Origin: Physcia stellaris
Lineage: Eukaryota > Ascomycota > Lecanoromycetes > Caliciales > Physciaceae
DNA: 64,000 bases
Direction: 5' to 3'
Assembly (NCBI GenBank): GCA_018902385.1
Contig: JABSSW010000016.1
Coordinates: forward strand, 434,001 to 498,000
In this document: positions 1 through 64,000 of the stretch, in pieces
Position numbering within the stretch: the stretch's first letter is position 1
Layout of the letters: the number at the start of each line of letters is the position of its first letter
The notes under the pieces: model-generated
Databases searched by the model: none
What the model was told of the DNA's origin: nothing
What the model saw: only the letters and a program-made list of their open reading frames with translations
Made by a program: the position numbers and the translations under genes

Positions 1-1039
1 CACGGCTCGCTTTGGATGTTCCAATCCGCTTCGGTGCCCATGATCTGCGTCCACCTTCAGAGACGTTAGCTTTTCCACAGGGCCGCTATAGGAAACACGT
101 TACGCTGCTGGCATGGCCGAAGCCGGCACCGAGCCCTTTGGCCCGCCTGCTTCCACGAGCAGGACGGACACCACGGGATCTTCTGCGAGGCGGCGGGCGA
201 GCACGCAGCCTGCTGTGCCTCCTCTGCAGAGAATGTGAGTACGTGATATGGTGCGTGGTGCTGCGAGGCGTACCCGCAGATAATGTAGTCATAGGTTTTG
301 TCGTCGTTGCTTGATAGTGGCATAGCTGTTACTGGAGAGACTTTTCTGTAATCCCTTGGAAGGTTCTAAGGCGTCGCGCCGGAAGCCAGAGGCTGCGCTC
401 AAGGTATATCGAGAGAGTTGGCGGGGAGGTGGGACCGTCCAGTTCTTGAGGTGGTGTGGGATGCTGCAGTATGTAGCCAGCCGGATCAGTGCAGTCCTTC
501 GATAATGCACATTGGCTGTTGATTCCCCGCAGCTGGACGCATGTCCGACCTTACCTTACCTACCCATACAATCCAATCCAATCAGGCAAACGCCGATTTT
601 TTGGGACAGCAATTTGAACGTAGTCGTGATGTATGCTTGGAGTACGAAAAGCTGCAATCATGCGGTATTTTGATCTGACTCTTAGCGCGTCCTGTTTGCA
701 ACTCAAGTTCCGCTGGTTTGCTCTCTAAACCTGTGGCGACAATATAGAAATCGCAATAGCGCTCTCATCTGTGAAGTTTAGGTGTATGAATTTAGGAGCC
801 TTTCGTGTGCCATGTCGCAGTGACGATGCTCCTCCGCTCGTCCATCCTACAAAGAGGTCAAAAGGCTAAGAGAAACGGATATGAGACAGAGAGAAAAGGA
901 CTTAGTTAGGCATTACACTACCTAAGCAGAATGCATGTCGAGATCACACCACAACTTCTCCAGGTCCCACTTAGGTAGTAGTAGCCTTCCTAGACTCCAG
1001 AAACGCCAAAGCTGCCATGAATCATCGACCAAGGTAATT
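1..1039. other. Intergenic, no supported gene
   Basis: No recognised coding sequence. An ATG at 113 opens about 40 codons rich in Ser, Arg and Pro that run into a good donor (GTGAGT at 235), so a first exon is possible on the plus strand, but no matching downstream exon could be found. The rest has mixed composition and many stops in all frames. Confidence 0.4.
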
Positions 1040-2539
1040 TTAGGCGCCCTCGCTGCCAAACTCCGCCGTCCATTCTTCGCTCCTTTTGATGTCTTCTTGG
1101 CTCACCGTTGGTCTCGCACTCTTTACGGCTTTGACGAAGTCTTTCAGGACCAGTGGGGGCTCGAGGAGCTTATCTGACTCGACCTCAGTCCATGACATTT
1201 CCATAGCGCCAGCGTCGCCCGGGGAGCATGGTGTTAGTTTTTCTTCGCCGTCCACGGTCACCTATATTCCTGGTCAAAAGCCCATCCCCAAAACCCGACG
1301 GAAAGATGGGTAAAGGGTTACATACCTTCTTATAATGTGTGGCAGTCTGAATCTTCCTTACTGGCTGCATCAATGCATCCTGCACCGCAATGCTAATATC
1401 GCTCCCCGAATACCCTTCACTCAGCGCACCCAAGGTCTTAAAATCCTGTGCCTTGAGATCACACGGCGTGCTTCCAACACTCATCTCGAACATGCGCATC
1501 CTGCCTGCCAGATCTGGAAGACTGATGTGCACTCGTCTCTGGAACCGTCTTCGGATCGCGGCGTCGAGTTGCCAGGGGATATTAGTGGCGCCTAGTATGA
1601 GAACACCCTTCGAATCACGGCCCACACCATCCATTTGGACTAGCAGTTCGGTTTTTATGCGTCGTGAGGCTTCGGATTCGCCTTCGCCGCGGGGACCGCA
1701 GAGGGCGTCGACTTCGTCAATGAAGATTATGGAGGGTTTGTTCTCGCGGGCCATATTAAACAGCTGTTTTACTAGCCTTTGATACTCCATCAGCAGAAGA
1801 TCCAGAGTGGGAGTCTGCGAAGACATACCTCTCGCTCTCACCCATCCATTTCGAGACCAAATCACTACTGCTCACACTGAAGAACGTGCTGTTTGCCTCC
1901 GTCGCGACAGCTTTTGCGAGATACGATTTACCTGTTCCAGGCGGTCCGTAGAGCAATATCCCCTTCCAGGGTTGTCTTTTCCCAACGAATAGATGTGGAA
2001 ACTTGATGGGTAATATGACAGCCTCCTTGAGCGCCTCTTTCGCACCCTCAAGCCCAGCAACATCTTCCCACTTGATATTTGGTTTATCCGTTAAGATCGC
2101 TCCCTGCAACGCCCCTCGTAGCTTTTTCGACTCCGGATCCTGCTCGTCGTCGTCGTCGTCCCTACGTCGCCTACAGATCAGCCTTCAGCATCCTACCCGT
2201 ATCCATGTCGATACAAGAGGGCAGGAGAACTCACTTTCCCTTCCCAGTCCCGCCCGATACCTTCCCATTACTTCCCACCGCCGCAGGCTTCTTCTTCCCA
2301 CCCTTATCCCCCTCCGCCAAATGAGATTTCAGCTTCTCGGCTCTGTCCATGTACTCCGCCGCTTTTGTGCGGATCATATCCTTGGACTTAGGGTTTTTCT
2401 CCCATTTCAGCGCTAGCATGAAGAGTTCGAGGGATTGGTAGTAGAGCTGATAGGCTTTCTCGTAGTCGCCGCCTGTGTCATTTTCGATGGCCTTTTTGAC
2501 AACGTCGATTGCGCGTCCGAGGAAGTCGGTGTTGCTCAT
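1040..2539 (-). CDS. VPS4: Vacuolar protein sorting-associated protein 4 (ESCRT-III disassembly AAA ATPase)
   Basis: Hexameric AAA ATPase that disassembles ESCRT-III filaments at endosomes, driving multivesicular-body sorting. Four exons on the minus strand: 2539-2235, 2170-1829, 1776-1326 and 1261-1040. All introns are GT-AG and the reading phase is continuous. They give 439 residues, close to the 437 of yeast Vps4. The N-terminal MIT domain (about residues 1-75, [20 protein letters not shown]) is followed by an acidic linker with a run of Asp. The Walker A motif is GPPGTGKS, Walker B is IIFIDEVD, and the arginine-finger region reads RRRFQRR. The C-terminal helix ([20 protein letters not shown]) is typical of the family. 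Start chosen at the first ATG, which begins the MIT domain. Shares a 524-bp upstream region with the divergent prefoldin gene. Seen: motifs and splice sites. Known: family function. Confidence 0.97.
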
Positions 2540-3063
2540 TTTGGAAGCGACGAAGAGCTAAAGAACTAGGAAGAGATGAGGACCACGAATGCCACAAGTG
2601 GACGTTAGGGAGACAAGGAAAGTAGGATATGGGATATTGATTGGAGGGGCGCTATCGTTCTCTCATGAAATCGGATTATGAGCGTCGAATTCGCCTAGAC
2701 TGTCTTTGTATTTGCTTATCCAAGCAGTTCTGGCCATGCAGTCGTTTCAGTATATAGAGATCAAGTGAATGGTGAAAGCCAAAGGTATCTGCAAAATCCA
2801 CCCGCCTGTTGCCCAGTAAACACCCCTAACCGATGACGCCCATTCTGCGCCTAGCCTAGACCCCGCGTTTACCGAGGCTCGCGGGTATAGCCTCACCTGT
2901 TCCCAATTAGGCCATTTGCGACTTCATCCAAGGGTCAATCTTGTGCTTTGAATCCAGTGGCCTTCCTTTGTCGCTCGGTACAGTCCCTTTCATTCCTTTA
3001 TATCGCAAAGTAATCTCCCTGGGAACTCACACTGGAGACGGGTACGCTCACCCAAAGCCAACA
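2540..3063. promoter_or_regulatory. Divergent promoter between VPS4 and prefoldin 6
   Basis: 524 bp between two divergent start codons, so it must hold both promoters. No clear TATA box or other named element was found. No coding frame is supported here. Confidence 0.5.
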
Positions 3064-3786
3064 ATGTCAGAATCAGAGAAGAAACTACAATCCCTCTCGG
3101 AGGAGTATCAAAAGCTACAGACAGGTACCTCCCTTCCCCCACCCCCCTCTCCCCACCCCATCCCCACTCAACACTAACAACCCCCAGATCTCCAATCCTC
3201 CATCACCGCCCGCCAAAAGCTCGAATCGCAACAACAAGAAAATAAATCCGTCCAAAAGGTTCCCCACCCCTACCATCCCACCTCAATCCCCTAATTAACC
3301 CCGCATTCTTCAAAGGAATTCTCCTCCCTCCCTCCATCTTCAAACATCTACAAACTCGTCGGACCGGTGCTCCAAAAACAGGAGCGCAGGGAAGCGGTAC
3401 AGGTCGTGGATGGACGGTTGGAGTTTATTGGGGGAGATGTGCGTTTCCCCCACTTTCTTCCACTTATTCTACTTCCCTTTCCTTACGCTCCGAAAGATGG
3501 AAGGGAAAAAAGGAAACAAAGTGGCGTGACTGACATATAAATCTACCCAGAAAACGAATCGAGAAAGCAATCAAAGAGTCGCAGGAGAAGAGCGAGGGGT
3601 TGAAGATGGAGGTGCGTAACCCCTTATTCCTTTCCCCCTTCGATATCCGGGAATCCCCATCTGTCAATCGCATAAAGCGGGAGACCGAATTAAAACGGCA
3701 AGTTCAAGAATGGCATCGATTTGCTGACAGACTTCCTTGTGGGGAGATAGATATACAAATTACAAACCCAGCTGCAACCCTCGTAA
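3064..3786 (+). CDS. YKE2: Prefoldin subunit 6
   Basis: Beta-type subunit of the hexameric prefoldin chaperone that hands unfolded actin and tubulin to the CCT chaperonin in the cytosol. Five exons are inferred: 3064-3124, 3188-3258, 3316-3440, 3551-3611 and 3751-3786, giving 117 residues (yeast Yke2 has 114). The N-terminal coiled coil (KLQSLSEEYQKLQTDLQSS) leads to the conserved beta-hairpin segment IYKLVGPVLQKQE, then the C-terminal coiled coil KRIEKAIKESQEKSEGLKME. The frame closes across intron 3 only if the donor is GC at 3441 (GC-AG intron). The nearby GT at 3439 would put exon 4 out of frame. Last exon encodes only 11 residues. Identity rests on length and the two-coil plus hairpin pattern. 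Confidence 0.88.
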
Positions 3787-4753
3787 CCCGCATCTCGAAA
3801 CCTATCCCACTTGCCGCCCAAAACCTCCCCTTACCCCCCCAAAAAGCCCTCCCAAAAGATCCCAAACCCCTCAACAGTCAGTACCCCACCCCCTCAATCC
3901 CACTCCCGCACCCACCTCCAGTCATTCTCTATCCCCAGCCCAGGCTAACTCACCCAACCAGATCAAGCCTCTCCAACCAACCCCCACCAAGCCAGATTCT
4001 CCTTCCCCCCCTCACCCATCCTCCACCTCACTCCCAGTCGACCAGCCAGCCCACAAACCCAAATCACCGCCCCATCTAAAACTAAATGGAAGACACCACG
4101 ACTCCACAACGTCATATATAGAACACCCCGAAACCAGAGCCCCGGTCACCAAGAATCGCAAGCCTTAATCAGGAAGCAAGGAAGGGAGCAAGAAAGGAGC
4201 GGTAATAGCGAGCGCATGGGAATATTTTCTCGCTTTTATTTCCGGGATTTTCCTGATAAGTATAAGTGGTACTATTGTAACTTAGCCATTAAAAGCGCCT
4301 CACACAGCTAGATGTATTTGGCTGTCTGAATATGGCGGCTCTTTCTATTTTACTTCGAGAGGTGGGAGCTCAAGCGTTTTCAGATTTAGTCCGTATGGAC
4401 GTGCTACTCGGCAAATAGCAGCGCATGTTTGGGTCTTTCTGGGAAGAAACCAATCAAGCATTGGTAGTTTCAATGCCAAGCGCAAATTGCAGGACATGGA
4501 GAGCATCGGCATCTTTTCTGATGGGTAGTTCCATTACTGTTCCTTTCTTGTATCACACAACACCATAATTAATGCTAATGTACAGATGTATATCGCTGAG
4601 ATGCCAACCACATAATGCCTTCTCTGGAAATTAATGAAAAGCGCTGAGCAAGAACATGAAGCAATTCATCCTCCACATACGACAGACTTCCATCTATTAC
4701 CCGCGCCAAAGCATGCTCATACCCTCCTGTCACACTGCCCGACATCATTACAT
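3787..4753. other. Intergenic, C-rich then mixed sequence
   Basis: About 380 bp after the prefoldin stop are extremely poor in G and rich in C/A (CCCC, CACCC), giving proline-rich open frames that look like composition artefacts. The remainder to the adhesin stop has no supported gene. Confidence 0.5.
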
Positions 4754-7700
4754 TCAAAGGAAGAAAAGAAGAGTGACGAACCCAGCCAATCCTGCGATCC
4801 AGAAGGCCGAATCGTGGGCCGCGAATCCCTCAAAAGGTACAGCAGTCGCGTTCAAGGTGATGAAAGGTGTCCCGTTCCCAGCAACTGTTGGAATATTTGG
4901 AGACAGAGGATTCGCCTGCTGTATTAATCCCACGGAAGTCTGCTCCGGAAGAGATGGGGTCTCAGCGGTCGAGGCTGCTTGCACCAACGAGATTGAAGCG
5001 CCTTCTGGTGAATTGGGAACGCTTGCGATAGGGCTCGGACTCGAAGTTTCTGTCCCACCAAGGACAACAGGCGATAAGATGGGGCTGCTACCAGATTCTA
5101 TCACAGGACCAGCCCCGGGTAGAGTGGTCTAGTAAGAGACAGTGTTAGCTTCGCTCTCGGAAAGAGCCAGAACATGACACGCTATATTGAAAGGCAGTGA
5201 CATGATCTTAGAAGATAAAACTTACTTCGCTGACTGACTGCGTCCCAGTCCCAGAGGATGGGGTGACAAAGGTTTCTAGGGCTGTCTGGCCTGACGCGGA
5301 GATAATCAAACCGATTGACGTGCTAGACGTCGTGACAACGGCTCCAGCTGGGTTTGTGGTGGTCAGTACAACAACAATGGCAGACGGAGAGACTGCTGGA
5401 GCAGAGATCTGAACAAGAGATGTGCTTGACGTAGTAATGGCAGAGCCAGCTCCATTCGTCGTTGTAAACACTACCACGGTGGCAGATGAAGAGAGTGTTG
5501 GGGCTGGCACCAGGACTATTGATGCGCTCGAACTGACTACCGCGGATCCAGCTTGGTTCGTTGTGGTATATGCAACTACAGTCGCAGATGGGGACAGCTC
5601 CGGATGAGGAATCAACGCTATCGAAGTGCTTGACGTGGTTATCGTCGATCCAGCTTGGTTTGTTGTAGTCTGTACAATGACGGCGGCAGATGGCGAGAGC
5701 ACCAAAGCAGGAGCTGTTGATGGGCTAGACGTGGTGATGATGGATCCAGCTGAATTTGTAGTAGTCAGGATCACCACTGGCGGAACTTCCTCAGTGTTTG
5801 GACCCAAAACTTGAGGAATTGATGTGCTCGATGTGGTGAACACAGAACCGGCAGCATCGGTTGTAGTGAATATGATTACGCTCGGAGATTCTGTAGCGGC
5901 TAAGATGGTGCCTGGCGTCTTCAATGTGCTAGAGGTTGTCACCAGAGATCCGGCTTCATTGGTTGTTGTAAGGATGACCACGGTTGGAGTCCCCACGATC
6001 GCTGGAACCTGGATCTGTGTGGTTGTTGTACTGGAGCTTGTGACCAGAGACCCTCCAGGGTTCGTAGTAGTGAAGACGACGACCACTGGAAATTCCAATG
6101 TACTTGTGCCAAAGACCTGGCCAGCGGTATTAGGCACACCTGAGGCTGATGCGATGGAGGCCGTTGACGAGCCCTGTGCAGTCGAGGTACTCGATGTAGT
6201 GATGGCCGAGCCTGCTGCATTTGTCGTTGTGAGGATAATGATCGCAGTGGACGCCTTGGATGTTGAACCGAGGGTCTGGCTAGCTGAGCTACCAGTCTCA
6301 ATGGACGCCGAGCCCAATGGCACAATACCAGTGGAGCCTGAAATCGCCGAAGTGGCAGTCGATGCAGCTGGTGCTGCAGGAACCAAGGCAGTAAATGTGC
6401 TGGAGAAGGTGAATTCCAATCCAGCGGGGTTTGTTAGAGTCGTAACAAAAACCGTGGTCGCCGTACTCAGGGAACGACTGGAGCTTGCAGAAGTGGCTAC
6501 TAGATTCGGCACAGAAGAACCAATAGACTCCGTCACAGGAGTAGGAAAGCTAGTCGATGATGTCATGCTAGAAACCAGTAAAGTTGCTGATGTCTGGACA
6601 ATGGAACCCAAAGCATTGGTCGTCGAGTAGGTTGATACTGTGGTCGAGGCCGGTGGAAGTGAAGTCTTGTCTCTAGGAGTGGTAGACTTGTCTCTTGTAG
6701 ACTGAGAAGTGGTCTGGCCTCCAGACTCCGACAATTCTGTTGGTAAAGTCGTGAATTCGGACTTTGACGATGTTTCCCCTGCAGTTGGAATGGATGTATT
6801 AAGAAAAGGCGCTGTGGGAACTTTAGTTCCACCGGTACTTCCAGATGGCGGAGACGTAGTTTTGTCAGTTGTCCTGGAGTCCTTGTCACCAAATGGCGAC
6901 GATGTAGGCTGAGAAGGTGATTCGGAGCCTACAATGCCTGGCGGTGAGGAGGTTGGTTTGAAGGTTGACCCATAGCCTGGAGGGACTCCTTCTGTAAAGC
7001 CAGGCGTGCCTGAGAGAGTGACATATATCGATGGAGTAGTGATATAGCCTCCACCGTATGCGCTTCCGAGCATCTGCGGTGTCCAGAGAGGCACTACTGA
7101 TGTAGTCAGGCTGGCAGTTGAGGATTTGTCATTCTGGGTAGTTGATGTGGCGGAAGGGATTGGATTAGTTGTGATACCTGACGAATCTTTGTCCCCTGAG
7201 CTGACAGACGGTGAACTCGATATTGTCACGATACTCTGAATCTCTGTCCATGTCAACGGTACACCGGTGGACTCTGGAGTCGGCGTGTTTTCGCTCGGCG
7301 ATGTGCCAGAGTAGATGATGACTGAAGGTGAACCTGTTCCATTCGAGCCAGGCAGCGTCAACGTGAAGAACATGACGGTTGGCGATGCCGAAGGCGATGC
7401 AACAGCTGACGTTCCGCTGCCAGAGGCCTCACCTGTTATCGGCGAGGACGTCCCAATCACATAAGAGATGCTGACCCGAGGCGAGCCAGCGTTTGAGCTA
7501 GAACTAGCAGATGGTGTTGCGCCAGTCGTAGGTAAGCTCACTGGCAGAGAGTAATTGCTTGTTGATGGAGCGACGAGGCTTAAAGTCTCGGTGCTCACAG
7601 TCGAAGTAGTCAAGACGGTGGTTGTCTTATCATTGCCCGACAGCCTAGAGGTTGTGGTTTTGTCTTTGTCAGAGACTAAAGTTTCTGTGCTGTTTGATCC

Positions 7701-8437
7701 ATATGATATTGTGAGGGTCTTGTCCTGGTCAGGGAGTGTTGCTGTTATTGTCTTGTCCTTGTCAGGTACCGATGTGGTACCATTTGTCTTTTCCGATTCA
7801 CTGGGGATCAAGGACGTTGCCGACTTCGAGTGGAGCGAGATTGGAACAGAGACTACCGAGACGGTCTTATTGACTTGGACAGTAACCACAACGGAGGAGT
7901 CTTTGTCTTTGCCAGTTGTAGGAGATGAAAAGGTGCTCAAGCCGGGGCTCTTGGATGTGGGCAGAGTTGACGTTTTGTCCTTGTCCGGTATGGTTGTGGT
8001 CGATGATCGAGATGTAGAAAAGCTATCTTTGTCTCGGAAGGTCAATGTAGTCGTGAGCTTGTCCTTGTCCTTGTCCTTGTCAGATGCCAAAGATGAGATG
8101 GACGACGGTAGCTTGTCGGATGATTGAAGACTGCCAAAGGTGCTTGCAATGATTCTCGAGGTAGCCGTCAGGTTGAGAGAGATCTTGTCTTTGTCGTCTA
8201 GGATACAGAAAGTCAGCTGAATGATCTGGAGGAACTACTCAAGCTTGAGATGAGTCGATAGAATGCGGGAAACTCACCATCGAATGTCCGACGCCTCGGA
8301 TGGTTATCTGCATTCCGTCAGCTTTGAAGAGTCGGGCTGTAATGAGGATATTGGAAATCAGTACCTCTAGGGCCACCGAGTACGAGTACTACCGAGGTAG
8401 CCAATGCTACAGCGAGCAGAGCCTTGGAAGCGTGCAT
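4754..8437 (-). CDS. Ser/Thr-rich GPI-anchored, repeat-bearing cell-surface protein
   Basis: Predicted secreted wall or adhesin-like protein, family not recognised. Four exons (8437-8365, 8336-8278, 8216-5226, 5128-4754) keep phase and give 1165 residues. Residues 1-22 form a signal peptide (MHASKALLAVALATSVVLVL). A Ser/Thr-rich stretch follows with many short Asp-Lys-Asp/Lys motifs. Then come about ten copies of a roughly 34-residue repeat with a VV(I/V)xTTTNxAGSxxTTSST-like core in the C-terminal half of exon 3. The last exon ends in a hydrophobic tail (FWIAGLAGFVTLLFFL) after small residues, as expected for a GPI-attachment signal. Start chosen because it alone supplies the signal peptide. 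The high Ser/Thr content implies heavy O-mannosylation. Function is inferred only from architecture. Confidence 0.85.
5284..6470 (-). repeat. Tandem ~34-codon repeat array inside the surface protein
   Basis: About ten imperfect tandem units of roughly 100 nt encode a beta-strand-like core (hydrophobic run, TTTN, AGS, TTSST) separated by Pro/Ser/Ala spacers. The seven units nearest the C terminus are the most regular. Such arrays usually change copy number between isolates. Confidence 0.8.
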
Positions 8438-9843
8438 GGTGAGGAGCAAGCCCGACCAGAGAAATGATGGCTACACTTGAGGGAGATGTACAAGAAAGGC
8501 AACGAGTGTAAAGCAGAGATTTGACGAAACGAGAGACACAGTGAAAGTGGCCGAGAGGATACGGATGAGGATGGAGAGAGAGGAGAGAAAAAGATTCGGG
8601 GACAGAGATGGGATTAAGAGCAAGTGGGGAGTAGGAACGCCGAAGCTGACGATACGTGGCAGGTGCTGCTGTCGCTCAATGCAGGAGCGCCCTCGCGCTC
8701 TTCTTCTTGACTCGGTAATCAATAGATCACGATTGCCAACATAAGATGTCATCAAAAGTCTGTCTACTAAAAGCCATCAATCTTCTACTGCAAGCGAGAA
8801 CTACGTTTGAAATGCAGATGAAAGGAGATATCAGAGAGCATGGAACTGTAGGGGTTTCAGATGTCATTCCTCTGAAGGATAACCAACATCTTTTGCTCAA
8901 ACCCGTCGAGGCAGCTAGAGCTTGCTTCATATTCAAGGGCGCCGTCCACGTGGAATTCGGGCGCCCGAGAGTAGGCATTTCTGCCTTACGTGAGATATGG
9001 GTATTGGGTGATTCTGCCTGGGAGTCTGCACCCACAGAAAAAGTCAAGGGACTTGAAGGTGACTGCTCAATCAAGAAACGGTAGCAGCAAAGTATCCAAC
9101 CAATTGCGATATGTCATGACGACGCGGATACTGGATCCGTTGCTCCCAGCAGCCCTTGGTATGGAGGTTCAGTCAAAGGAGCAAGGTGTAGCTGAAGCAG
9201 GCGCGAGATTTGCTGTGTGGAATCTTCTCGAGACTTCAAGGCGCCCAATATCATAGTGCACTAAACTACTTGCACTATCGGTGCACCACGGTTTCGAGCC
9301 CGAATAGTGCGTATAGTTTGGGCCATTTATCACACCATACTAATTAGTATAGTACAGTAAAAAGGTGGTAGTTTTGGTGTGTACTAGTAGTATATGTAGT
9401 GCAGATGATTTTATATTATTCTAGCTCTACAACTCTTTCAACCCTATCAACCCTGAATATATTACCAGATTTTGAGCGACTAGTTACAAAACGACAGCTA
9501 GCATGCATCATCGGATTTTTTTGTTAGTGATGTTGCAATAAATTACACAGATTTTGGATATTTTTGATAGTTTTCAGCCTCAAGATTCGTTTGCTATCTT
9601 AGGGTGATCAACTCTACGTACTATACGTGCTATCGGTACACTACTGGTGCATCACCAAATTTCGTAGTATAGTATAGTATTGAGCTTCTGTAGAGTAGTA
9701 CATCTCAAAAATCGATAGTATGATGTGATATGAGGTCTGTGATGCACTACTCGCACCATTGAATGTCTTGTCTCGAGTGTTACAATTCAGTCTCAAGTTT
9801 GATGAGACAGCTTCTGAACACGTACGAAGAATTTGAGAGTTTC
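8438..9843. other. Intergenic and transition zone before the repeat block
   Basis: From 8438 to about 9250 the sequence has normal composition and holds promoter DNA of the surface-protein gene. Open frames on both strands near 8727-9084 show no recognisable family and no splice logic. From about 9255 to 9843 the sequence turns AT-rich with reiterated GTGCAC / AGTGCA / TATCGGT(G/A)CA motifs, like subterminal repeats of a decayed DNA transposon, but CC and GG remain, so the mutational signature of the neighbouring block is absent. Confidence 0.4.
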
Positions 9844-12827
9844 AATGATCGCAAATGTGCACTTGCACTATTAGTGCACAATGTGCACTAGTGAAGTTCT
9901 TGCAAATTATGCAGTGCAGTTTTCGAAAATTATGCACATGTGCAGTGCAGTTTTGAAATGAATTGCACTAATGCAAATATGTAATTACAGAAAATATTGA
10001 AAAATACGTCGAGAAAAGTATTTTATCGAGATTTGTTAATGATGTTGAGTTTTTGTCATTCAATTGAATTTTGATTTTCGTTAAAAACACGTCATGTGAT
10101 AGTAATTTGAGTTTAAAATCGAATTAATGCGTGAAATCGAACAAAATTCGCAATGTCGAAATCATTCATTTTCGCAAAAATTAAAAATTTTTTACAATTT
10201 GTATTTGTTTTATTCATCAATTTCAATGCGACGTCATTATGAGTTCGAATTTTGATCAACAAGTTGCATCGAACAGTATTACGATTTATTTTCGCAAAAT
10301 TTCAAATGTTTTCGATAATTTTGTTGATAAACACACGCGTGAAACTCAAAATAAAAAATCAATTGAATTTGAATACGTTTTTCGTCAAAAAATTTCGATT
10401 CAACTCAAATTCAATCAAAATTTTGTATCGCAAATTTTTAAAGCAAAACGTCAAAAAATTATCAATATTCAGATATTTCGTGCGTCAAATTTGAGCGATT
10501 TTGATTCATGAAGCGATTTTGACGTGAAAAATTCAAAAACAAAAATCGAATTTGTTTCAGAAATTTCAATCATTACAAAATTTTTTCAGAAATTCAATAT
10601 AATAATCTTTCGATTTTTTTTTATTGCAACAAACAACAAACGTTTTACAACAAAAATTCACAATTACATTCACATCATCAATGATTTTATTACAAACGCG
10701 AAATTTCATAAATGCAATTTTTGTTTTCGAATTTACAAATGAAATTCAAAACATCGATTTACGATTAATCATTTGAAAAAAAATCATGAAATAATCATTG
10801 CGAGCAAGATTGAAAAGAAAAATCAACTTTATGCGATCAACATCGAGACAGCATTCAGTCGTCAATTCGAATTAAACGAACAACGAAAAAATCGTCAATT
10901 ACAAAAATTTCAAATTCATTTTATTGACAAGAAAATATTTGAATATTTGTACATTCGATGAATCATTGTCGCAAACATCATTTTCGATCAAATCGTCAAC
11001 GAGAATTTTCGTTTTTTTATACATTATTTCAATGCTTCGATCAACGCTATGCTTTTTTATATTGATAATATTATCAAAACACGAGTATTTGAATTTTTCA
11101 AAAAAGATCAGATTCGAATACGTCATGTGTTTCGAAATTTCGTGTCAGATATTCACATATCGTGCGATGTTTGAATTTTTTCGAATCATTTAAACATGTT
11201 GATCGTTGTTGTTCATTTTATCATCGAAAATATGCAGCAACAAATCTTATTTTTCTCGTTGAAAAAAATCAAGAAGCAATATTCTGATGAGAATATGAAT
11301 CACATCGTGTTTTAAACACTCGACGAATACGAAATACGAAACAATTTGAATTATTTCGTAAAAAATAATTTGAACTCGAATGATATCATGTTCAAGCATA
11401 TATTCGATACATTTCGAAAACAACACGACATTGATTACGATTTCGTTGAACATCGTTTACGATGTTTGAATCACATAATCAATTTGACAATGCAAATTTA
11501 TTTATTTGAAAAGCATTTTGTCGTGAAATATCGCATTGTTGTTAATATATTCGTTGTTAAAGAATTGAACGATAATTTGCAAAAATATCGAAAATTTGAT
11601 TTTCAGAACAAATTTCACAATATCAATACGTACATTCTATATTTTTCGCAGCGCGTACAACGATTTTTAAAGCTTGAAAAGAATTTTGATAATGTAATGT
11701 TCAAACGAAATCAGTTTACAAAATGAAATTCATGATACGATATGATTGATTGAACATTCAAGAAAATAAAATCGATTATCAACGCTTTCGTCAACGAGAA
11801 GTTCGATTTGAAGAGCGATAAATTATTGATTTTTGATTGAAAAATTTTTACACAAATGCGTGATTTTTTGAAAAATTGTCACGATGCTACGAACTTTATC
11901 GAAAGTCGTGAAATCACGATCAACAAAATGTTTTTTATGTTGAATTTTTTGATGCATAAGTTCGAAATCGAAAATCGAAATCATCAATTCGATTTTTTTA
12001 TTGATTTATTTATCGAATCAAATTTCAAAAAGTTGCGCAAATATTGAAATATCATTATCGATCGAAATTTTATTTATATCGTCGTCATTATATTGAATTT
12101 TCGACATAAATGAAATTATTTTCAACATTGAGATTTCGACGTGATTCGTGAAATCAAGTTTTCGTTGAATAAATTTTGAGTTAAATACAACAATGCATCA
12201 ACAACGATTCAACATATTGCAATTTTTGAATTCAACGAAAAAGCAAAAATGTTTGAGTTCATGCAATGAATGATTAGATATCAAGAAAAAACAATTGAAA
12301 TGAACGAATTGAATCAATATTTAATAAAATTCAGAATACGCGATTCAAAAAATATCATCGTTTATTGAAAAAGTCAAAACGAACGATTTTTTAGATTTAC
12401 ACGTATGATCATGAACGTATTTTCGATTTTTAATATGTTCGCAAAATTCGAACGTGTGTTTTCAAAAATCAAACATACGATCATCGATGAAAAAATTAAA
12501 TTCAAATTTCGATTTATCGAGATTTTGAAGTGCTGTAAATTTTGATTTCGAGCAGAAATTTTCATCGAGAATTCAATTAACGCAATCATGACGAAAAAAT
12601 TCGAAAAGCAATTGTTGAAACAAATAAAAACGACGAAGACGACGAAGAAAAAAAAAAGCTATTAAAATGCATGCATATCAAACAAAACATCAAGAAAATT
12701 ATACATTTTATCGATGTGCATTAGTGCAATGCAGTTTTTAGATAAACATTAATAGTTTTCTACAAAAATGATTTAATGCAATGCAATTTTGAATCAAAAA
12801 TTGCATTAATGCACATTTGCGAACATT
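9844..12827 (+). mobile_element. Degenerate hAT-superfamily DNA transposon
   Basis: Element of 2984 bp bounded by 18-bp terminal inverted repeats (9844-9861 and 12810-12827, one mismatch; both contain CGCAAATGTGCA), with subterminal copies of TGCAGTGCAGTTTT and TGCATTAATGCA-like motifs. Plus-strand frames carry hAT landmarks. A BED-type zinc finger (CNFC...HLKKNH) lies near 10700-10790. The central transposase segment (HRLRCLNHIINL, then FHNINTYILY) lies at 11440-11640. The C-terminal dimerisation region, in sense as FSIFNMFAKFERVFSKIKHT, lies at 12400-12550. The coding sequence is broken by several stops and frame changes, so no active transposase is expected. No 8-bp target duplication is evident, perhaps erased by mutation. 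Family known from motifs; activity inferred absent. Confidence 0.8.
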
Positions 12828-13021
12828 AATTGAAATCGACGAACAGTTAGAATCGAAACGATGAATAGATTGTTTGTAGAAAAAACTCATTCGTTATCAC
12901 TCAATGTTTGTTCGATAATCGATGTTGACTTCGATATAACGTTTAGTTCACGAATTGCATTTGATGACATGATTTTCTGTTTGATTGTACAACATTATGT
13001 CTTGTTATATGTTATGTTACA
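12828..13021. other. Mutated host flank left of the outer copia element
   Basis: Short AT-rich stretch between the hAT end and the copia target duplication. It was host or older repeat DNA before the insertion and now carries the same CpY-type mutation. It may be what preceded the transcription-factor fragment found at 31623, but no frame can be shown. Confidence 0.4.
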
Positions 13022-13026
13022 CAATA
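13022..13026. repeat. Target-site duplication CAATA, left of outer copia
   Basis: Identical to the pentamer at 31623-31627 after the right LTR; marks the insertion of the outer copia element. Confidence 0.85.
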
Positions 13027-13260
13027 TGTTAGAAAAATTAGAACACATCGATTCAGACATTGAATTGATTGACTAATTAACAAATATTTACGTGAAAGCA
13101 TTGAATATTAATACATGCGACATATGCGATATATGCGATATGCGTTATTGATGATTGAATTTTGAATCAAATGATTGAATTTTGAATGATTTGATCATTT
13201 GAATTCTGAATAACACGTGATTAAAATTTTGAAAAATTTTGAATATTGCACATTTCAACA
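13027..13260 (-). repeat. Left (3') LTR of outer copia element
   Basis: 234-bp copy, fully mutated; pairs with 31389-31622. TG...CA ends are kept. Confidence 0.9.
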
Positions 13261-13434
13261 TTTTGATTCAATAAAACAAAATCATCAAACATTTATTCGC
13301 AACAACATTTGATAAAATCATTGTTTTGAAATCGTTTTGATTCAATTAATTTTTTCGTTAACGAATTCAAACATGTTCACAAAACGTCGAAATAATGTAA
13401 ATGTAAAAAATTTGATGAAATCGTCGATCATTAT

Positions 13435-13627
13435 TGAACGAATGTGAATGATTGTCATTGCATTGCATGCAATATTATCGAAATTACGTACAGAAGTAAA
13501 TACAATTTGATTGCGCAAATGTTTTTAATAGTAATCGATTTTGACACGCTTCGCTTAATCGATCAATCAGAAATTCTGATTTTATTCGTGTTCATATTTC
13601 AATTTTTTGTCATCGTACTTTTCAACA
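13435..13627 (-). repeat. Left (3') LTR of nested copia element
   Basis: 193 bp, pairs with 19134-19326 at about 94% identity by eye. Nearly all differences are of the CpT/ApG type. Confidence 0.88.
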
Positions 13628-13774
13628 CTTTCATTCGATGACAATCATGTTCATTGCACTCGTGAATGCGATTCTCATTGAATTTCAATTTTTGCATTGA
13701 TTGTGACTTTCATTGAATGCTAATTCGTGCAACGACGTAACTTTCATTGAGCTTCAATTTCTACGTTCATTGAT

Positions 13775-14160
13775 GAAGAAAACACTGAATTTCTTTGATC
13801 AAAAAATCGAATTCGAACGATTTCGAAGAAAATCATTTTGAATCATCATGCAATTCGAATCTGAGCACGATCAACGAATTTTTGTTTTCAATCATAATTT
13901 GTCAAATTCGTACAATCGAATCATCATTGCTTTAAAATGAAAAAAATGACGTGATTTTCATCAAATTCGAACTTCTTTAACTATTGACGAAAAAAACACT
14001 GATTTTTTCTGACTAAACAACTAGACTCGAACGATTTCAAAAAAAATCATTTTGAATCATCATGCAATTCAAATTTGAACACGATCAACGAATTTTTGTT
14101 TTCGATCATGACTCGTCAAATGTGTACGATTGAATCATCAACATCTTAACATGAAAAAAG
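13775..14160. repeat. Two-copy direct repeat in the 3' noncoding part of nested copia
   Basis: A segment of roughly 170 bp at about 13775-13945 recurs at about 13985-14160. Both copies include CATTTTGAATCATCATGCAA and the AACACGATCAACGAATTTTT stretch or a close variant. It lies between the 3' LTR and the RNase H region and was duplicated before or during mutation. Confidence 0.75.
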
Positions 14161-17100
14161 CAATTCTGATTATTGAAAAGAATTTAATTGATTTTCGATT
14201 TTTTCAGTCTCAATTGTTTCACGAACTTCTTGAATTTATTTTTTGACAGTGATTTAGTCAAATTATCGACTATCATGTTTGCACTTGAAACGTAATTCAA
14301 TTGAATCAAATTTTTTTGATGCAAATTTCTGATGTTATGATAAATCACATCAATGTGCTTTGATCGTTCGTGAATATGTACGTCTTTGATCAACAAATTA
14401 ACGATTTGATTATTTTTCAAGAATTGCATTGATGAACAAATTTCATGTTTATCGTTCTGAATGATTGCTATTTGATTCAATTCGATTTCGAAATATTTGA
14501 TGAAATTCAAATCTCGAAAAAATTGTGTTATTCATAATTTTTTTTTAACACATGTCGATAAAATCATATACTCGACTTCAATGATTGAAATAACGATCGA
14601 TTTTTGCTTACGATTCATTCATGATATTGATTTTTCAGCGAACATGTAAACGTATTCAAAAATCGACTTTTTGTTCAATTTATCGATTGCGTAATCAGAA
14701 TTCGAATAAGTTTTGATTTTGAAATTTTCATTGTTGTTCAATTTCAAATCGTATACAAGATTTAAATCGATGATCGATCGAATGTAACGAAGCAAAATCT
14801 TCATTGTTTTGTCATGATGTTTCGCAAAATCACTGAAATATTGATTTAATCGTTTTAATGCGAAAGCGATATTTGAACGAATGTGTATGACAACATACAT
14901 GAGCTTTTCAATCTTGTGTTGATAGTTTTTTGAATCAATTCGTTCGTCGTTCGATTCAATTGATTTGAGTGAATCGTAATCGTTCATGAATAGTTTCGTA
15001 CGTTCGTGTTTATCGATGTTCATATGCAATTCATTCAATATTTCGCTCAAATAATGAGTTTGATTCAATCGAATAATTCGTCTTTTACGATCGCGAATGA
15101 TTTTAATGTCAAGAATTTTCTGCATTTTTTTCAGATTTTTGATTTTGAATATTTTCTTGAATTCATTTTTGAATCAATTGATTTGCTCGTTGAATTTGAC
15201 GACAACAAAAATGTCATTCACGTAAAAAAGTAATATGATTTTTCGTTTTTTATGACGAAACATACATGAGTCAATCGAAATTTGTTCGAAATTCAGTTTG
15301 TGAAATTCTTTTACGCAACGCTCGTGTCAATTTCTAATTGTTTGTTTCAATTCATAAAAATTTCGACGAATCAAAAGTGTTTGTTCGAAAAATAAATTCA
15401 CGTCGAATGACGATTTCATGTAAATTATCTTTTTTAGAAATGATTTCGTGAAAACATTGTTGACGTTCATTTGATGACATTCGAGATTTTTCAACGCGAC
15501 GATGACGAGAAACAAGCGAAAAATATCGAATTTAACAATTGAAACAAAAATATCTGTATAGTTTATCTCATATATTTGCGAGAAGTCTTTTGCAACGAGT
15601 TTGATTTTCAATTTGTTCAACGTATCATTCACATGCATTTTGATTTTGAATACTCATTTATTGATGACGATATTGACGTTCTTCGATGAAATGACGACGT
15701 TTCAAATTTCATTAGCTATTAACGTCGTCAATTCGATTTGAATAATCTCGAATCAAAATTTACTTCAAGTGAAATCATTGACAATTTTCTGATAGTTTTC
15801 GAACACAAATATGATCAACTTTTCAACGAATTGTCGATTTGTATTTTTTGTTGTTGCGAACAGAGTTCACTCATCGTGCTCGCACGTATCAAAATTCTCG
15901 ATCAGGAATGTCATCATGACGCGTGCAATTTTGTTGCGATACTCATTTCGCTTTTTCTCGTTCGTAATATTTCGCTTACGTTTAGAAATTGTCACGTGAA
16001 AAAATTGTTGCATCATGCGTGAAGATTTCGTGAAAAATGCTAATTTAACACGCGTTTGAATTGTTGATTTCGTCGTAAACTCGTTGATTTCATTTTTTTC
16101 ATTTGATGTATCGATGAATTCATCGTTTTTTTTCATGTGCATTGACTGAATTTTTTTTTCGTTTTTCGAAATCATAAACGCAACAATGATCGAGAATTTC
16201 GCAAAAACTGATGCAACAAAAATTGATGTAAACGTCGATGTCATCGAAACGACTGCAAATGCAAAAACTATTTTGCGTAATCTTTCGACAAATCGTTTTT
16301 CAAGTAATTCGTTCATCGTAATCGTGAACAAATTCAATGACTCGTTTTTTCATTTTTCATGTTCAAGAAACATTATTTTATGATGCTTGATGACATCACG
16401 ACGATCGAAAGCTCATATCTTGTATTGAATCGTGATGTTTTCGTCATAACTCATAAACACATTTGATTTTTCTGTATTGACGAATTTGTTCTTTCTACTT
16501 TTCTCAAACAATGATTTAATATCGACGAACGAATAGCATTTGCATTCTCAAACGCGTATGTGATTTATCGACGACTTAATATTTGTTCAAATTTCAATAA
16601 AATTTGTTGAATTGTCGTCGATTATTGATTTCGTGTTCATACGATTGCGAACGTATGTATTTGTTTTTTCTGTTTCAAATCAGAATTCTATGAACAACTT
16701 TGCGTCTTGAATCATTGTTCGTATTTGATTTTCGAACGTTTTTATGACACGCTTCATTACGTCGTTTTGAATGAAATTGTACGAAACGATGTATTGTGAA
16801 ACAATGTCGATAGATTCGCATCAAGAATCGAATATAAACTTTAATTCTTTGACGTTGTCACAACGTACGACTTGTAGTTTTCGCTGAGTTTCTAATTTCA
16901 TTTTCAACTTTCATTTGTTAAAAGCTTCTGATGCATCAAATCGTTTGCGAAGAAATAGAATTCATGTTCGTCGAAAATGATTATTCACGATTTTCAAAAA
17001 GTATTCGTAGTCGAGTCTTGAAACGAATAAAAATTCACAAATATCGATAAATATCAATTTCAATATGTGAGTTTTGCGTTCGACTAGACGACGATTATGT

Positions 17101-17275
17101 GCATTAATCATTTTCGTAATCGCACATATTTTGCATGAATCGTTGCGATTTTCAACAATAAATATTGACTTGCGTAAAGTTGTGATCTTGTGCAAACTTC
17201 GAAGTTTTGCAAATTTCATATGATCAGAACGTCGATGTCATAACTCGTATAAATCACGTCTCTTTTGATCGACAT

Positions 17276-17371
17276 TTGAGTCAATACTTGAGTCAACATT
17301 TGAATCAATATTTGAGTCAACATTTGAATCAATATTTGAATCAACATTTGAATCAATACTTGAATCAACAT
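17276..17371. repeat. 12-bp minisatellite in nested copia
   Basis: Eight tandem units of TTGARTCAAYAY, i.e. a multiple of three, so the array lies in frame with the element's former gag/protease region. Unit differences are again mostly A/G and C/T. Confidence 0.85.
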
Positions 17372-19133
17372 TCGATGATTGAAAATCGATTTCGATATCA
17401 CTTCGAAAATCAGTATTTGCATCGAACAAAATTTCGTTCGAGTTCACGATTGTTGACATTGCAAATGAAACAAACAAGATTTTAAAAAATTCAATTGCAA
17501 ACATCGTATTGCTCGTTAACAATGCGTATTTTCTAAATTTTGATGTGATTTTGTCTATTATGTAAACATTTTCTTGAACGAATGCTCGAAATACTTTAAC
17601 GTTTTGCTTATTGCGCATGAACAAACTATCGTCATTGAAATTTTTTATCAAATTCTTTTTGATAAAGTGTTTGTCGAATAAAAAATTGACGTCGAAATCA
17701 AATACATAAAGCATTTTCGTTAACGTGTTTTCATCATTTTTGACACGCATCGTCACTGAATCACATTGATTTGAATACAATTTTTTTTTTTCGATTTTGA
17801 TCGTGCGTCTTTTAATCGATTTGAGAAATTCATTAAAAAGTCGAAAATCGTCAATCATGTGTGACGAGACATCGATATTTGCAATTCATACAAATTTGAA
17901 AAATTTATTGATCAGTTCTTTGAATAAAGCGACGATTTTTTTCATGTGTTTTTCATTGTTTGAATCGATGTCGATGTCGAAACTTGAATTGTTGTTGAAC
18001 GAAAAAAAATCGACGACGTTGTACGTTTTGTGTTTTTTATTTTTGCGTAAAAGTTTTTTGATTTTCTGTTTTTTCGTTCATTTTTTTAATTTTTTCAAAA
18101 AATCACATTTTGCGATTCGATGTGAATCATCGCAAAAAAAACATTTCGTTTTTTTCGCTTTAGTTTTGAAACGACGAAAACTTTCGTCGAAATTGAAAAA
18201 TCGTCGTTGAGATATGCGATAAAATTGACGACGATTGTTTTTGATTATCAATGTTGATTCGACGATTTTGTTTGCAATGAATTGTGTTTTTTTCTTTTGC
18301 AATTTCTGAATAAATTTATCGACATCGAAATTGTTTTGTGCGTCGATTGCATCACGAATGACATCGTATTCGACAAACAAAAATGTTAAAAATGTCTGAA
18401 AACGACGTTTTGATTTGAACAAATTCGTCATGTCTGATTGCATGTTTGCAACTTTGCGACTTTTTTTGATGATATCGATATAAACGATTTCAATGATCAC
18501 GTTTGAAAATTTTTTGTAATTCATGAACTTTTGCAACAATTGTCGTTCAATTGTAGCAAACTTTTGTTTGTATTTGTTGACAAAAATTTTTCAAATTTTT
18601 TTGACAATTTTCAATTTCGTCATCAATTTTTGATCATCGTCATCGATACATTCGATGAATTGATATTGTGTTTTTGCGTCGAACTTTTTTTTAATTTTTT
18701 TTTCATCAAAATTCAAATCGACATTTCATTTTGATTTTCGAAAATCATTCGACAACAATTTCGACACATAATTTGAGTCGACGATCATTCAAATTTTTTC
18801 GTCGATGAATCATTGTTTCATTAATTTGAATCATTTTTCGCAATTTTGACGAATGAAAATATCGCAAATTCGACGCGCGTTGAATTTGTTGATTTCGAAA
18901 TCGTTCATGATGCGTGATGTGATATGTAAATATGTATTCGAATGTAAATTCTCTTTATTGTCGTGTGTTTTCTCGTGAAATTGTCGATCGAATCGTGTAA
19001 ATTCTTTTTATTGCTTTAACGCGATCGAACGATGAGTTCTTTTCACAATTGTTTGATTTTCGTAATTTCGTGATCGAACGATTGACGTTGACAATCACAA
19101 AAAATTTATGTTAATTCGAATCTTATAATTTAT

Positions 19134-19326
19134 TGAACGAATATGAGTGACTGTCATTGCATTGCATGCAATACTATCGAAATTACGTACAGAAATAAGT
19201 ACAATTTGATTGCGCAAATGTTTTTAATAGTGATCGATTTTGACACGCTTCGCTTAGTCGATCAATCAGAAATTCTGATTTTATTCGTGCTCATATTTCA
19301 GTTTTTTGTCATCGTATTTTTCAACA
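19134..19326 (-). repeat. Right (5') LTR of nested copia element
   Basis: 193 bp, same ends as the left copy; followed directly by ATCAT. Confidence 0.88.
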
Positions 19327-19836
19327 ATCATCATGTTTTTGATATTGATGTAAATCAATTTAATGATTTTTTCGATTATCAATTTTTTGATTTTGTGATA
19401 TTTGATTGCGATATGTTTGATTTTTTGATGATTGACGAAATTGTAAATCAATGCGATGACGATTTGATTGTTTATTCGTAAATCGATGAAATTTTCAATA
19501 AAATATTTCAATGCATCGAGTACGACGATCAAAAAATAAATTTTTTTGTTCGCATTGCATTGATCAATATATTCGATTTCGATCGTTGAAATGACAACGA
19601 TATTTTGTCGTTTGAAAAAATGAAACACGAAATTATTTCAAAACATAAATACATAATCAAAAATAAAACGAAAAATATTTTCGCATTTTGCATATGATGC
19701 ATTTGTATAATTCATCAATTTTTCGTTGTGATTCGTTTTTGATTCAAATCGTAAATTCAAATTCGAAATGTTCGATAAATATCAAACGATATACATGACA
19801 ACATGTATATGAATTGATATTGAATTACAAACGTAT

Positions 19837-20053
19837 TGTGACGAACGTACATCGAATTCAACATTTGACAAAATTAACATCGATTTAACATCGTTATTTT
19901 ATCATATCGAATGTTAGAATCGAAGTTCGCTTTGACGCATTCAAAAAATCAAATCTTTTACATATGTTTTTGCAAATTTCATGTATTTGCTTCTCATTTC
20001 GATATTCTCGTGTAATTATGTAGTAATATCATATTTTTGCATAGCATTTCACA
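19837..20053 (+). repeat. 5' LTR of gypsy element
   Basis: 217 bp, starts TGTGACGA and ends TTTCACA; preceded by CGTAT. Confidence 0.9.
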
Positions 20054-23000
20054 TTATATCGAAATCATTTTCTTCATGTTCGTTTATGATACGCGAGCAT
20101 TCAAATAAACAAAGTTTTCTGTCTCAAAATTCAAAAATTGATAAAAAAACATAATAGATTCGTATCGTTTGATCATTCAAAAAAAACAACAAAACGTAAC
20201 AGACTGATTGTGAATGCGAAAAAACGAAACATAATAAACTCGTTTGTCGATTCAATTGAATATTTTGACAGACGAATTTCAGCGATAATCGATGTCACGA
20301 AAATAATTTTCTCGAGCGTCGATTCAGATTCGCTTCACTATTAATTGACAAAGCTTCTTTGTTTCAAAAATGATTCGATTACATCATCAAACACATATTA
20401 AGTCACTTCGAAAAAGTGACATTCATACAAAGAAACATCAAAAAGTTAATCAAAAATTTCATTTTCAATGATACTCAATTTTTTATCATTTCGAACGACA
20501 TTACATTCAATCGACTATTTAAGTTTTTATACTTCGAATTTTTTTTTTTTTTTTTTTTTCAATTCAATCATTATGATTTTCTCAACGCGTCTGAAAGAAC
20601 GTCAACGACTCAACGAAATAAAAAAGTTGAATATTTTCGATTTTAATCAAAAAATCGATGATTCTGAACGTTTTTTCGATATCTATATGATCACAACAGT
20701 GCTCGATTTTACGAGATCGAATTTCATCATGATTTTGACGTCAATTGACATATTCAATCTTTCGAAATTAAAAAGAGCGATTTTTGAACAATTTGCACGA
20801 CTTTGAAAAACTCTGAAATCTTTTCGAAAAAATAAAAACAAAAACATCAATATCATTCGTGTCTGAAACAATCGCGAGAAATACATAAAAACGAGAAATT
20901 TAAAGCATTTTTTAGAGTTCGATGAAATCAACGTTCAATTCGAAACAAATCGAATTGAAATTCGCAAATTTCGTAAAAAAATCGACAAACAATTCGTCGT
21001 TCATAGTAATCGAGAAATCAAACGTAAAGAAAAAACTAAAAAAGAATTTTCGAATGATCAAAATGTCGATGTTTTCTCAAAAATCAACTATGACGAGAAA
21101 ATTGATCTTTTCAAAACTCGCTCAAAAAGCAAGAAATTGATTTTTAAATACATCGATTTTTCTATCTTTTATGAACACAAAAATTCAAACATTCTCGATT
21201 ACATTCGATATAATATCTGAAAAAATAAATGCGTAAATAAATTGAAAATCAATGCGAATTGATATTTCATTAAACAACAAAAAGTTATTGCAATCGTTCA
21301 ATGATTAGAAAACAAAATCGTCGAGCACGTTCACATTCGACGTAAAATTTAACGTCATTTTTTTCGATTACGAAAATTTTTTCAAATTGCTCGATATCAT
21401 TTACGTCGATGCAAATCATGATCGCAATATTCGACGTCAATACGACGATTTCAAAATGAAATTTTCGAATGTATACAGCGAATTTTATTCAGAATTTCTA
21501 TTATTGACTAATCAGTTACTCAACAAGTTTGATGACGACAAAATTCATGATTTGAAAAAAAAATTTATCGTTAAATTCAAATTGACTATGAATAATCTGA
21601 ATAGTTTCATTTTTTTTGATGTTTTTTATCGAAAGATTCAGACAATCGATAATCGTCATCGACGTATTCAAAATGATGACGATAATTTTTTCAAATTTTT
21701 GAATCATAAACAGACATTTCGAATTCGTCGAAACGAAAAGTATTTTGCGAAGTTGATCATCAATTACATCAATTCAATCGAGAAGAAAGTTTACAAAGTT
21801 GTCATAATTCGTTTTTCTGTGAAAAAGAATTGTCGTCGTTGTGATAGTTTAAAACATTGATGAAAAAAATGCAAATCAAACAAATCGTTATTCGAATGAA
21901 TAAACAATTTGATTAAAAAAAAATATTCAATTTTCAGAATATTGCAGCAATTTTCGATTATGTTAACAATACATTCATTGTTTTTTCATTTTTCGATGAA
22001 TCGAAAAACTAATTATCTTTTTCGAAAACGCGAAAAAGATTATCAAAATTTGTTTACGAGATTTTCAACATAACATTTTTAACGAATTTCTTTGTAAATT
22101 TTTAGTTAAAAAGATAAATCTGTTTTTTGACAATCGAAAAATCATGATTCATGATTTAATTGATATCGATTTTTCTGAATATGCTTTCATTAATGAGAAA
22201 ACTGCGCAAAAAATTTGTCATAAATTAGAATTAATTTCAATATCTCTATCGAAACTCAAAAGAATTCTTAATTTCGAAAAAACAAAGATCAAATTTATTA
22301 TTCATCAAATATTGTTCAAAATGACGATATAAAATCATTCAGAACTTTTCGCTTCTTTGTTTATTATCAAAATAAAACAACATTCGTTGATTTTAGATAA
22401 ATCATGAATGAACAAACATGAAATGATTTTCAACATGATCAATGACGAATGTTATTTCACATCAAATCATTGTGATTATGACGAAACATTTTTTTTATCG
22501 TTTCGATCGTCGATATTTCAAAAATTATTCAATTCAAACAAGCAATCGAATAGAACATTTTATTTATCGTTTTTTGAGCGATTTTTCACGTCGTCTTTTT
22601 TTACGAACGTTCAAAAATATCAAATATTTCAAAGACGATCAGTTTCGATCTCATTTCGATCGATTTTTTTTCGATTTATCGTTGAAAATTGAATCGAGAA
22701 AAAATCGTCGTTACGAAAGTTTTTGAGTTTCGATTTCAAATATGTCATCGAGAAAATAAACAAAAACTATTTTTCGAGTAAATTTTTCAAAAAGAAACAA
22801 AAAATGAAAACAATACGTGAAACACAAAAATCGAGTTTAATCAACGTTTCGATCAAAAGATTCGATTTATTCAAAAAATTTACGCGACGTTTTAATCGAA
22901 AATCTAAAATTACGATTTTCGAGCATGAAAACGACGAGCAAAATTTCGATTTTGACGTATCATTAAATGTCGTTTTTGTTGACGCGATTGCTTTTCAATC

Positions 23001-26000
23001 GTTAACGAAATTCAAAAGAAAAAGAAAAAGTCAAAACATTTTTTTTGATTTTGAAAAAATTAAACGAAATTATTGACAACGTCAAAAAAAATTTAGTCAA
23101 AATAGAAATTGATTTCGATTTGAATTTCAAAAAAAATTTTAAAATCATGAAAGCAATCGTCGAGAAATTGAAACGTAAAATTTTTGAATTTTTTAAATGA
23201 TTCGAAAACGTATTCAACTCGAAAAAAATCGACAAATTATTTTCGCATAGATTTTACGATCACAAAATCGAATTGACGAAGAATTCGAATCAATTGTCTC
23301 GAAATCGAGTCTATTTTCTATCGTCTAAAAAGTTCGAGATTTTTCAAAAATATTTACACGATAATTTTCAAAAAAAATTTATCAATTCAAGCAAAACGTT
23401 TTATGTTTCGTTCATTTTATTCGTCGTCAAATCGAACGAGCAATTTCGTTTGTGTGTCGATTATCGAAAGCTGAACGTCATAATTAAACGTAATAATTAT
23501 TTTATTTTGTTAATCGAAAAAATTTTTGCAAAAATTATCGATTGTAAGTTTTTGTTCAAATTGAATATTATATTTGTTTTCAACAAATTTCGAATGAATT
23601 TTCAAAACGAAAATTTCATTATTTTCATATGCTCGCTAAACATCTACAAGTATCATGTATTTTTTTTTGAATTAATCAATGACTCGATCAATTGACAACA
23701 TTACATGAACGATTTGTTGTTCGAATACATCAATCATTTTTGTCAAATGTATTTGAATGATATTTTCATTTACAACAAAATTCGAAAGCAACACGAGCGA
23801 CATTTCACTCAAATATTTCAAAAATTAAAAAAAGTCGAATTTCAAATCGATATCAAAAAATGCGAGTTTTTTCAAACAGAAATTTTTTTTTTCGACGTCA
23901 TATTATCAACAAAAAATTTGCGCATGAACTCAAAAAAAATACAAAATATTGTCAATTGAATTCGTTTCATTTACATCAAAAAAATGCAAATTTTTGTAAA
24001 TTTTTGCAATTTTTATCGACGTTTCATCAAAGCATTTTCGAAACTCGTCAAATTTTTAATTCGAATAATCAAAAAGAAAGTTGATTTCGAGTGAATCGAT
24101 TTGATCAATGAAACGTTCGAAATTTTGAAAAAACAAATAATCGAAATTTCAATTTTTCGACATTACGATCGCAATCGTAAAACAATTTTGAAAATCGATT
24201 TTTCGAATTGATGTTTAGATGAAGTTTTATTTCAATACGACGACGACGAAATTTTTCATTCGATAATTTTTTTTAACAAAAAAATGATTTTTGTCGAATG
24301 CAATTACGAAATATATAACAAAAAACTTCTAATCATTATTCGATGTTTAAAACATTGAAAATTCGAATTCGAAAATATCGACGAGTTCGTCGAAATCTAC
24401 ATCGATCACAAAAATTTGAAAATTTTTATGATAAACAAAAAATTCATTTCTCGTCAAATACGTTGAATCGAGATTTTGACTGATTACAACATCAAAATTC
24501 AATATCAATTCGACGTCAAAAACGTTAAAATTGATATTTTGACTCGAATGTTTGAATTTCGTTCAGCGAAAAACGACGAGAAAAAATTCTATAAAAAACA
24601 AATTTTGCTTTTTTTTTTCGATTTTAATTATATTCAATAAACGCGATGAATGATTTGTACGAACGCGTCATGCAAATCAATCGCGAGAACGAAAATTGTA
24701 TTAATCATCGTCAAATTTTGATCGATGATCAAATCATCAACGAAAAAATAAATTTGCGAAATTGTTCGAATCGAGACGAAATTCTATTTAAAAACGAAAA
24801 TCTATGAATGTCAAATCGATTAAATTTCATGATTGAAATAATTCGTGACGTTCACGAACAGTTTTTTTGTACACATTCGAGCATGAATCGTATTGAGAAA
24901 TTCATTAAACGCTATTATTATTGATTTAGTATAAGACTATTCATCAAACGCTATATTCGAAATTGTCACAAATGTCAGCGATCGAAATTTTCACACGATG
25001 ATCGTCACGAATTGTTAATTTCATTGTCGATTTTTAGTCAACGATGAATTGATATATCGATGAATTTCATAATCGAATTATTTGATTTCAAAAACAACAA
25101 TGTTATTTGTATTATTATCGATCGTTTAATCAAAAAACGTCATTACGTCTTTTGCGTGATCGATGACGATGATTTAACAATGCAAATTTGTGTCAAAATA
25201 TTAATATATTACGTATTTTGTATTTATGAATTACTTTTTTTCATCATTTCAAATCGAGATGATTAGTTCGTAAATCGCGTTTGAAAAGTTTTTTGTAAAC
25301 GATTAAAAATCAAATGTAAATTATTCATCGTTTTTCAATCAAAAATCGATGATTAAATCGAACGAGCGAATCAAAATATCGAGACTCGATTGCGTTTGTA
25401 TTGCAATTATCGTCAAAACGATTGAATTGATTGAATAAATATCATAAAGTTTGTTAACAATAACGATGTTTCAACGATCATCGAGTTCATTTTTTTTTTC
25501 ACTAATAAAAGCTATCATTCTCGAATGATTTTTGAATCGAATTTAAATGATTACGAAATCACTAAAAAACGTTTGCTAATTAAACAAAACGAATTCATTG
25601 TCGAAAAAATGAATCGTATTATCGAATACGTCAAAATCAATATTGTCGACGCGAGACAAAAAATGATTGCTCGAATCAACAAATTTTGTTTGTCTATAAA
25701 TTTTGAAATAGAAAATTATTTTTGACTAAATCGTCGTCATATAAAAACGATTCGTTCATCAGACAAACTCGATGATAAAAAGTTGAATTCATACAAAATA
25801 ATCAAAAAAAAAGATTTCGTCTATAAATTGAAATTGCTCGACGACATGCACATTCATTCAGTTTTTCATTCTTGATTGTTGAAAAAGAATTTTAGAAACT
25901 CGTTGAAAAAACAACATAATGATTTTTCAAAATCAATTATTGCGAGTGAAATGTCTGAGTGAAAATTCGATGATATATTAAAATTTCGATATCATTATTA

Positions 26001-27093
26001 TCGATTACAATATCGTTGCAATTGATTCGAATGAAAATTTCACGATCGAACATGATATTACGTCGACGACGACGAATTTCAAAATGCTCAAAACATCGTG
26101 AATGTTTTTCACGATGCTAATTTAAAAATAGCAAAATTTGCTTTGCGAAATGATTAAATCATGAATTTTATTGTTTATGATCGATCAAAAAATTGTCATC
26201 GAATTCGTTACAATTCATTTTCAAATTGATTTCAATAATTTTTTCTTTTTGTCATTCGTTTCGTTATCATTTCGCGTTGTTTACAGTCAAAATTTACGTC
26301 GCATAAAAAGTTGAATCGTGTCAAAAACATTTTCAGAAATTGTCGTCAAATTTTATTGAACAATGAGTAATAATGTAAAATGTCATGCAATGAAATGAAT
26401 AAACGCAAATTGTCAAAAAATTCGAACATTTACGAATTCGTCAACAAAATTTTCAATTGTTTACTAATGACACGCGAAACTATTTGTAAAATTCGTTCAA
26501 AATATTTGTTTTTCAAAAAATTTAATACAAACATATTTCGCTGAATGCAATGTACGAATCAAACGTCGTATATGCGATAGCATCAACGCGTTAATCGTGA
26601 TGATAAAAATTTTATCGATTTGTTCAAATTGCTCGTTTCGTGATATCAATTTGATGTTGCAAAAATTTTCAAAATCGTTGACGCGCTCAATTGTTTGTTT
26701 ATTAATATTCGTCGAAATTACTTTTGACGAATTGTATGAATTAATCATTTTTCACGATATTCATTACATTCACGTTTTATCGCATGCAATGTACACATCA
26801 ATTTTCACATACGCGAAATTATCAAGATTTTAAACATTGTTACGATGATTTTACTAACATGATCAAATTGCTCATCTCATCGTAAATCGATTTAATGTTT
26901 TCACGATTTTTGACGAATCGATTTCGCGAACGAAATCGATTTCACAACATTTCGAATTTATTTGTTCATTTCATCAATCATTCAATTTAACGTCATTCAA
27001 CAGCGCATTTAGATCGCGCAAATTGCTCATCGTTAAAAACAAAAAAATTCAGTTGATCGTTTCGAGACGAAATTGAAAAAAAACGAAAAATAA

Positions 27094-27310
27094 TGTGACG
27101 AGCGTATATCGAATTCAACATTTGACAAAACTAACATCGATTTAACATCGTTATTTTATCACATCGAATGTTAAAATCGAAATTCGTCTTGACGCATTCA
27201 AGAAATCAAATTTTCTACATATGTTTTTGCAAATTTCATGTATTTGCTTTTCACTTCGATATTTTCGTGTAATTATGTAGTAATATCATATTTCTGCATA
27301 ACATCTCACA
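27094..27310 (+). repeat. 3' LTR of gypsy element
   Basis: 217 bp, starts TGTGACGA and ends TCTCACA; followed by CGTAT, the same pentamer that precedes the 5' LTR. Confidence 0.9.
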
Positions 27311-30300
27311 CGTATTTCGAAAATTTGTTGATCGCGACGACGATATTTGAACGAATTATTCAAATGAATCATTGATCAAACTCAATAATTTTGCGAAAAA
27401 AATGTTTTTCGTTTTTCGATGTTTGATACATTTCATCGTTATGAATATTCGTTTTGAATGAATACGATTTCATTGAAATTGACGTTGATTTGCAATTTTT
27501 AAAATCACAATTTTTAACAAATTGTTTGATAAACGCTTTTTGCGTGAATCATATGATTCGATTTTTGCGATTTTTGATGATTTTGATTTCAAAATAGAAA
27601 TGTATTTTATCGAAATTTTTGATACGAAAACGTTTGTTCAAATCGATTTTGATTTGATCGATATTATTGATAATAAAATTGATTAATAAAAAATCGTCAA
27701 CGTAAATTGACAATATGATGTCAATAAAATGTACGAAAACGCAATTATTCACAAACAAACAAATATAATTCAACGAAATGAAATATTTTTTCAAACAATC
27801 ATATCATTCGCGAAAAAATTGTTTCAATTTATACAAAAATTTTTTCAACGAACAAACGAATTTCGATTTTGTTTTTTCGAAATCAGACGATTGTTGTATT
27901 CATTATTTCATTTTGAAATTTAATTCAAAAAACGCGATGACGACGTCAACGTGATGCATTTTTCAATTGTTTTTCGTGATTAATGCAAATATACATTTTC
28001 AAATCATTGATTTAACGATTTCTGAATAATTTTCGAAATAATTTTTGTCAATTATTTGCAAAAAATTTTTCGTCATTTATCGTATTTTGTATTTGACGAT
28101 TTCATCGCTAAAATCACGTTTGATTGAAAATATTTAGCGATTTTTAATGACGTTGATTTTTGAAAACGACATTAACAATTTTCAAATGTCATTATGTTTG
28201 TGATGTTCGAATTTTTCTTTTGCGATTTGAATTCATCGTTTTTTATCAAAATGAAATTGAATTTTTGTCAATTACGCGATATATTGTATTTCATATCGAT
28301 GATTCGCGATTGTTTGATTTGTTTCGCAATTTTGACATTTTCGTATTGTGTTTCGAAATCAACAATTTCGTCATCGTCGTGATTTTTGTTTCAAAAATTT
28401 TGTTGATGAACGTAATTGCGTTCAAATTGCTTTTGCGTGCGAATGAATTTACGAAATTCTGATAATTCGATTGTAATAATTGATTCAATTGATGAAATTG
28501 TTTCAATAAATGCAATTGATAAATCATGATGATCGTCGAAATTATCAAAATTATGTTTTTCAATATTTAATTTTGCAAAATTCGAATTCAAATCGTTCGA
28601 ATTTGCAATATTTGCAATCGTACATTGATTATTTAAAAAAATTTGATTTGTTTGATCAATCAAAAAATTGAAATCAAAAATACTGTAATTTTCATTTTTT
28701 TTTCGATTTCAGATTTGATATATTCGTCAAACATTACATGAACGATTTTAATGATTTGACGTTTGTTAAATTTTCAAATACGATATTGATTCGAAATTTC
28801 GTAATTTAATAAATATTTTTTGATTTTTTGTTCGTCAAGTTTTTTGATGTGTTTCATTTTCGAAAAACACAACGTTTCGAATGAATGTAAATTGAATAAA
28901 TCGAATTTTCGCTCATTTCAAATTTCATGCGATATCATATTATTCGAGAAAATAAAATTGATGTTTTTCAAATAAATCATTGTGTGAACGATTTTTTTTC
29001 AAAACGTTTTGAATAATTTCGAGTCGTACAGAATGAAACGTATTTTATTGAAAATAATACGAAACGTTCGTTCAAACATTTTATTCTGATATGAATTATC
29101 AGAAACAATGAATTTTTATTGAATTTCGTGTTCGATCATGAGTTTTTCGATTTTTTTGTTGATATTTTCTTTGACGTTGTTCATGCGAAAAAATTCGATT
29201 GTTAATTTTTGAATTTCGAACATTTGAATAAAATTCTTGAAAACGATAACGAAATCGAATTTATTTTTGATCAAATACAATCAAATGTAATCAATGTAAT
29301 CGTTCACGAATACAATTGCGTAACGTTTATCGCGAAAAATTCGAACAATATGATTTTTTTCAATCAAATTCGTATGAAATTTTTGTTTTTTTCGTGTAAC
29401 ACGTTTAATTGAATTCGTTTTCATTGTTTTGTGATTTGATGTTCGATGCATTTTGTTCATAATACATAATTCGCATTTATCGTGTTGTGAATCGATTTTT
29501 TCGAATTTGAAACATTCGAAATCGTCGATGAAATTCATTGTTGCAAATTTTTTGATATCGCGTAAATTGAAATGTTTAAATCGACGATGTCATTGATTTC
29601 AAAAAATAAAAATTTTCGCAAATCGTGTTTGAATGACAAATTTTCACATATCGAAAATATATGAGTTTTTTTTTTTTTTTGACGCGTATCGATCATGAAA
29701 ATTTTATCGTCGTTTTCGTCAATGATTTTGAAACGATTTTTTTGACAACGATTTCGCATGACTTTTTCTCGAAAATATCAATGAATATGAAATTGTATTT
29801 GAAATCAAAAACGTATTCAACGTCGATAATAATGTTGCAAATTCGTTTGTCGTCGATATTGAATTCGAAAATAATAAATTCGATTTTTTTGATTGTTAAC
29901 AATGCGTTGTTAACAATTTCAACGATTTTGATCGTTGCGAAATCTTTCAACTCGTGAAACAATTTTTTGTTGTAACACAGATGATTGTTCGTTTCGTTGT
30001 CAAAAAAAAATTCGAATTTTTGAATGAAATTGTCGATTTTGCGATGCGTATTGCACAATTGATTTGAAAAATAAAATTATTGAATCGAATACGTCTGATT
30101 TTGCTTATTGCAAAATGACGAAATGATGTAACTGAAAACGTATTATTTTCGAAATTTGAAAAAATTGAATTTTCGATTGAAAAGTTTGATTTGAAAATCG
30201 AAACAATTGAATCAAATTTGACTCGTTTGATTTTATCGTTTTTTTTGATTTTGTCAATTTTGTTGATTGATACGAAATTGATTTTGTTTGATCAATTCAC

Positions 30301-31388
30301 GATCAAATGCATTTTGATTTCGTAAAATTTTCAATCAAAAATGCGTTAAAATTTGTTATGATAAAAACAATATAATTTGTCATAAATAAAAAATTCACAC
30401 ATTTCGCATGAATTAATATCACGATTTTTTTTGTTTTTATTTTTATTTTTATTTTCATCGTTTTTCGAAAATTTGTTTCGATTGTTTTTGATTGTTCGAA
30501 TTGAATTTCGATTTTTTTCATGTAAATATTTCGTTTGTTTTAATCGATTAACGTTTTGATCATTTCATCGATAATCAATATTTTTTCACGTAATTTGATT
30601 TCGTGAATAAAATGAAACATGTACGAATTCAAATTTTTAATTAAATTCATACGAAAACGATTGTTCATGAATCAAACAAAAAGATTTTCGTCGATCGCAT
30701 TAATTTCATTTTTTCACTTTTTCAAATGTTTTGTTCAATCGTTAACGTTTTTGAAATCGACGAACGATTTGTTGCAAATTTTTTTTACAACGAAATCGAT
30801 AATAATCAAATCGATCGTTTCGTAAAAATTCTTGAATTTCAAAAAAATTTTCGTGTCGTTTTTCATGTTTTTGACGTGTGAGCGAAATTTCTGTTTAAAC
30901 GAGATATGCATTGTTGCACAAATTTTGCTATAAACAATAATTCATTTTTTGTAATTTTTTTTGTATTGTTTGTGTTTTGCGTCGTAAATAATTTGTTCAA
31001 TTTTGATTATAACACGTTCGATGTCGTTCTTTTTGCGTAAATTTGATTTCGCAAATGAAAATGATTTTTTTTCTATTTCAAAAATGTAAAATCAGAATTG
31101 AAAAAATACGAAACAGAATTTCAATTTCTCGATTCACAAAATGAAATTGTCGACTCTTTTCAGTTTCGTAATTTTGTATATTTCAGAGTTTTTTTTCATG
31201 ATGTTATAAAAAGATTTCTGAATGAATTGAAAAATTAAAAAATGTTTTGTTGTTGAGTTTGTGTGATTGCGTTGTTGAAATTTTTCGATTGCATTTTATT
31301 GAAACAATATATGTAAAATCGATGATTTATTCAATAAATCGTGATTTTCAAATTATTAAAAACGAAAACACGATTCGAACTCATAATC

Positions 31389-31622
31389 TGTTAAAAAGAT
31401 TAAAACACATCGATTCAAACATTGAATTGATTGATTAATTAACAAATATTTACGTGAAAACATTGAGTACTAATACATGCGACATATGCGATATATGCGA
31501 TATGCGTTATTGATGGTTGAACTCTGAACCAGGTGATTGGACCCTGAATGGTCTGACCACCTGGACCCTGAATAACACGTGACTAGGACCCTGAAAGGCC
31601 CTGGATATTGCACACTCCAACA
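31389..31622 (-). repeat. Right (5') LTR of outer copia, partly spared from mutation
   Basis: 234 bp. The first ~125 bp are mutated like the partner LTR. From about 31515 to 31622 the copy keeps CCC, GG and CT (for example GGACCCTGAATGGTCTGACC), so it records the pre-mutation sequence. Followed by CAATA, the left-flank duplication. Confidence 0.9.
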
Positions 31623-31997
31623 CAATATCATGCCGAACTCTTGTCTGCTGCGGTTGTGGACATTGTAAATTCATTGGACTTGCTGCAAAACGCTGCGGCT
31701 CTTTGTGAAAAGTATGCGGCCAATCGCAAGAATACAAGAAAAGTGCGGAGGCTGATTGAAGCTACAACGCTCAAGCTCAGCACTCAGGCGGATGGAAGCG
31801 TACCCACTAACCATCATTCTTTATTCGATGGCCCAGCTGGGTTATATGACGCGCACCCTCAGTCAACACCATATGCGCTGGACCAGAACCCCTGGCTGCA
31901 GATCGAGAGTATATCAAACGTGCCGGAAGACCCAGAATGGGCTTACCTGGGGCAATTCCTCAACCTACCCAACGAAGACATTATGGTCGCTTCTTAA
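31623..31997 (+). pseudogene. 3' fragment of a probable fungal transcription-factor gene
   Basis: An open frame of about 125 codons begins at the copia target duplication and ends at a stop at 31997. It contains TQYHAELLSAAVVDIVNSLD, a basic NRKNTRKVRRLIEAT segment and a C-terminal EWAYLGQFLNLPNED. This resembles the variable C-terminal tail of fungal Zn2Cys6 regulators, where short helices end in an aromatic/acidic tail, but no domain can be proven. An upstream part is missing: the LTR lies directly before it and the sequence on the far side of the element (12828-13021) is too mutated to read. Most likely the gene was split by the insertion. Composition here is normal, unlike the DNA immediately to the left. 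Confidence 0.45.
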
Positions 31998-32526
31998 TGC
32001 TTGACAGAATCTTGCTGAACAAGACATTGGCCCGAAGCCTAGCAGGACGATCAAGCCACCAGGGCGCGTTGGCCTTGAACATCCTAAAACCAAGTCGTGC
32101 CACCTTTACATCCGAAGGGCTTACCCACTTAAAAAAAAATCTCATATCCAGGAGAGTCAGTTGTACATTGATTGTGGTTCCTATTCCAAAGATGGGTAAT
32201 GAGTAAATGATAAAAATTACAGCCTCGAGCCAAGTCATTTGGGCAGCAATGGAGTGATGCAGCCACCTTAGATCGGAACGTGGGATAATAACATGCTAAT
32301 CAATAATTGGGAGTTAAAACCATGATCTCGTATTCCGACTGTCAGAAAGTGTTTCGTCGAATTTACACCTATATGATACACGCTACTGGCACTAGAAAGA
32401 ACTGAGTGCGGTAAGCTGAATCACTCGCCAGATGAAGGTTACCCGACCTTGGAACGCAGAACAAGAATTGATAAGAATGAAATTCTATAACGATTATACT
32501 TCCTAAATCAGGCTATCGTTTGTTCA
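31998..32526. other. Intergenic, nothing supported
   Basis: Between the transcription-factor fragment and the SDR stop codon. Short open frames only, without recognised motifs. Confidence 0.5.
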
Positions 32527-33401
32527 TTACCATGGAACTTCTCCTCCATCGTACTGGCCCGATTCCTCATACCCAGGAACGTGGATGTTGAGGAACTTGC
32601 CGTTCTGTGATCTGTTCGACTCCAGGACGATCCTCTTGAGTTCAGCAACACCAACTTCGACATCGAGATCGGCTTGCTTGCCACCCAGCTCCGTTTTCAA
32701 CCACTAAGAAGATATAAGCATTGATTTAACAGCCAATCTAGTCAACTTGTATGCTTACTCCAGGAGAGACGCAGAGAAACGTGAACCCGGCATCGGCGTG
32801 ATCCAGAGCATACTGAGCATTGAGCATGTTCAGTGCTGTCTTGGAAATCTTATAAGCATGGAATGGCACGAGTTTAGCCCTCTCAGCCCACGAGATTGAT
32901 CCAACCGTTGAAGAACTGCCACGAGAATCAACCTTAGCTCATCACAATGCTGCAGCAGTCGCAAAGGAGGAAATACACGTTGATAACCTTTTTCTGGCTA
33001 CCCAATTTGAGCAATGGCAAGAAATTGGAAATCATTCTGTGCGGTCCGATGACATTGACATCGAGAACATTTGCCATTTGCTCCGGCGGAACCATTCTTG
33101 TACTATTTGAATATGATCCATTGGTGCCAGCGTTGTTGATCAGGACATCCAGCCCTTGGGCACCGAGCTTCGTCTTGACTTCTTCAGCCGCTCTCCGTAC
33201 GCTATCGGTGTCGTCGACAGAGGCGATGATGGGAACAACGCGATCGGGATTCTTATCCATGAGGGTTTGTAGAGCAATGGATGAGCTGCTGCGAGTAAGA
33301 GCAAAGATCCTGCCGATTTGGGAGCCGGGTAGCTCGACTAGCTGCTTGACCAGCTCAAGCCCGATGCCTCGAGATGCACCAGTGATAAGGTAGGTGGTCA
33401 T
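32527..33401 (-). CDS. Short-chain dehydrogenase/reductase, sniffer/C-factor-like
   Basis: NAD(P)-dependent oxidoreductase of the classical SDR superfamily; substrate unknown. Three exons (33401-32979, 32932-32759, 32703-32527) with GT-AG introns and preserved phase give 257 residues. The cofactor-binding glycine motif TGASRGIG lies at residues 7-14, NNAG near residue 91 and the catalytic YKISK (YxxxK) near 171. The serine of the triad is probably within the SRGSSSTVGS segment. The pattern with a C-terminal VSPGWLKTELGG is typical of carbonyl reductases related to bacterial C-factor and animal sniffer. Start chosen at 33401 because TTYLITGASRG follows directly; a longer frame would need a TTG. 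It faces an SDR pseudogene across 320 bp. Confidence 0.9.
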
Positions 33402-33721
33402 TTTCAATTAGGTTTATCGCGTTCTGAGTGGATTTGGGGAAAGGTGTACATGGAGCAGAGTACCAGCGAGACTGAGGTTTATGTACTCGTTTTCCCCCGA
33501 GATGATTGTGTCAGCACGGCTCGCTATCTCCTATCTCCCCAATACATTGCACGTTCTCGATGGCACTCAAGATACATGCTCACCTCTTTCGGGCGAGTCG
33601 GCCGAGAGCGTCACGTGACACGGATGAGTCGGAGAACCCTCGCTAATGCACCTTTTCCAGCGTTGATTATAAACACCGATGTGCTCGTAGGTGCACCTTC
33701 CAAACATCAATGTTGGTAACA
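33402..33721. promoter_or_regulatory. Divergent promoter between SDR gene and SDR pseudogene
   Basis: 320 bp between divergent starts; no specific element recognised. Confidence 0.4.
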
Positions 33722-34084
33722 ATGGCTCAGCAAGAAGTTATCTTGACCACAAGCGCAAATACTGGCCTCGGCTTTCAAATGGTTAGGGCGCTCTGTCAAT
33801 CTGAGAGAGCGTACAACATTATCGTTGGGGGACGCTCACTCGAAAAGGTCGAGAAAGCTATCAAAGCAGTCGTGACAGACTTCCCTGCATAAAGACGGGG
33901 TTAAAGTGTGGTGCGTCTCGCCTGGATTTCTAGCTACAGGGCTTGGTGCTGGTCAGGAATTTAACAAGGGGATGGGAGCCGGTGATCCGGCCGCTGGGGG
34001 GAATTTGGCAAGGAGTGTGCTGGAGGGGGTAGGGATGAGGATGTGGGTAAGATTGTGACCAGGGATGGAGTGCAGGCGTGGTGA
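33722..34084 (+). pseudogene. Broken short-chain dehydrogenase gene
   Basis: The frame starts MAQQEVILTTSANTGLGFQM, a cofactor-binding N terminus, and continues through GGRSLEKVEKAI to about residue 57. It then jumps straight to an SDR C-terminal segment (KDGVKVWCVSPGFLATGLG) in another frame. The final residues (RDEDVGKIVTRDGVQAW) lie in a third frame after a G-run. By comparison with usual family length (about 250-300 residues) some 130 codons including the catalytic YxxxK are missing. So it carries one large internal deletion and at least one further frameshift. The surviving parts remain close to functional fungal SDRs, which suggests recent decay. It is not obviously a copy of the adjacent SDR gene. 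Confidence 0.8.
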
Positions 34085-34597
34085 TTTTCCTGAGTCTCAA
34101 ATGGTCACATTTAGTATCAAAAGTTGACCCTTTCAACTACCAAAAAGATACTTGTTCTTGGCACTTGCCCATGTTTTCCTCGCTAGAGTGGACTGAGGTG
34201 TTTTACGAATGAATATACATAGTCATTGGCGTTCCTGTCCCCGCCAGCCTAAAACATCCCATCCAACTATCTAATATGCTCACCTAGGACGCCTTGGATG
34301 CGGGACCACGATCCCATCGATCTTCACCAATATTCTGGTTTCCCACGAAGTACTCAAACAAAAACATGCACCGGAGGACTCATATGATCATGTGCAGCTA
34401 TATGGCAGGAACAGGCACGTTCATACTGTGGATGGAGGAAGGGTGTGGTGCAACCCTAAGGCCGTGCGAATTCAGTCTAGCTCGCCAAGACTTTAAGCGA
34501 GAAAATAAAACCTACTCCAGTCTTATGAACCCCATTGTCCAGCAACGCCCGACCTGCGTCTGCGATACACCCCGTATTGCGGGCCAGCCGGCAAGTC
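34085..34597. other. Intergenic upstream of the RPA34-like gene
   Basis: No supported gene; probably the promoter and 5' UTR of the next gene. Confidence 0.45.
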
Positions 34598-36713
34598 ATG
34601 TCGAATTCGAAGAAATTGGCCACACCGCACCCCAAAAGGAGCCAGAAAGCGACAGCCGCATCGAGTTCCACCGCAAAAGCTTTCAAGTCTGCGGAACTAA
34701 TCGTGGATTCTGATGAGGATGAGGACCCAGCTGAGAATACTTCTGCGGTGGATCTAGCCGTGCCTACGAAGAGCAAGAGCGCCAGCCTGTCAATAGGGAA
34801 AGAGAAAGCGTCCTTCGGCTTGCAGTCCTTGTCTACGAAGCCTTCCAAGCGACCGAAACCTTTGACCCCAAGTACGAGTGATGGCGACTCAAACTCTCAC
34901 TCTCTCAACGAGCCTACATCAGATACCAAAAGTCCGGCATTGAGTGGTAGATTAAACGTCCCGCAAAAACCACCCGTGGGTGCGCCCACTTCCACCATCA
35001 GGCCGTCATTGAAAAGAAAGAGCCCCAGTGCAAGCGCTAGCGTTATAGAATCTTCGGAGGATGAGGTTGAACCAGACCGTAGTCCAATGCCTCACAAGCG
35101 ACCGAGGACCAGCCCAAAAGCTCAGCCCATATCGAAAAGGGCCGATTCTACGCCCTCAAAGCAACAAACAAGGGGGTTGGAGAGCTCGGACGCTAGCCAG
35201 AGTGGAAGCGAGGAGGAATCAGAAACCGAATCGGAGAACGGAAGCCAGGGCGAGAGCAGTCAATCCAGGAGCAATGAAGAAACCCCAATAGCAACAAGCA
35301 AGAAATCAATGTATGGACATCTTAAAAGGAACACTTTGCGAGACATGACTAAGTCTCTGCAGCCCTCAACCATCCCTACTGCCATACGCACCACCTCTAG
35401 GCTTCGAGCCCGCAACCACCTCGTCCCATGCTTCGGCTAGTCATACAGGGTTGTTCTCGCCCTCAAATTTGCAAGGAAAGCAGATATGGCATATTGCCAT
35501 ACCTAGATCCGTCCCAGTGACGTCCATAACCTCAGTAGCGAAGAAAAGTGTACAAGATGGTTCCGCTATAACGTCGCACAAAGGTGCAAATTACTGTTTC
35601 ATCCCAGAACTCGAGAACCAAACGAAAAACACAGTGCTTCTACTTCCTTCAGATGAGGATGACAGGTACAAGCCTGCCAACACCGGTATCATGCAGACAT
35701 TGCACCTCCAGCAGCTTGTCACTCTACCCAGTATCGCACACGATGTTGGCGCTCAGGATGCTGGAACCCAAGTCGGTGGTACAATTACTCTAAGGAAGTC
35801 GATTGAGAAGCCAGCTCCTGAGCAGCCTGAGGGACTTAGGATGCGGTACAAGCCAATTGGAGTTGAAGATAGTGATGACCCAGATGCCAACCTCAGGCCT
35901 ACCAAGGTACAAAAGGCGCCTGAATTCCGTGTCCCAACGTTGTCCGCCTCAAGCAAATCCCCCAAGAAACGGAAACATAACGAGACCATTGATCCACATA
36001 CAGATGATGACACAAGCCCCACCAAGAGATCGGCTAAATCAAAGTCAGCTGCAAAGCCAAATGATAGTAGATTGGGAATGCAAAAAGACGCACAGGCGGC
36101 TCAGGAAATTGGCACGAATGCTTCCACCAAAGGCTCTAATCAGGAAATGGCTGAATCGAATCCAGCTGGAAAGGCGAGTGGTAGAATAGGGGCGCAAGAA
36201 GATGCTAGGCTGATTCGAGAAAATGGCACGAGCTCTTCCTCGGTGAACGAGTCGTCTAAAAAGAAGAAGCATCGCATCGATCACAGTACTCCCAAAGACA
36301 CCCTTTCGAGTCGGCATGTAAATACAAATGGAAATGTAGCAAAACCCTCTCCAAGCGAAAAAGACAAGTTTGCAAATCCCTCAAATGAAACCCAATCATC
36401 TTCTCCAAAGAAGAAGCGCCGAAAGCACAAGACTATACCTGCGGTCGATGAGTCACCACACGAAATCACCAGTGCGGATCGCACAACAGTGTCCAACGAG
36501 CTTCGGATGCCTACTCCGGTTGCATCGAAACACGATATTGAGCCACGCTTAGCGAATGGAACGTCTACCGAGTCCACCGCGAAGAAGCAAGAGATCGACT
36601 CCGGAAAGCTGAGCAAGAAGTCAAAGATCCCGGGGGAGACGGTAGAGGAGAGAAGAAAACGAAGAGCGGAGAAAAAGAGGCGGAAAGAGGCAGCGGAAGC
36701 GAGCACTACGTAA
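34598..36713 (+). CDS. RPA34: RNA polymerase I subunit RPA34-like protein
   Basis: Probable homologue of yeast A34.5, which with A49 forms the TFIIF-like module of nucleolar Pol I. Two exons: 34598-35310 and 35363-36713, joined by a 52-bp intron with a GACTAAG-type branch site, giving 687 residues. The conserved core starts near residue 268 (LQGKQIWHIAIPRSVPVTSI) and runs through a GANYCFIPE segment. The first ~260 residues and the C terminus are long, Ser/Lys-rich and disordered, with several basic runs (KKRKHNE, KKKRRKHK, final KRRAEKKRRKE) suiting nucleolar targeting. Yeast A34.5 has 233 residues, so the extra length is low-complexity extension. Start taken at the first real ATG of the frame; the open frame extends upstream only from a TTG. 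Confidence 0.8.
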
Positions 36714-37039
36714 ATAGCCCGATACTACAATGCGGTGCTTCAGCACCGCATTTGGTGACTTCTTTTGCCCACCCATTTTCTCCACCCCTCGACTCCACTC
36801 GAACCGGCAAAACTGGCACCGAAAGGACATGAACACTGTGGTAGCTCGAGTTAGGAAGAAAATGGGTAAAGATGCTCGCATATAACATGCAACGTCTATT
36901 GGCCCAAAACCGGCTACCGTGTTTCCATTTCAATCCGTTTCCTATCTTTCGTCCGAATACCTCACAGATGTGAGGCCTGCATGACCTTGGAACGGCTCCA
37001 GCTCGTCATCCACTCATTCTGAATGTCCAAAGACGGATA
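36714..37039. other. Intergenic between RPA34 gene and MITE
   Basis: Terminator region of the RPA34-like gene. An AGCACCGCATT-like inverted pair occurs near 36733-36753 but is weak. No gene seen. Confidence 0.4.
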
Positions 37040-37394
37040 CAGTGAACCTCCCTTATTAGGACTCAGTTTGTAAGGACTTTCGGGCCTTAAAGACTGAAAG
37101 TTTCACGACCGGTTTTTTTTGTATGTAAATTAAGGACTTTCGCTTTATTACGATTATCCTTAAGATTTCAGAAAATTTTCGCGGATAGTCCTTACATCCA
37201 GATTTTATTTGACCTATTTTAAATCTTCGAACGCAGCTATTAACTCTATATTTCTAGGGTTGTGAGGCTGTTCCATAGAATTATACACGTTTACAGAACC
37301 CTGAAATCTACTAGCGTATATCTGGTGTAAGAACGTTCGCTTTTTAAGGACTAAGACTGTCAAGAAAAACCCGGTCCTTATAAGGGGTTCACTG
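37040..37394. mobile_element. Pogo/Tc1-mariner-type MITE
   Basis: 355 bp bounded by terminal inverted repeats: CAGTGAACCTCCCTTATTAG at the left and its partner CAGTGAACCCCTTATAAGGA (reverse complement) at the right. TA dinucleotides at 37038-37039 and 37395-37396 fit the TA target site of the Tc1/mariner-pogo superfamily. There is no transposase frame, so it is non-autonomous. Ends match the general form known for fungal pogo/Fot1-like elements. Its interior keeps CC and GG, so it has not been hit by the CpY mutation process. Confidence 0.85.
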
Positions 37395-37423
37395 TAATCG
37401 TTGGTCGGACGGACGCCTGGTAC

Positions 37424-38443
37424 CTATTTCTCCACAACCCTCAGCTCCGTCCAGGGCGGTCCAATCACCAAAATCCGTATCCTCCGCCCGCTCCAAAAAG
37501 CAACAAGGAGCCCAAGAAACACAGTCACGATCTTCCCCACCACCTTATGCCACCCCTCCATTGCACTCGCCAAGCCCCAATATTCCCAAAACGCCCAAAG
37601 CATAAGGACAACAAAACCAGAAATAGTCGTAATCTTCCCCGCGACGCCGATCCACCCCTTCATCCGACACCACCGTCCCAGCGCCTTTCCGATTTGGGTT
37701 ACGATCCAGCTCAGCACCTGGACACAGAGCAAAAGCACCCCGAAGTAGACCCCGAAGTCGAAGTACTTCTCCACCAGCTCCGCTCCCAGCATCCAGATGC
37801 ACAGCCTGCGCAGTCCTCTTTCTGCCATCCTCAGCCATCGCTCCATGCTTTGGTTCTTAGCCCCCACGCGCCGCATCTGATAAATGGGCGTAATGGAAAC
37901 CTGCACCTGTCCACCCCCAGCCCCTGTAATCCCGTCCAGGAAGACCCCATCCCCCCTATCGTCTCCAGCCCGCCCAGTAGCGAGCAGCACCACCCTCCCC
38001 CTCAGCGCCTTCATGCCCCGGGAGCTCTTCGACGCGGATTTCCGATCCGGTGGTGCTTTCTTCTTCTGCCTCTTCCCCTCCCCCTTCTCTGATCTTCGGG
38101 TTTCCGCATTGTGGGCCGATGCGCCGGAGGTAGTAATACACGAGCGTGTGCGCGCCGGGACATGCTTCACCTCGGAGCGCTAGACATTGGGTTTGCGCTC
38201 GGGGGTCTGGGGCTGGTTTGGGGGAATTGGGCGTTGGGCTGGGGGGGCAGTAGATGTGGAGGTATACTTCTGAGATTGAGAGGTTGGGGGCGAAGGGGGC
38301 CGGGGAGAAGGAGGGGAGAAGGATTTGGAGGGCTGGGAGGTGGGCTGTGCGGATGTAGGAGGTGAGGTTTTGGGGGGTGGGGAGGAATGGGAGGTGGGGA
38401 GGAGGAGGGAGAGGGAGATGAGATGGAGGAGGAGGGGGAACAT
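37424..38443 (-). CDS. Uncertain membrane-protein locus with an in-frame amber codon
   Basis: Reading leftward from ATG 38443 the frame encodes a signal-like start (MFPLLLHLISLSLLLPTSHS) and a Pro/Ser-rich stretch, then meets one TAG at 38182-38180. The same frame then continues uninterrupted for about 250 codons to 37424. The second part has basic KRQKKK segments and three hydrophobic spans (near FGVLLLCVQVLSWIV, ISGFVVLMLWAFWEYW and IVTVFLGLLVAFW). An intron ending at the TAG itself is possible but no donor in matching phase was found. It could be a spliced gene with a missed intron, a decayed gene, or two loci. Family not recognised. Confidence 0.4.
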
Positions 38444-39094
38444 TGTTACTGAGGGTGATTGTTGGGATTTGGGATAGGATGGATGAAGGCCCATAGCATT
38501 TTTGAATTGAATAAGCTCGTGGTTTAAGGATGCATTCCAGGCACTACCAGCATCCCTTGCGCAGGCGCAGGCGTGGCCGGCTCCCCTTGCGCGATCATGC
38601 ACGATGAATGCACGACAGTTCTAACAGCGGGTTGTCAAAAACCCTGAAGCAGGCTAGACTGCCGCTCTCCTGATATCGAGGCCGTTACTCCGTCGAAGAG
38701 AGATTCTCGTTTACATTGCATGTTTCCCAACTGATAGCCACACTAGTCCTAGACCTGCCCTCTGTACTATCCAAGTTTGAAGGAAATCTTCGAGCTCGTC
38801 TAGGGTGTATGTGCTTGAGTCCTGTAGACTGAACCCACTTTGGAACATTGAGTGCATCGACCGCAAAAGGGAAGTAAATCCACCGTTGAGCTGGGCCTAT
38901 GCCTAAGGTATGTAACACCGTCGACTCCCAAGTCAGATAAAACCGGCGTTGGATGCTGAGAGGACCGAAAAGCTATGTTCGTCGCTAGAGCAATCTCGAC
39001 CGCAGCTCTATCTGGCACTGTCCTATATGTGAACGCATCTGGGTGTGTACTAGGTTTTCGGACTTCTTCGACCTCAGCAATATGGCTCGCGTAT
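38444..39094. other. Intergenic, nothing supported
   Basis: Between the uncertain locus and the prenylcysteine lyase stop. Only short unrecognised frames. Confidence 0.5.
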
Positions 39095-40825
39095 TCACAA
39101 CTCCTGAGCTCCTTCTTCCACTATTTTTGCTTGATCTGATGGCTTTTCTTTTCTGCTATCTGATCTCCACGTGTCGACAATCAGCTGCGCAACATTCATC
39201 CCCATTAGCGAGCTTGTCTCCATGGTAGATATGAACGGTTCAATGCCACTCGTGTACCACAGCTTGCCCGCTTCATCCAGTTGAGGATCGTCAAATGTAG
39301 TACGCGGAGGTAAGTACGGGTATGAGTGCCAAACCTTGTGATACTGCCACGTAACATCAAGAGGTGGAGACGTTGACTTCTTCGATGATGGCTTGAGAAT
39401 CTGCGTTAGGGATGGAACGTCCAATGGGCCAGGAGAGAATACTTTATACAGGTATTCTCGTCGCGGTGGATCGACATTGGGGTTCGTGACCGAGCGGAGA
39501 GTGCTGATGCTGAAGAAGTGGGGAGGATCCAATCCACCTTTGGGGAGAGTTGTGAGTACAACAGTGGGCAGAGTCGACCCAGCAGATAGATTGAAGCTTT
39601 CAGGTTCAAAGAACTGTGGAGAGGTGAAGAGAGTGACATACAACGTCACGTATGGGATCGGCGAGGGCTGGTATATACTAGGTGGTGGATTGATCGTGAT
39701 ATTCGAGAATTGTAAGGGGGTAGCAATGACAACGGTGTCGAAGATGTCGGTGTTCGTGATAACTGCAGACTCAGGTGCAGAATCGGTCAATGAAGTGGAT
39801 TTGACTGTATAGGTTTCGCCATCATCGGTAAGAGAAACATCTGTAACTTTGGTATCAAGAAGAACGTTGTTACTGCTTGATTTGAGCATCCGGTCAAAAA
39901 TCTGCCAATTTCCCCCATGAACGGACATGGCTCCATCAGCAGCCATAGAGACCATTGCTTCCAAGCCATGAATCTGGTCAAGATTTTGGGCGTAGTTGAC
40001 CCGAGTGCTAGCTTGGATGATGTCGCTTGAGAAAGGCGCATAGATGCTGTTCTCTTCTAAGAAGCTCTGGCTGGGAGTTGATACAGCTGTCAAACCAATG
40101 GCGTGCACTACCTCTCCAATTGACGCAAATGGAAAGAAGGGTGGCGCATACATAAGGAGAAATTTGTTCACCGTAGCTTTCATCAGGTTCTGTGTCCGGA
40201 TTGGACTCAGGCCATATTTCCACAAGATCTTCACTGTGTTCCACCAGCTGTAGCTTGCATCGCTCTGGAGAAAGACAAGCTTTTGGCCATCCCAGACCCC
40301 CAACGCGTTTGTCAAGCCATCAAGATTGTCTCCTCGATAGCTTTTCGTGGAGAGATTGAATTTTTCCACAGCAGAAACCAGATTGTGGTTGACATTTACG
40401 AAGATGCTAGCGCCAAGCTCAACAGACTCCAAAGGGTCGTCGAAGACATCAATCGTGGTAGACCGTCCTCCGATATAGTTTGATCTTTCGTACACTGTGA
40501 CGTTGAGTTTACAGGGAGCGGCGAATCGGTGAAGATAATATGCAGCCGAAGCTCCGCCAGAGCCAGCACCTAGGCTCACATGTCAGATATAGATGTCGTT
40601 CAGCTGCAGTACGGTTGGGGGTGACTTACCGATCACAGCAACTCTCTTCACTTCGCCATTTGGACAATGGCTCACACTTGATGGTAGGCTTTCATCAGGA
40701 CGAGGATCAACATGGACCTTCGAGACTGAGCCGTGGGTCTGACGGTAGAGGAAGGCTGATATCGCTATGAAGCAGAAGATAGCCAGAGCGATCAATCGCT
40801 GCGATGTACGTGGTGGCCTCATCAC
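39095..40825 (-). CDS. Prenylcysteine lyase / prenylcysteine oxidase
   Basis: FAD-dependent thioether oxidase that releases cysteine and an isoprenyl aldehyde from prenylcysteines left by turnover of prenylated proteins; acts in the vacuole/lysosome lumen. Two exons (40825-40630 and 40569-39095) with a GT-AG intron that splits the dinucleotide-binding motif VAVIGAGSGGASAAYYL give 556 residues. A membrane-anchor or signal segment lies at residues 10-28 (LIALAIFCFIAISAFLYR). The FAD region continues with VYERSNYIGGRSTTID, then the lyase domain with EVVHAIGLTAVS and HGLEAMVSMAADGAMSVHGG. The C terminus has SSLMGMNVAQLIVDTW as in the family. Human PCYOX1 has 505 residues. Start is the first of two adjacent methionines. 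Confidence 0.93.
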
Positions 40826-41008
40826 GGGAGCTGGGGTCGAAGCTATGGGTATCGATGATGAACGGGCATTGATTACTGCAGAATACTGTTATCGGAACAT
40901 GTATGGTCGTTGATGGGCGCCTGATGCTCGTTCAATATACTGGTTGAGCCAAGGCCGAGGCTTCATCGACTGTTTACTTATCGATAAGGAAAAGACTAGA
41001 ATTCCCAT
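40826..41008. other. Upstream region of prenylcysteine lyase gene
   Basis: Promoter side of the lyase gene up to the foldback element. No element recognised. Confidence 0.4.
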
Positions 41009-41320
41009 GTGCAGAACGCTTGCAATTGCTTGGCACTCGTAGATCTTTTTTACCCCGAGTTCGTCACCAAGATTTCATGTCAAACCTAACCCTGAAATGA
41101 AAAAATTCTGGCATTTGACGATGTCAAATTTTCAACTCGATCAATACGTGATGATTCGACATTAGATTTACGATGTTATCAATGTATCGATTATATTATC
41201 GAACAAAGATGTTTATATAACAAATTATAATGTTGACGTTGAGTTACATCGATTGAAAATCTTGAATCTGTTGAGATAAAAAAGATCTACGAGTGCCAAG
41301 CAATTGCAAGCGTTCTGCAC
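41009..41320. mobile_element. Foldback/MITE-like element with perfect 44-bp inverted ends
   Basis: Left end 41009-41052 and right end 41277-41320 are exact inverted copies over 44 bp (begin GTGCAGAACGCTTGCAATTG). The 224-bp middle is AT-rich with almost no CC or GG but many CA, TG and CG, like the large mutated block. The ends keep CT and GG. No coding frame and no clear target duplication. Superfamily unknown. Confidence 0.75.
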
Positions 41321-41666
41321 CCGGGAAAACCTCGGCTAGGGCTATCTATTGTCCAATGGCCTTGCGGCCCTTCCGGCCATTGAATATGCTTTCTTGATAT
41401 GCCAATTGTTCGGATTACGCAGAACCATGTTACACCGATTGAGGAACGAGAGTCTAATGTGTTCCAAGGTACCATAATCTACCAATCCAGTCTCGATGTC
41501 TAATGTATGCTAGATTGAGGATTCTACAGCCAGCTCCGCCCATAAATAGATTTGAGGATAATCTGTAAAGCACCCAACGCCATAAACACCAAGAGCTTTT
41601 CCTCGTCGCTTCCCAGATGTGTCTAGCCAGCGATCATAACGTGGCTGCTCCATCACTATTCTTAAG
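41321..41666. other. Intergenic between foldback element and the unknown gene
   Basis: 346 bp of normal composition without a supported gene. Confidence 0.4.
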
Positions 41667-42622
41667 CTAAATCTGACTAGCCATCTCTGCCATCTCTGCT
41701 TTCCTCTTCTGAGCATCCATCACGGCGAGGGACCTTTCAACGATATCCATGGAGCTTCCACCACGAATACCATTTCCTCGCACCCTACGGCCACCCCGTT
41801 TGGCTTTCTTTTTAGCCTTGGAGCTCTTCTCGATATTCAAACGTAACCCCCGGTTTGGACGATATACGCCATCCTCCTTTTCTAGGCGTTTGTGCACTTC
41901 CTCAATCTCGTGCTCGTAATCAACTAAGCGAACATGGCGATGAGGCTGATAATAGGTGGGTTCGATATACTGTCCTTCCAGCTCATCCGTCGACGTCCGG
42001 GTGATCCCAGAGGTATCATCCTGCTCCACGAACTGGTAGTGTGGACCAGAGTTGGTCTCCTCCCAATATGGAGCAGCTTGAAGGGGTGTACTGTCTCCGA
42101 GGTCGGCGAGCGCATCGAAAACCTCGTCATCTGCAGGCTGAGTACCCGATTCATAACCGTCATGTTTGGCTTCTGATACTGGCTCATTGGCAGCGGTCTC
42201 TCCAACACATTCACTGTAGCTCGACTCGGTAGCAGCGTAGATGGTGTGAGGGGGAAGGCATAGCTTGGGATCAGGCTCATACGATTCTGACTGGACATTG
42301 CAGAGATTCAGGCGGTCTTTGATGCCCTTCCAGAAGTCATCGAACATATCGCCCTTCAGGATCTAAATGATATAATTCGTTAGCCCACGGTGCTCATGAA
42401 CGCATGATACATTATTGAAGTAGAAGATAGCTCTAATAGAGGTGAGGCAGAGCTCACTTCATTCAGCAATGACAACTTGTAGTCTGTCTTGAGTCCACTT
42501 ATAATGAGGCAACCGAGGAGCTGGCGCTCAAAAGCCGAGCGTGAGATTGCGTCTCTTTCTCCATGGAGATCTTGTACATAGTGGGTTGCACTTTCAAGAT
42601 AGATGTTGATAGGAGCTGGCAT
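41667..42622 (-). CDS. Hypothetical protein, basic C terminus
   Basis: Not recognised. Two exons (42622-42458 and 42362-41667) with GTGAGC donor and TTTAG acceptor keep phase and give 286 residues. The N-terminal 70 residues look folded and helical (IYLESATHYVQDL, FERQLLGCLIISGLK, ILKGDMFDDFWKGIKDRL). The middle is acidic and probably disordered. A coiled segment (DYEHEIEEVHKRLEKEDG) precedes a strongly basic stretch (KSSKAKKKAKRGGRRVRG) that could be a nuclear or nucleolar signal or an RNA-binding tail. The C-terminal helix is MDIVERSLAVMDAQKRKAEM. Length and splice phase support a real gene. Next to a foldback element; no other contextual clue. Confidence 0.7.
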
Positions 42623-43945
42623 TCTGGCCGTGTGTCTCTTTCACCTGGACTGTGTACGGGTTGGAGAAGATGCAACCTACTCACATAGGGTCAGCTTGTA
42701 TCTGTGTGAATCTCAAAGTAGCAAAGGTAGTGATCTACTCACAGGCCAAAACCAGAACTTCTCTTTTGTCAGTCCAGCAGACAGACTAAAGGTTGAACAG
42801 AGGTCTAAGAGTCGTAAGTTTGATGACCAGATGGGATCTCTGTGGGAAGAGTCCTACTAGAGCCAGGCGAGTTTGATTGAAAGAGGAGACAACCGTAGTT
42901 GCTCACAGAAGCTCAGTATGCTGCTCGGTTGTGGTCAGGTGTTGAATGAAGTCGCTGATTTTTAAATTAGGAAATCGAGGCTGAACGCGTACATTTGAGC
43001 CAATGATTGGTCATGTTGGGTTTGAGTAGTTAGTGTAAGAAACTGTACTCTATTATCCAGTCAAGCAGAACGGTCCTATATTTTGCAGGGAATCAGGATA
43101 GAGGTGTATGTATCGATGCCATTCAGCTCGAACGTAAAGACGAAAGGATCGAGAAGTGTTGTAGGTCTTTCACAGCCCGGACGACAAGTTGACAACGAGG
43201 GTGAGATTACGTGATAGGCGTTGAGTGAAGTTAGAGTGAATGCGTCAGAGCGAACAGCAGTCCAGGTTTCACACCTGACATTTTTGGCCTGATATCTCGA
43301 GCTTCCAAAAACACTTAAAGTCTACAGAGAATCAAGTGGTTGTACTTCTGGAACCTTTCTTTTGCTTATCCTGAATTTGGTGAGAATGAGTAATCCGTGT
43401 GGTCGCTGGGCTCACTTCCGGCTGTTGTGGTTCAGATCCAGATTAAGTACCCACGAATACTGCAACCACGTTCTTCACGGGCAGAAATGGGGACGACGTA
43501 CATTGGAGGAGGCTTAGGAGAGTGACCAGCGTGAGTAATCACTCTCCCACCATAGTGGCAACAAAGGTCAAGGTCAGAGGTGGCCAGAAGTGAAAACGGT
43601 TCGAACTGTTGAGTTGAAGGTTTTCCTCATGATAGTATGTAGGACCATAAACCATCTACTTCATGTTCACCCACGCTGGACGGAATTGAGTGCCGCAGCG
43701 ATCCGTAAAGCTAAAACGATGGCAGCCCTTATCCAGAGTGTAAAGACGATTGTATGCGGTCTCCAGCACCATTGGATCCGATGTAATTCCCAACTCCATC
43801 GACTACGTGTTCACATCACTTCGGGGCTCAGAGTCGTCGAGGACGAATGGTTTATGCCACATTAATTTACAGGAAGTGGAGGGTATCAGTGGTGAAGAAT
43901 GCCAAATTTCCAAGAATCTCATATTTGGGAAAGCTGAATCCATCC
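42623..43945. other. Intergenic, 1.3 kb without supported gene
   Basis: Lies between two minus-strand genes. Open frames near 43590-43865 (plus) and 43803-44036 (minus) have no recognisable motif; the latter overlaps the next gene in another frame. Confidence 0.45.
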
Positions 43946-45515
43946 TTATGAACTGTCCTGAGTATCTCCATATTCTCTGTACAGATGCCGGATCTCGAAG
44001 CCCACCTCGACGGTGATTAGAAGAATGATAATCCACTCGAGACGTACTCCATGTTGTTCGCTCAATTGTTGTCGTAAGACGCTGGCTATTTCCTGTGCGT
44101 AATCCAACTTCTCATTGAGTACCTTGATGCGTATATTAGTGTCGAGAGCACGGCCAACTTGGTCATAGTAACCTTCAAGATTGAGCTCATGGCGACTGTC
44201 CCAAAATAGGTCTGGTAAGGAATCGGTCAGCTCGGAGTACAAATTTAGCTGTGCTCGGATGCCCAAAAGCTCCCCGGTCTTTTGCAAAATGAACTTTCGA
44301 GTAAATGGTAGACGGCCACCGAGTGATAACTTGGCAGGAATAGATTTGGTAGATTGAAAGTAATTACTCAGCAAAGTCTCCAGCACAGCTATTCGTCAAC
44401 CGGGGTTAGCATCTCTTATTTCGGGTAAATTTTGAGCTACGAGACATGTCTGTTGAGCAAATTGCTCCCATAAGTTGGTACTCGGTTGAAGGCTAGGAAA
44501 AGAAGGAACTTCTTAAACGAGACGTACCCAGTTTTGTCGATCGAGCTAGCCCTGAAGAGAAGGCTATTTTGGCAAGTACAGTATCAATGGTACGAGTTTC
44601 GTCAACCGGATTGCTGTTATCAGTTTTTGAAATAGACACCGGCCGTAAATGGCCTGAATCCGAGGACGATTGCTTTTGCTTCGTTCCAAGAAGGATAGTG
44701 TCTCCTCTTATACTACTACCTTCCCTCTGAGAGTCGACTATGTATTCTAGGTCTTCTTCCTCAGTAATGTTTGGATGTGGATTTACAGCCGCAGGAGATA
44801 TGATATCCGAGACGATGCCTGAGACCACATCATTTGATACAGCCCATGATACCACAGTACCAGAAGGGAAGATGAAAATATCTCCAAGGGCTGCTGGTGA
44901 AGCGACGGTGCTCGACTGAACAGGATCTACCGGTATCTCTATATGTACAACTTGAGGATACAATCCTGTTCCATACGGGTCCAATTGATGACCACGCGTT
45001 TGCAAGAGGTGGGATGCTTGAGCGATGTCGTACTGTTCAGCTGCACAAATAGCTGTGACAGTCTAGGAAATTGACGGTTGTTAGCCTGAGACGAACATCT
45101 TGGTGTCATGCTCTACCTTGGTATTTGTCTGTGAGCCAGAGCTAGCCAATCTTTTCAAATCATGGCCATCTTTAGACCGTTGTGCCTCTATCGCTACCCT
45201 GCGCAAGGAAGTCTTCCCAGCAGGAGATTGCTTTGCTTTCCGCGCTTTGACGAACTCCTGACCTTGTTGCTGTAATTGCTGTTGCTCGGCGCCGTCATTG
45301 TCGCGCTGTGGGCCTTTTGGGCTGGAATTCGATGAGAAGAAAGCTTTGCGCCTCTTAGCAAGGAGGTTGTTCGCGGTGGTCAGTGAATGATGTCGCAGAA
45401 GCACAGTTGGAGAGGTCGTCCATCTGCTGTGGGCTTGGTTGCTATAAAACCGTAATGAAAAGGCCGCAGCTTTTGTTTGTATGTTTCCCCAACACCTCGA
45501 TGTCGTGAAAAGCAT
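43946..45515 (-). CDS. Mitochondrial DUF155 (RMND1/Rmd1-family) protein
   Basis: Member of the DUF155 family that includes human RMND1 and yeast mitochondrial Mrx10, linked to mitochondrial translation; the biochemical role is unclear. Three exons (45515-45117, 45062-44528, 44388-43946) keep phase and give 458 residues. The N terminus is rich in Arg, Ser and Ala without acids for about 60 residues (FSLRFYSNQAHSRWTT), like a matrix presequence. DUF155 begins near residue 134 (TVTAICAAEQYDIAQASHLL) with the GDIFIFPSGTVVSWAV strand block. It continues through DTVLAKIAFSSGLARSTKL and the helical VLNEKLDYAQEIASVLRQQL segment. Near the C terminus, LEWIIILLITVEVGFEI is a single membrane span, as known in the family. 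An insertion rich in Ser separates the two halves of the domain. Confidence 0.88.
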
Positions 45516-45700
45516 GCTCTTAAGGCAAGCTCCCTTAAAGACAACTCAATTTTTGGTCATTGGTGGGTAAGTACCCATACAAGTGGTCTGCAAGTAAACG
45601 GAGCTTCTAGACCTCGGCTGCCAAGCCGGCTTCAGATCACCGCAACTTCTCCCCAATCTTCGTCAAACAAGGACCTCGCCTTCGTTGAATATGCTTTGCG

Positions 45701-48700
45701 ATGGCTTCGGAGGCCGGTGATCTCGGTCAAGAGGAGGATGGCGACGACGATACTACCAAGATCGAGAAGAATGGCAAGCTTGAAGACGACAGCGACCAAG
45801 AAGAAGAGGAGGAAGATGAAGAGGATGAAGAACCTCGTTTGGAATACACCTCGGTGACGAAGAAGCTCACTTCAGTATATCGTAATGGCGATGCTACGAG
45901 TGCTTTTCTCGTCGCTGGAGATAAAATGGTAAGGTCGCGGTCCAAGCCTCGAGCCTGTAGCATTATTGCCTACTTGAGTGCCCTGCTGAAGCTTTTGTAG
46001 ATAATAGGAACCCACAATGGCAACATCGTAAGTCATGAAACTTCAAGAAACTCAGTGGGGTTTTCTGATTGAGTCTGTAGCATGTACTCACACTCCCGTC
46101 GATGCAAATGTTGAGAGTTTACCGCGCACATTCAGCATCGATATCAGCCATCTCCATTTCGCCATTTCCTCCGCCTCTACCAGCTTCAAAGGTTGAAGCC
46201 GTGAGCAGAATCGCGTCCGAGCATCGAAGATCCCCAGCAAACTCGACTGCTAGTCTCAAGGTTCCACAGCAGTCTTCTCCTCGAAGCCCCAAACAACCGC
46301 CAGTTCCTGCCACTCCTTCCAACGCCATACACATCGCATCATCATCTATAGATGGGAATGTATGTGTAGCCTCCCTTACGGACCCAAAGGATGTCTTGCT
46401 CCGAAATTTTGGTCGACCAGTGCAAGCCGTATCTTTATCTCCTGATTACAAGAGCGATAGGTCTTATTTGTCGGGTGGTACAGCAGGTAGTCTTATCTTG
46501 ACTGTTGGTGGACGAGCTGGGACGAGCTCCACCTCAAACACAACAGGGGGCGCTGCTGCTCAAGCATCAGGATGGCTTGGCTCAATTGGATTGGGATCGA
46601 ATACAGGCAAGGATACAGTGCTCCACTCTGGTGAAGGTGCTGTTCGGATAATCAAATGGTCATTGTCTGGCAAATACGTGGTATGGGTGAACGAGAAAGG
46701 CATCAAGATCATGCGATCCAACCTACACCTTGAATCTGCTGAAGCAGACTTTGCCTGGAAGCGTATGAGTCATGTTGATCATCCTGCTTATTCTGGTTGG
46801 GAAGACATGGCTGGCGTGTGGAAGCCCCATATTGAATGGATCGACGAAGCTGGGCTTGAGTCTGAGAACGATTATGATGAACTAAATGATGGCGCTGTGG
46901 ACACTTCTGCCTCTGGAGTACCCTCTGCACGGCAACCGCCAAAGACTAGACTTCAAGCTGGTCGTACGGAGAAAATGGTTGTTGGCTGGGGAGGTACGAT
47001 CTGGATCATCGACGTTCATCCCGGAGGACCAGGGGTGGGCAAAGAAGCCGGTGAAAGGAAGATAGGGCGTGTGGAGGTTGTGACTATGTAAGTCAAATAT
47101 CTGATCCTACAGGAACAACCATTTGACGATAGGTAGATTAAGGACTGATTGTATTATATCTGGAATTTCGCTTTATACCCCAAATCTGCTTCTCGTTCTT
47201 GCATACATTACAGTGGAAGATGAGTCTTCCCAAAATCGGAAATCTTCGAAGCGTGGCGTTCATCGGCGACAAAATGCATTACAGCCTGAAATGAGGATTA
47301 TCGATATTACGACGAAAGAAGAGGTCTGCGGAGCGGACACACTTAATGTTAGCAGATATGAAAGTCTGTCAGCGACAGACTATCACCTGGGAGTTCTGCC
47401 AGCCATTCGAGTGGCGAACAAGCCAGGAACGACTCGTGGAACGCTTGAAGCTATCGGTGGTGGCATCTGGGATGCTACAATGTATACTTGGGATGCAACA
47501 ATGTATCCAACGAGAGCTATAGGTGGCGGCATCTGGGATGCCACGATGCAGACTACAAGATTGTTCAGCTCTGGCGCAAGTGTACGAAGCACCGGTGGCC
47601 AAAGCCCAAAAAAGGCAGGAAGCAAGGCACCAAGTGATGGCAACAGTGCGGCCGACGTATCTGCTATGAATAAAGAAAACATGCCTAACCCAACTACTTT
47701 AACCCATGGCATGAAAATATTCATCCAGAGCCCTTACGACTGCGTTCTCGCTACCAAGCCCACAATCTCTGATCATCTGGCCTGGCTAGAGAGCCATGCA
47801 AAGTATGAAGAAGCTTGGAACTTATTGGACCGGCATCCCGAGGCAGCAGGAAGCACTGCCGAAAGCTCTGTCGGGACGAGCGCTCCAAGTACTCCTACCA
47901 AGGCCCAAGGCAACAATAGAGACATAATGAGATCCCAAGGGAGTCTGGAAGACTTCTTCGCAGACGACAGTTCTCAAACGACAGTCTCCGGTCCTCGCGA
48001 CTTCAACTCTCAGGCACAAAAAGAAAAGCGTAGGATAGGCGAGCAATGGGTGCAGCAGCTTGTCAAGGCGGAAGACTGGACTAAAGCTGGAAAAGTCTGT
48101 GGACAAGTTCTTGATACTTCTTCCAGCTGGGAGCATTGGGTCTGGGTCTTCGCCCAAGCCAACAAATACGAAGAAATTGTGGGCTACATTCCAGTCTCCA
48201 AACTCCGGCCGCCCCTACCCTCTCTCGTCTACGAGATGATACTAGGTCATTACGTGTCAGTGGACCGCACTCGACTCCAAACTCTCCTTAACCAATGGCC
48301 GACTGAGCTCTTCGACCCTGGAAGCATCATCTCCGCCATTCAAGGCCGTCTCAAAGGCGGCGACATCCATGAAAACTCCGTTGAGGATGGCGTCGTCGGC
48401 CGCGACTGGCGTATTTTAACTTCCAGTCTCGCAAAACTCTACCTTGCTGACGGCCACCCTCGCCAAGCGCTCAGCTGCTACATACACCTCCAAGACGCCG
48501 ACGCAGCGATGGGCCTCATTAACTCACAGCACCTGGTCGACGCTATCTCAGACGACATACCTGGCTTCATCCTTCTTCGCGTGTCCAAAGCCCAGCAGCG
48601 ATCCGCACCGCTATCAGAACTCGAAGCCGCGAGCTCGGAAGCTATCCACCTCCTGGTTGATGAAGCCCACCACGGTATCGTAATGCCAGACACAGTGATC

Positions 48701-49896
48701 CAGCAATTGGACAACAAGTCACGCATGCAGCCCTACCTCTTCTTCTACTTTCGTGCGCTCTGGAACGGCGATACTACGCTATCAACCAATGATACCACCT
48801 CGCAAGGCCGTCCCCGCGATCCTAGCCCCATGCTAACAACCCACCTCGCCGCGACGGAGGGTAAATCTCTCGTCTCCGACCATGCAGATCTCGCCGCGCG
48901 GCTTTTTGCCGAGTACGATAGAGGGCTATTGATGACGTTCCTGCGTTCCTCACAGAGCTATACACTGGAGACAGCGTCCCAACTATGCGAGAAACGGAAA
49001 TATATCCCCGAACTTGTCTACCTGCTTTCGAAAGAAGGGCGGACTGCGCAGGCTTTGAGGTTGATCATCGATCAGCTAGGCGATGCCTCCCAGGCAATTG
49101 CCTTCGCCAAAGAGCAGGACGATGCCGGCCTTTGGGATGATCTTCTGGACTATAGCATGAACAAGCCCTCCTTCATCCGCGGCCTACTCGAAGAAGTAGG
49201 TACGGCGATCGATCCCATCAAGCTGGTGCGACGTATACCAGAGGGCTTGGAGATTGAGGGTTTAAAGAAAGGCCTACAGCGGATGTTAAGGGAATACGAG
49301 ATCCAATATTCCATCAGCGAGGGTGTTGCGAGAGTACTCAGAGGGGAAGTTGCAGCGGCGATGCTAGAGCGGGAAAGAGGGCAGCGGAGAGGGATACGCT
49401 TTGACGTTGACAAGAAGGGCCAGGCGCAGTCTTCCCACACCATCAATAAAAGCGAAGCACACGACCAAGAGGGCAAGAAAGAGGAGAGAAAGCAGCATCC
49501 CACGAAACTGAAACCAGGGCATTGCGCCGGCTGTGGGAGGGTGTTTGTGGAGGATGGTATGTCTCTTCTCCCTTCCCCTTCCTGTTTTCCCTAAATCCAA
49601 TACCCTTACTCAACTCTATAACTAACAACCCAATCACAGACCTAACCCTCCTCCTCTCCTTCCCCTGCGCCCGCCCCTCCCTCCCAAACTCCAGCCACCC
49701 ACAGACCTTCCACCTCCCCTGCCTCCTCCCCGCCTCCGCCCCCCAACCCACGATCCCAGCCTCCCTCGCCACCCTCTCCCCCTCAGACTACGACCGCTTC
49801 GACTACGACCGCAGCATCGGCTCCAAGATCGATCGCGCCCGCCTCGTCGGTACGCTGCTGCAGGGGAGGGGGTGTCCCATTTGCGTTGATGACTGA
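45701..49896 (+). CDS. VPS41: Vacuolar protein sorting-associated protein 41 (HOPS subunit)
   Basis: Rab7/Ypt7-binding subunit of the HOPS tether for fusion at the vacuole. Five exons: 45701-45928, 46001-46027 (only nine codons), 46081-47087, 47137-49556 and 49640-49896. All have GT-AG introns with continuous phase, giving 1312 residues, longer than yeast Vps41 (992). The acidic N terminus is followed by a beta-propeller region (RLEYTSVTKKLTSVYRNGDA, IIGTHNGNIHVLTLPSM, IHIASSSIDGNV). The clathrin-heavy-chain-repeat region occupies the C-terminal half (for example RNRRIGEQ-like helices, LYLADGHPRQALSCYIHLQD, YIPELVYLLSKEGRTAQAL). The end carries a RING-like zinc module: CAGCGRVF at the end of exon 4 and CPICVDD at the C terminus. 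Extra length comes from Ser/Gly-rich inserts and a short repeat near residue 530. Confidence 0.93.
47456..47553 (+). repeat. Internal duplicated motif in VPS41
   Basis: Encodes GGGIWDATMYTWDATMYPTR followed by GGGIWDATMQTTR: an IWDATM-type unit present three times in about 32 codons, from tandem duplication of a 24-66 bp segment within the coding sequence. Confidence 0.8.
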
Positions 49897-50782
49897 GGGG
49901 ATCTGTGGATCTTGAGTTCTGAAATTCATCAATCTAGTTCGAAAGAAGCTGAAAGTAAAGAAAACATACTCTAAGTCACGAAATACCCCGCTTCTTCTAG
50001 ACCTCGAGCTCTGGTTTCCCATGTCTATTAAAGCGGAACGAGTAGCGTCACTGCCTGGGCCGCTTCAAAGCAAAAGACGACAGGACATCGAAAGAGAGAT
50101 CCGAATAGCAGGAGCAGCTCCCCGCCAAACCATGCAGACTATTCCACCCCACTAATCCCCTCAAATCCCAGTTCCCCAAGTGCTGGAGATGCTGGGCATA
50201 CATTAGCAAACCAGGGAAAATCCAAAAAGATCCTGCGTCAGGATTAGGATTAGGAAACAACTAGCCTAGAAAGCAATCTGGGCCGCGATGTTGCGGTGAT
50301 AAGGGGTTTCATTGTGTAGTCTGGATGCTGACGTGGGTTAATGAGCCTTGCAAAAGCAAAAGGCTATGCGGAGTAAGGCAAGGCCATGTCTACAAAGCAT
50401 ATAGTAGGTAGTCTACGAAATGCGCGCAAAATGCAAGTATCACGTCTCCTCCGCTGTCGTTCCTTGAACTCCATGTACCGTAGGCTGTAGAAATATTAAA
50501 GTTTCCCCTTACTGGAGTCCCGCACCGGTCAACATCAAGGCGGCACGGCAGATCGTGAGCATTTTTGCCGAGTGAATCACGCCTACGGAGCAAATTTGCA
50601 CAGCATGGCTATTAACAGAGTCAATTCGACTCAGCAGTCGCTATCTCTCTCTATCTGCAGACGAACAAGGCCGATGCTACATCATGTTTATGCATCCATG
50701 CTTGCTGAAACCCACAAATTACCGCAATCCCTCACCCTAACCTCAGCCAACCCCATCGCTAGATCCGACGTCGCTGAAGATG
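49897..50782. other. Intergenic, nothing supported
   Basis: Between convergent VPS41 and the small wall-type gene. Short frames only. Confidence 0.5.
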
Positions 50783-51727
50783 TTAGATCAGAAGAGCCAC
50801 GGTCCCGAACAGAGCCACAGCCAAGGTGACGTAGACGCCAGCGAAGTTATCGACGGCTGCGCCGGTTGCTGGGGTCGGCGAAGAGCTGGCCGGAGTGGGA
50901 GTTGCGGACGCGGTCTCCTCGGTGGAAGTCGTCTCGATGGAGGTGGTCTTCGAAGAGGTCGAGGTCTTGGTAGAGACAGCGGTGGTGGTTCCACTCGAGA
51001 TGATTGGGCCAGAACCGACAGGAATGGCAACCGAAGAAGTGTTGACGGAGGCCGGCACAACTGGGGATGGAGTGGTAGTGGGAGAGCCTGAAGCTGGAGT
51101 TTCCGGGACAGGGGTGACTGCGGTCGACTCCTTAGCCTTGCTAGGGACAGACACGCTAGAGACGCCAGGTGTGATGGTAGCTGAGAAGAAACATCAGTAC
51201 GCGTATCAGTTAGCGAATGGGTACAACTTGCTTACCTCCGCCAGCCGGAATTGAGATAGTGCTTGTCTCGGACTGGGTGCCGGGAACAACCACAACCGGG
51301 GTAGAAGACTCGTTGACGACAGGAGTCTCGGCAGGCGAGCAGTCGGGGGTAACGGTCACGGTGACAGTCTCTTTATCTGAGGAGTGGAGTCAATAGTTTG
51401 CCGATGCGCCATGGAGAAGGTAGACCTACCACCACGGCCACGGAGACCAACGAAGGAAGCTTCACGGGCTCCGAGGTCATTGACTGTAAAGAGATAGTTA
51501 GTCGACAAGACCAGTGTGGACGAGCGTGAAGCTGATGCATCAGTGGTGTGTCGATGCTGCATCAACCGACTACTGATACTGACGAAGACGTGATATCCAA
51601 TGCTATTGCTGCCATAATGCATGATCATGAAGAGCACGCGTTATGATGGACAGAGGGCTGCAAAGTCGAGAGCTGAAAAGCATTGTCACTTACCGGCTGC
51701 AGACACACCTCTCCGCTGCGTGTGCAT
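50783..51727 (-). CDS. Small Ser/Thr-rich, GPI-tail-like protein
   Basis: Four exons are inferred: 51727-51694, 51483-51430, 51376-51236 and 51180-50783. All junctions are GT-AG and total length is a multiple of three, giving 208 residues. The mature-looking part begins AVNDLGAREASFVGLRGRG, then VTVTVTPDCSPAETP, then a long Ser/Thr/Pro stretch. It ends with small residues and a hydrophobic tail (FAGVYVTLAVALFGTVALLI), typical of GPI-anchored fungal wall proteins. The proposed first exon (MHTQRRGVSAA) is not a convincing signal peptide, so the true start or first exon may lie elsewhere. A TATA-like box sits about 80 bp upstream of this ATG. Function unknown. Confidence 0.62.
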
Positions 51728-51802
51728 AGCGAGTTAGTCGTGGCTCTTTGTGGGATGGTGAGGATGGAGTGATAGAAAGGAGCAGGCGGACTTGGAGCAG
51801 GA

Positions 51803-51809
51803 TTTTATA
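51803..51809 (-). promoter_or_regulatory. TATA-box candidate
   Basis: TATAAAA on the minus strand about 80 bp before the proposed ATG at 51727, followed by a CT-rich stretch and CACAAAG-type leader. Position suits a core promoter of the small GPI-type gene. Confidence 0.5.
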
Positions 51810-52185
51810 GCCCATTGCGACGACTCCCACAACGACACTGATAACAAAGACCCAGTCCCAGCGTACATTGCTGGGCACGGAAAGCTGCGACGGTTCAATT
51901 GGTGTATTAACGAAGTGAGCAATGAGAGCCAGCACGAGGACTGCTTTCTCCTTGATATATTTCATCTTGAGCAGAGTCAGTAGTAGCAGCATGTGGAATG
52001 CAGGAAGCAACGTACTCTGAATGAAAGACTGCAAACTGATATATAGAATTACTACTGTAAACAAAAGAGTGGATATTCCGATTGAATAGCTGAAGTCTAG
52101 AATGAAGAAGAGAAGAAGAGAAGTTAGCAGAGGAAAGACAAATAAATAGAGGGGAAGCCTCAGGTAAACCGCACCTTCCCAAGTT
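51810..52185. other. Region between small wall gene and partial transcription factor
   Basis: A long minus-strand open frame here is strongly hydrophobic (several leucine-rich spans) but lacks an ATG at its head and overlaps a pyrimidine-rich intron-like tract, so it is not called as a gene. Confidence 0.35.
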
Positions 52186-53505
52186 TCAGTGCACACAGAG
52201 TCGGGTGATCTTGACCGTTGGGGAATCAACAACTGAGTCAGCCATCGACTGCGGTTTGAATCTCGCGGAAAGGGCGTCGAATGTGCTCCGGATCTCCTGG
52301 TCAATGGCTTTCATTTCGTCACTTGGCTGATCAGTAGAAAGCGTGTGCCGAATAACCTTTTCAAACACGCTCATCATCTTGTGCTTAGCAATGTATAGGG
52401 ACAATTCGGTGGGTTCAATCATAGGCCTTGCGGGTGGCAATCTCAGCGTACCTTCATCAAAGTCGGAATCGAAAAGGTTGGTTGGTGGCCGTGTGTCCCA
52501 AGTCGGATATTGTGTATTGCTCGGCAGTCCAAATTGGAAAGAGATGAGCATGTCAAGTTGCATACAGATGGACCAAGTGCGTCGTCGTATTTCCCCTTCA
52601 AACATTGAAATCTTCTGCTGATACCCATCAGCATCTCTGTGATAACCCATGACCGTTCCCAGGCGCATTAGCGTGCCCATAAGTATAGCAATGTCTGAGT
52701 CAAGCTCTCCCCTTGTAACACAGATCGACTGAACGTACAAAGCTAATGCTTCGACAGCGAATCTCTGAGGTCTGTGGTACTGTCCAACAACTAGACACTG
52801 TGCAGCAGCTGTATTGAAACGTCCAGGAATACTATGCTTGCGTTCCCGGGTAAGCTTAGGTCAAATGATATTCCTTCTACTCATTCAGGACTTGGAGTAA
52901 GAATTGGGAATTAAGTGAAAGGCCCAAAAAGCGACCTACCTCTCGTACAAAACGGTTCTGGAAGCGGTAGATAGAGTCTCGGAAGCTATTTCAAGAATGG
53001 AGAACAGAATAGAAGCCCACAAAGGTGAAGCGGCAGAAGGGTTGTCCCAAAATAGTCGATAGAGCCGGCTGAATTGTCTAGTGTGTATGAATGGTGCAGC
53101 AACACTCTTCATTTTGAAATAAGTGCCAACAAGCTGGTCTACTTTGTGCCTCGGGGGAAGGAACTGCGCAAGAACTTGTTGAAATGATGAAGGTCTCATA
53201 GCACCAGAGAGTACAGTGGAGGCATTGTCGTCATTATTACTTTGGTTGACCCCATCGCCATCGACATTATCATTTCCTTCTCGAAAGGCATTTCGGAGCT
53301 CCTCGATATCTTCGAGCATTGCAGACCAATGAGTTGCTCCATTATGAAGAGAGCCGAAAACCATCACATCGTAGCTTTCGCCGTCGACATTCGGTACAAG
53401 CACGATATTCGCGGTTCCTTGTGATCTTATGCTGTTGTACGTGGTCCATGGAGATTTGAAAAGTAATATTGGAAGCTGGTCCTGCCGGGTTGTATCCAAA
53501 GACAA
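52186..53505 (-). pseudogene. Partial fungal-specific transcription factor gene
   Basis: Two minus-strand frames carry the fungal transcription-factor middle homology region. The upstream part (from about 53505 to 52936) includes LVGTYFKMKSVAAPFIHTRQ and FSRLYRLFWDNPSAASPLW. The downstream part (about 52860-52186) includes RFNTAAAQCLVVGQYHRPQR, LGTVMGYHRDADGYQQ and FEGEIRRRTWSICMQLDMLI. These are hallmarks of the Fungal_trans family. No Zn2Cys6 cluster, no good start ATG before 53505 and no usual C-terminal half were found, and the intron between the parts could not be placed in phase. It may be truncated at both ends, or start at an internal Met (MVFGSLHNG) and lack the zinc cluster. DNA-binding regulator by family; target unknown. 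Confidence 0.6.
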
Positions 53506-53891
53506 ATTTTACCAACACGAAAGTTACGTGAGCCTAAAGATGCCCTAGTCAACCCTAACGCAGTATACATAGCCAACCCTACTCTATGTGAAGGCCCGTG
53601 CGAAATGCTTCACGCTTTTCTGAGGACTTTCAATGTAATATGAAGATTGATTACCCACTACTTACTTAGGATCACTGGACGAGATGAGGCCTTCATCAAA
53701 ATCGCATTGACAGGATCAGATCACCAGTCAGCCCATACATTGAATTTAGATCTGTCTCAAGCGCTTTCCCTAGAGCGTTAGACATCATATGGGTGTCTAA
53801 ACCAACTGGTACCAAGTGATATTGAGGTCATCAATGATTTTAAGGCACAGACACCGTCTTTGTTGGCCTTATTCAGAGGGATATTGAAGTC
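53506..53891. other. Region between partial transcription factor and GRC3
   Basis: 386 bp with no cysteine-cluster exon and no supported gene; it probably contains the GRC3 promoter. Confidence 0.45.
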
Positions 53892-56598
53892 ATGGAACAG
53901 AGACAGGCCACCAAGGCATCTGATCCGGGGACTCCAAAGAGTGCGTTCGCTGCCAGAAAAGCGAAGATCAATCCATTCACAGAGGTCACAAACAGGAGCC
54001 ATGAATCTCAGAAAGTTTCACCTACCCACTTGTTGATCAGAGATACGTCAGCTCAATCTCCTCCAACCAAGAAGCAGAGGTTGGGTTCTGATCAGACCAG
54101 ACCATTACAACAGTCGAAAGCCCAAGATTCTGACAGCAGCATAGCAATCCTTGCCTTGACATCAGAGTCTTCTGTCCACCAGAACAAACATGAAGTGACA
54201 AGCATACCTCTCAATGCTAGGGATAATGTTGACCAAAACACATCGTTCGGCTTACAGCTTAATGGAGGAACACGTCAGCGAAGCGAGTCTATTAGTACAG
54301 GTCTAGACTCGGATAATGGGACGGAAGTAGAAGGCGAGTAGTCAGTAAGCGAGACTTTCTGTCTGACGTTTGAGCCATTAATGTTAGCCAGTTCGGATAC
54401 AAGTCCACAGACAGTAATTGCCTTCCATGGACAAGGTCCTGATCAAACACTTTCGACCTTTCAACCCAACGCACATAATGTTTTTAGCGAGAATGACATT
54501 GAGTGGTCTATTCGGCTCCAGGATGGCGATGTGAGCTGTACTTGATGTGCTCTGGCGATAAACTTAATGGGCTGACACTCTCGCTCACAGACGCTATGTA
54601 TGGTAGGCCAGTATGACATTTGGGTACGCAAAGGGGCAATCAGCATTATGGGCGCTGTACTGCACCCTAGCTCGAAGTTGCACCGCGTTTTTGCGCCCTC
54701 AACCCATTCACTGCCAAGTATACGACCAATAACAGATCCATATCGTCCTTCTCCTCAATCCACGGAACTTACAATTATCTCATGCACCAGCGGCATTAGG
54801 CTGTTGCGACACCTATCCCCAAAGTTTGGGAGGATTTGGAACAAGTGTGATGCACCTGATATCCAGAAGGCAAATTCAATAGATATCAGCAAACGTTCTT
54901 TTACATTTGTGAGTGCAGCCGAACATGACCGAACGATCAGAAAGATGACAGTGCTCATGCAATGACAATTAGCTCAAGAACTCAGCAGAGGACAAGCATC
55001 AGCGACCCTTACGACTTGTACAAACCTTCAGTGACAGGCAGATTTTGATAGACAGACTTTTGTCAGGACAAAGCTGGAGACCAAAATCAATCCTTATCTG
55101 CGGACCGAAGGACTCAGGAAAGTCTACACTGTGTCGCATGCTGGTCAATGCAATGCTGACGAGGCCTCAAAAAAACACATCGGCCGATGGTGTTGCATCG
55201 ACTAGCTGCGTGGCTTTTCTGGATATCGATCCCGGTCAGCCGGAATTTTCGCCACCAGGGGAGCTGTCTCTTGTCCTCCTGCGTACGCACATCCTAGGTC
55301 CGCCATATACCCATCCTACAACTTTAGGCGCCAGTGGCAACATCGTGGTACGTGCTCACCATCTCGGCTCAATTTCTCCGAAAGATGATCCGGGCTTTTA
55401 TATCAGATGCGCTCTGAATCTGCTGGATCACTATCGAAGACTTCTCGCACAATATCCGGCTTGTCCCCTTGTCCTCAATACCGCTGGCTGGGTGCAAGGG
55501 GTTGGTCTGGAAGTCTTATCCGAAGCTATCAAATCCTCAAACATGAGCGATATCGTCTACACCTCTACACATGGGCCGCAAGATGTCGTAAGCACGCTGC
55601 TCGAGGTTTCTCGGCCATCTGGAGCATCCATGCATTTCCTAGCATCACAAGAGTCCCGTTTCACGACACGAACGGCCGCAGATCTGCGCCAGATGCAAAC
55701 CATGGCTTACTTTCATCTCGATTCACCTGAAGCAGATAACTTAAGATGGAATGCTCTGCCACTACTAGAGCGAGTCCCGCTAAGTGTTCATTGGGCTGGC
55801 GAAAAGCAAGCGTTATTTGCCATTGTGCACCTCATCGAGCATGTCGATCCTGATCACTTAGTCGCTTCGCTGGACCAATGTATTGTTGGTTTAGTTGTGA
55901 TTGAAGACGATACCGCAGCATCTAGACATCATACTTCCGGTGCAATGCCTGAGGCGGACGAAGCCGCAGCTTCCCCGGAAAACGCGTTTATGGTGATGAG
56001 ATCGGACTCATCGAGTAAAAATGGGTCCGAATCCGACAATGCAGCCAGCTTGGATTCATCAATGCAATCTCGGAAGATCAAGAGCCCGCATATCGGCGCT
56101 CCATTGGGTATGAATACATCATATTTTAATCACCCGTTTATTTTAAGAAATTCAATGGACATGCCTTACATCCCCTCAGGCACTAGCGCCGACGCGCTTC
56201 TTAATCCATCAAACACGTACTCACTGGGCCAAGCGTTTGTGCGGGGAATAGATTTGGAGGCCAGATGTTTGCAGCTTGTTACGCCGGTGCCCATGCAAGT
56301 ATTCACAGCCCTTCACGAACAGAGACGTAAGGTCTTACTAGTCGGGGGTAAGCTTGAGACGCCGGCTTGGGCATATCAAGAGGACTGGGAGCGTGGCGCT
56401 GCTCTGCGACAGAAATTGAGAAAGGAGAACCCCGATGACATGGAGATTAATGAAGTCGAAGAGCGCCGGCAGTGGGCGCAAGGCACACCTTACATTAGCT
56501 CATGCAACCCAACTGCAGCCAGAAGCAGGTCAGCAAGAGTGTGGACAAAGCACCGGGGCTCGGACACGCAGCTGTCAGGCTATGACACTGAGGAATGA
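53892..56598 (+). CDS. GRC3: Polynucleotide 5'-hydroxyl kinase Grc3
   Basis: RNA 5'-kinase that works with the Las1 nuclease in ITS2 removal during 60S ribosome maturation, in the nucleolus. Four exons (53892-54337, 54392-54530, 54591-54908, 54973-56598) with GT-AG introns and continuous phase give 842 residues. The N terminus is Ser/Gln-rich with a basic KKQRLG segment. A beta-rich domain (DGDTLCMVGQYDIWVRKGAI) precedes the P-loop kinase domain with Walker A GPKDSGKST near residue 345. FLDIDPGQPEFSPPGELSL is the diagnostic Grc3/Clp1 segment, and PLVLNTAGWVQGVGLEVL the next conserved block. The C terminus carries LQLVTPVP and LLVGGKLETPAWAY, as in Grc3/NOL9. Pairs functionally with the Pol I subunit gene 17 kb away in ribosome production, although not adjacent. 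Confidence 0.94.
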
Positions 56599-57477
56599 AG
56601 ATTAGGGGAGATTTCAGCAGGTTCGTTTGAACAAGAGGATCATTGGCCGGTTCTACCTACCCGTTTTTTTCAGTTCGGTGAGAACGTCAATACCTCATCT
56701 ATTACACTCAGGTGAGCCTGTCGTGCCTAACGGTCGAATGAGTACGATCGACATGGCAAGGCTGAGTGCACAAATGTCTCCACATACTTCGAGTACGGTA
56801 CAGTAAGGACGGAGTATTAGATCTTTGATCCGATTAGGGTTTGATTGATTAGATAGTAATCCGAGTGATATTTAGTGTCAACCAATGAGGCTTAGCGGGT
56901 ATGCAGGGTGAATTCCCAGCTGAGCCCTGAACTGCCGAGATCCCATCACCCCCAGCGCATACAGGTACAGTAAAAGTGGCTTGCGAAGCGATGAACAGCG
57001 AGGACAGCGTTGCATGCTTTGCAAAGAGGGAAGACAGCGACACAAGAGCACGGTCACCACCCAAAGTATAATGCCGACTAAATAGGAAATAAGCCCAATA
57101 AGGGGGGAATTGATTGGAGCGCATTGGGGAAGGGTAATGCTCCGTCACCGCCACTAACATCTGGGGAGCGTCGACTCAGCACCGAGCACACGAACAAAAT
57201 CTCCTCGATGCTAAACCGTCCAACGCTTTGACTGCTGTTGTGTCTCCCCTCTTTGGCCTACTTTAGGACATCATTTCCCTCCAGCTCCCATTCTGTCTTC
57301 CTCCACCGCGAGCCAAGCTGTCAGAGTTACATTGAGTCATCTGGCGTCATAAAGCATCACACGACACCAAATCGCAAGGCTTCCATGTCCTTTACTTCAA
57401 CCAAAGCTCCCCACCCTTTGTGACATTGGTGACTTATGAGGGTTTGAGACATCTTGCCCGGTGAGGGTGGGGTGGAG
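56599..57477. other. Intergenic, nothing supported
   Basis: Between GRC3 and LST7, 879 bp; promoter of LST7 expected at the right end. Short unrecognised frames only. Confidence 0.5.
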
Positions 57478-58963
57478 ATGGATTTTGTTGTAAGCCTCCC
57501 CCTGTCTTTGGCGTCTGTGTCTATCAGGCACTCCTCTTAGCACACGAGCTCGAGAGCTAGGCAAAAACCTGCCTTTCCAGGCGCACGCTCTCTGCAATGG
57601 CGACGAATAACCCAAGCTTCTTGAGGGCTCCTCCTTGTCCCACGTTGCTAACGGGGCTCCCCTTTGCTAGGTCTCATTAGCACACTTCTGTGAAAACGAC
57701 GGCCCTACGTCGATCCTATGTACCCAGGTCCTCCCGGTGTCATGTGGATCATGTTATCCACCAGGATCTCTGTCATCCAGTATCGCGGACCTTGGCACTC
57801 CAGCCTGGGACAGACACGGTCGAACGCACGAAGATCGTCCAACCTCCAGCGGGCCCGATTCAGCTGCTCTCGACGCAGCGCTGGCAGAGCATGCTAATGC
57901 TGCGCTCGACCTGGGATCATACAATACAGCGAACCACAGTGCATCGGGTAGTCGATCGTCGTCGAAAGAGTCCGGGGGTAGACGCAAATCCTACCATGTA
58001 CCTGGAGATGATGGCGGATGCATAAGCTGTACCATTAGCATACCTGAGGACATCCGCTCCAAGTTACCATCTGGTGCCCCAGGTAGCCCCAGACCGGACG
58101 GTCGCGGCCGAAATGGCAGTCCGGTGTTACGATCCAAAGAAGCGATCCATGCCTGTGGCAGTCAACATTCCGACTCAAGCATGGAAGAGGAGATGACTTC
58201 GCAGCGCGGATCCCCAGGATCCTTCGCAGCGGATACCGCTCCATCGTCGTGCCATAGCCATACCCTAGAATTCGTGACGACTTCCAAACCCATGAAACCA
58301 AACACGTACTCGCTCCTCCGGCGAGCGAGCATTCGGACTCTGTCTTGCGAGCAGCTTCCTCGTGGCTTGACAGCTGGTAGAATTTTCTTTGAAGACCCAG
58401 CCGTAGGCTATACAATAGCCTACAAATTCCAGCTTGTGGATCCCTACGCTCGGGGTCATCAACGGCATTACGCACTCCTCGCATTAGCAGGTCATGACCC
58501 TGGACGAGCTTTCAAAGCCACAACTATCGTCTGGCGCGCGTTTGAACGTATAGCCACCAACATAATTGAAAGTACCAAGCGAGCCATGCATCATGGGCGG
58601 TCATCCGGTGGGGATGAAAGTGAGAAGTCTAGGCCAGCTCCAATATCGTCCTTCCTGACGCAAAGGACGACGGACCCTGATGGGTATCCCCGACGCAATG
58701 GCGGCGGTGGCATGCGAGCACGAGGCCTGGCGGAGATGGTAGGTAACGACCTCTTCTTCGCAGAGTTGCACCGGAGCTTCGTCGCTTTGCTGCAATGCCT
58801 AGGACGGCAATTCGGTGGCGTTGTCGTCGAACCTCCAATGTCGGATCAGGAGCTAGAGGAAAGCTACTGCGAAGGCCATGACGACGAGGATGAAGAGAGT
58901 GCTGAGAATTTCCGACCGACGCCGAGAATGCCGTCAACGCGCAAGCCAGTGGCTGTTGCTTGA
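57478..58963 (+). CDS. LST7: Folliculin-like protein Lst7
   Basis: Fungal folliculin N-terminal longin-domain protein. Lst7 with Lst4 acts on Gtr2-type Rag GTPases at the vacuole to activate TORC1 on amino acids. Two exons: a 12-nt exon 57478-57489 (ATG plus three codons) and 57671-58963, separated by a 181-bp intron. They give 434 residues beginning MDFVVSLAHFCENDGPTSIL, which matches the conserved folliculin start (ALCHFCELHGPRTLFCTE in human). Cysteine pairs follow (VSCGSC and CISCTI). The longin core reads TYSLLRRASIRTLSCEQLP then FEDPAVGYTIAYKFQL, DPYARGHQRHYALLALA and a helix to FERIATNIIES. Like yeast Lst7 it lacks the C-terminal DENN part of animal folliculin. The tail is acidic. Confidence 0.9.
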
Positions 58964-59494
58964 CGGTCGAGAGGTCGACTTGGAATCTAACGACAATTGA
59001 AAAGGGGTTCACCCATATGCGGTAAATGTGGACGCTCGCTTCATGCCTCGGGCAAGGAAGACGAGGGGAAATCACAACACTGCGAAAGTGCAGGGGCAGT
59101 CACTCGAGACTAGATGGTTTGCTGGATTCTGTTGCTGCGCTTTAGCGTTTCTTGCTACTCTGTATTGTTATGATACCCTTCGTTTCGGTTATACAAGTGA
59201 TTAAAAGGATGTGTGGAGGACTAGACAGGAACTTGCACGACTTTGGTCGTAATTTATGATTGTCCCCGCTTCAACAAGCCAATCCAGGTCAATTGAGGGA
59301 GTATGACAAGAGGTTAGAAAGAACAAGCGGCTGGGGAATGGCTCCTCTAAATGTGCTTTCATGCATACGCTCGGACATCTCGCGTGCTCCAACAGGATAA
59401 CCGGTGCCAAGGCCCGACAATGCCGGCCGCACATGATTCGAAGCTTTTTGTACCTGCAAGCGAATATCCAAAGTCAACTTCAGCAATCATAATA
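58964..59494. other. Intergenic between LST7 and eIF3k
   Basis: 531 bp without a supported gene. An open frame runs upstream from the eIF3k start to 59351, so a longer eIF3k N terminus is possible but unlikely. Confidence 0.45.
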
Positions 59495-60568
59495 ATGGGT
59501 ATCGCTTTCGATTACGCCCCGGACCGGCCAGAGCACATAGATGCTATCCTCAACGGCCTCGACAGATACAACCCAGAGACTACTGCCGTCTTCCAGGATT
59601 ATGTCACACAGCAGTGCGAGGACAGAACGTACGACTGCTATGCCAATTTGGCCCTGCTGAAACTGTGAGCATCACCTTGTTCCGTCGTCAGATCTTGGAC
59701 TATTGGGAGGAGGTGAAATGATGATCAAACATACGTTTCCTATTACCTGAACGTGCAGACATGGACCTTGAATCAGTCGATGCTGCACCTGATGTCCCAC
59801 ATATTAGCTCTACCTGAAAGCATTCTTCCTTTGTCTTACATATCCCTACTGCTCATCATCTTACATCCTCATATATACTGACATACTTTGTCTTTGCCTT
59901 GATTAGATACCAATTCAACCCACCACTCGCCCGTGATGAACCCACAACCAACATCCTCGTCAAAGCCCTCACAGTCTTCCCCTCTCCTGACTTCAGCCTC
60001 TGCCTTCACCTGCTTCCCCCGCACATCCTCTCCCCGCTTTCCTCCTCATCTTCGCTTCCAGCCGCCGGAGACGCCCCACTCAGCGAAGCAGTCCAGAAAC
60101 TCAACACCCTAAACAACCTACTTTCTGCCGCCTCCTACGCCAAGTTCTGGTCCACGTTAGACAGCGATGATCTATACGCCGATCTCATCGCGGATGTAAG
60201 CGGCTTCGAGGAACTGATGAGGGTCAGGATCGCGGTGACCGTCGGGCAGAGTATGAGGGTTGTGGAACGAGGCGTGCTGGAGAGCTGGCTGAATCTGCGA
60301 GGTGAAGAGTTTGAGCATTTCGTGGGAGAGGTCTGTGGTTGGGGGTTGATGATACGGGGGCGAAGGGGAAAGGGGCGACAATTAGAATACCCGTGAACAA
60401 AGAGAACGAGGCCAAGGGGACGGTCGTGAGGGAAAATGTGCACTTCGATCGTGAGTACCCTCTACCGCATCACTTTTGACCAGCAAGGTGGTCTGCAAGG
60501 CGGGGTTTGCTAACGGTGGTACAGAATTCGCAAGGATCGTGAGGAGGGCCTACGAGCAGCCGGCTTGA
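59495..60568 (+). CDS. Eukaryotic translation initiation factor 3 subunit K, with one apparent frameshift
   Basis: Non-core eIF3 subunit. Exons: 59495-59664, 59907-60450 and 60525-60568. The start [20 protein letters not shown] leads to [32 protein letters not shown] and [19 protein letters not shown], all matching the eIF3k pattern (human IDRYNPENLATLERYV, LKLYQFNP). The C-terminal part ([20 protein letters not shown], then [16 protein letters not shown]) lies in another frame from a run of five Gs at 60335-60339. One more G there would keep a single frame of 252 residues. Splice phases elsewhere are consistent, and the sequence after the shift is well conserved, so a sequencing slip or very recent mutation is likelier than decay. 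The first intron is long (242 bp) for this window. Confidence 0.88.
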
Positions 60569-61585
60569 GGCGGTAGTCCGCCAATGCAAAAGTTCTGCGA
60601 AATGTCATGAGAGCTTGGGTCTAGGGCAAAATTTAGATGGCATGATACCCGGCGTTCAAGGTGCTCCGCATTCAGGAGCTCCAAAGTCAATCTGTGGAAC
60701 CAAAAGCATCAAGAAATGACGGGATGGCTACGCCGATTTTATGAGCTGGAGCTTGGTTGTCTACACAATCTGTCGGGTGCAAACGCTGTTAAGATGCGAA
60801 ATCGATGGGATCGCAGAACGAATGCGGGATCATTGAGACCCTGATATCGATGCAAAGAATTTCGCAATCTTATCAGATCCAACCTTAACCCTAAAAACTC
60901 GCTTGGAATTCTCTCGAAAAAATTCACGGGCAAACTTGTTGGTACAACATTTGAAAAGAAGTTATCTTACGTTGCCAGTTCATGATCAGCGCTCTATATT
61001 CATTCAGCAGTCATGTAGTCTCAATTGGTGCAATAAGAGAAGCTAAGCGTGTAATTTATTGCGCGAGCTTTACATCTTTCAAGTCGACATTGCAGCCAAG
61101 GGTCAAGCTGAGCAGTTCCCAGGTTGATCCAGGCAAGGACTAGACAGGGCATCTGATTAAACCTTGACATAGAGGCAGCTGATCAACTACAGGAGCACCA
61201 AGGAAGGACACAACCAGCCAATGACTGGCGAGGCATCCGTGCATTGCCCGCTCAGCTCGTCGTCTTTCATACTTTGGGATCTTGATAATCACGGATCCTA
61301 TTTGACATATGCGAATGAGCTACGCCGTAAGTGGGCTCATTTGCAACTCCCAATACTCTCTAGTCTTGGTATAAGCACGTTTCTGTTGGACATTGGCTAG
61401 ATGTCAACGGATTCACCTATCGTGCAAGAGCTGCAAACAATGCTACAGAGAACATCACTGGTTCGGGGCCCAACAGTAAAGTTACTTTGTTAATAAATAG
61501 AAGCAGATATTCTGGATCACTTTTTTGCAGCACTGGCCAAATCAGAGCTCTTCGAGCATGCCTGCAATACTCCTATTGTGGTCGC
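60569..61585. other. Intergenic, 1 kb without supported gene
   Basis: Between convergent eIF3k and the chloroperoxidase gene. AT-richer than the flanks, no recognised frame or repeat. Confidence 0.5.
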
Positions 61586-62368
61586 CTAAGGTCCAAAGAT
61601 GACATAGCGCATCATTCCCAGTGCATTCCCAAGCAGAGTGAAGATCGTTCGTGGCTTTGGATTGTCGAGGATTACATCGGGGAATCTCTCCTCCGCAAAT
61701 ACGGCCTCCAACACCTCCTTAGTCAGCACTCCACCTGTTTGCGCGGTGTTCATAACGCCAACCGCCTGCAACACTCGAACAAACCAGAGATTCAGAGGTA
61801 GTCTGGGGGCTCCGGCCGCTCGACTCTCCTTGTCCCGACGAATGAATGTCTTGGCTAGCGAGCGTAGAGTGACGGGTCCACCATCGGCATCGTCGATCAT
61901 CGCCCGCAGCATTTCCGGACGGAAGGTGTAGTTGTCACCCTGGTGGAAGTCGAGGCGCGTGAAGGAGGAGTCGTGCTCGATGATGTTATGGCGTCTTGTA
62001 TCCCTTAGGTCGAAGGTACCGTCCTTTCGAAGCAGAGGCGGGAGAGACATAGTCAAGGAGCCAGCGGCAAGCGTGTCCATGTGTAGAGCCGTCATGAGTG
62101 CGTGCTGGACTTGGGGGAGGGTGAGGTTCTTGCCATCACGCGGGCTGGTTGCAACTCAGTACTTCCATCATGGCTCGAAAGGAAAACCAGCGGTGACATA
62201 CAGGTAGCCTTGGTTGGCCAGCGCGTTCAATCCAGGACACGGTCCTCGATTCTCGATGTCGCCGCGGATGTAGGAGTGATCTTCATCGTCGACCAACTTA
62301 GATGGAGCCTCCTTTAGGAAGCTGCCTGTGAAGATGATTTTGACGATGTTGGTGATGGTCAGATGCAT
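61586..62368 (-). CDS. Chloroperoxidase-family heme-thiolate peroxidase
   Basis: Heme-thiolate peroxidase of the fungal chloroperoxidase (peroxidase family 2) group, which includes haloperoxidases, unspecific peroxygenases and the StcC-like enzymes of mycotoxin clusters. Two exons (62368-62202 and 62144-61586) with a GTATGT donor and CAG acceptor give 241 residues. The proximal ligand motif is RGPCPGLNALANQGYLPRDG (Cys of PCP near residue 44). The distal acid-histidine region is IIEHDSSFTRLDFHQGDN (EHD). The C-terminal half has KTFIRRDKESRAAGAPRLPL. The N terminus is weakly hydrophobic (ITNIVKIIFTGSFL) and not a clear signal peptide, so location is uncertain. The length matches short unspecific-peroxygenase-like members. 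Divergent from a second heme peroxidase gene, 503 bp apart. Confidence 0.92.
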
Positions 62369-62871
62369 GATGGGGAATATGAATTTTCTAAAGCAATAAC
62401 TTCATCAGAGGTGGTACCAGGAAATGAACAAGGTATTAATAGCCCGGTCAGATGGTTGTACAAGACAGAGCTATCCCTGCTTACAATTACAGGGTTGTAG
62501 GAGATTCTAAGACAAGCTGAGCACTCAAGGCTGCCCAAATTTAGAAAATAAAAATAAAATAAAAAATTTCAGTCGCACAAGCTGGTCACGCGTACAACAG
62601 TCAGACTCACTCAGCAATTTGACTCACTCAGCGGTCTGACGGCAGGATCACATCCCGGTTCGTAATCCATAACAATCCACCAGTGAGGCCAGGATGCTAC
62701 GTATGATTGCCACCTGTCATTGGTGCAGACGCTGAAGGAGCAGCTGAAAGAGCCACTGTTAAAGCGCCCACGGCATCACTTCAATATACTTTATATACTT
62801 TACTCATCCCAACCACGATCTCACATTCCTTTTACAATCTGTTTATTTCACCAGAAGCTTGCCAATCGCCC
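62369..62871. promoter_or_regulatory. Shared divergent promoter of two heme peroxidase genes
   Basis: 503 bp between the two start codons. It contains a direct repeat of GACTCACTCAGC (62604-62615 and 62621-62632), the second copy forming a full AP-1/Gcn4-type TGACTCA at 62620-62626, an A-rich tract near 62541-62568, and a TTTATATA box near 62790-62797 about 75 bp before the plus-strand ATG. The sites are seen; which factor binds is inference. Confidence 0.5.
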
Positions 62872-64000
62872 ATGGAATCGTCAATAAGTCCCAGCTATAA
62901 ACCTAGTCTCGGTGAGCGCTTCTTGGTCAATGTCTTCCACTTCGTCAACAAGTTTGTTGCATGGCACAAGCTACCAAGCATTGTCGGTGCTCTCAATCTA
63001 GACGCTCTGCGCGTCGAGCTTCGTCAGTACAATCTGCACGATGGCTACTCTTCGGGAACATCGCAAGGCAACCAGGCTACCGAACCTCTGACCGATAAGC
63101 GGTTCGAGTATGTACGGAACTCGGATGGCAAATTCAATTCCACTGAAATGCCGTTGATGGGATGCGCCGGCATGCGCTTTGGCCGCAATTTTCCAAGGAC
63201 ATTGACACCGAAGCCGACCGAGGATGAGCTGTGGAATCCGAGTCCAAGAGTCTTGAGCGAGCGCTTCATGGCACGTAAGAAATTCATCCCAGCAACTACC
63301 TTGAATCTGCTGGCGGCGGCATGGATCCAGTTCCAAACCCACGATTGGTTTTTTCATGAAAACGTTCGTTACTTCCTTCCACATCTTGCTTTGCCATACA
63401 GATGGCATATGCTCACAGGACATAGAGTAACGAGAATTATGATATTCCTCTCACCAAGGGTGACGACTGGCCACACAGCAAAATGGAGCTACCGCGTACG
63501 AAACCGGACGAAGTCCTGCACGACACTGATAAAAAGTGCCCAGGATACAAGAACATCAATACAGCATGGTGGGACAGCTCCCAAATCTATGGGTCTAGCG
63601 AAGCTGCAACACAGTCTCTCCGGAACATGCACAGTGACGGAAAGCTGCTGCTTACCAAGGAAGGCCGAGAGCAATTCCTTCCTCGTGACGCTGACGGAAA
63701 CCCACTCACCGGCTTCAACAATAACTGGTGGATAGGCATGGAGATGTTGCATACGCTCTTTGCATTGGAGCACAATGCCATCTGTGACAAATTACGCCGT
63801 GCCAATCCTCACTGGAGCGGCGACCAAGTGTTCGACAAGGCTCGACTTGTCAATTGCGCACTCATGGCCAAGATTCACACGGTTGAATGGGTCGGTACAA
63901 TTCTTGAAACTTCATCTGTAACAATTGGTTGATCATACGTAGACACCTGCCATCCTAGCTCATCCCACCCTCAAGATTAGCATGAACGCAAATTGGTGGG
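62872..64000 (+). CDS. Animal-type heme peroxidase / fatty-acid dioxygenase-like (partial)
   Basis: Member of the peroxidase-cyclooxygenase superfamily, closest in layout to fungal alpha-dioxygenase or linoleate-dioxygenase-like enzymes that oxidise fatty acids to oxylipins. Exons so far: 62872-63363, 63426-63890 and 63943 to the window end, phase-continuous but with weak donors (GTTCGT and GTCGGT). Visible landmarks: GERFLVNVFHFVNKFVAWHK, MGCAGMRFGRNFPR, WIQFQTHDWFFHEN (distal His in THDW), INTAWWDSSQIYGSSE, FNNNWWIGMEMLHTLFALEH, and AKIHTVEWTPAIL across the third junction. The C-terminal proximal-His region lies beyond the window, so activity type cannot be fixed. Start is the first ATG of the frame (MESSISPSY); a longer frame begins only at a TTG. 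Confidence 0.88.

Follow-up and report, generated by a model that had tools for sequence, protein, structure and literature searches.

What kind of mutation could strip a block of transposons of almost all CC and GG dinucleotides and yet retain CpA and TpG? The question is raised by the window, a 64,000-nucleotide stretch of contig JABSSW010000016.1 (C16) from Physcia stellaris, a lichen-forming fungus of the Caliciales. Between positions 9930 and 31514, a single dinucleotide of the CC/GG class is observed, the GG at 15905, against about 814 expected from base composition, so the original prediction that none was left is nearly exact and fails only at this site. CpG in the block has an observed/expected ratio (o/e) of about 2.5-3.6. 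The left boundary lies at about 9900-10000, while the right one is sharp (31514/31515) and falls within a long terminal repeat (LTR). In the rest of the window, outside 10001-32000, the o/e of CC or GG is 0.72-1.25 in 2-kb windows, and the flanks of AT-rich blocks have normal composition both here and in samples chosen by position, which rules out a region-wide base-composition bias. The features are as follows, with strand given where assigned:

9930..31514, hypermutated AT-rich block; GC about 0.27, CC and GG almost absent, CpA/TpG retained
9930..13021, mutated segment left of the outer copia; sequence read, no family assigned
13022..13026 (left copy) and 31623-31627 (right copy), target-site duplication CAATA of the outer copia
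13027..13260, left LTR of the outer copia, 234 bp, mutated end to end
13427-13431 and 19327-19331, target-site duplication ATCAT of the nested copia
13432..13627, left LTR of the nested copia, 196 bp
15021..15713, minus strand, RVT_2 (copia reverse transcriptase) relic (C16:449021-449713), 4 in-frame TGA
19131..19326, right LTR of the nested copia
19832-19836 and 27311-27315, target-site duplication CGTAT of the third LTR pair
19837..20053, left copy of the third LTR pair, 217 bp; the label "gypsy" is that of the earlier reader
27094..27310, right copy of the third LTR pair, labelled "gypsy" likewise
27471..28166, minus strand, RVT_2 relic (C16:461471-462166), 5 TGA and 3 TAA
31389..31622, right LTR of the outer copia, containing the block boundary

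By position, the relic at 15021..15713 belongs to the nested copia and that at 27471..28166 to the outer one. The leftmost segment, 9930..13021, may be a DNA transposon, given that motifs resembling TGCACTAATGCA and one another occur around 9870-9990 and 12712-12830.

The outer copia records the mutation most directly. In its right LTR, the initial 126 bp are mutated and the final 108 bp (31515-31622) are not; when the latter were aligned with their mutated counterpart (13153-13260), CC was found changed at 20/20 sites, CT at 12/13, CA at 0/21 and CG at 0/2, and no difference other than CC/CT changes was seen. The pooled contrast, 32/33 for CpC/CpT against 0/23 for CpA/CpG (Fisher p = 7.6e-15), reproduces an earlier hand count of about 32 of 33 with no CpA or CpG change. 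Over the whole left LTR, 53/60 sites with C followed by a pyrimidine (CpY) are mutated (LTR row L072). The remaining pairs had been described as differing mostly at CpT/ApG: 15 of the 17 differences in the gypsy-labelled pair are indeed of the CT type (2 are of the CA type), and the "10 of 12" given for the nested copia was recounted as 9 of 11, again with 2 of the CA type. Neither of these two pairs contains a transversion.

To see how far the rule extends, 20 mutated copies from three retroelement families (of 3, 12 and 5 copies) were each compared with a little-mutated relative, after alignment columns had been removed wherever transversions exceeded 3% in a 61-base window. For PF07727, 15 mutated copies out of 30 loci were used with L005 and L006 (itself partly mutated) as references, 13 loci being left out as little mutated or lacking a suitable reference; for PF00078, also with 30 loci, family assignment covered L035-L046, of which L041-L045 were compared with L035, and L047-L064 had no family assignment. 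C-to-T change affected 97.4% of CC (5510/5660), 84.0% of CT (5633/6709), 7.5% of CA (582/7734) and 3.3% of CG (217/6495) in these loci, which, being selected by reverse transcriptase (RT), are biased to copies still resembling one. The mutated fraction of CpA/CpG is thus 11 to 29 times below that of CpC/CpT, and the order is unchanged in the unfiltered table. The sparing of CpA and CpG, complete in the half-mutated LTR, is therefore not absolute: the two copies with the heaviest load, L045 and L034, had CpA mutated at 14% and 20%, and the least loaded one, L012, showed the cleanest pattern (CC 94.5%, CT 60.6%, CA 1.4%, CG 0/342). Reverse transitions amounted to approximately 0.4-2.2% per copy. 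In the unmutated control copies (L008/L009/L020 and L036/L037), C/T differences were at 3-9% whatever the 3' neighbour, CpC/CpT exceeding CpA/CpG by a factor of about two at most.

The same final table would result if all repeat cytosines were deaminated or methylated unselectively and mismatch repair then fixed T:G at TpA and TpG, not at TpC and TpT, and the 20-copy data fit both readings. Such a filter, however, would have to repair TpA and TpG almost completely and leave TpC and TpT nearly untouched, and the gradient of CC over CT, clearest in L012, needs a separate explanation; we consider it improbable. The 5' neighbour had little effect inside each 3' class over the 20 copies, which rules out a 5' context rule. 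APOBEC/AID enzymes cause C-to-T/G-to-A hypermutation of retroelements and read the 5' neighbour when choosing a site. A deaminase of this kind, editing element DNA or cDNA, might be sought among the eight PF00383 matches, cytidine deaminase-fold genes of which none is shown to be a DNA editor; a PF08210 search gave 0 matches, as did its controls. The slightness of the 5' effect and the heavy mutation of both strands argue against such editing, as does the fading of mutation at the ends of inserted elements described below, which is not obviously expected of pre-integration editing, and we regard it as very improbable.

A survey of 304 1-kb windows from the sampled loci and the window (some windows overlap and are not independent) gave a CpY-type signature, defined as CC/GG o/e under 0.3 and CA/TG over 1.0, in 176/190 AT-rich windows. 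The other 14 were mixed, with CA o/e of 0.87 to 1.42. None of the 190 had a CpA o/e under 0.8, which rules out a blend of CpA-type and CpY-type blocks. Ten samples taken at arbitrary round-number positions are few but free of the RT-selection bias, and all three AT-rich stretches in them follow the CpC/CpT rule. Neither CpA as the main target nor an equal bias in nonrepeat DNA, either of which would have spoken against the proposed rule, was seen in the sampled DNA. That the signature is an artefact of sequencing, assembly or inherited composition, for which we found no supporting point, has next to no probability, given the target-site duplications, the one-directional, transversion-free changes between LTRs and a signature common to 64 sources.

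Coding damage bears the same mark. Among 60 RT loci examined (L047 was skipped), the 48 degraded frames with GC under 0.40, each read on the strand with fewest stops, contained 168 stops: 151 TGA, 15 TAA and 2 TAG. When CpY mutation was simulated in eight unmutated frames, TGA was the only stop produced; simulating CpA or CpG mutation instead gave TAA/TAG only. The TGA excess is what the CpC/CpT rule predicts. Damage of this type costs Pro, Gly and Trp codons and forms fewer stops. The 20 copies, the stop spectra, the 1-kb windows and the position-chosen stretches bear out the predicted order, with CpC ahead of CpT and CpA far behind.

Is this mutation directed at repeats? Of 16 LTR matches, 12 were aligned and 11 counted (L078 was left out; L076, L077, L079 and L080 are partial). 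In right LTRs, 68/74 CpY sites were mutated in the opening 40 bp and 22/77 in the closing 34 bp; in left LTRs, the corresponding counts were 11/44 and 40/43. Mutation therefore tapers over the outer 100-150 bp of the elements, left and right LTRs being mirror images. This taper shows that it keeps to the repeat, and the label "RIP-like" was right. C:G to T:A transitions occur on both strands in repeats and are confined to duplicated sequence in the 11 LTRs and at the sharp 31514/31515 boundary; against this, the stretch at about 12830-13021 is mutated and may not be repeated. Seven right LTRs have six different flanks and four left LTRs have four, which indicates that the insertions are mostly separate and, together with the unequal mutation loads, rules out a single mutated ancestor copied everywhere. 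L069 and L070 share a flank and may represent a later duplication. Unmutated multi-copy elements also exist at 95-97% identity (L008/L009/L020 and L036/L037), and RIP may be leaky or recently inactive, or these elements may be recent arrivals.

Ordinary deamination of 5-methylcytosine in methylated heterochromatin, with DIM-2-like non-CpG methylation acting slowly and without a repeat-directed burst, is also improbable. The genome has a DIM-2-like gene, and Neurospora DIM-2 is described, in the accessible part of PMC11969663, as also contributing to RIP of old heterochromatic repeats. However, near-saturated CC beside 3% at CpG and so few reverse transitions would need a strongly context-bound process, and both the fading at the ends of elements and the abrupt right boundary favour homology direction. 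Decay of CpG methylation (Masc2/Dnmt1-like) would have CpG as its main target, which is the least mutated context here, and MIP, methylation without mutation, does not leave the permanent transitions observed. Canonical CpA-type RIP does not describe the data either: CpA is not the main target, TA/AT, which such RIP raises, is 0.41 and (CpA+TpG)/(ApC+GpT), which it lowers, is 1.47 in the block, and none of its 42 windows passes the RIPper limits. Because the targets are CpC/CpT and not CpA, the usual RIP-detection formulas miss such DNA.

A search for RID/Masc1-like and DIM-2 genes had been suggested: the PF00145 search found two class I (RID) genes, RID_C5 and RID_C6, one DIM-2-like gene and no further DNA methyltransferase genes. 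In predicted gene models, both class I genes appear intact and retain the motifs named PCQ and GNAVPP. RID_C6 appears to be a class I lineage of its own with a deep origin, whose nearest group among the named tree rows contains Physciaceae only. It is best placed, though not firmly, near the Eurotiomycete DmtA: grouping with seven Eurotiomycete rows was favoured (p-AU 0.955, with a log-likelihood 12.2 higher than that of the quick tree), but grouping with the main 34-row RID group was not rejected (p-AU 0.561). In one tree of 85 rows, 20 had no trimming motif and were shortened to their last 300 residues, and several RID_C6-like rows lack the C-terminal part. Monophyly of 32 Lecanoromycete class I sequences was rejected (p-AU 0.0019); since Leotiomycete rows nest within this group, which was named after seeing the tree, that value is not informative on RID_C6 alone.

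We conclude that the block and the mutated copies elsewhere probably result from RIP with an altered target order, CpC > CpT >> CpA > CpG. By analogy with known RIP, homologous copies would be recognised during the sexual cycle and acted on by a RID-class (Dnmt1 class I) cytosine methyltransferase; RID_C5 or the extra RID_C6 may take a pyrimidine rather than A as the 3' neighbour in this lineage. Repeated cycles would push mutation to near saturation, and transposons would be inactivated as Pro, Gly and Trp codons disappear and TGA stops arise, as opposed to TAA/TAG in CpA-type RIP. That RID_C6 in particular is a CpY-specific RIP enzyme, an ancient paralogue or one acquired from another fungus, which became the mutator of repeats and turned the target order around in a group of lichen fungi, is possible but rather doubtful, and slightly more so because the tree tests leave both placements standing.

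The comparisons that follow cover parts of the cited papers. Neurospora crassa RIP (CpA > CpT > CpG > CpC, PMC5496416) shares with P. stellaris the repeat-confined C:G to T:A change on both strands, the decisive 3' neighbour, AT-rich relics and the presence of RID-class and DIM-2-like genes, but its least favoured CpC is the most favoured here. In Magnaporthe oryzae and Botrytis cinerea T4, CpT leads, CpA is second and CpC is unlisted (Amselem et al. 2015, PMC4352252), whereas in P. stellaris CpC leads and CpA is hardly touched. In that study, one or two RID/Masc1-like genes are present in genomes whose signature is CpA or CpT (PMC4352252). Trichoderma reesei and Aspergillus nidulans (CpG/CpA RIP) and Microbotryum (CpG hypermutation) likewise have lineage-specific 3' preferences (PMC5496416, PMC2621366), but these shift toward CpG, the context most protected in P. 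stellaris. AT-rich mutated transposons are also found in other lichen-forming fungi: Endocarpon pusillum has CpA-type indices (TA/AT 1.47, substrate index 0.70; PMC3897900), as against 0.41 and 1.47 in our block, and RID and DIM-2 homologues are reported for Cladonia rangiformis in a paper (PMC12542154) whose accessible text contained no dinucleotide rule. In agreement with the original prediction, which knew of no described case, no CpC-first rule was found in the literature searched.

The only proposal found for how RID chooses its cytosine, in the accessible part of PMC4352252, is a protein motif correlating with CpT signatures. With CpC mutated at about 97% and two RID-class candidates, P. 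stellaris makes RID target recognition testable by gene swap. Moreover, screens based on TpA/ApT and CpA indices call such DNA RIP-negative, and the taxonomic map of RIP may consequently have gaps.

RT profile searches of the Physcia stellaris genome returned at least 137 RVT_2 and at least 150 RVT_1 matches. In three families, a little-mutated copy and heavily mutated ones agreed at almost every purine/pyrimidine position, so that the differences were almost only transitions. Across the 20 mutated copies of these families, C had changed to T at 5510 of 5660 CC sites (97.4%), 5633 of 6709 CT sites (84.0%), 582 of 7734 CA sites (7.5%) and 217 of 6495 CG sites (3.3%). The order CC > CT >> CA was observed in all 20 copies, and CA exceeded CG in 19, the exception being copy L010 (CA 5.0%, CG 5.4%). 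The 5' neighbour had little effect, and reverse transitions amounted to approximately 0.4-2.2% per copy. When unmutated copies were compared with each other as a control, C/T differences came to 3-9% in every context and leaned to CpC/CpT no more than twofold, so the rule is not a product of normal mutation. CpA was also mutated, at a low rate, contrary to the sparing stated in the original prediction. Hits per site, computed for seven copies, were lowest in L012 (CC 2.9, CT 0.93, CA 0.014) and highest in L034 (CC 5.4, CT 3.4, CA 0.23). The three values increase together, which fits one activity with a graded preference; the CA/CT ratio drifts upward, from 0.015 to 0.068, leaving room for a second, weaker activity.

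The hypermutated block of the window (9930-31514) has a GC content of approximately 27% and contains a single CC/GG, compared with about 814 expected. The window's two longest runs lacking CC/GG, of 15.6 and 6.1 kb, account for the block and its left edge; after them the longest is 186 bp. The block consists of three nested LTR elements, each with matching target-site duplications, and a further segment:

13027-31622: outer copia element, target-site duplication CAATA
13432-19326: nested copia element, target-site duplication ATCAT
19837-27310: third LTR pair, called gypsy in the original prediction, target-site duplication CGTAT
9870-13021: mutated segment on the left, possibly a DNA transposon, with similar TGCACTAATGCA-like motifs at its borders

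The outer tens of bases of the 9870-13021 segment also appear free of mutation. A tandem pair of 214-bp copies, 78% identical, lies at 13731-14158 in the nested copia, adjoining its LTR. Elsewhere in the window, the Vps41 gene has its best named relative in Dirinaria (78%), and an open frame of 960 residues (5208-8090, minus strand) is Ser/Thr-rich, with degenerate repeats around FTTTNxxGSxxTTSST; it had no Pfam match at 0.001, and its product resembles a surface or cell-wall protein.

Within the outer copia's right LTR, mutation ends at 31514 and the final 108 bp are unmutated. Against the mutated partner LTR, this stretch differed at 20/20 CC, 12/13 CT, 0/21 CA and 0/2 CG sites, with no other changes; the earlier hand count of 32 of 33 CpC/CpT sites was thus exact. 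In the right LTRs of this family, 68/74 CpY sites (C followed by C or T) were mutated in the first 40 bp and 22/77 in the last 34, and the left LTRs gave the mirror image (11/44 and 40/43). The flanks mostly differ: on the right there are six among seven LTR copies, L069 and L070 having the same one, and on the left each of the four is distinct. Mutation therefore fills the element and fades towards its ends, across the outer 100-150 bp, which is the pattern that guidance by shared homology would give. Sexual-cycle timing, methylation and the identity of the enzyme we infer. Counting against a RIP reading, two groups of multi-copy retroelements with RT domains without stops, L008 (C8:902437), L009 (C42:398640) and L020 (C7:889944), and L036 (C5:1166521) and L037 (C12:60312), are 95-97% identical and carry no CpY mutation, in contrast to the saturation of other families. 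These elements may be recent arrivals, or RIP itself may be leaky or currently off.

In the published accounts, the order in Neurospora is CpA > CpT > CpG > CpC, and CpC is likewise last in Trichoderma reesei (PMC5496416); in Zymoseptoria tritici 240/242 changes were in CpA (PMC10294615), M. oryzae and B. cinerea T4 place CpT first and CpA second (PMC4352252), and a kingdom-wide survey concluded a common CpA preference (PMC12543289). CpC, last in Neurospora and T. reesei, is first in P. stellaris, and the CpC > CpT >> CpA rule has been seen in this one species only. No other CpC-first case was recognised among the papers listed by searches of the open-licence literature. The composite RIP index of the block is -1.07, and none of its 42 windows fell within the RIPper limits (PMC7882544).

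A PF00145 search of the genome found three genes, on contigs C3, C5 and C6. The C3 gene encodes a DIM-2-like protein, for which Pfam reports a methylase domain and DUF7893; the name is based on size, distance from the RID rows and what we take to be the DIM-2 architecture. RID_C5, one of two RID-class (class I) genes, is in the main RID clade, adjoining Teloschistales; the 303 residues of it that were searched match a Physcia stellaris protein at 100% identity. The other is:

C6:790057-794028: RID_C6 (L001), 513 residues with two predicted introns removed

RID_C6 falls outside the 34-row clade containing RID_C5 (support 99); an 85-row tree joins it to Eurotiomycete sequences, DmtA among them (support 96). 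Likelihood favours this grouping, and union with the main RID group was not rejected (p-AU 0.561); a separate topology test rejected a single clade of Lecanoromycete class I sequences, a result not specific to RID_C6. The best placement of RID_C6, though not a firm one, is near Eurotiomycete DmtA. Its closest named relative is from Heterodermia (Physciaceae, 72%), and it is possibly an ancient paralogue or an acquisition by horizontal transfer. Teloschistales, too, carry two class I genes, the second being short and sitting on another branch of the 85-row tree. RID_C6 is a natural suspect for the changed rule, as a candidate only. The best PF00383 (cytidine/deoxycytidylate deaminase) match, C64:178666-179121, reads through four TGA and is either a gene with introns or a relic carrying mutations.

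The assembly of this lichen-forming Lecanoromycete (Caliciales, Physciaceae) comprises 43.97 Mb in 147 contigs, the window being C16:434001-498000; the genome paper gives 46.57 Mb, 184 scaffolds and 43.32% G+C, and the whole word 'RIP' does not occur in its main text (PMC7513301). In an independent check by composition, 190 of 304 one-kb windows had GC below 35%. These 190 came from 64 sources, counting the window itself as one; 176 of them were clearly CpY-type, 14 were mixed and none was CpA-depleted. Three of ten 1.5-kb stretches taken at arbitrary round-number positions were AT-rich, all with CC 0.00, CT 0.01-0.11, CA 1.22-1.25 and CG 3.8-4.4. This suggests that mutation has reached, very roughly, 30% of the genome, a figure consistent with the overall G+C. 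Dinucleotides were normal in the other sampled DNA.

Stop codons gave another independent check. Simulated CpY mutation of eight unmutated RT frames produced only TGA (1-5 per frame), and simulated CpA mutation exclusively TAA/TAG (6-15 per frame). The stops in 48 AT-rich RT frames numbered 151 TGA, 15 TAA and 2 TAG. In the block and in RT frames elsewhere, CpY-type mutation creates few stop codons, yet hardly any Pro, Gly or Trp codons survive it. The block retains frames as long as 215 codons from stop to stop, which could be mistaken for genes.
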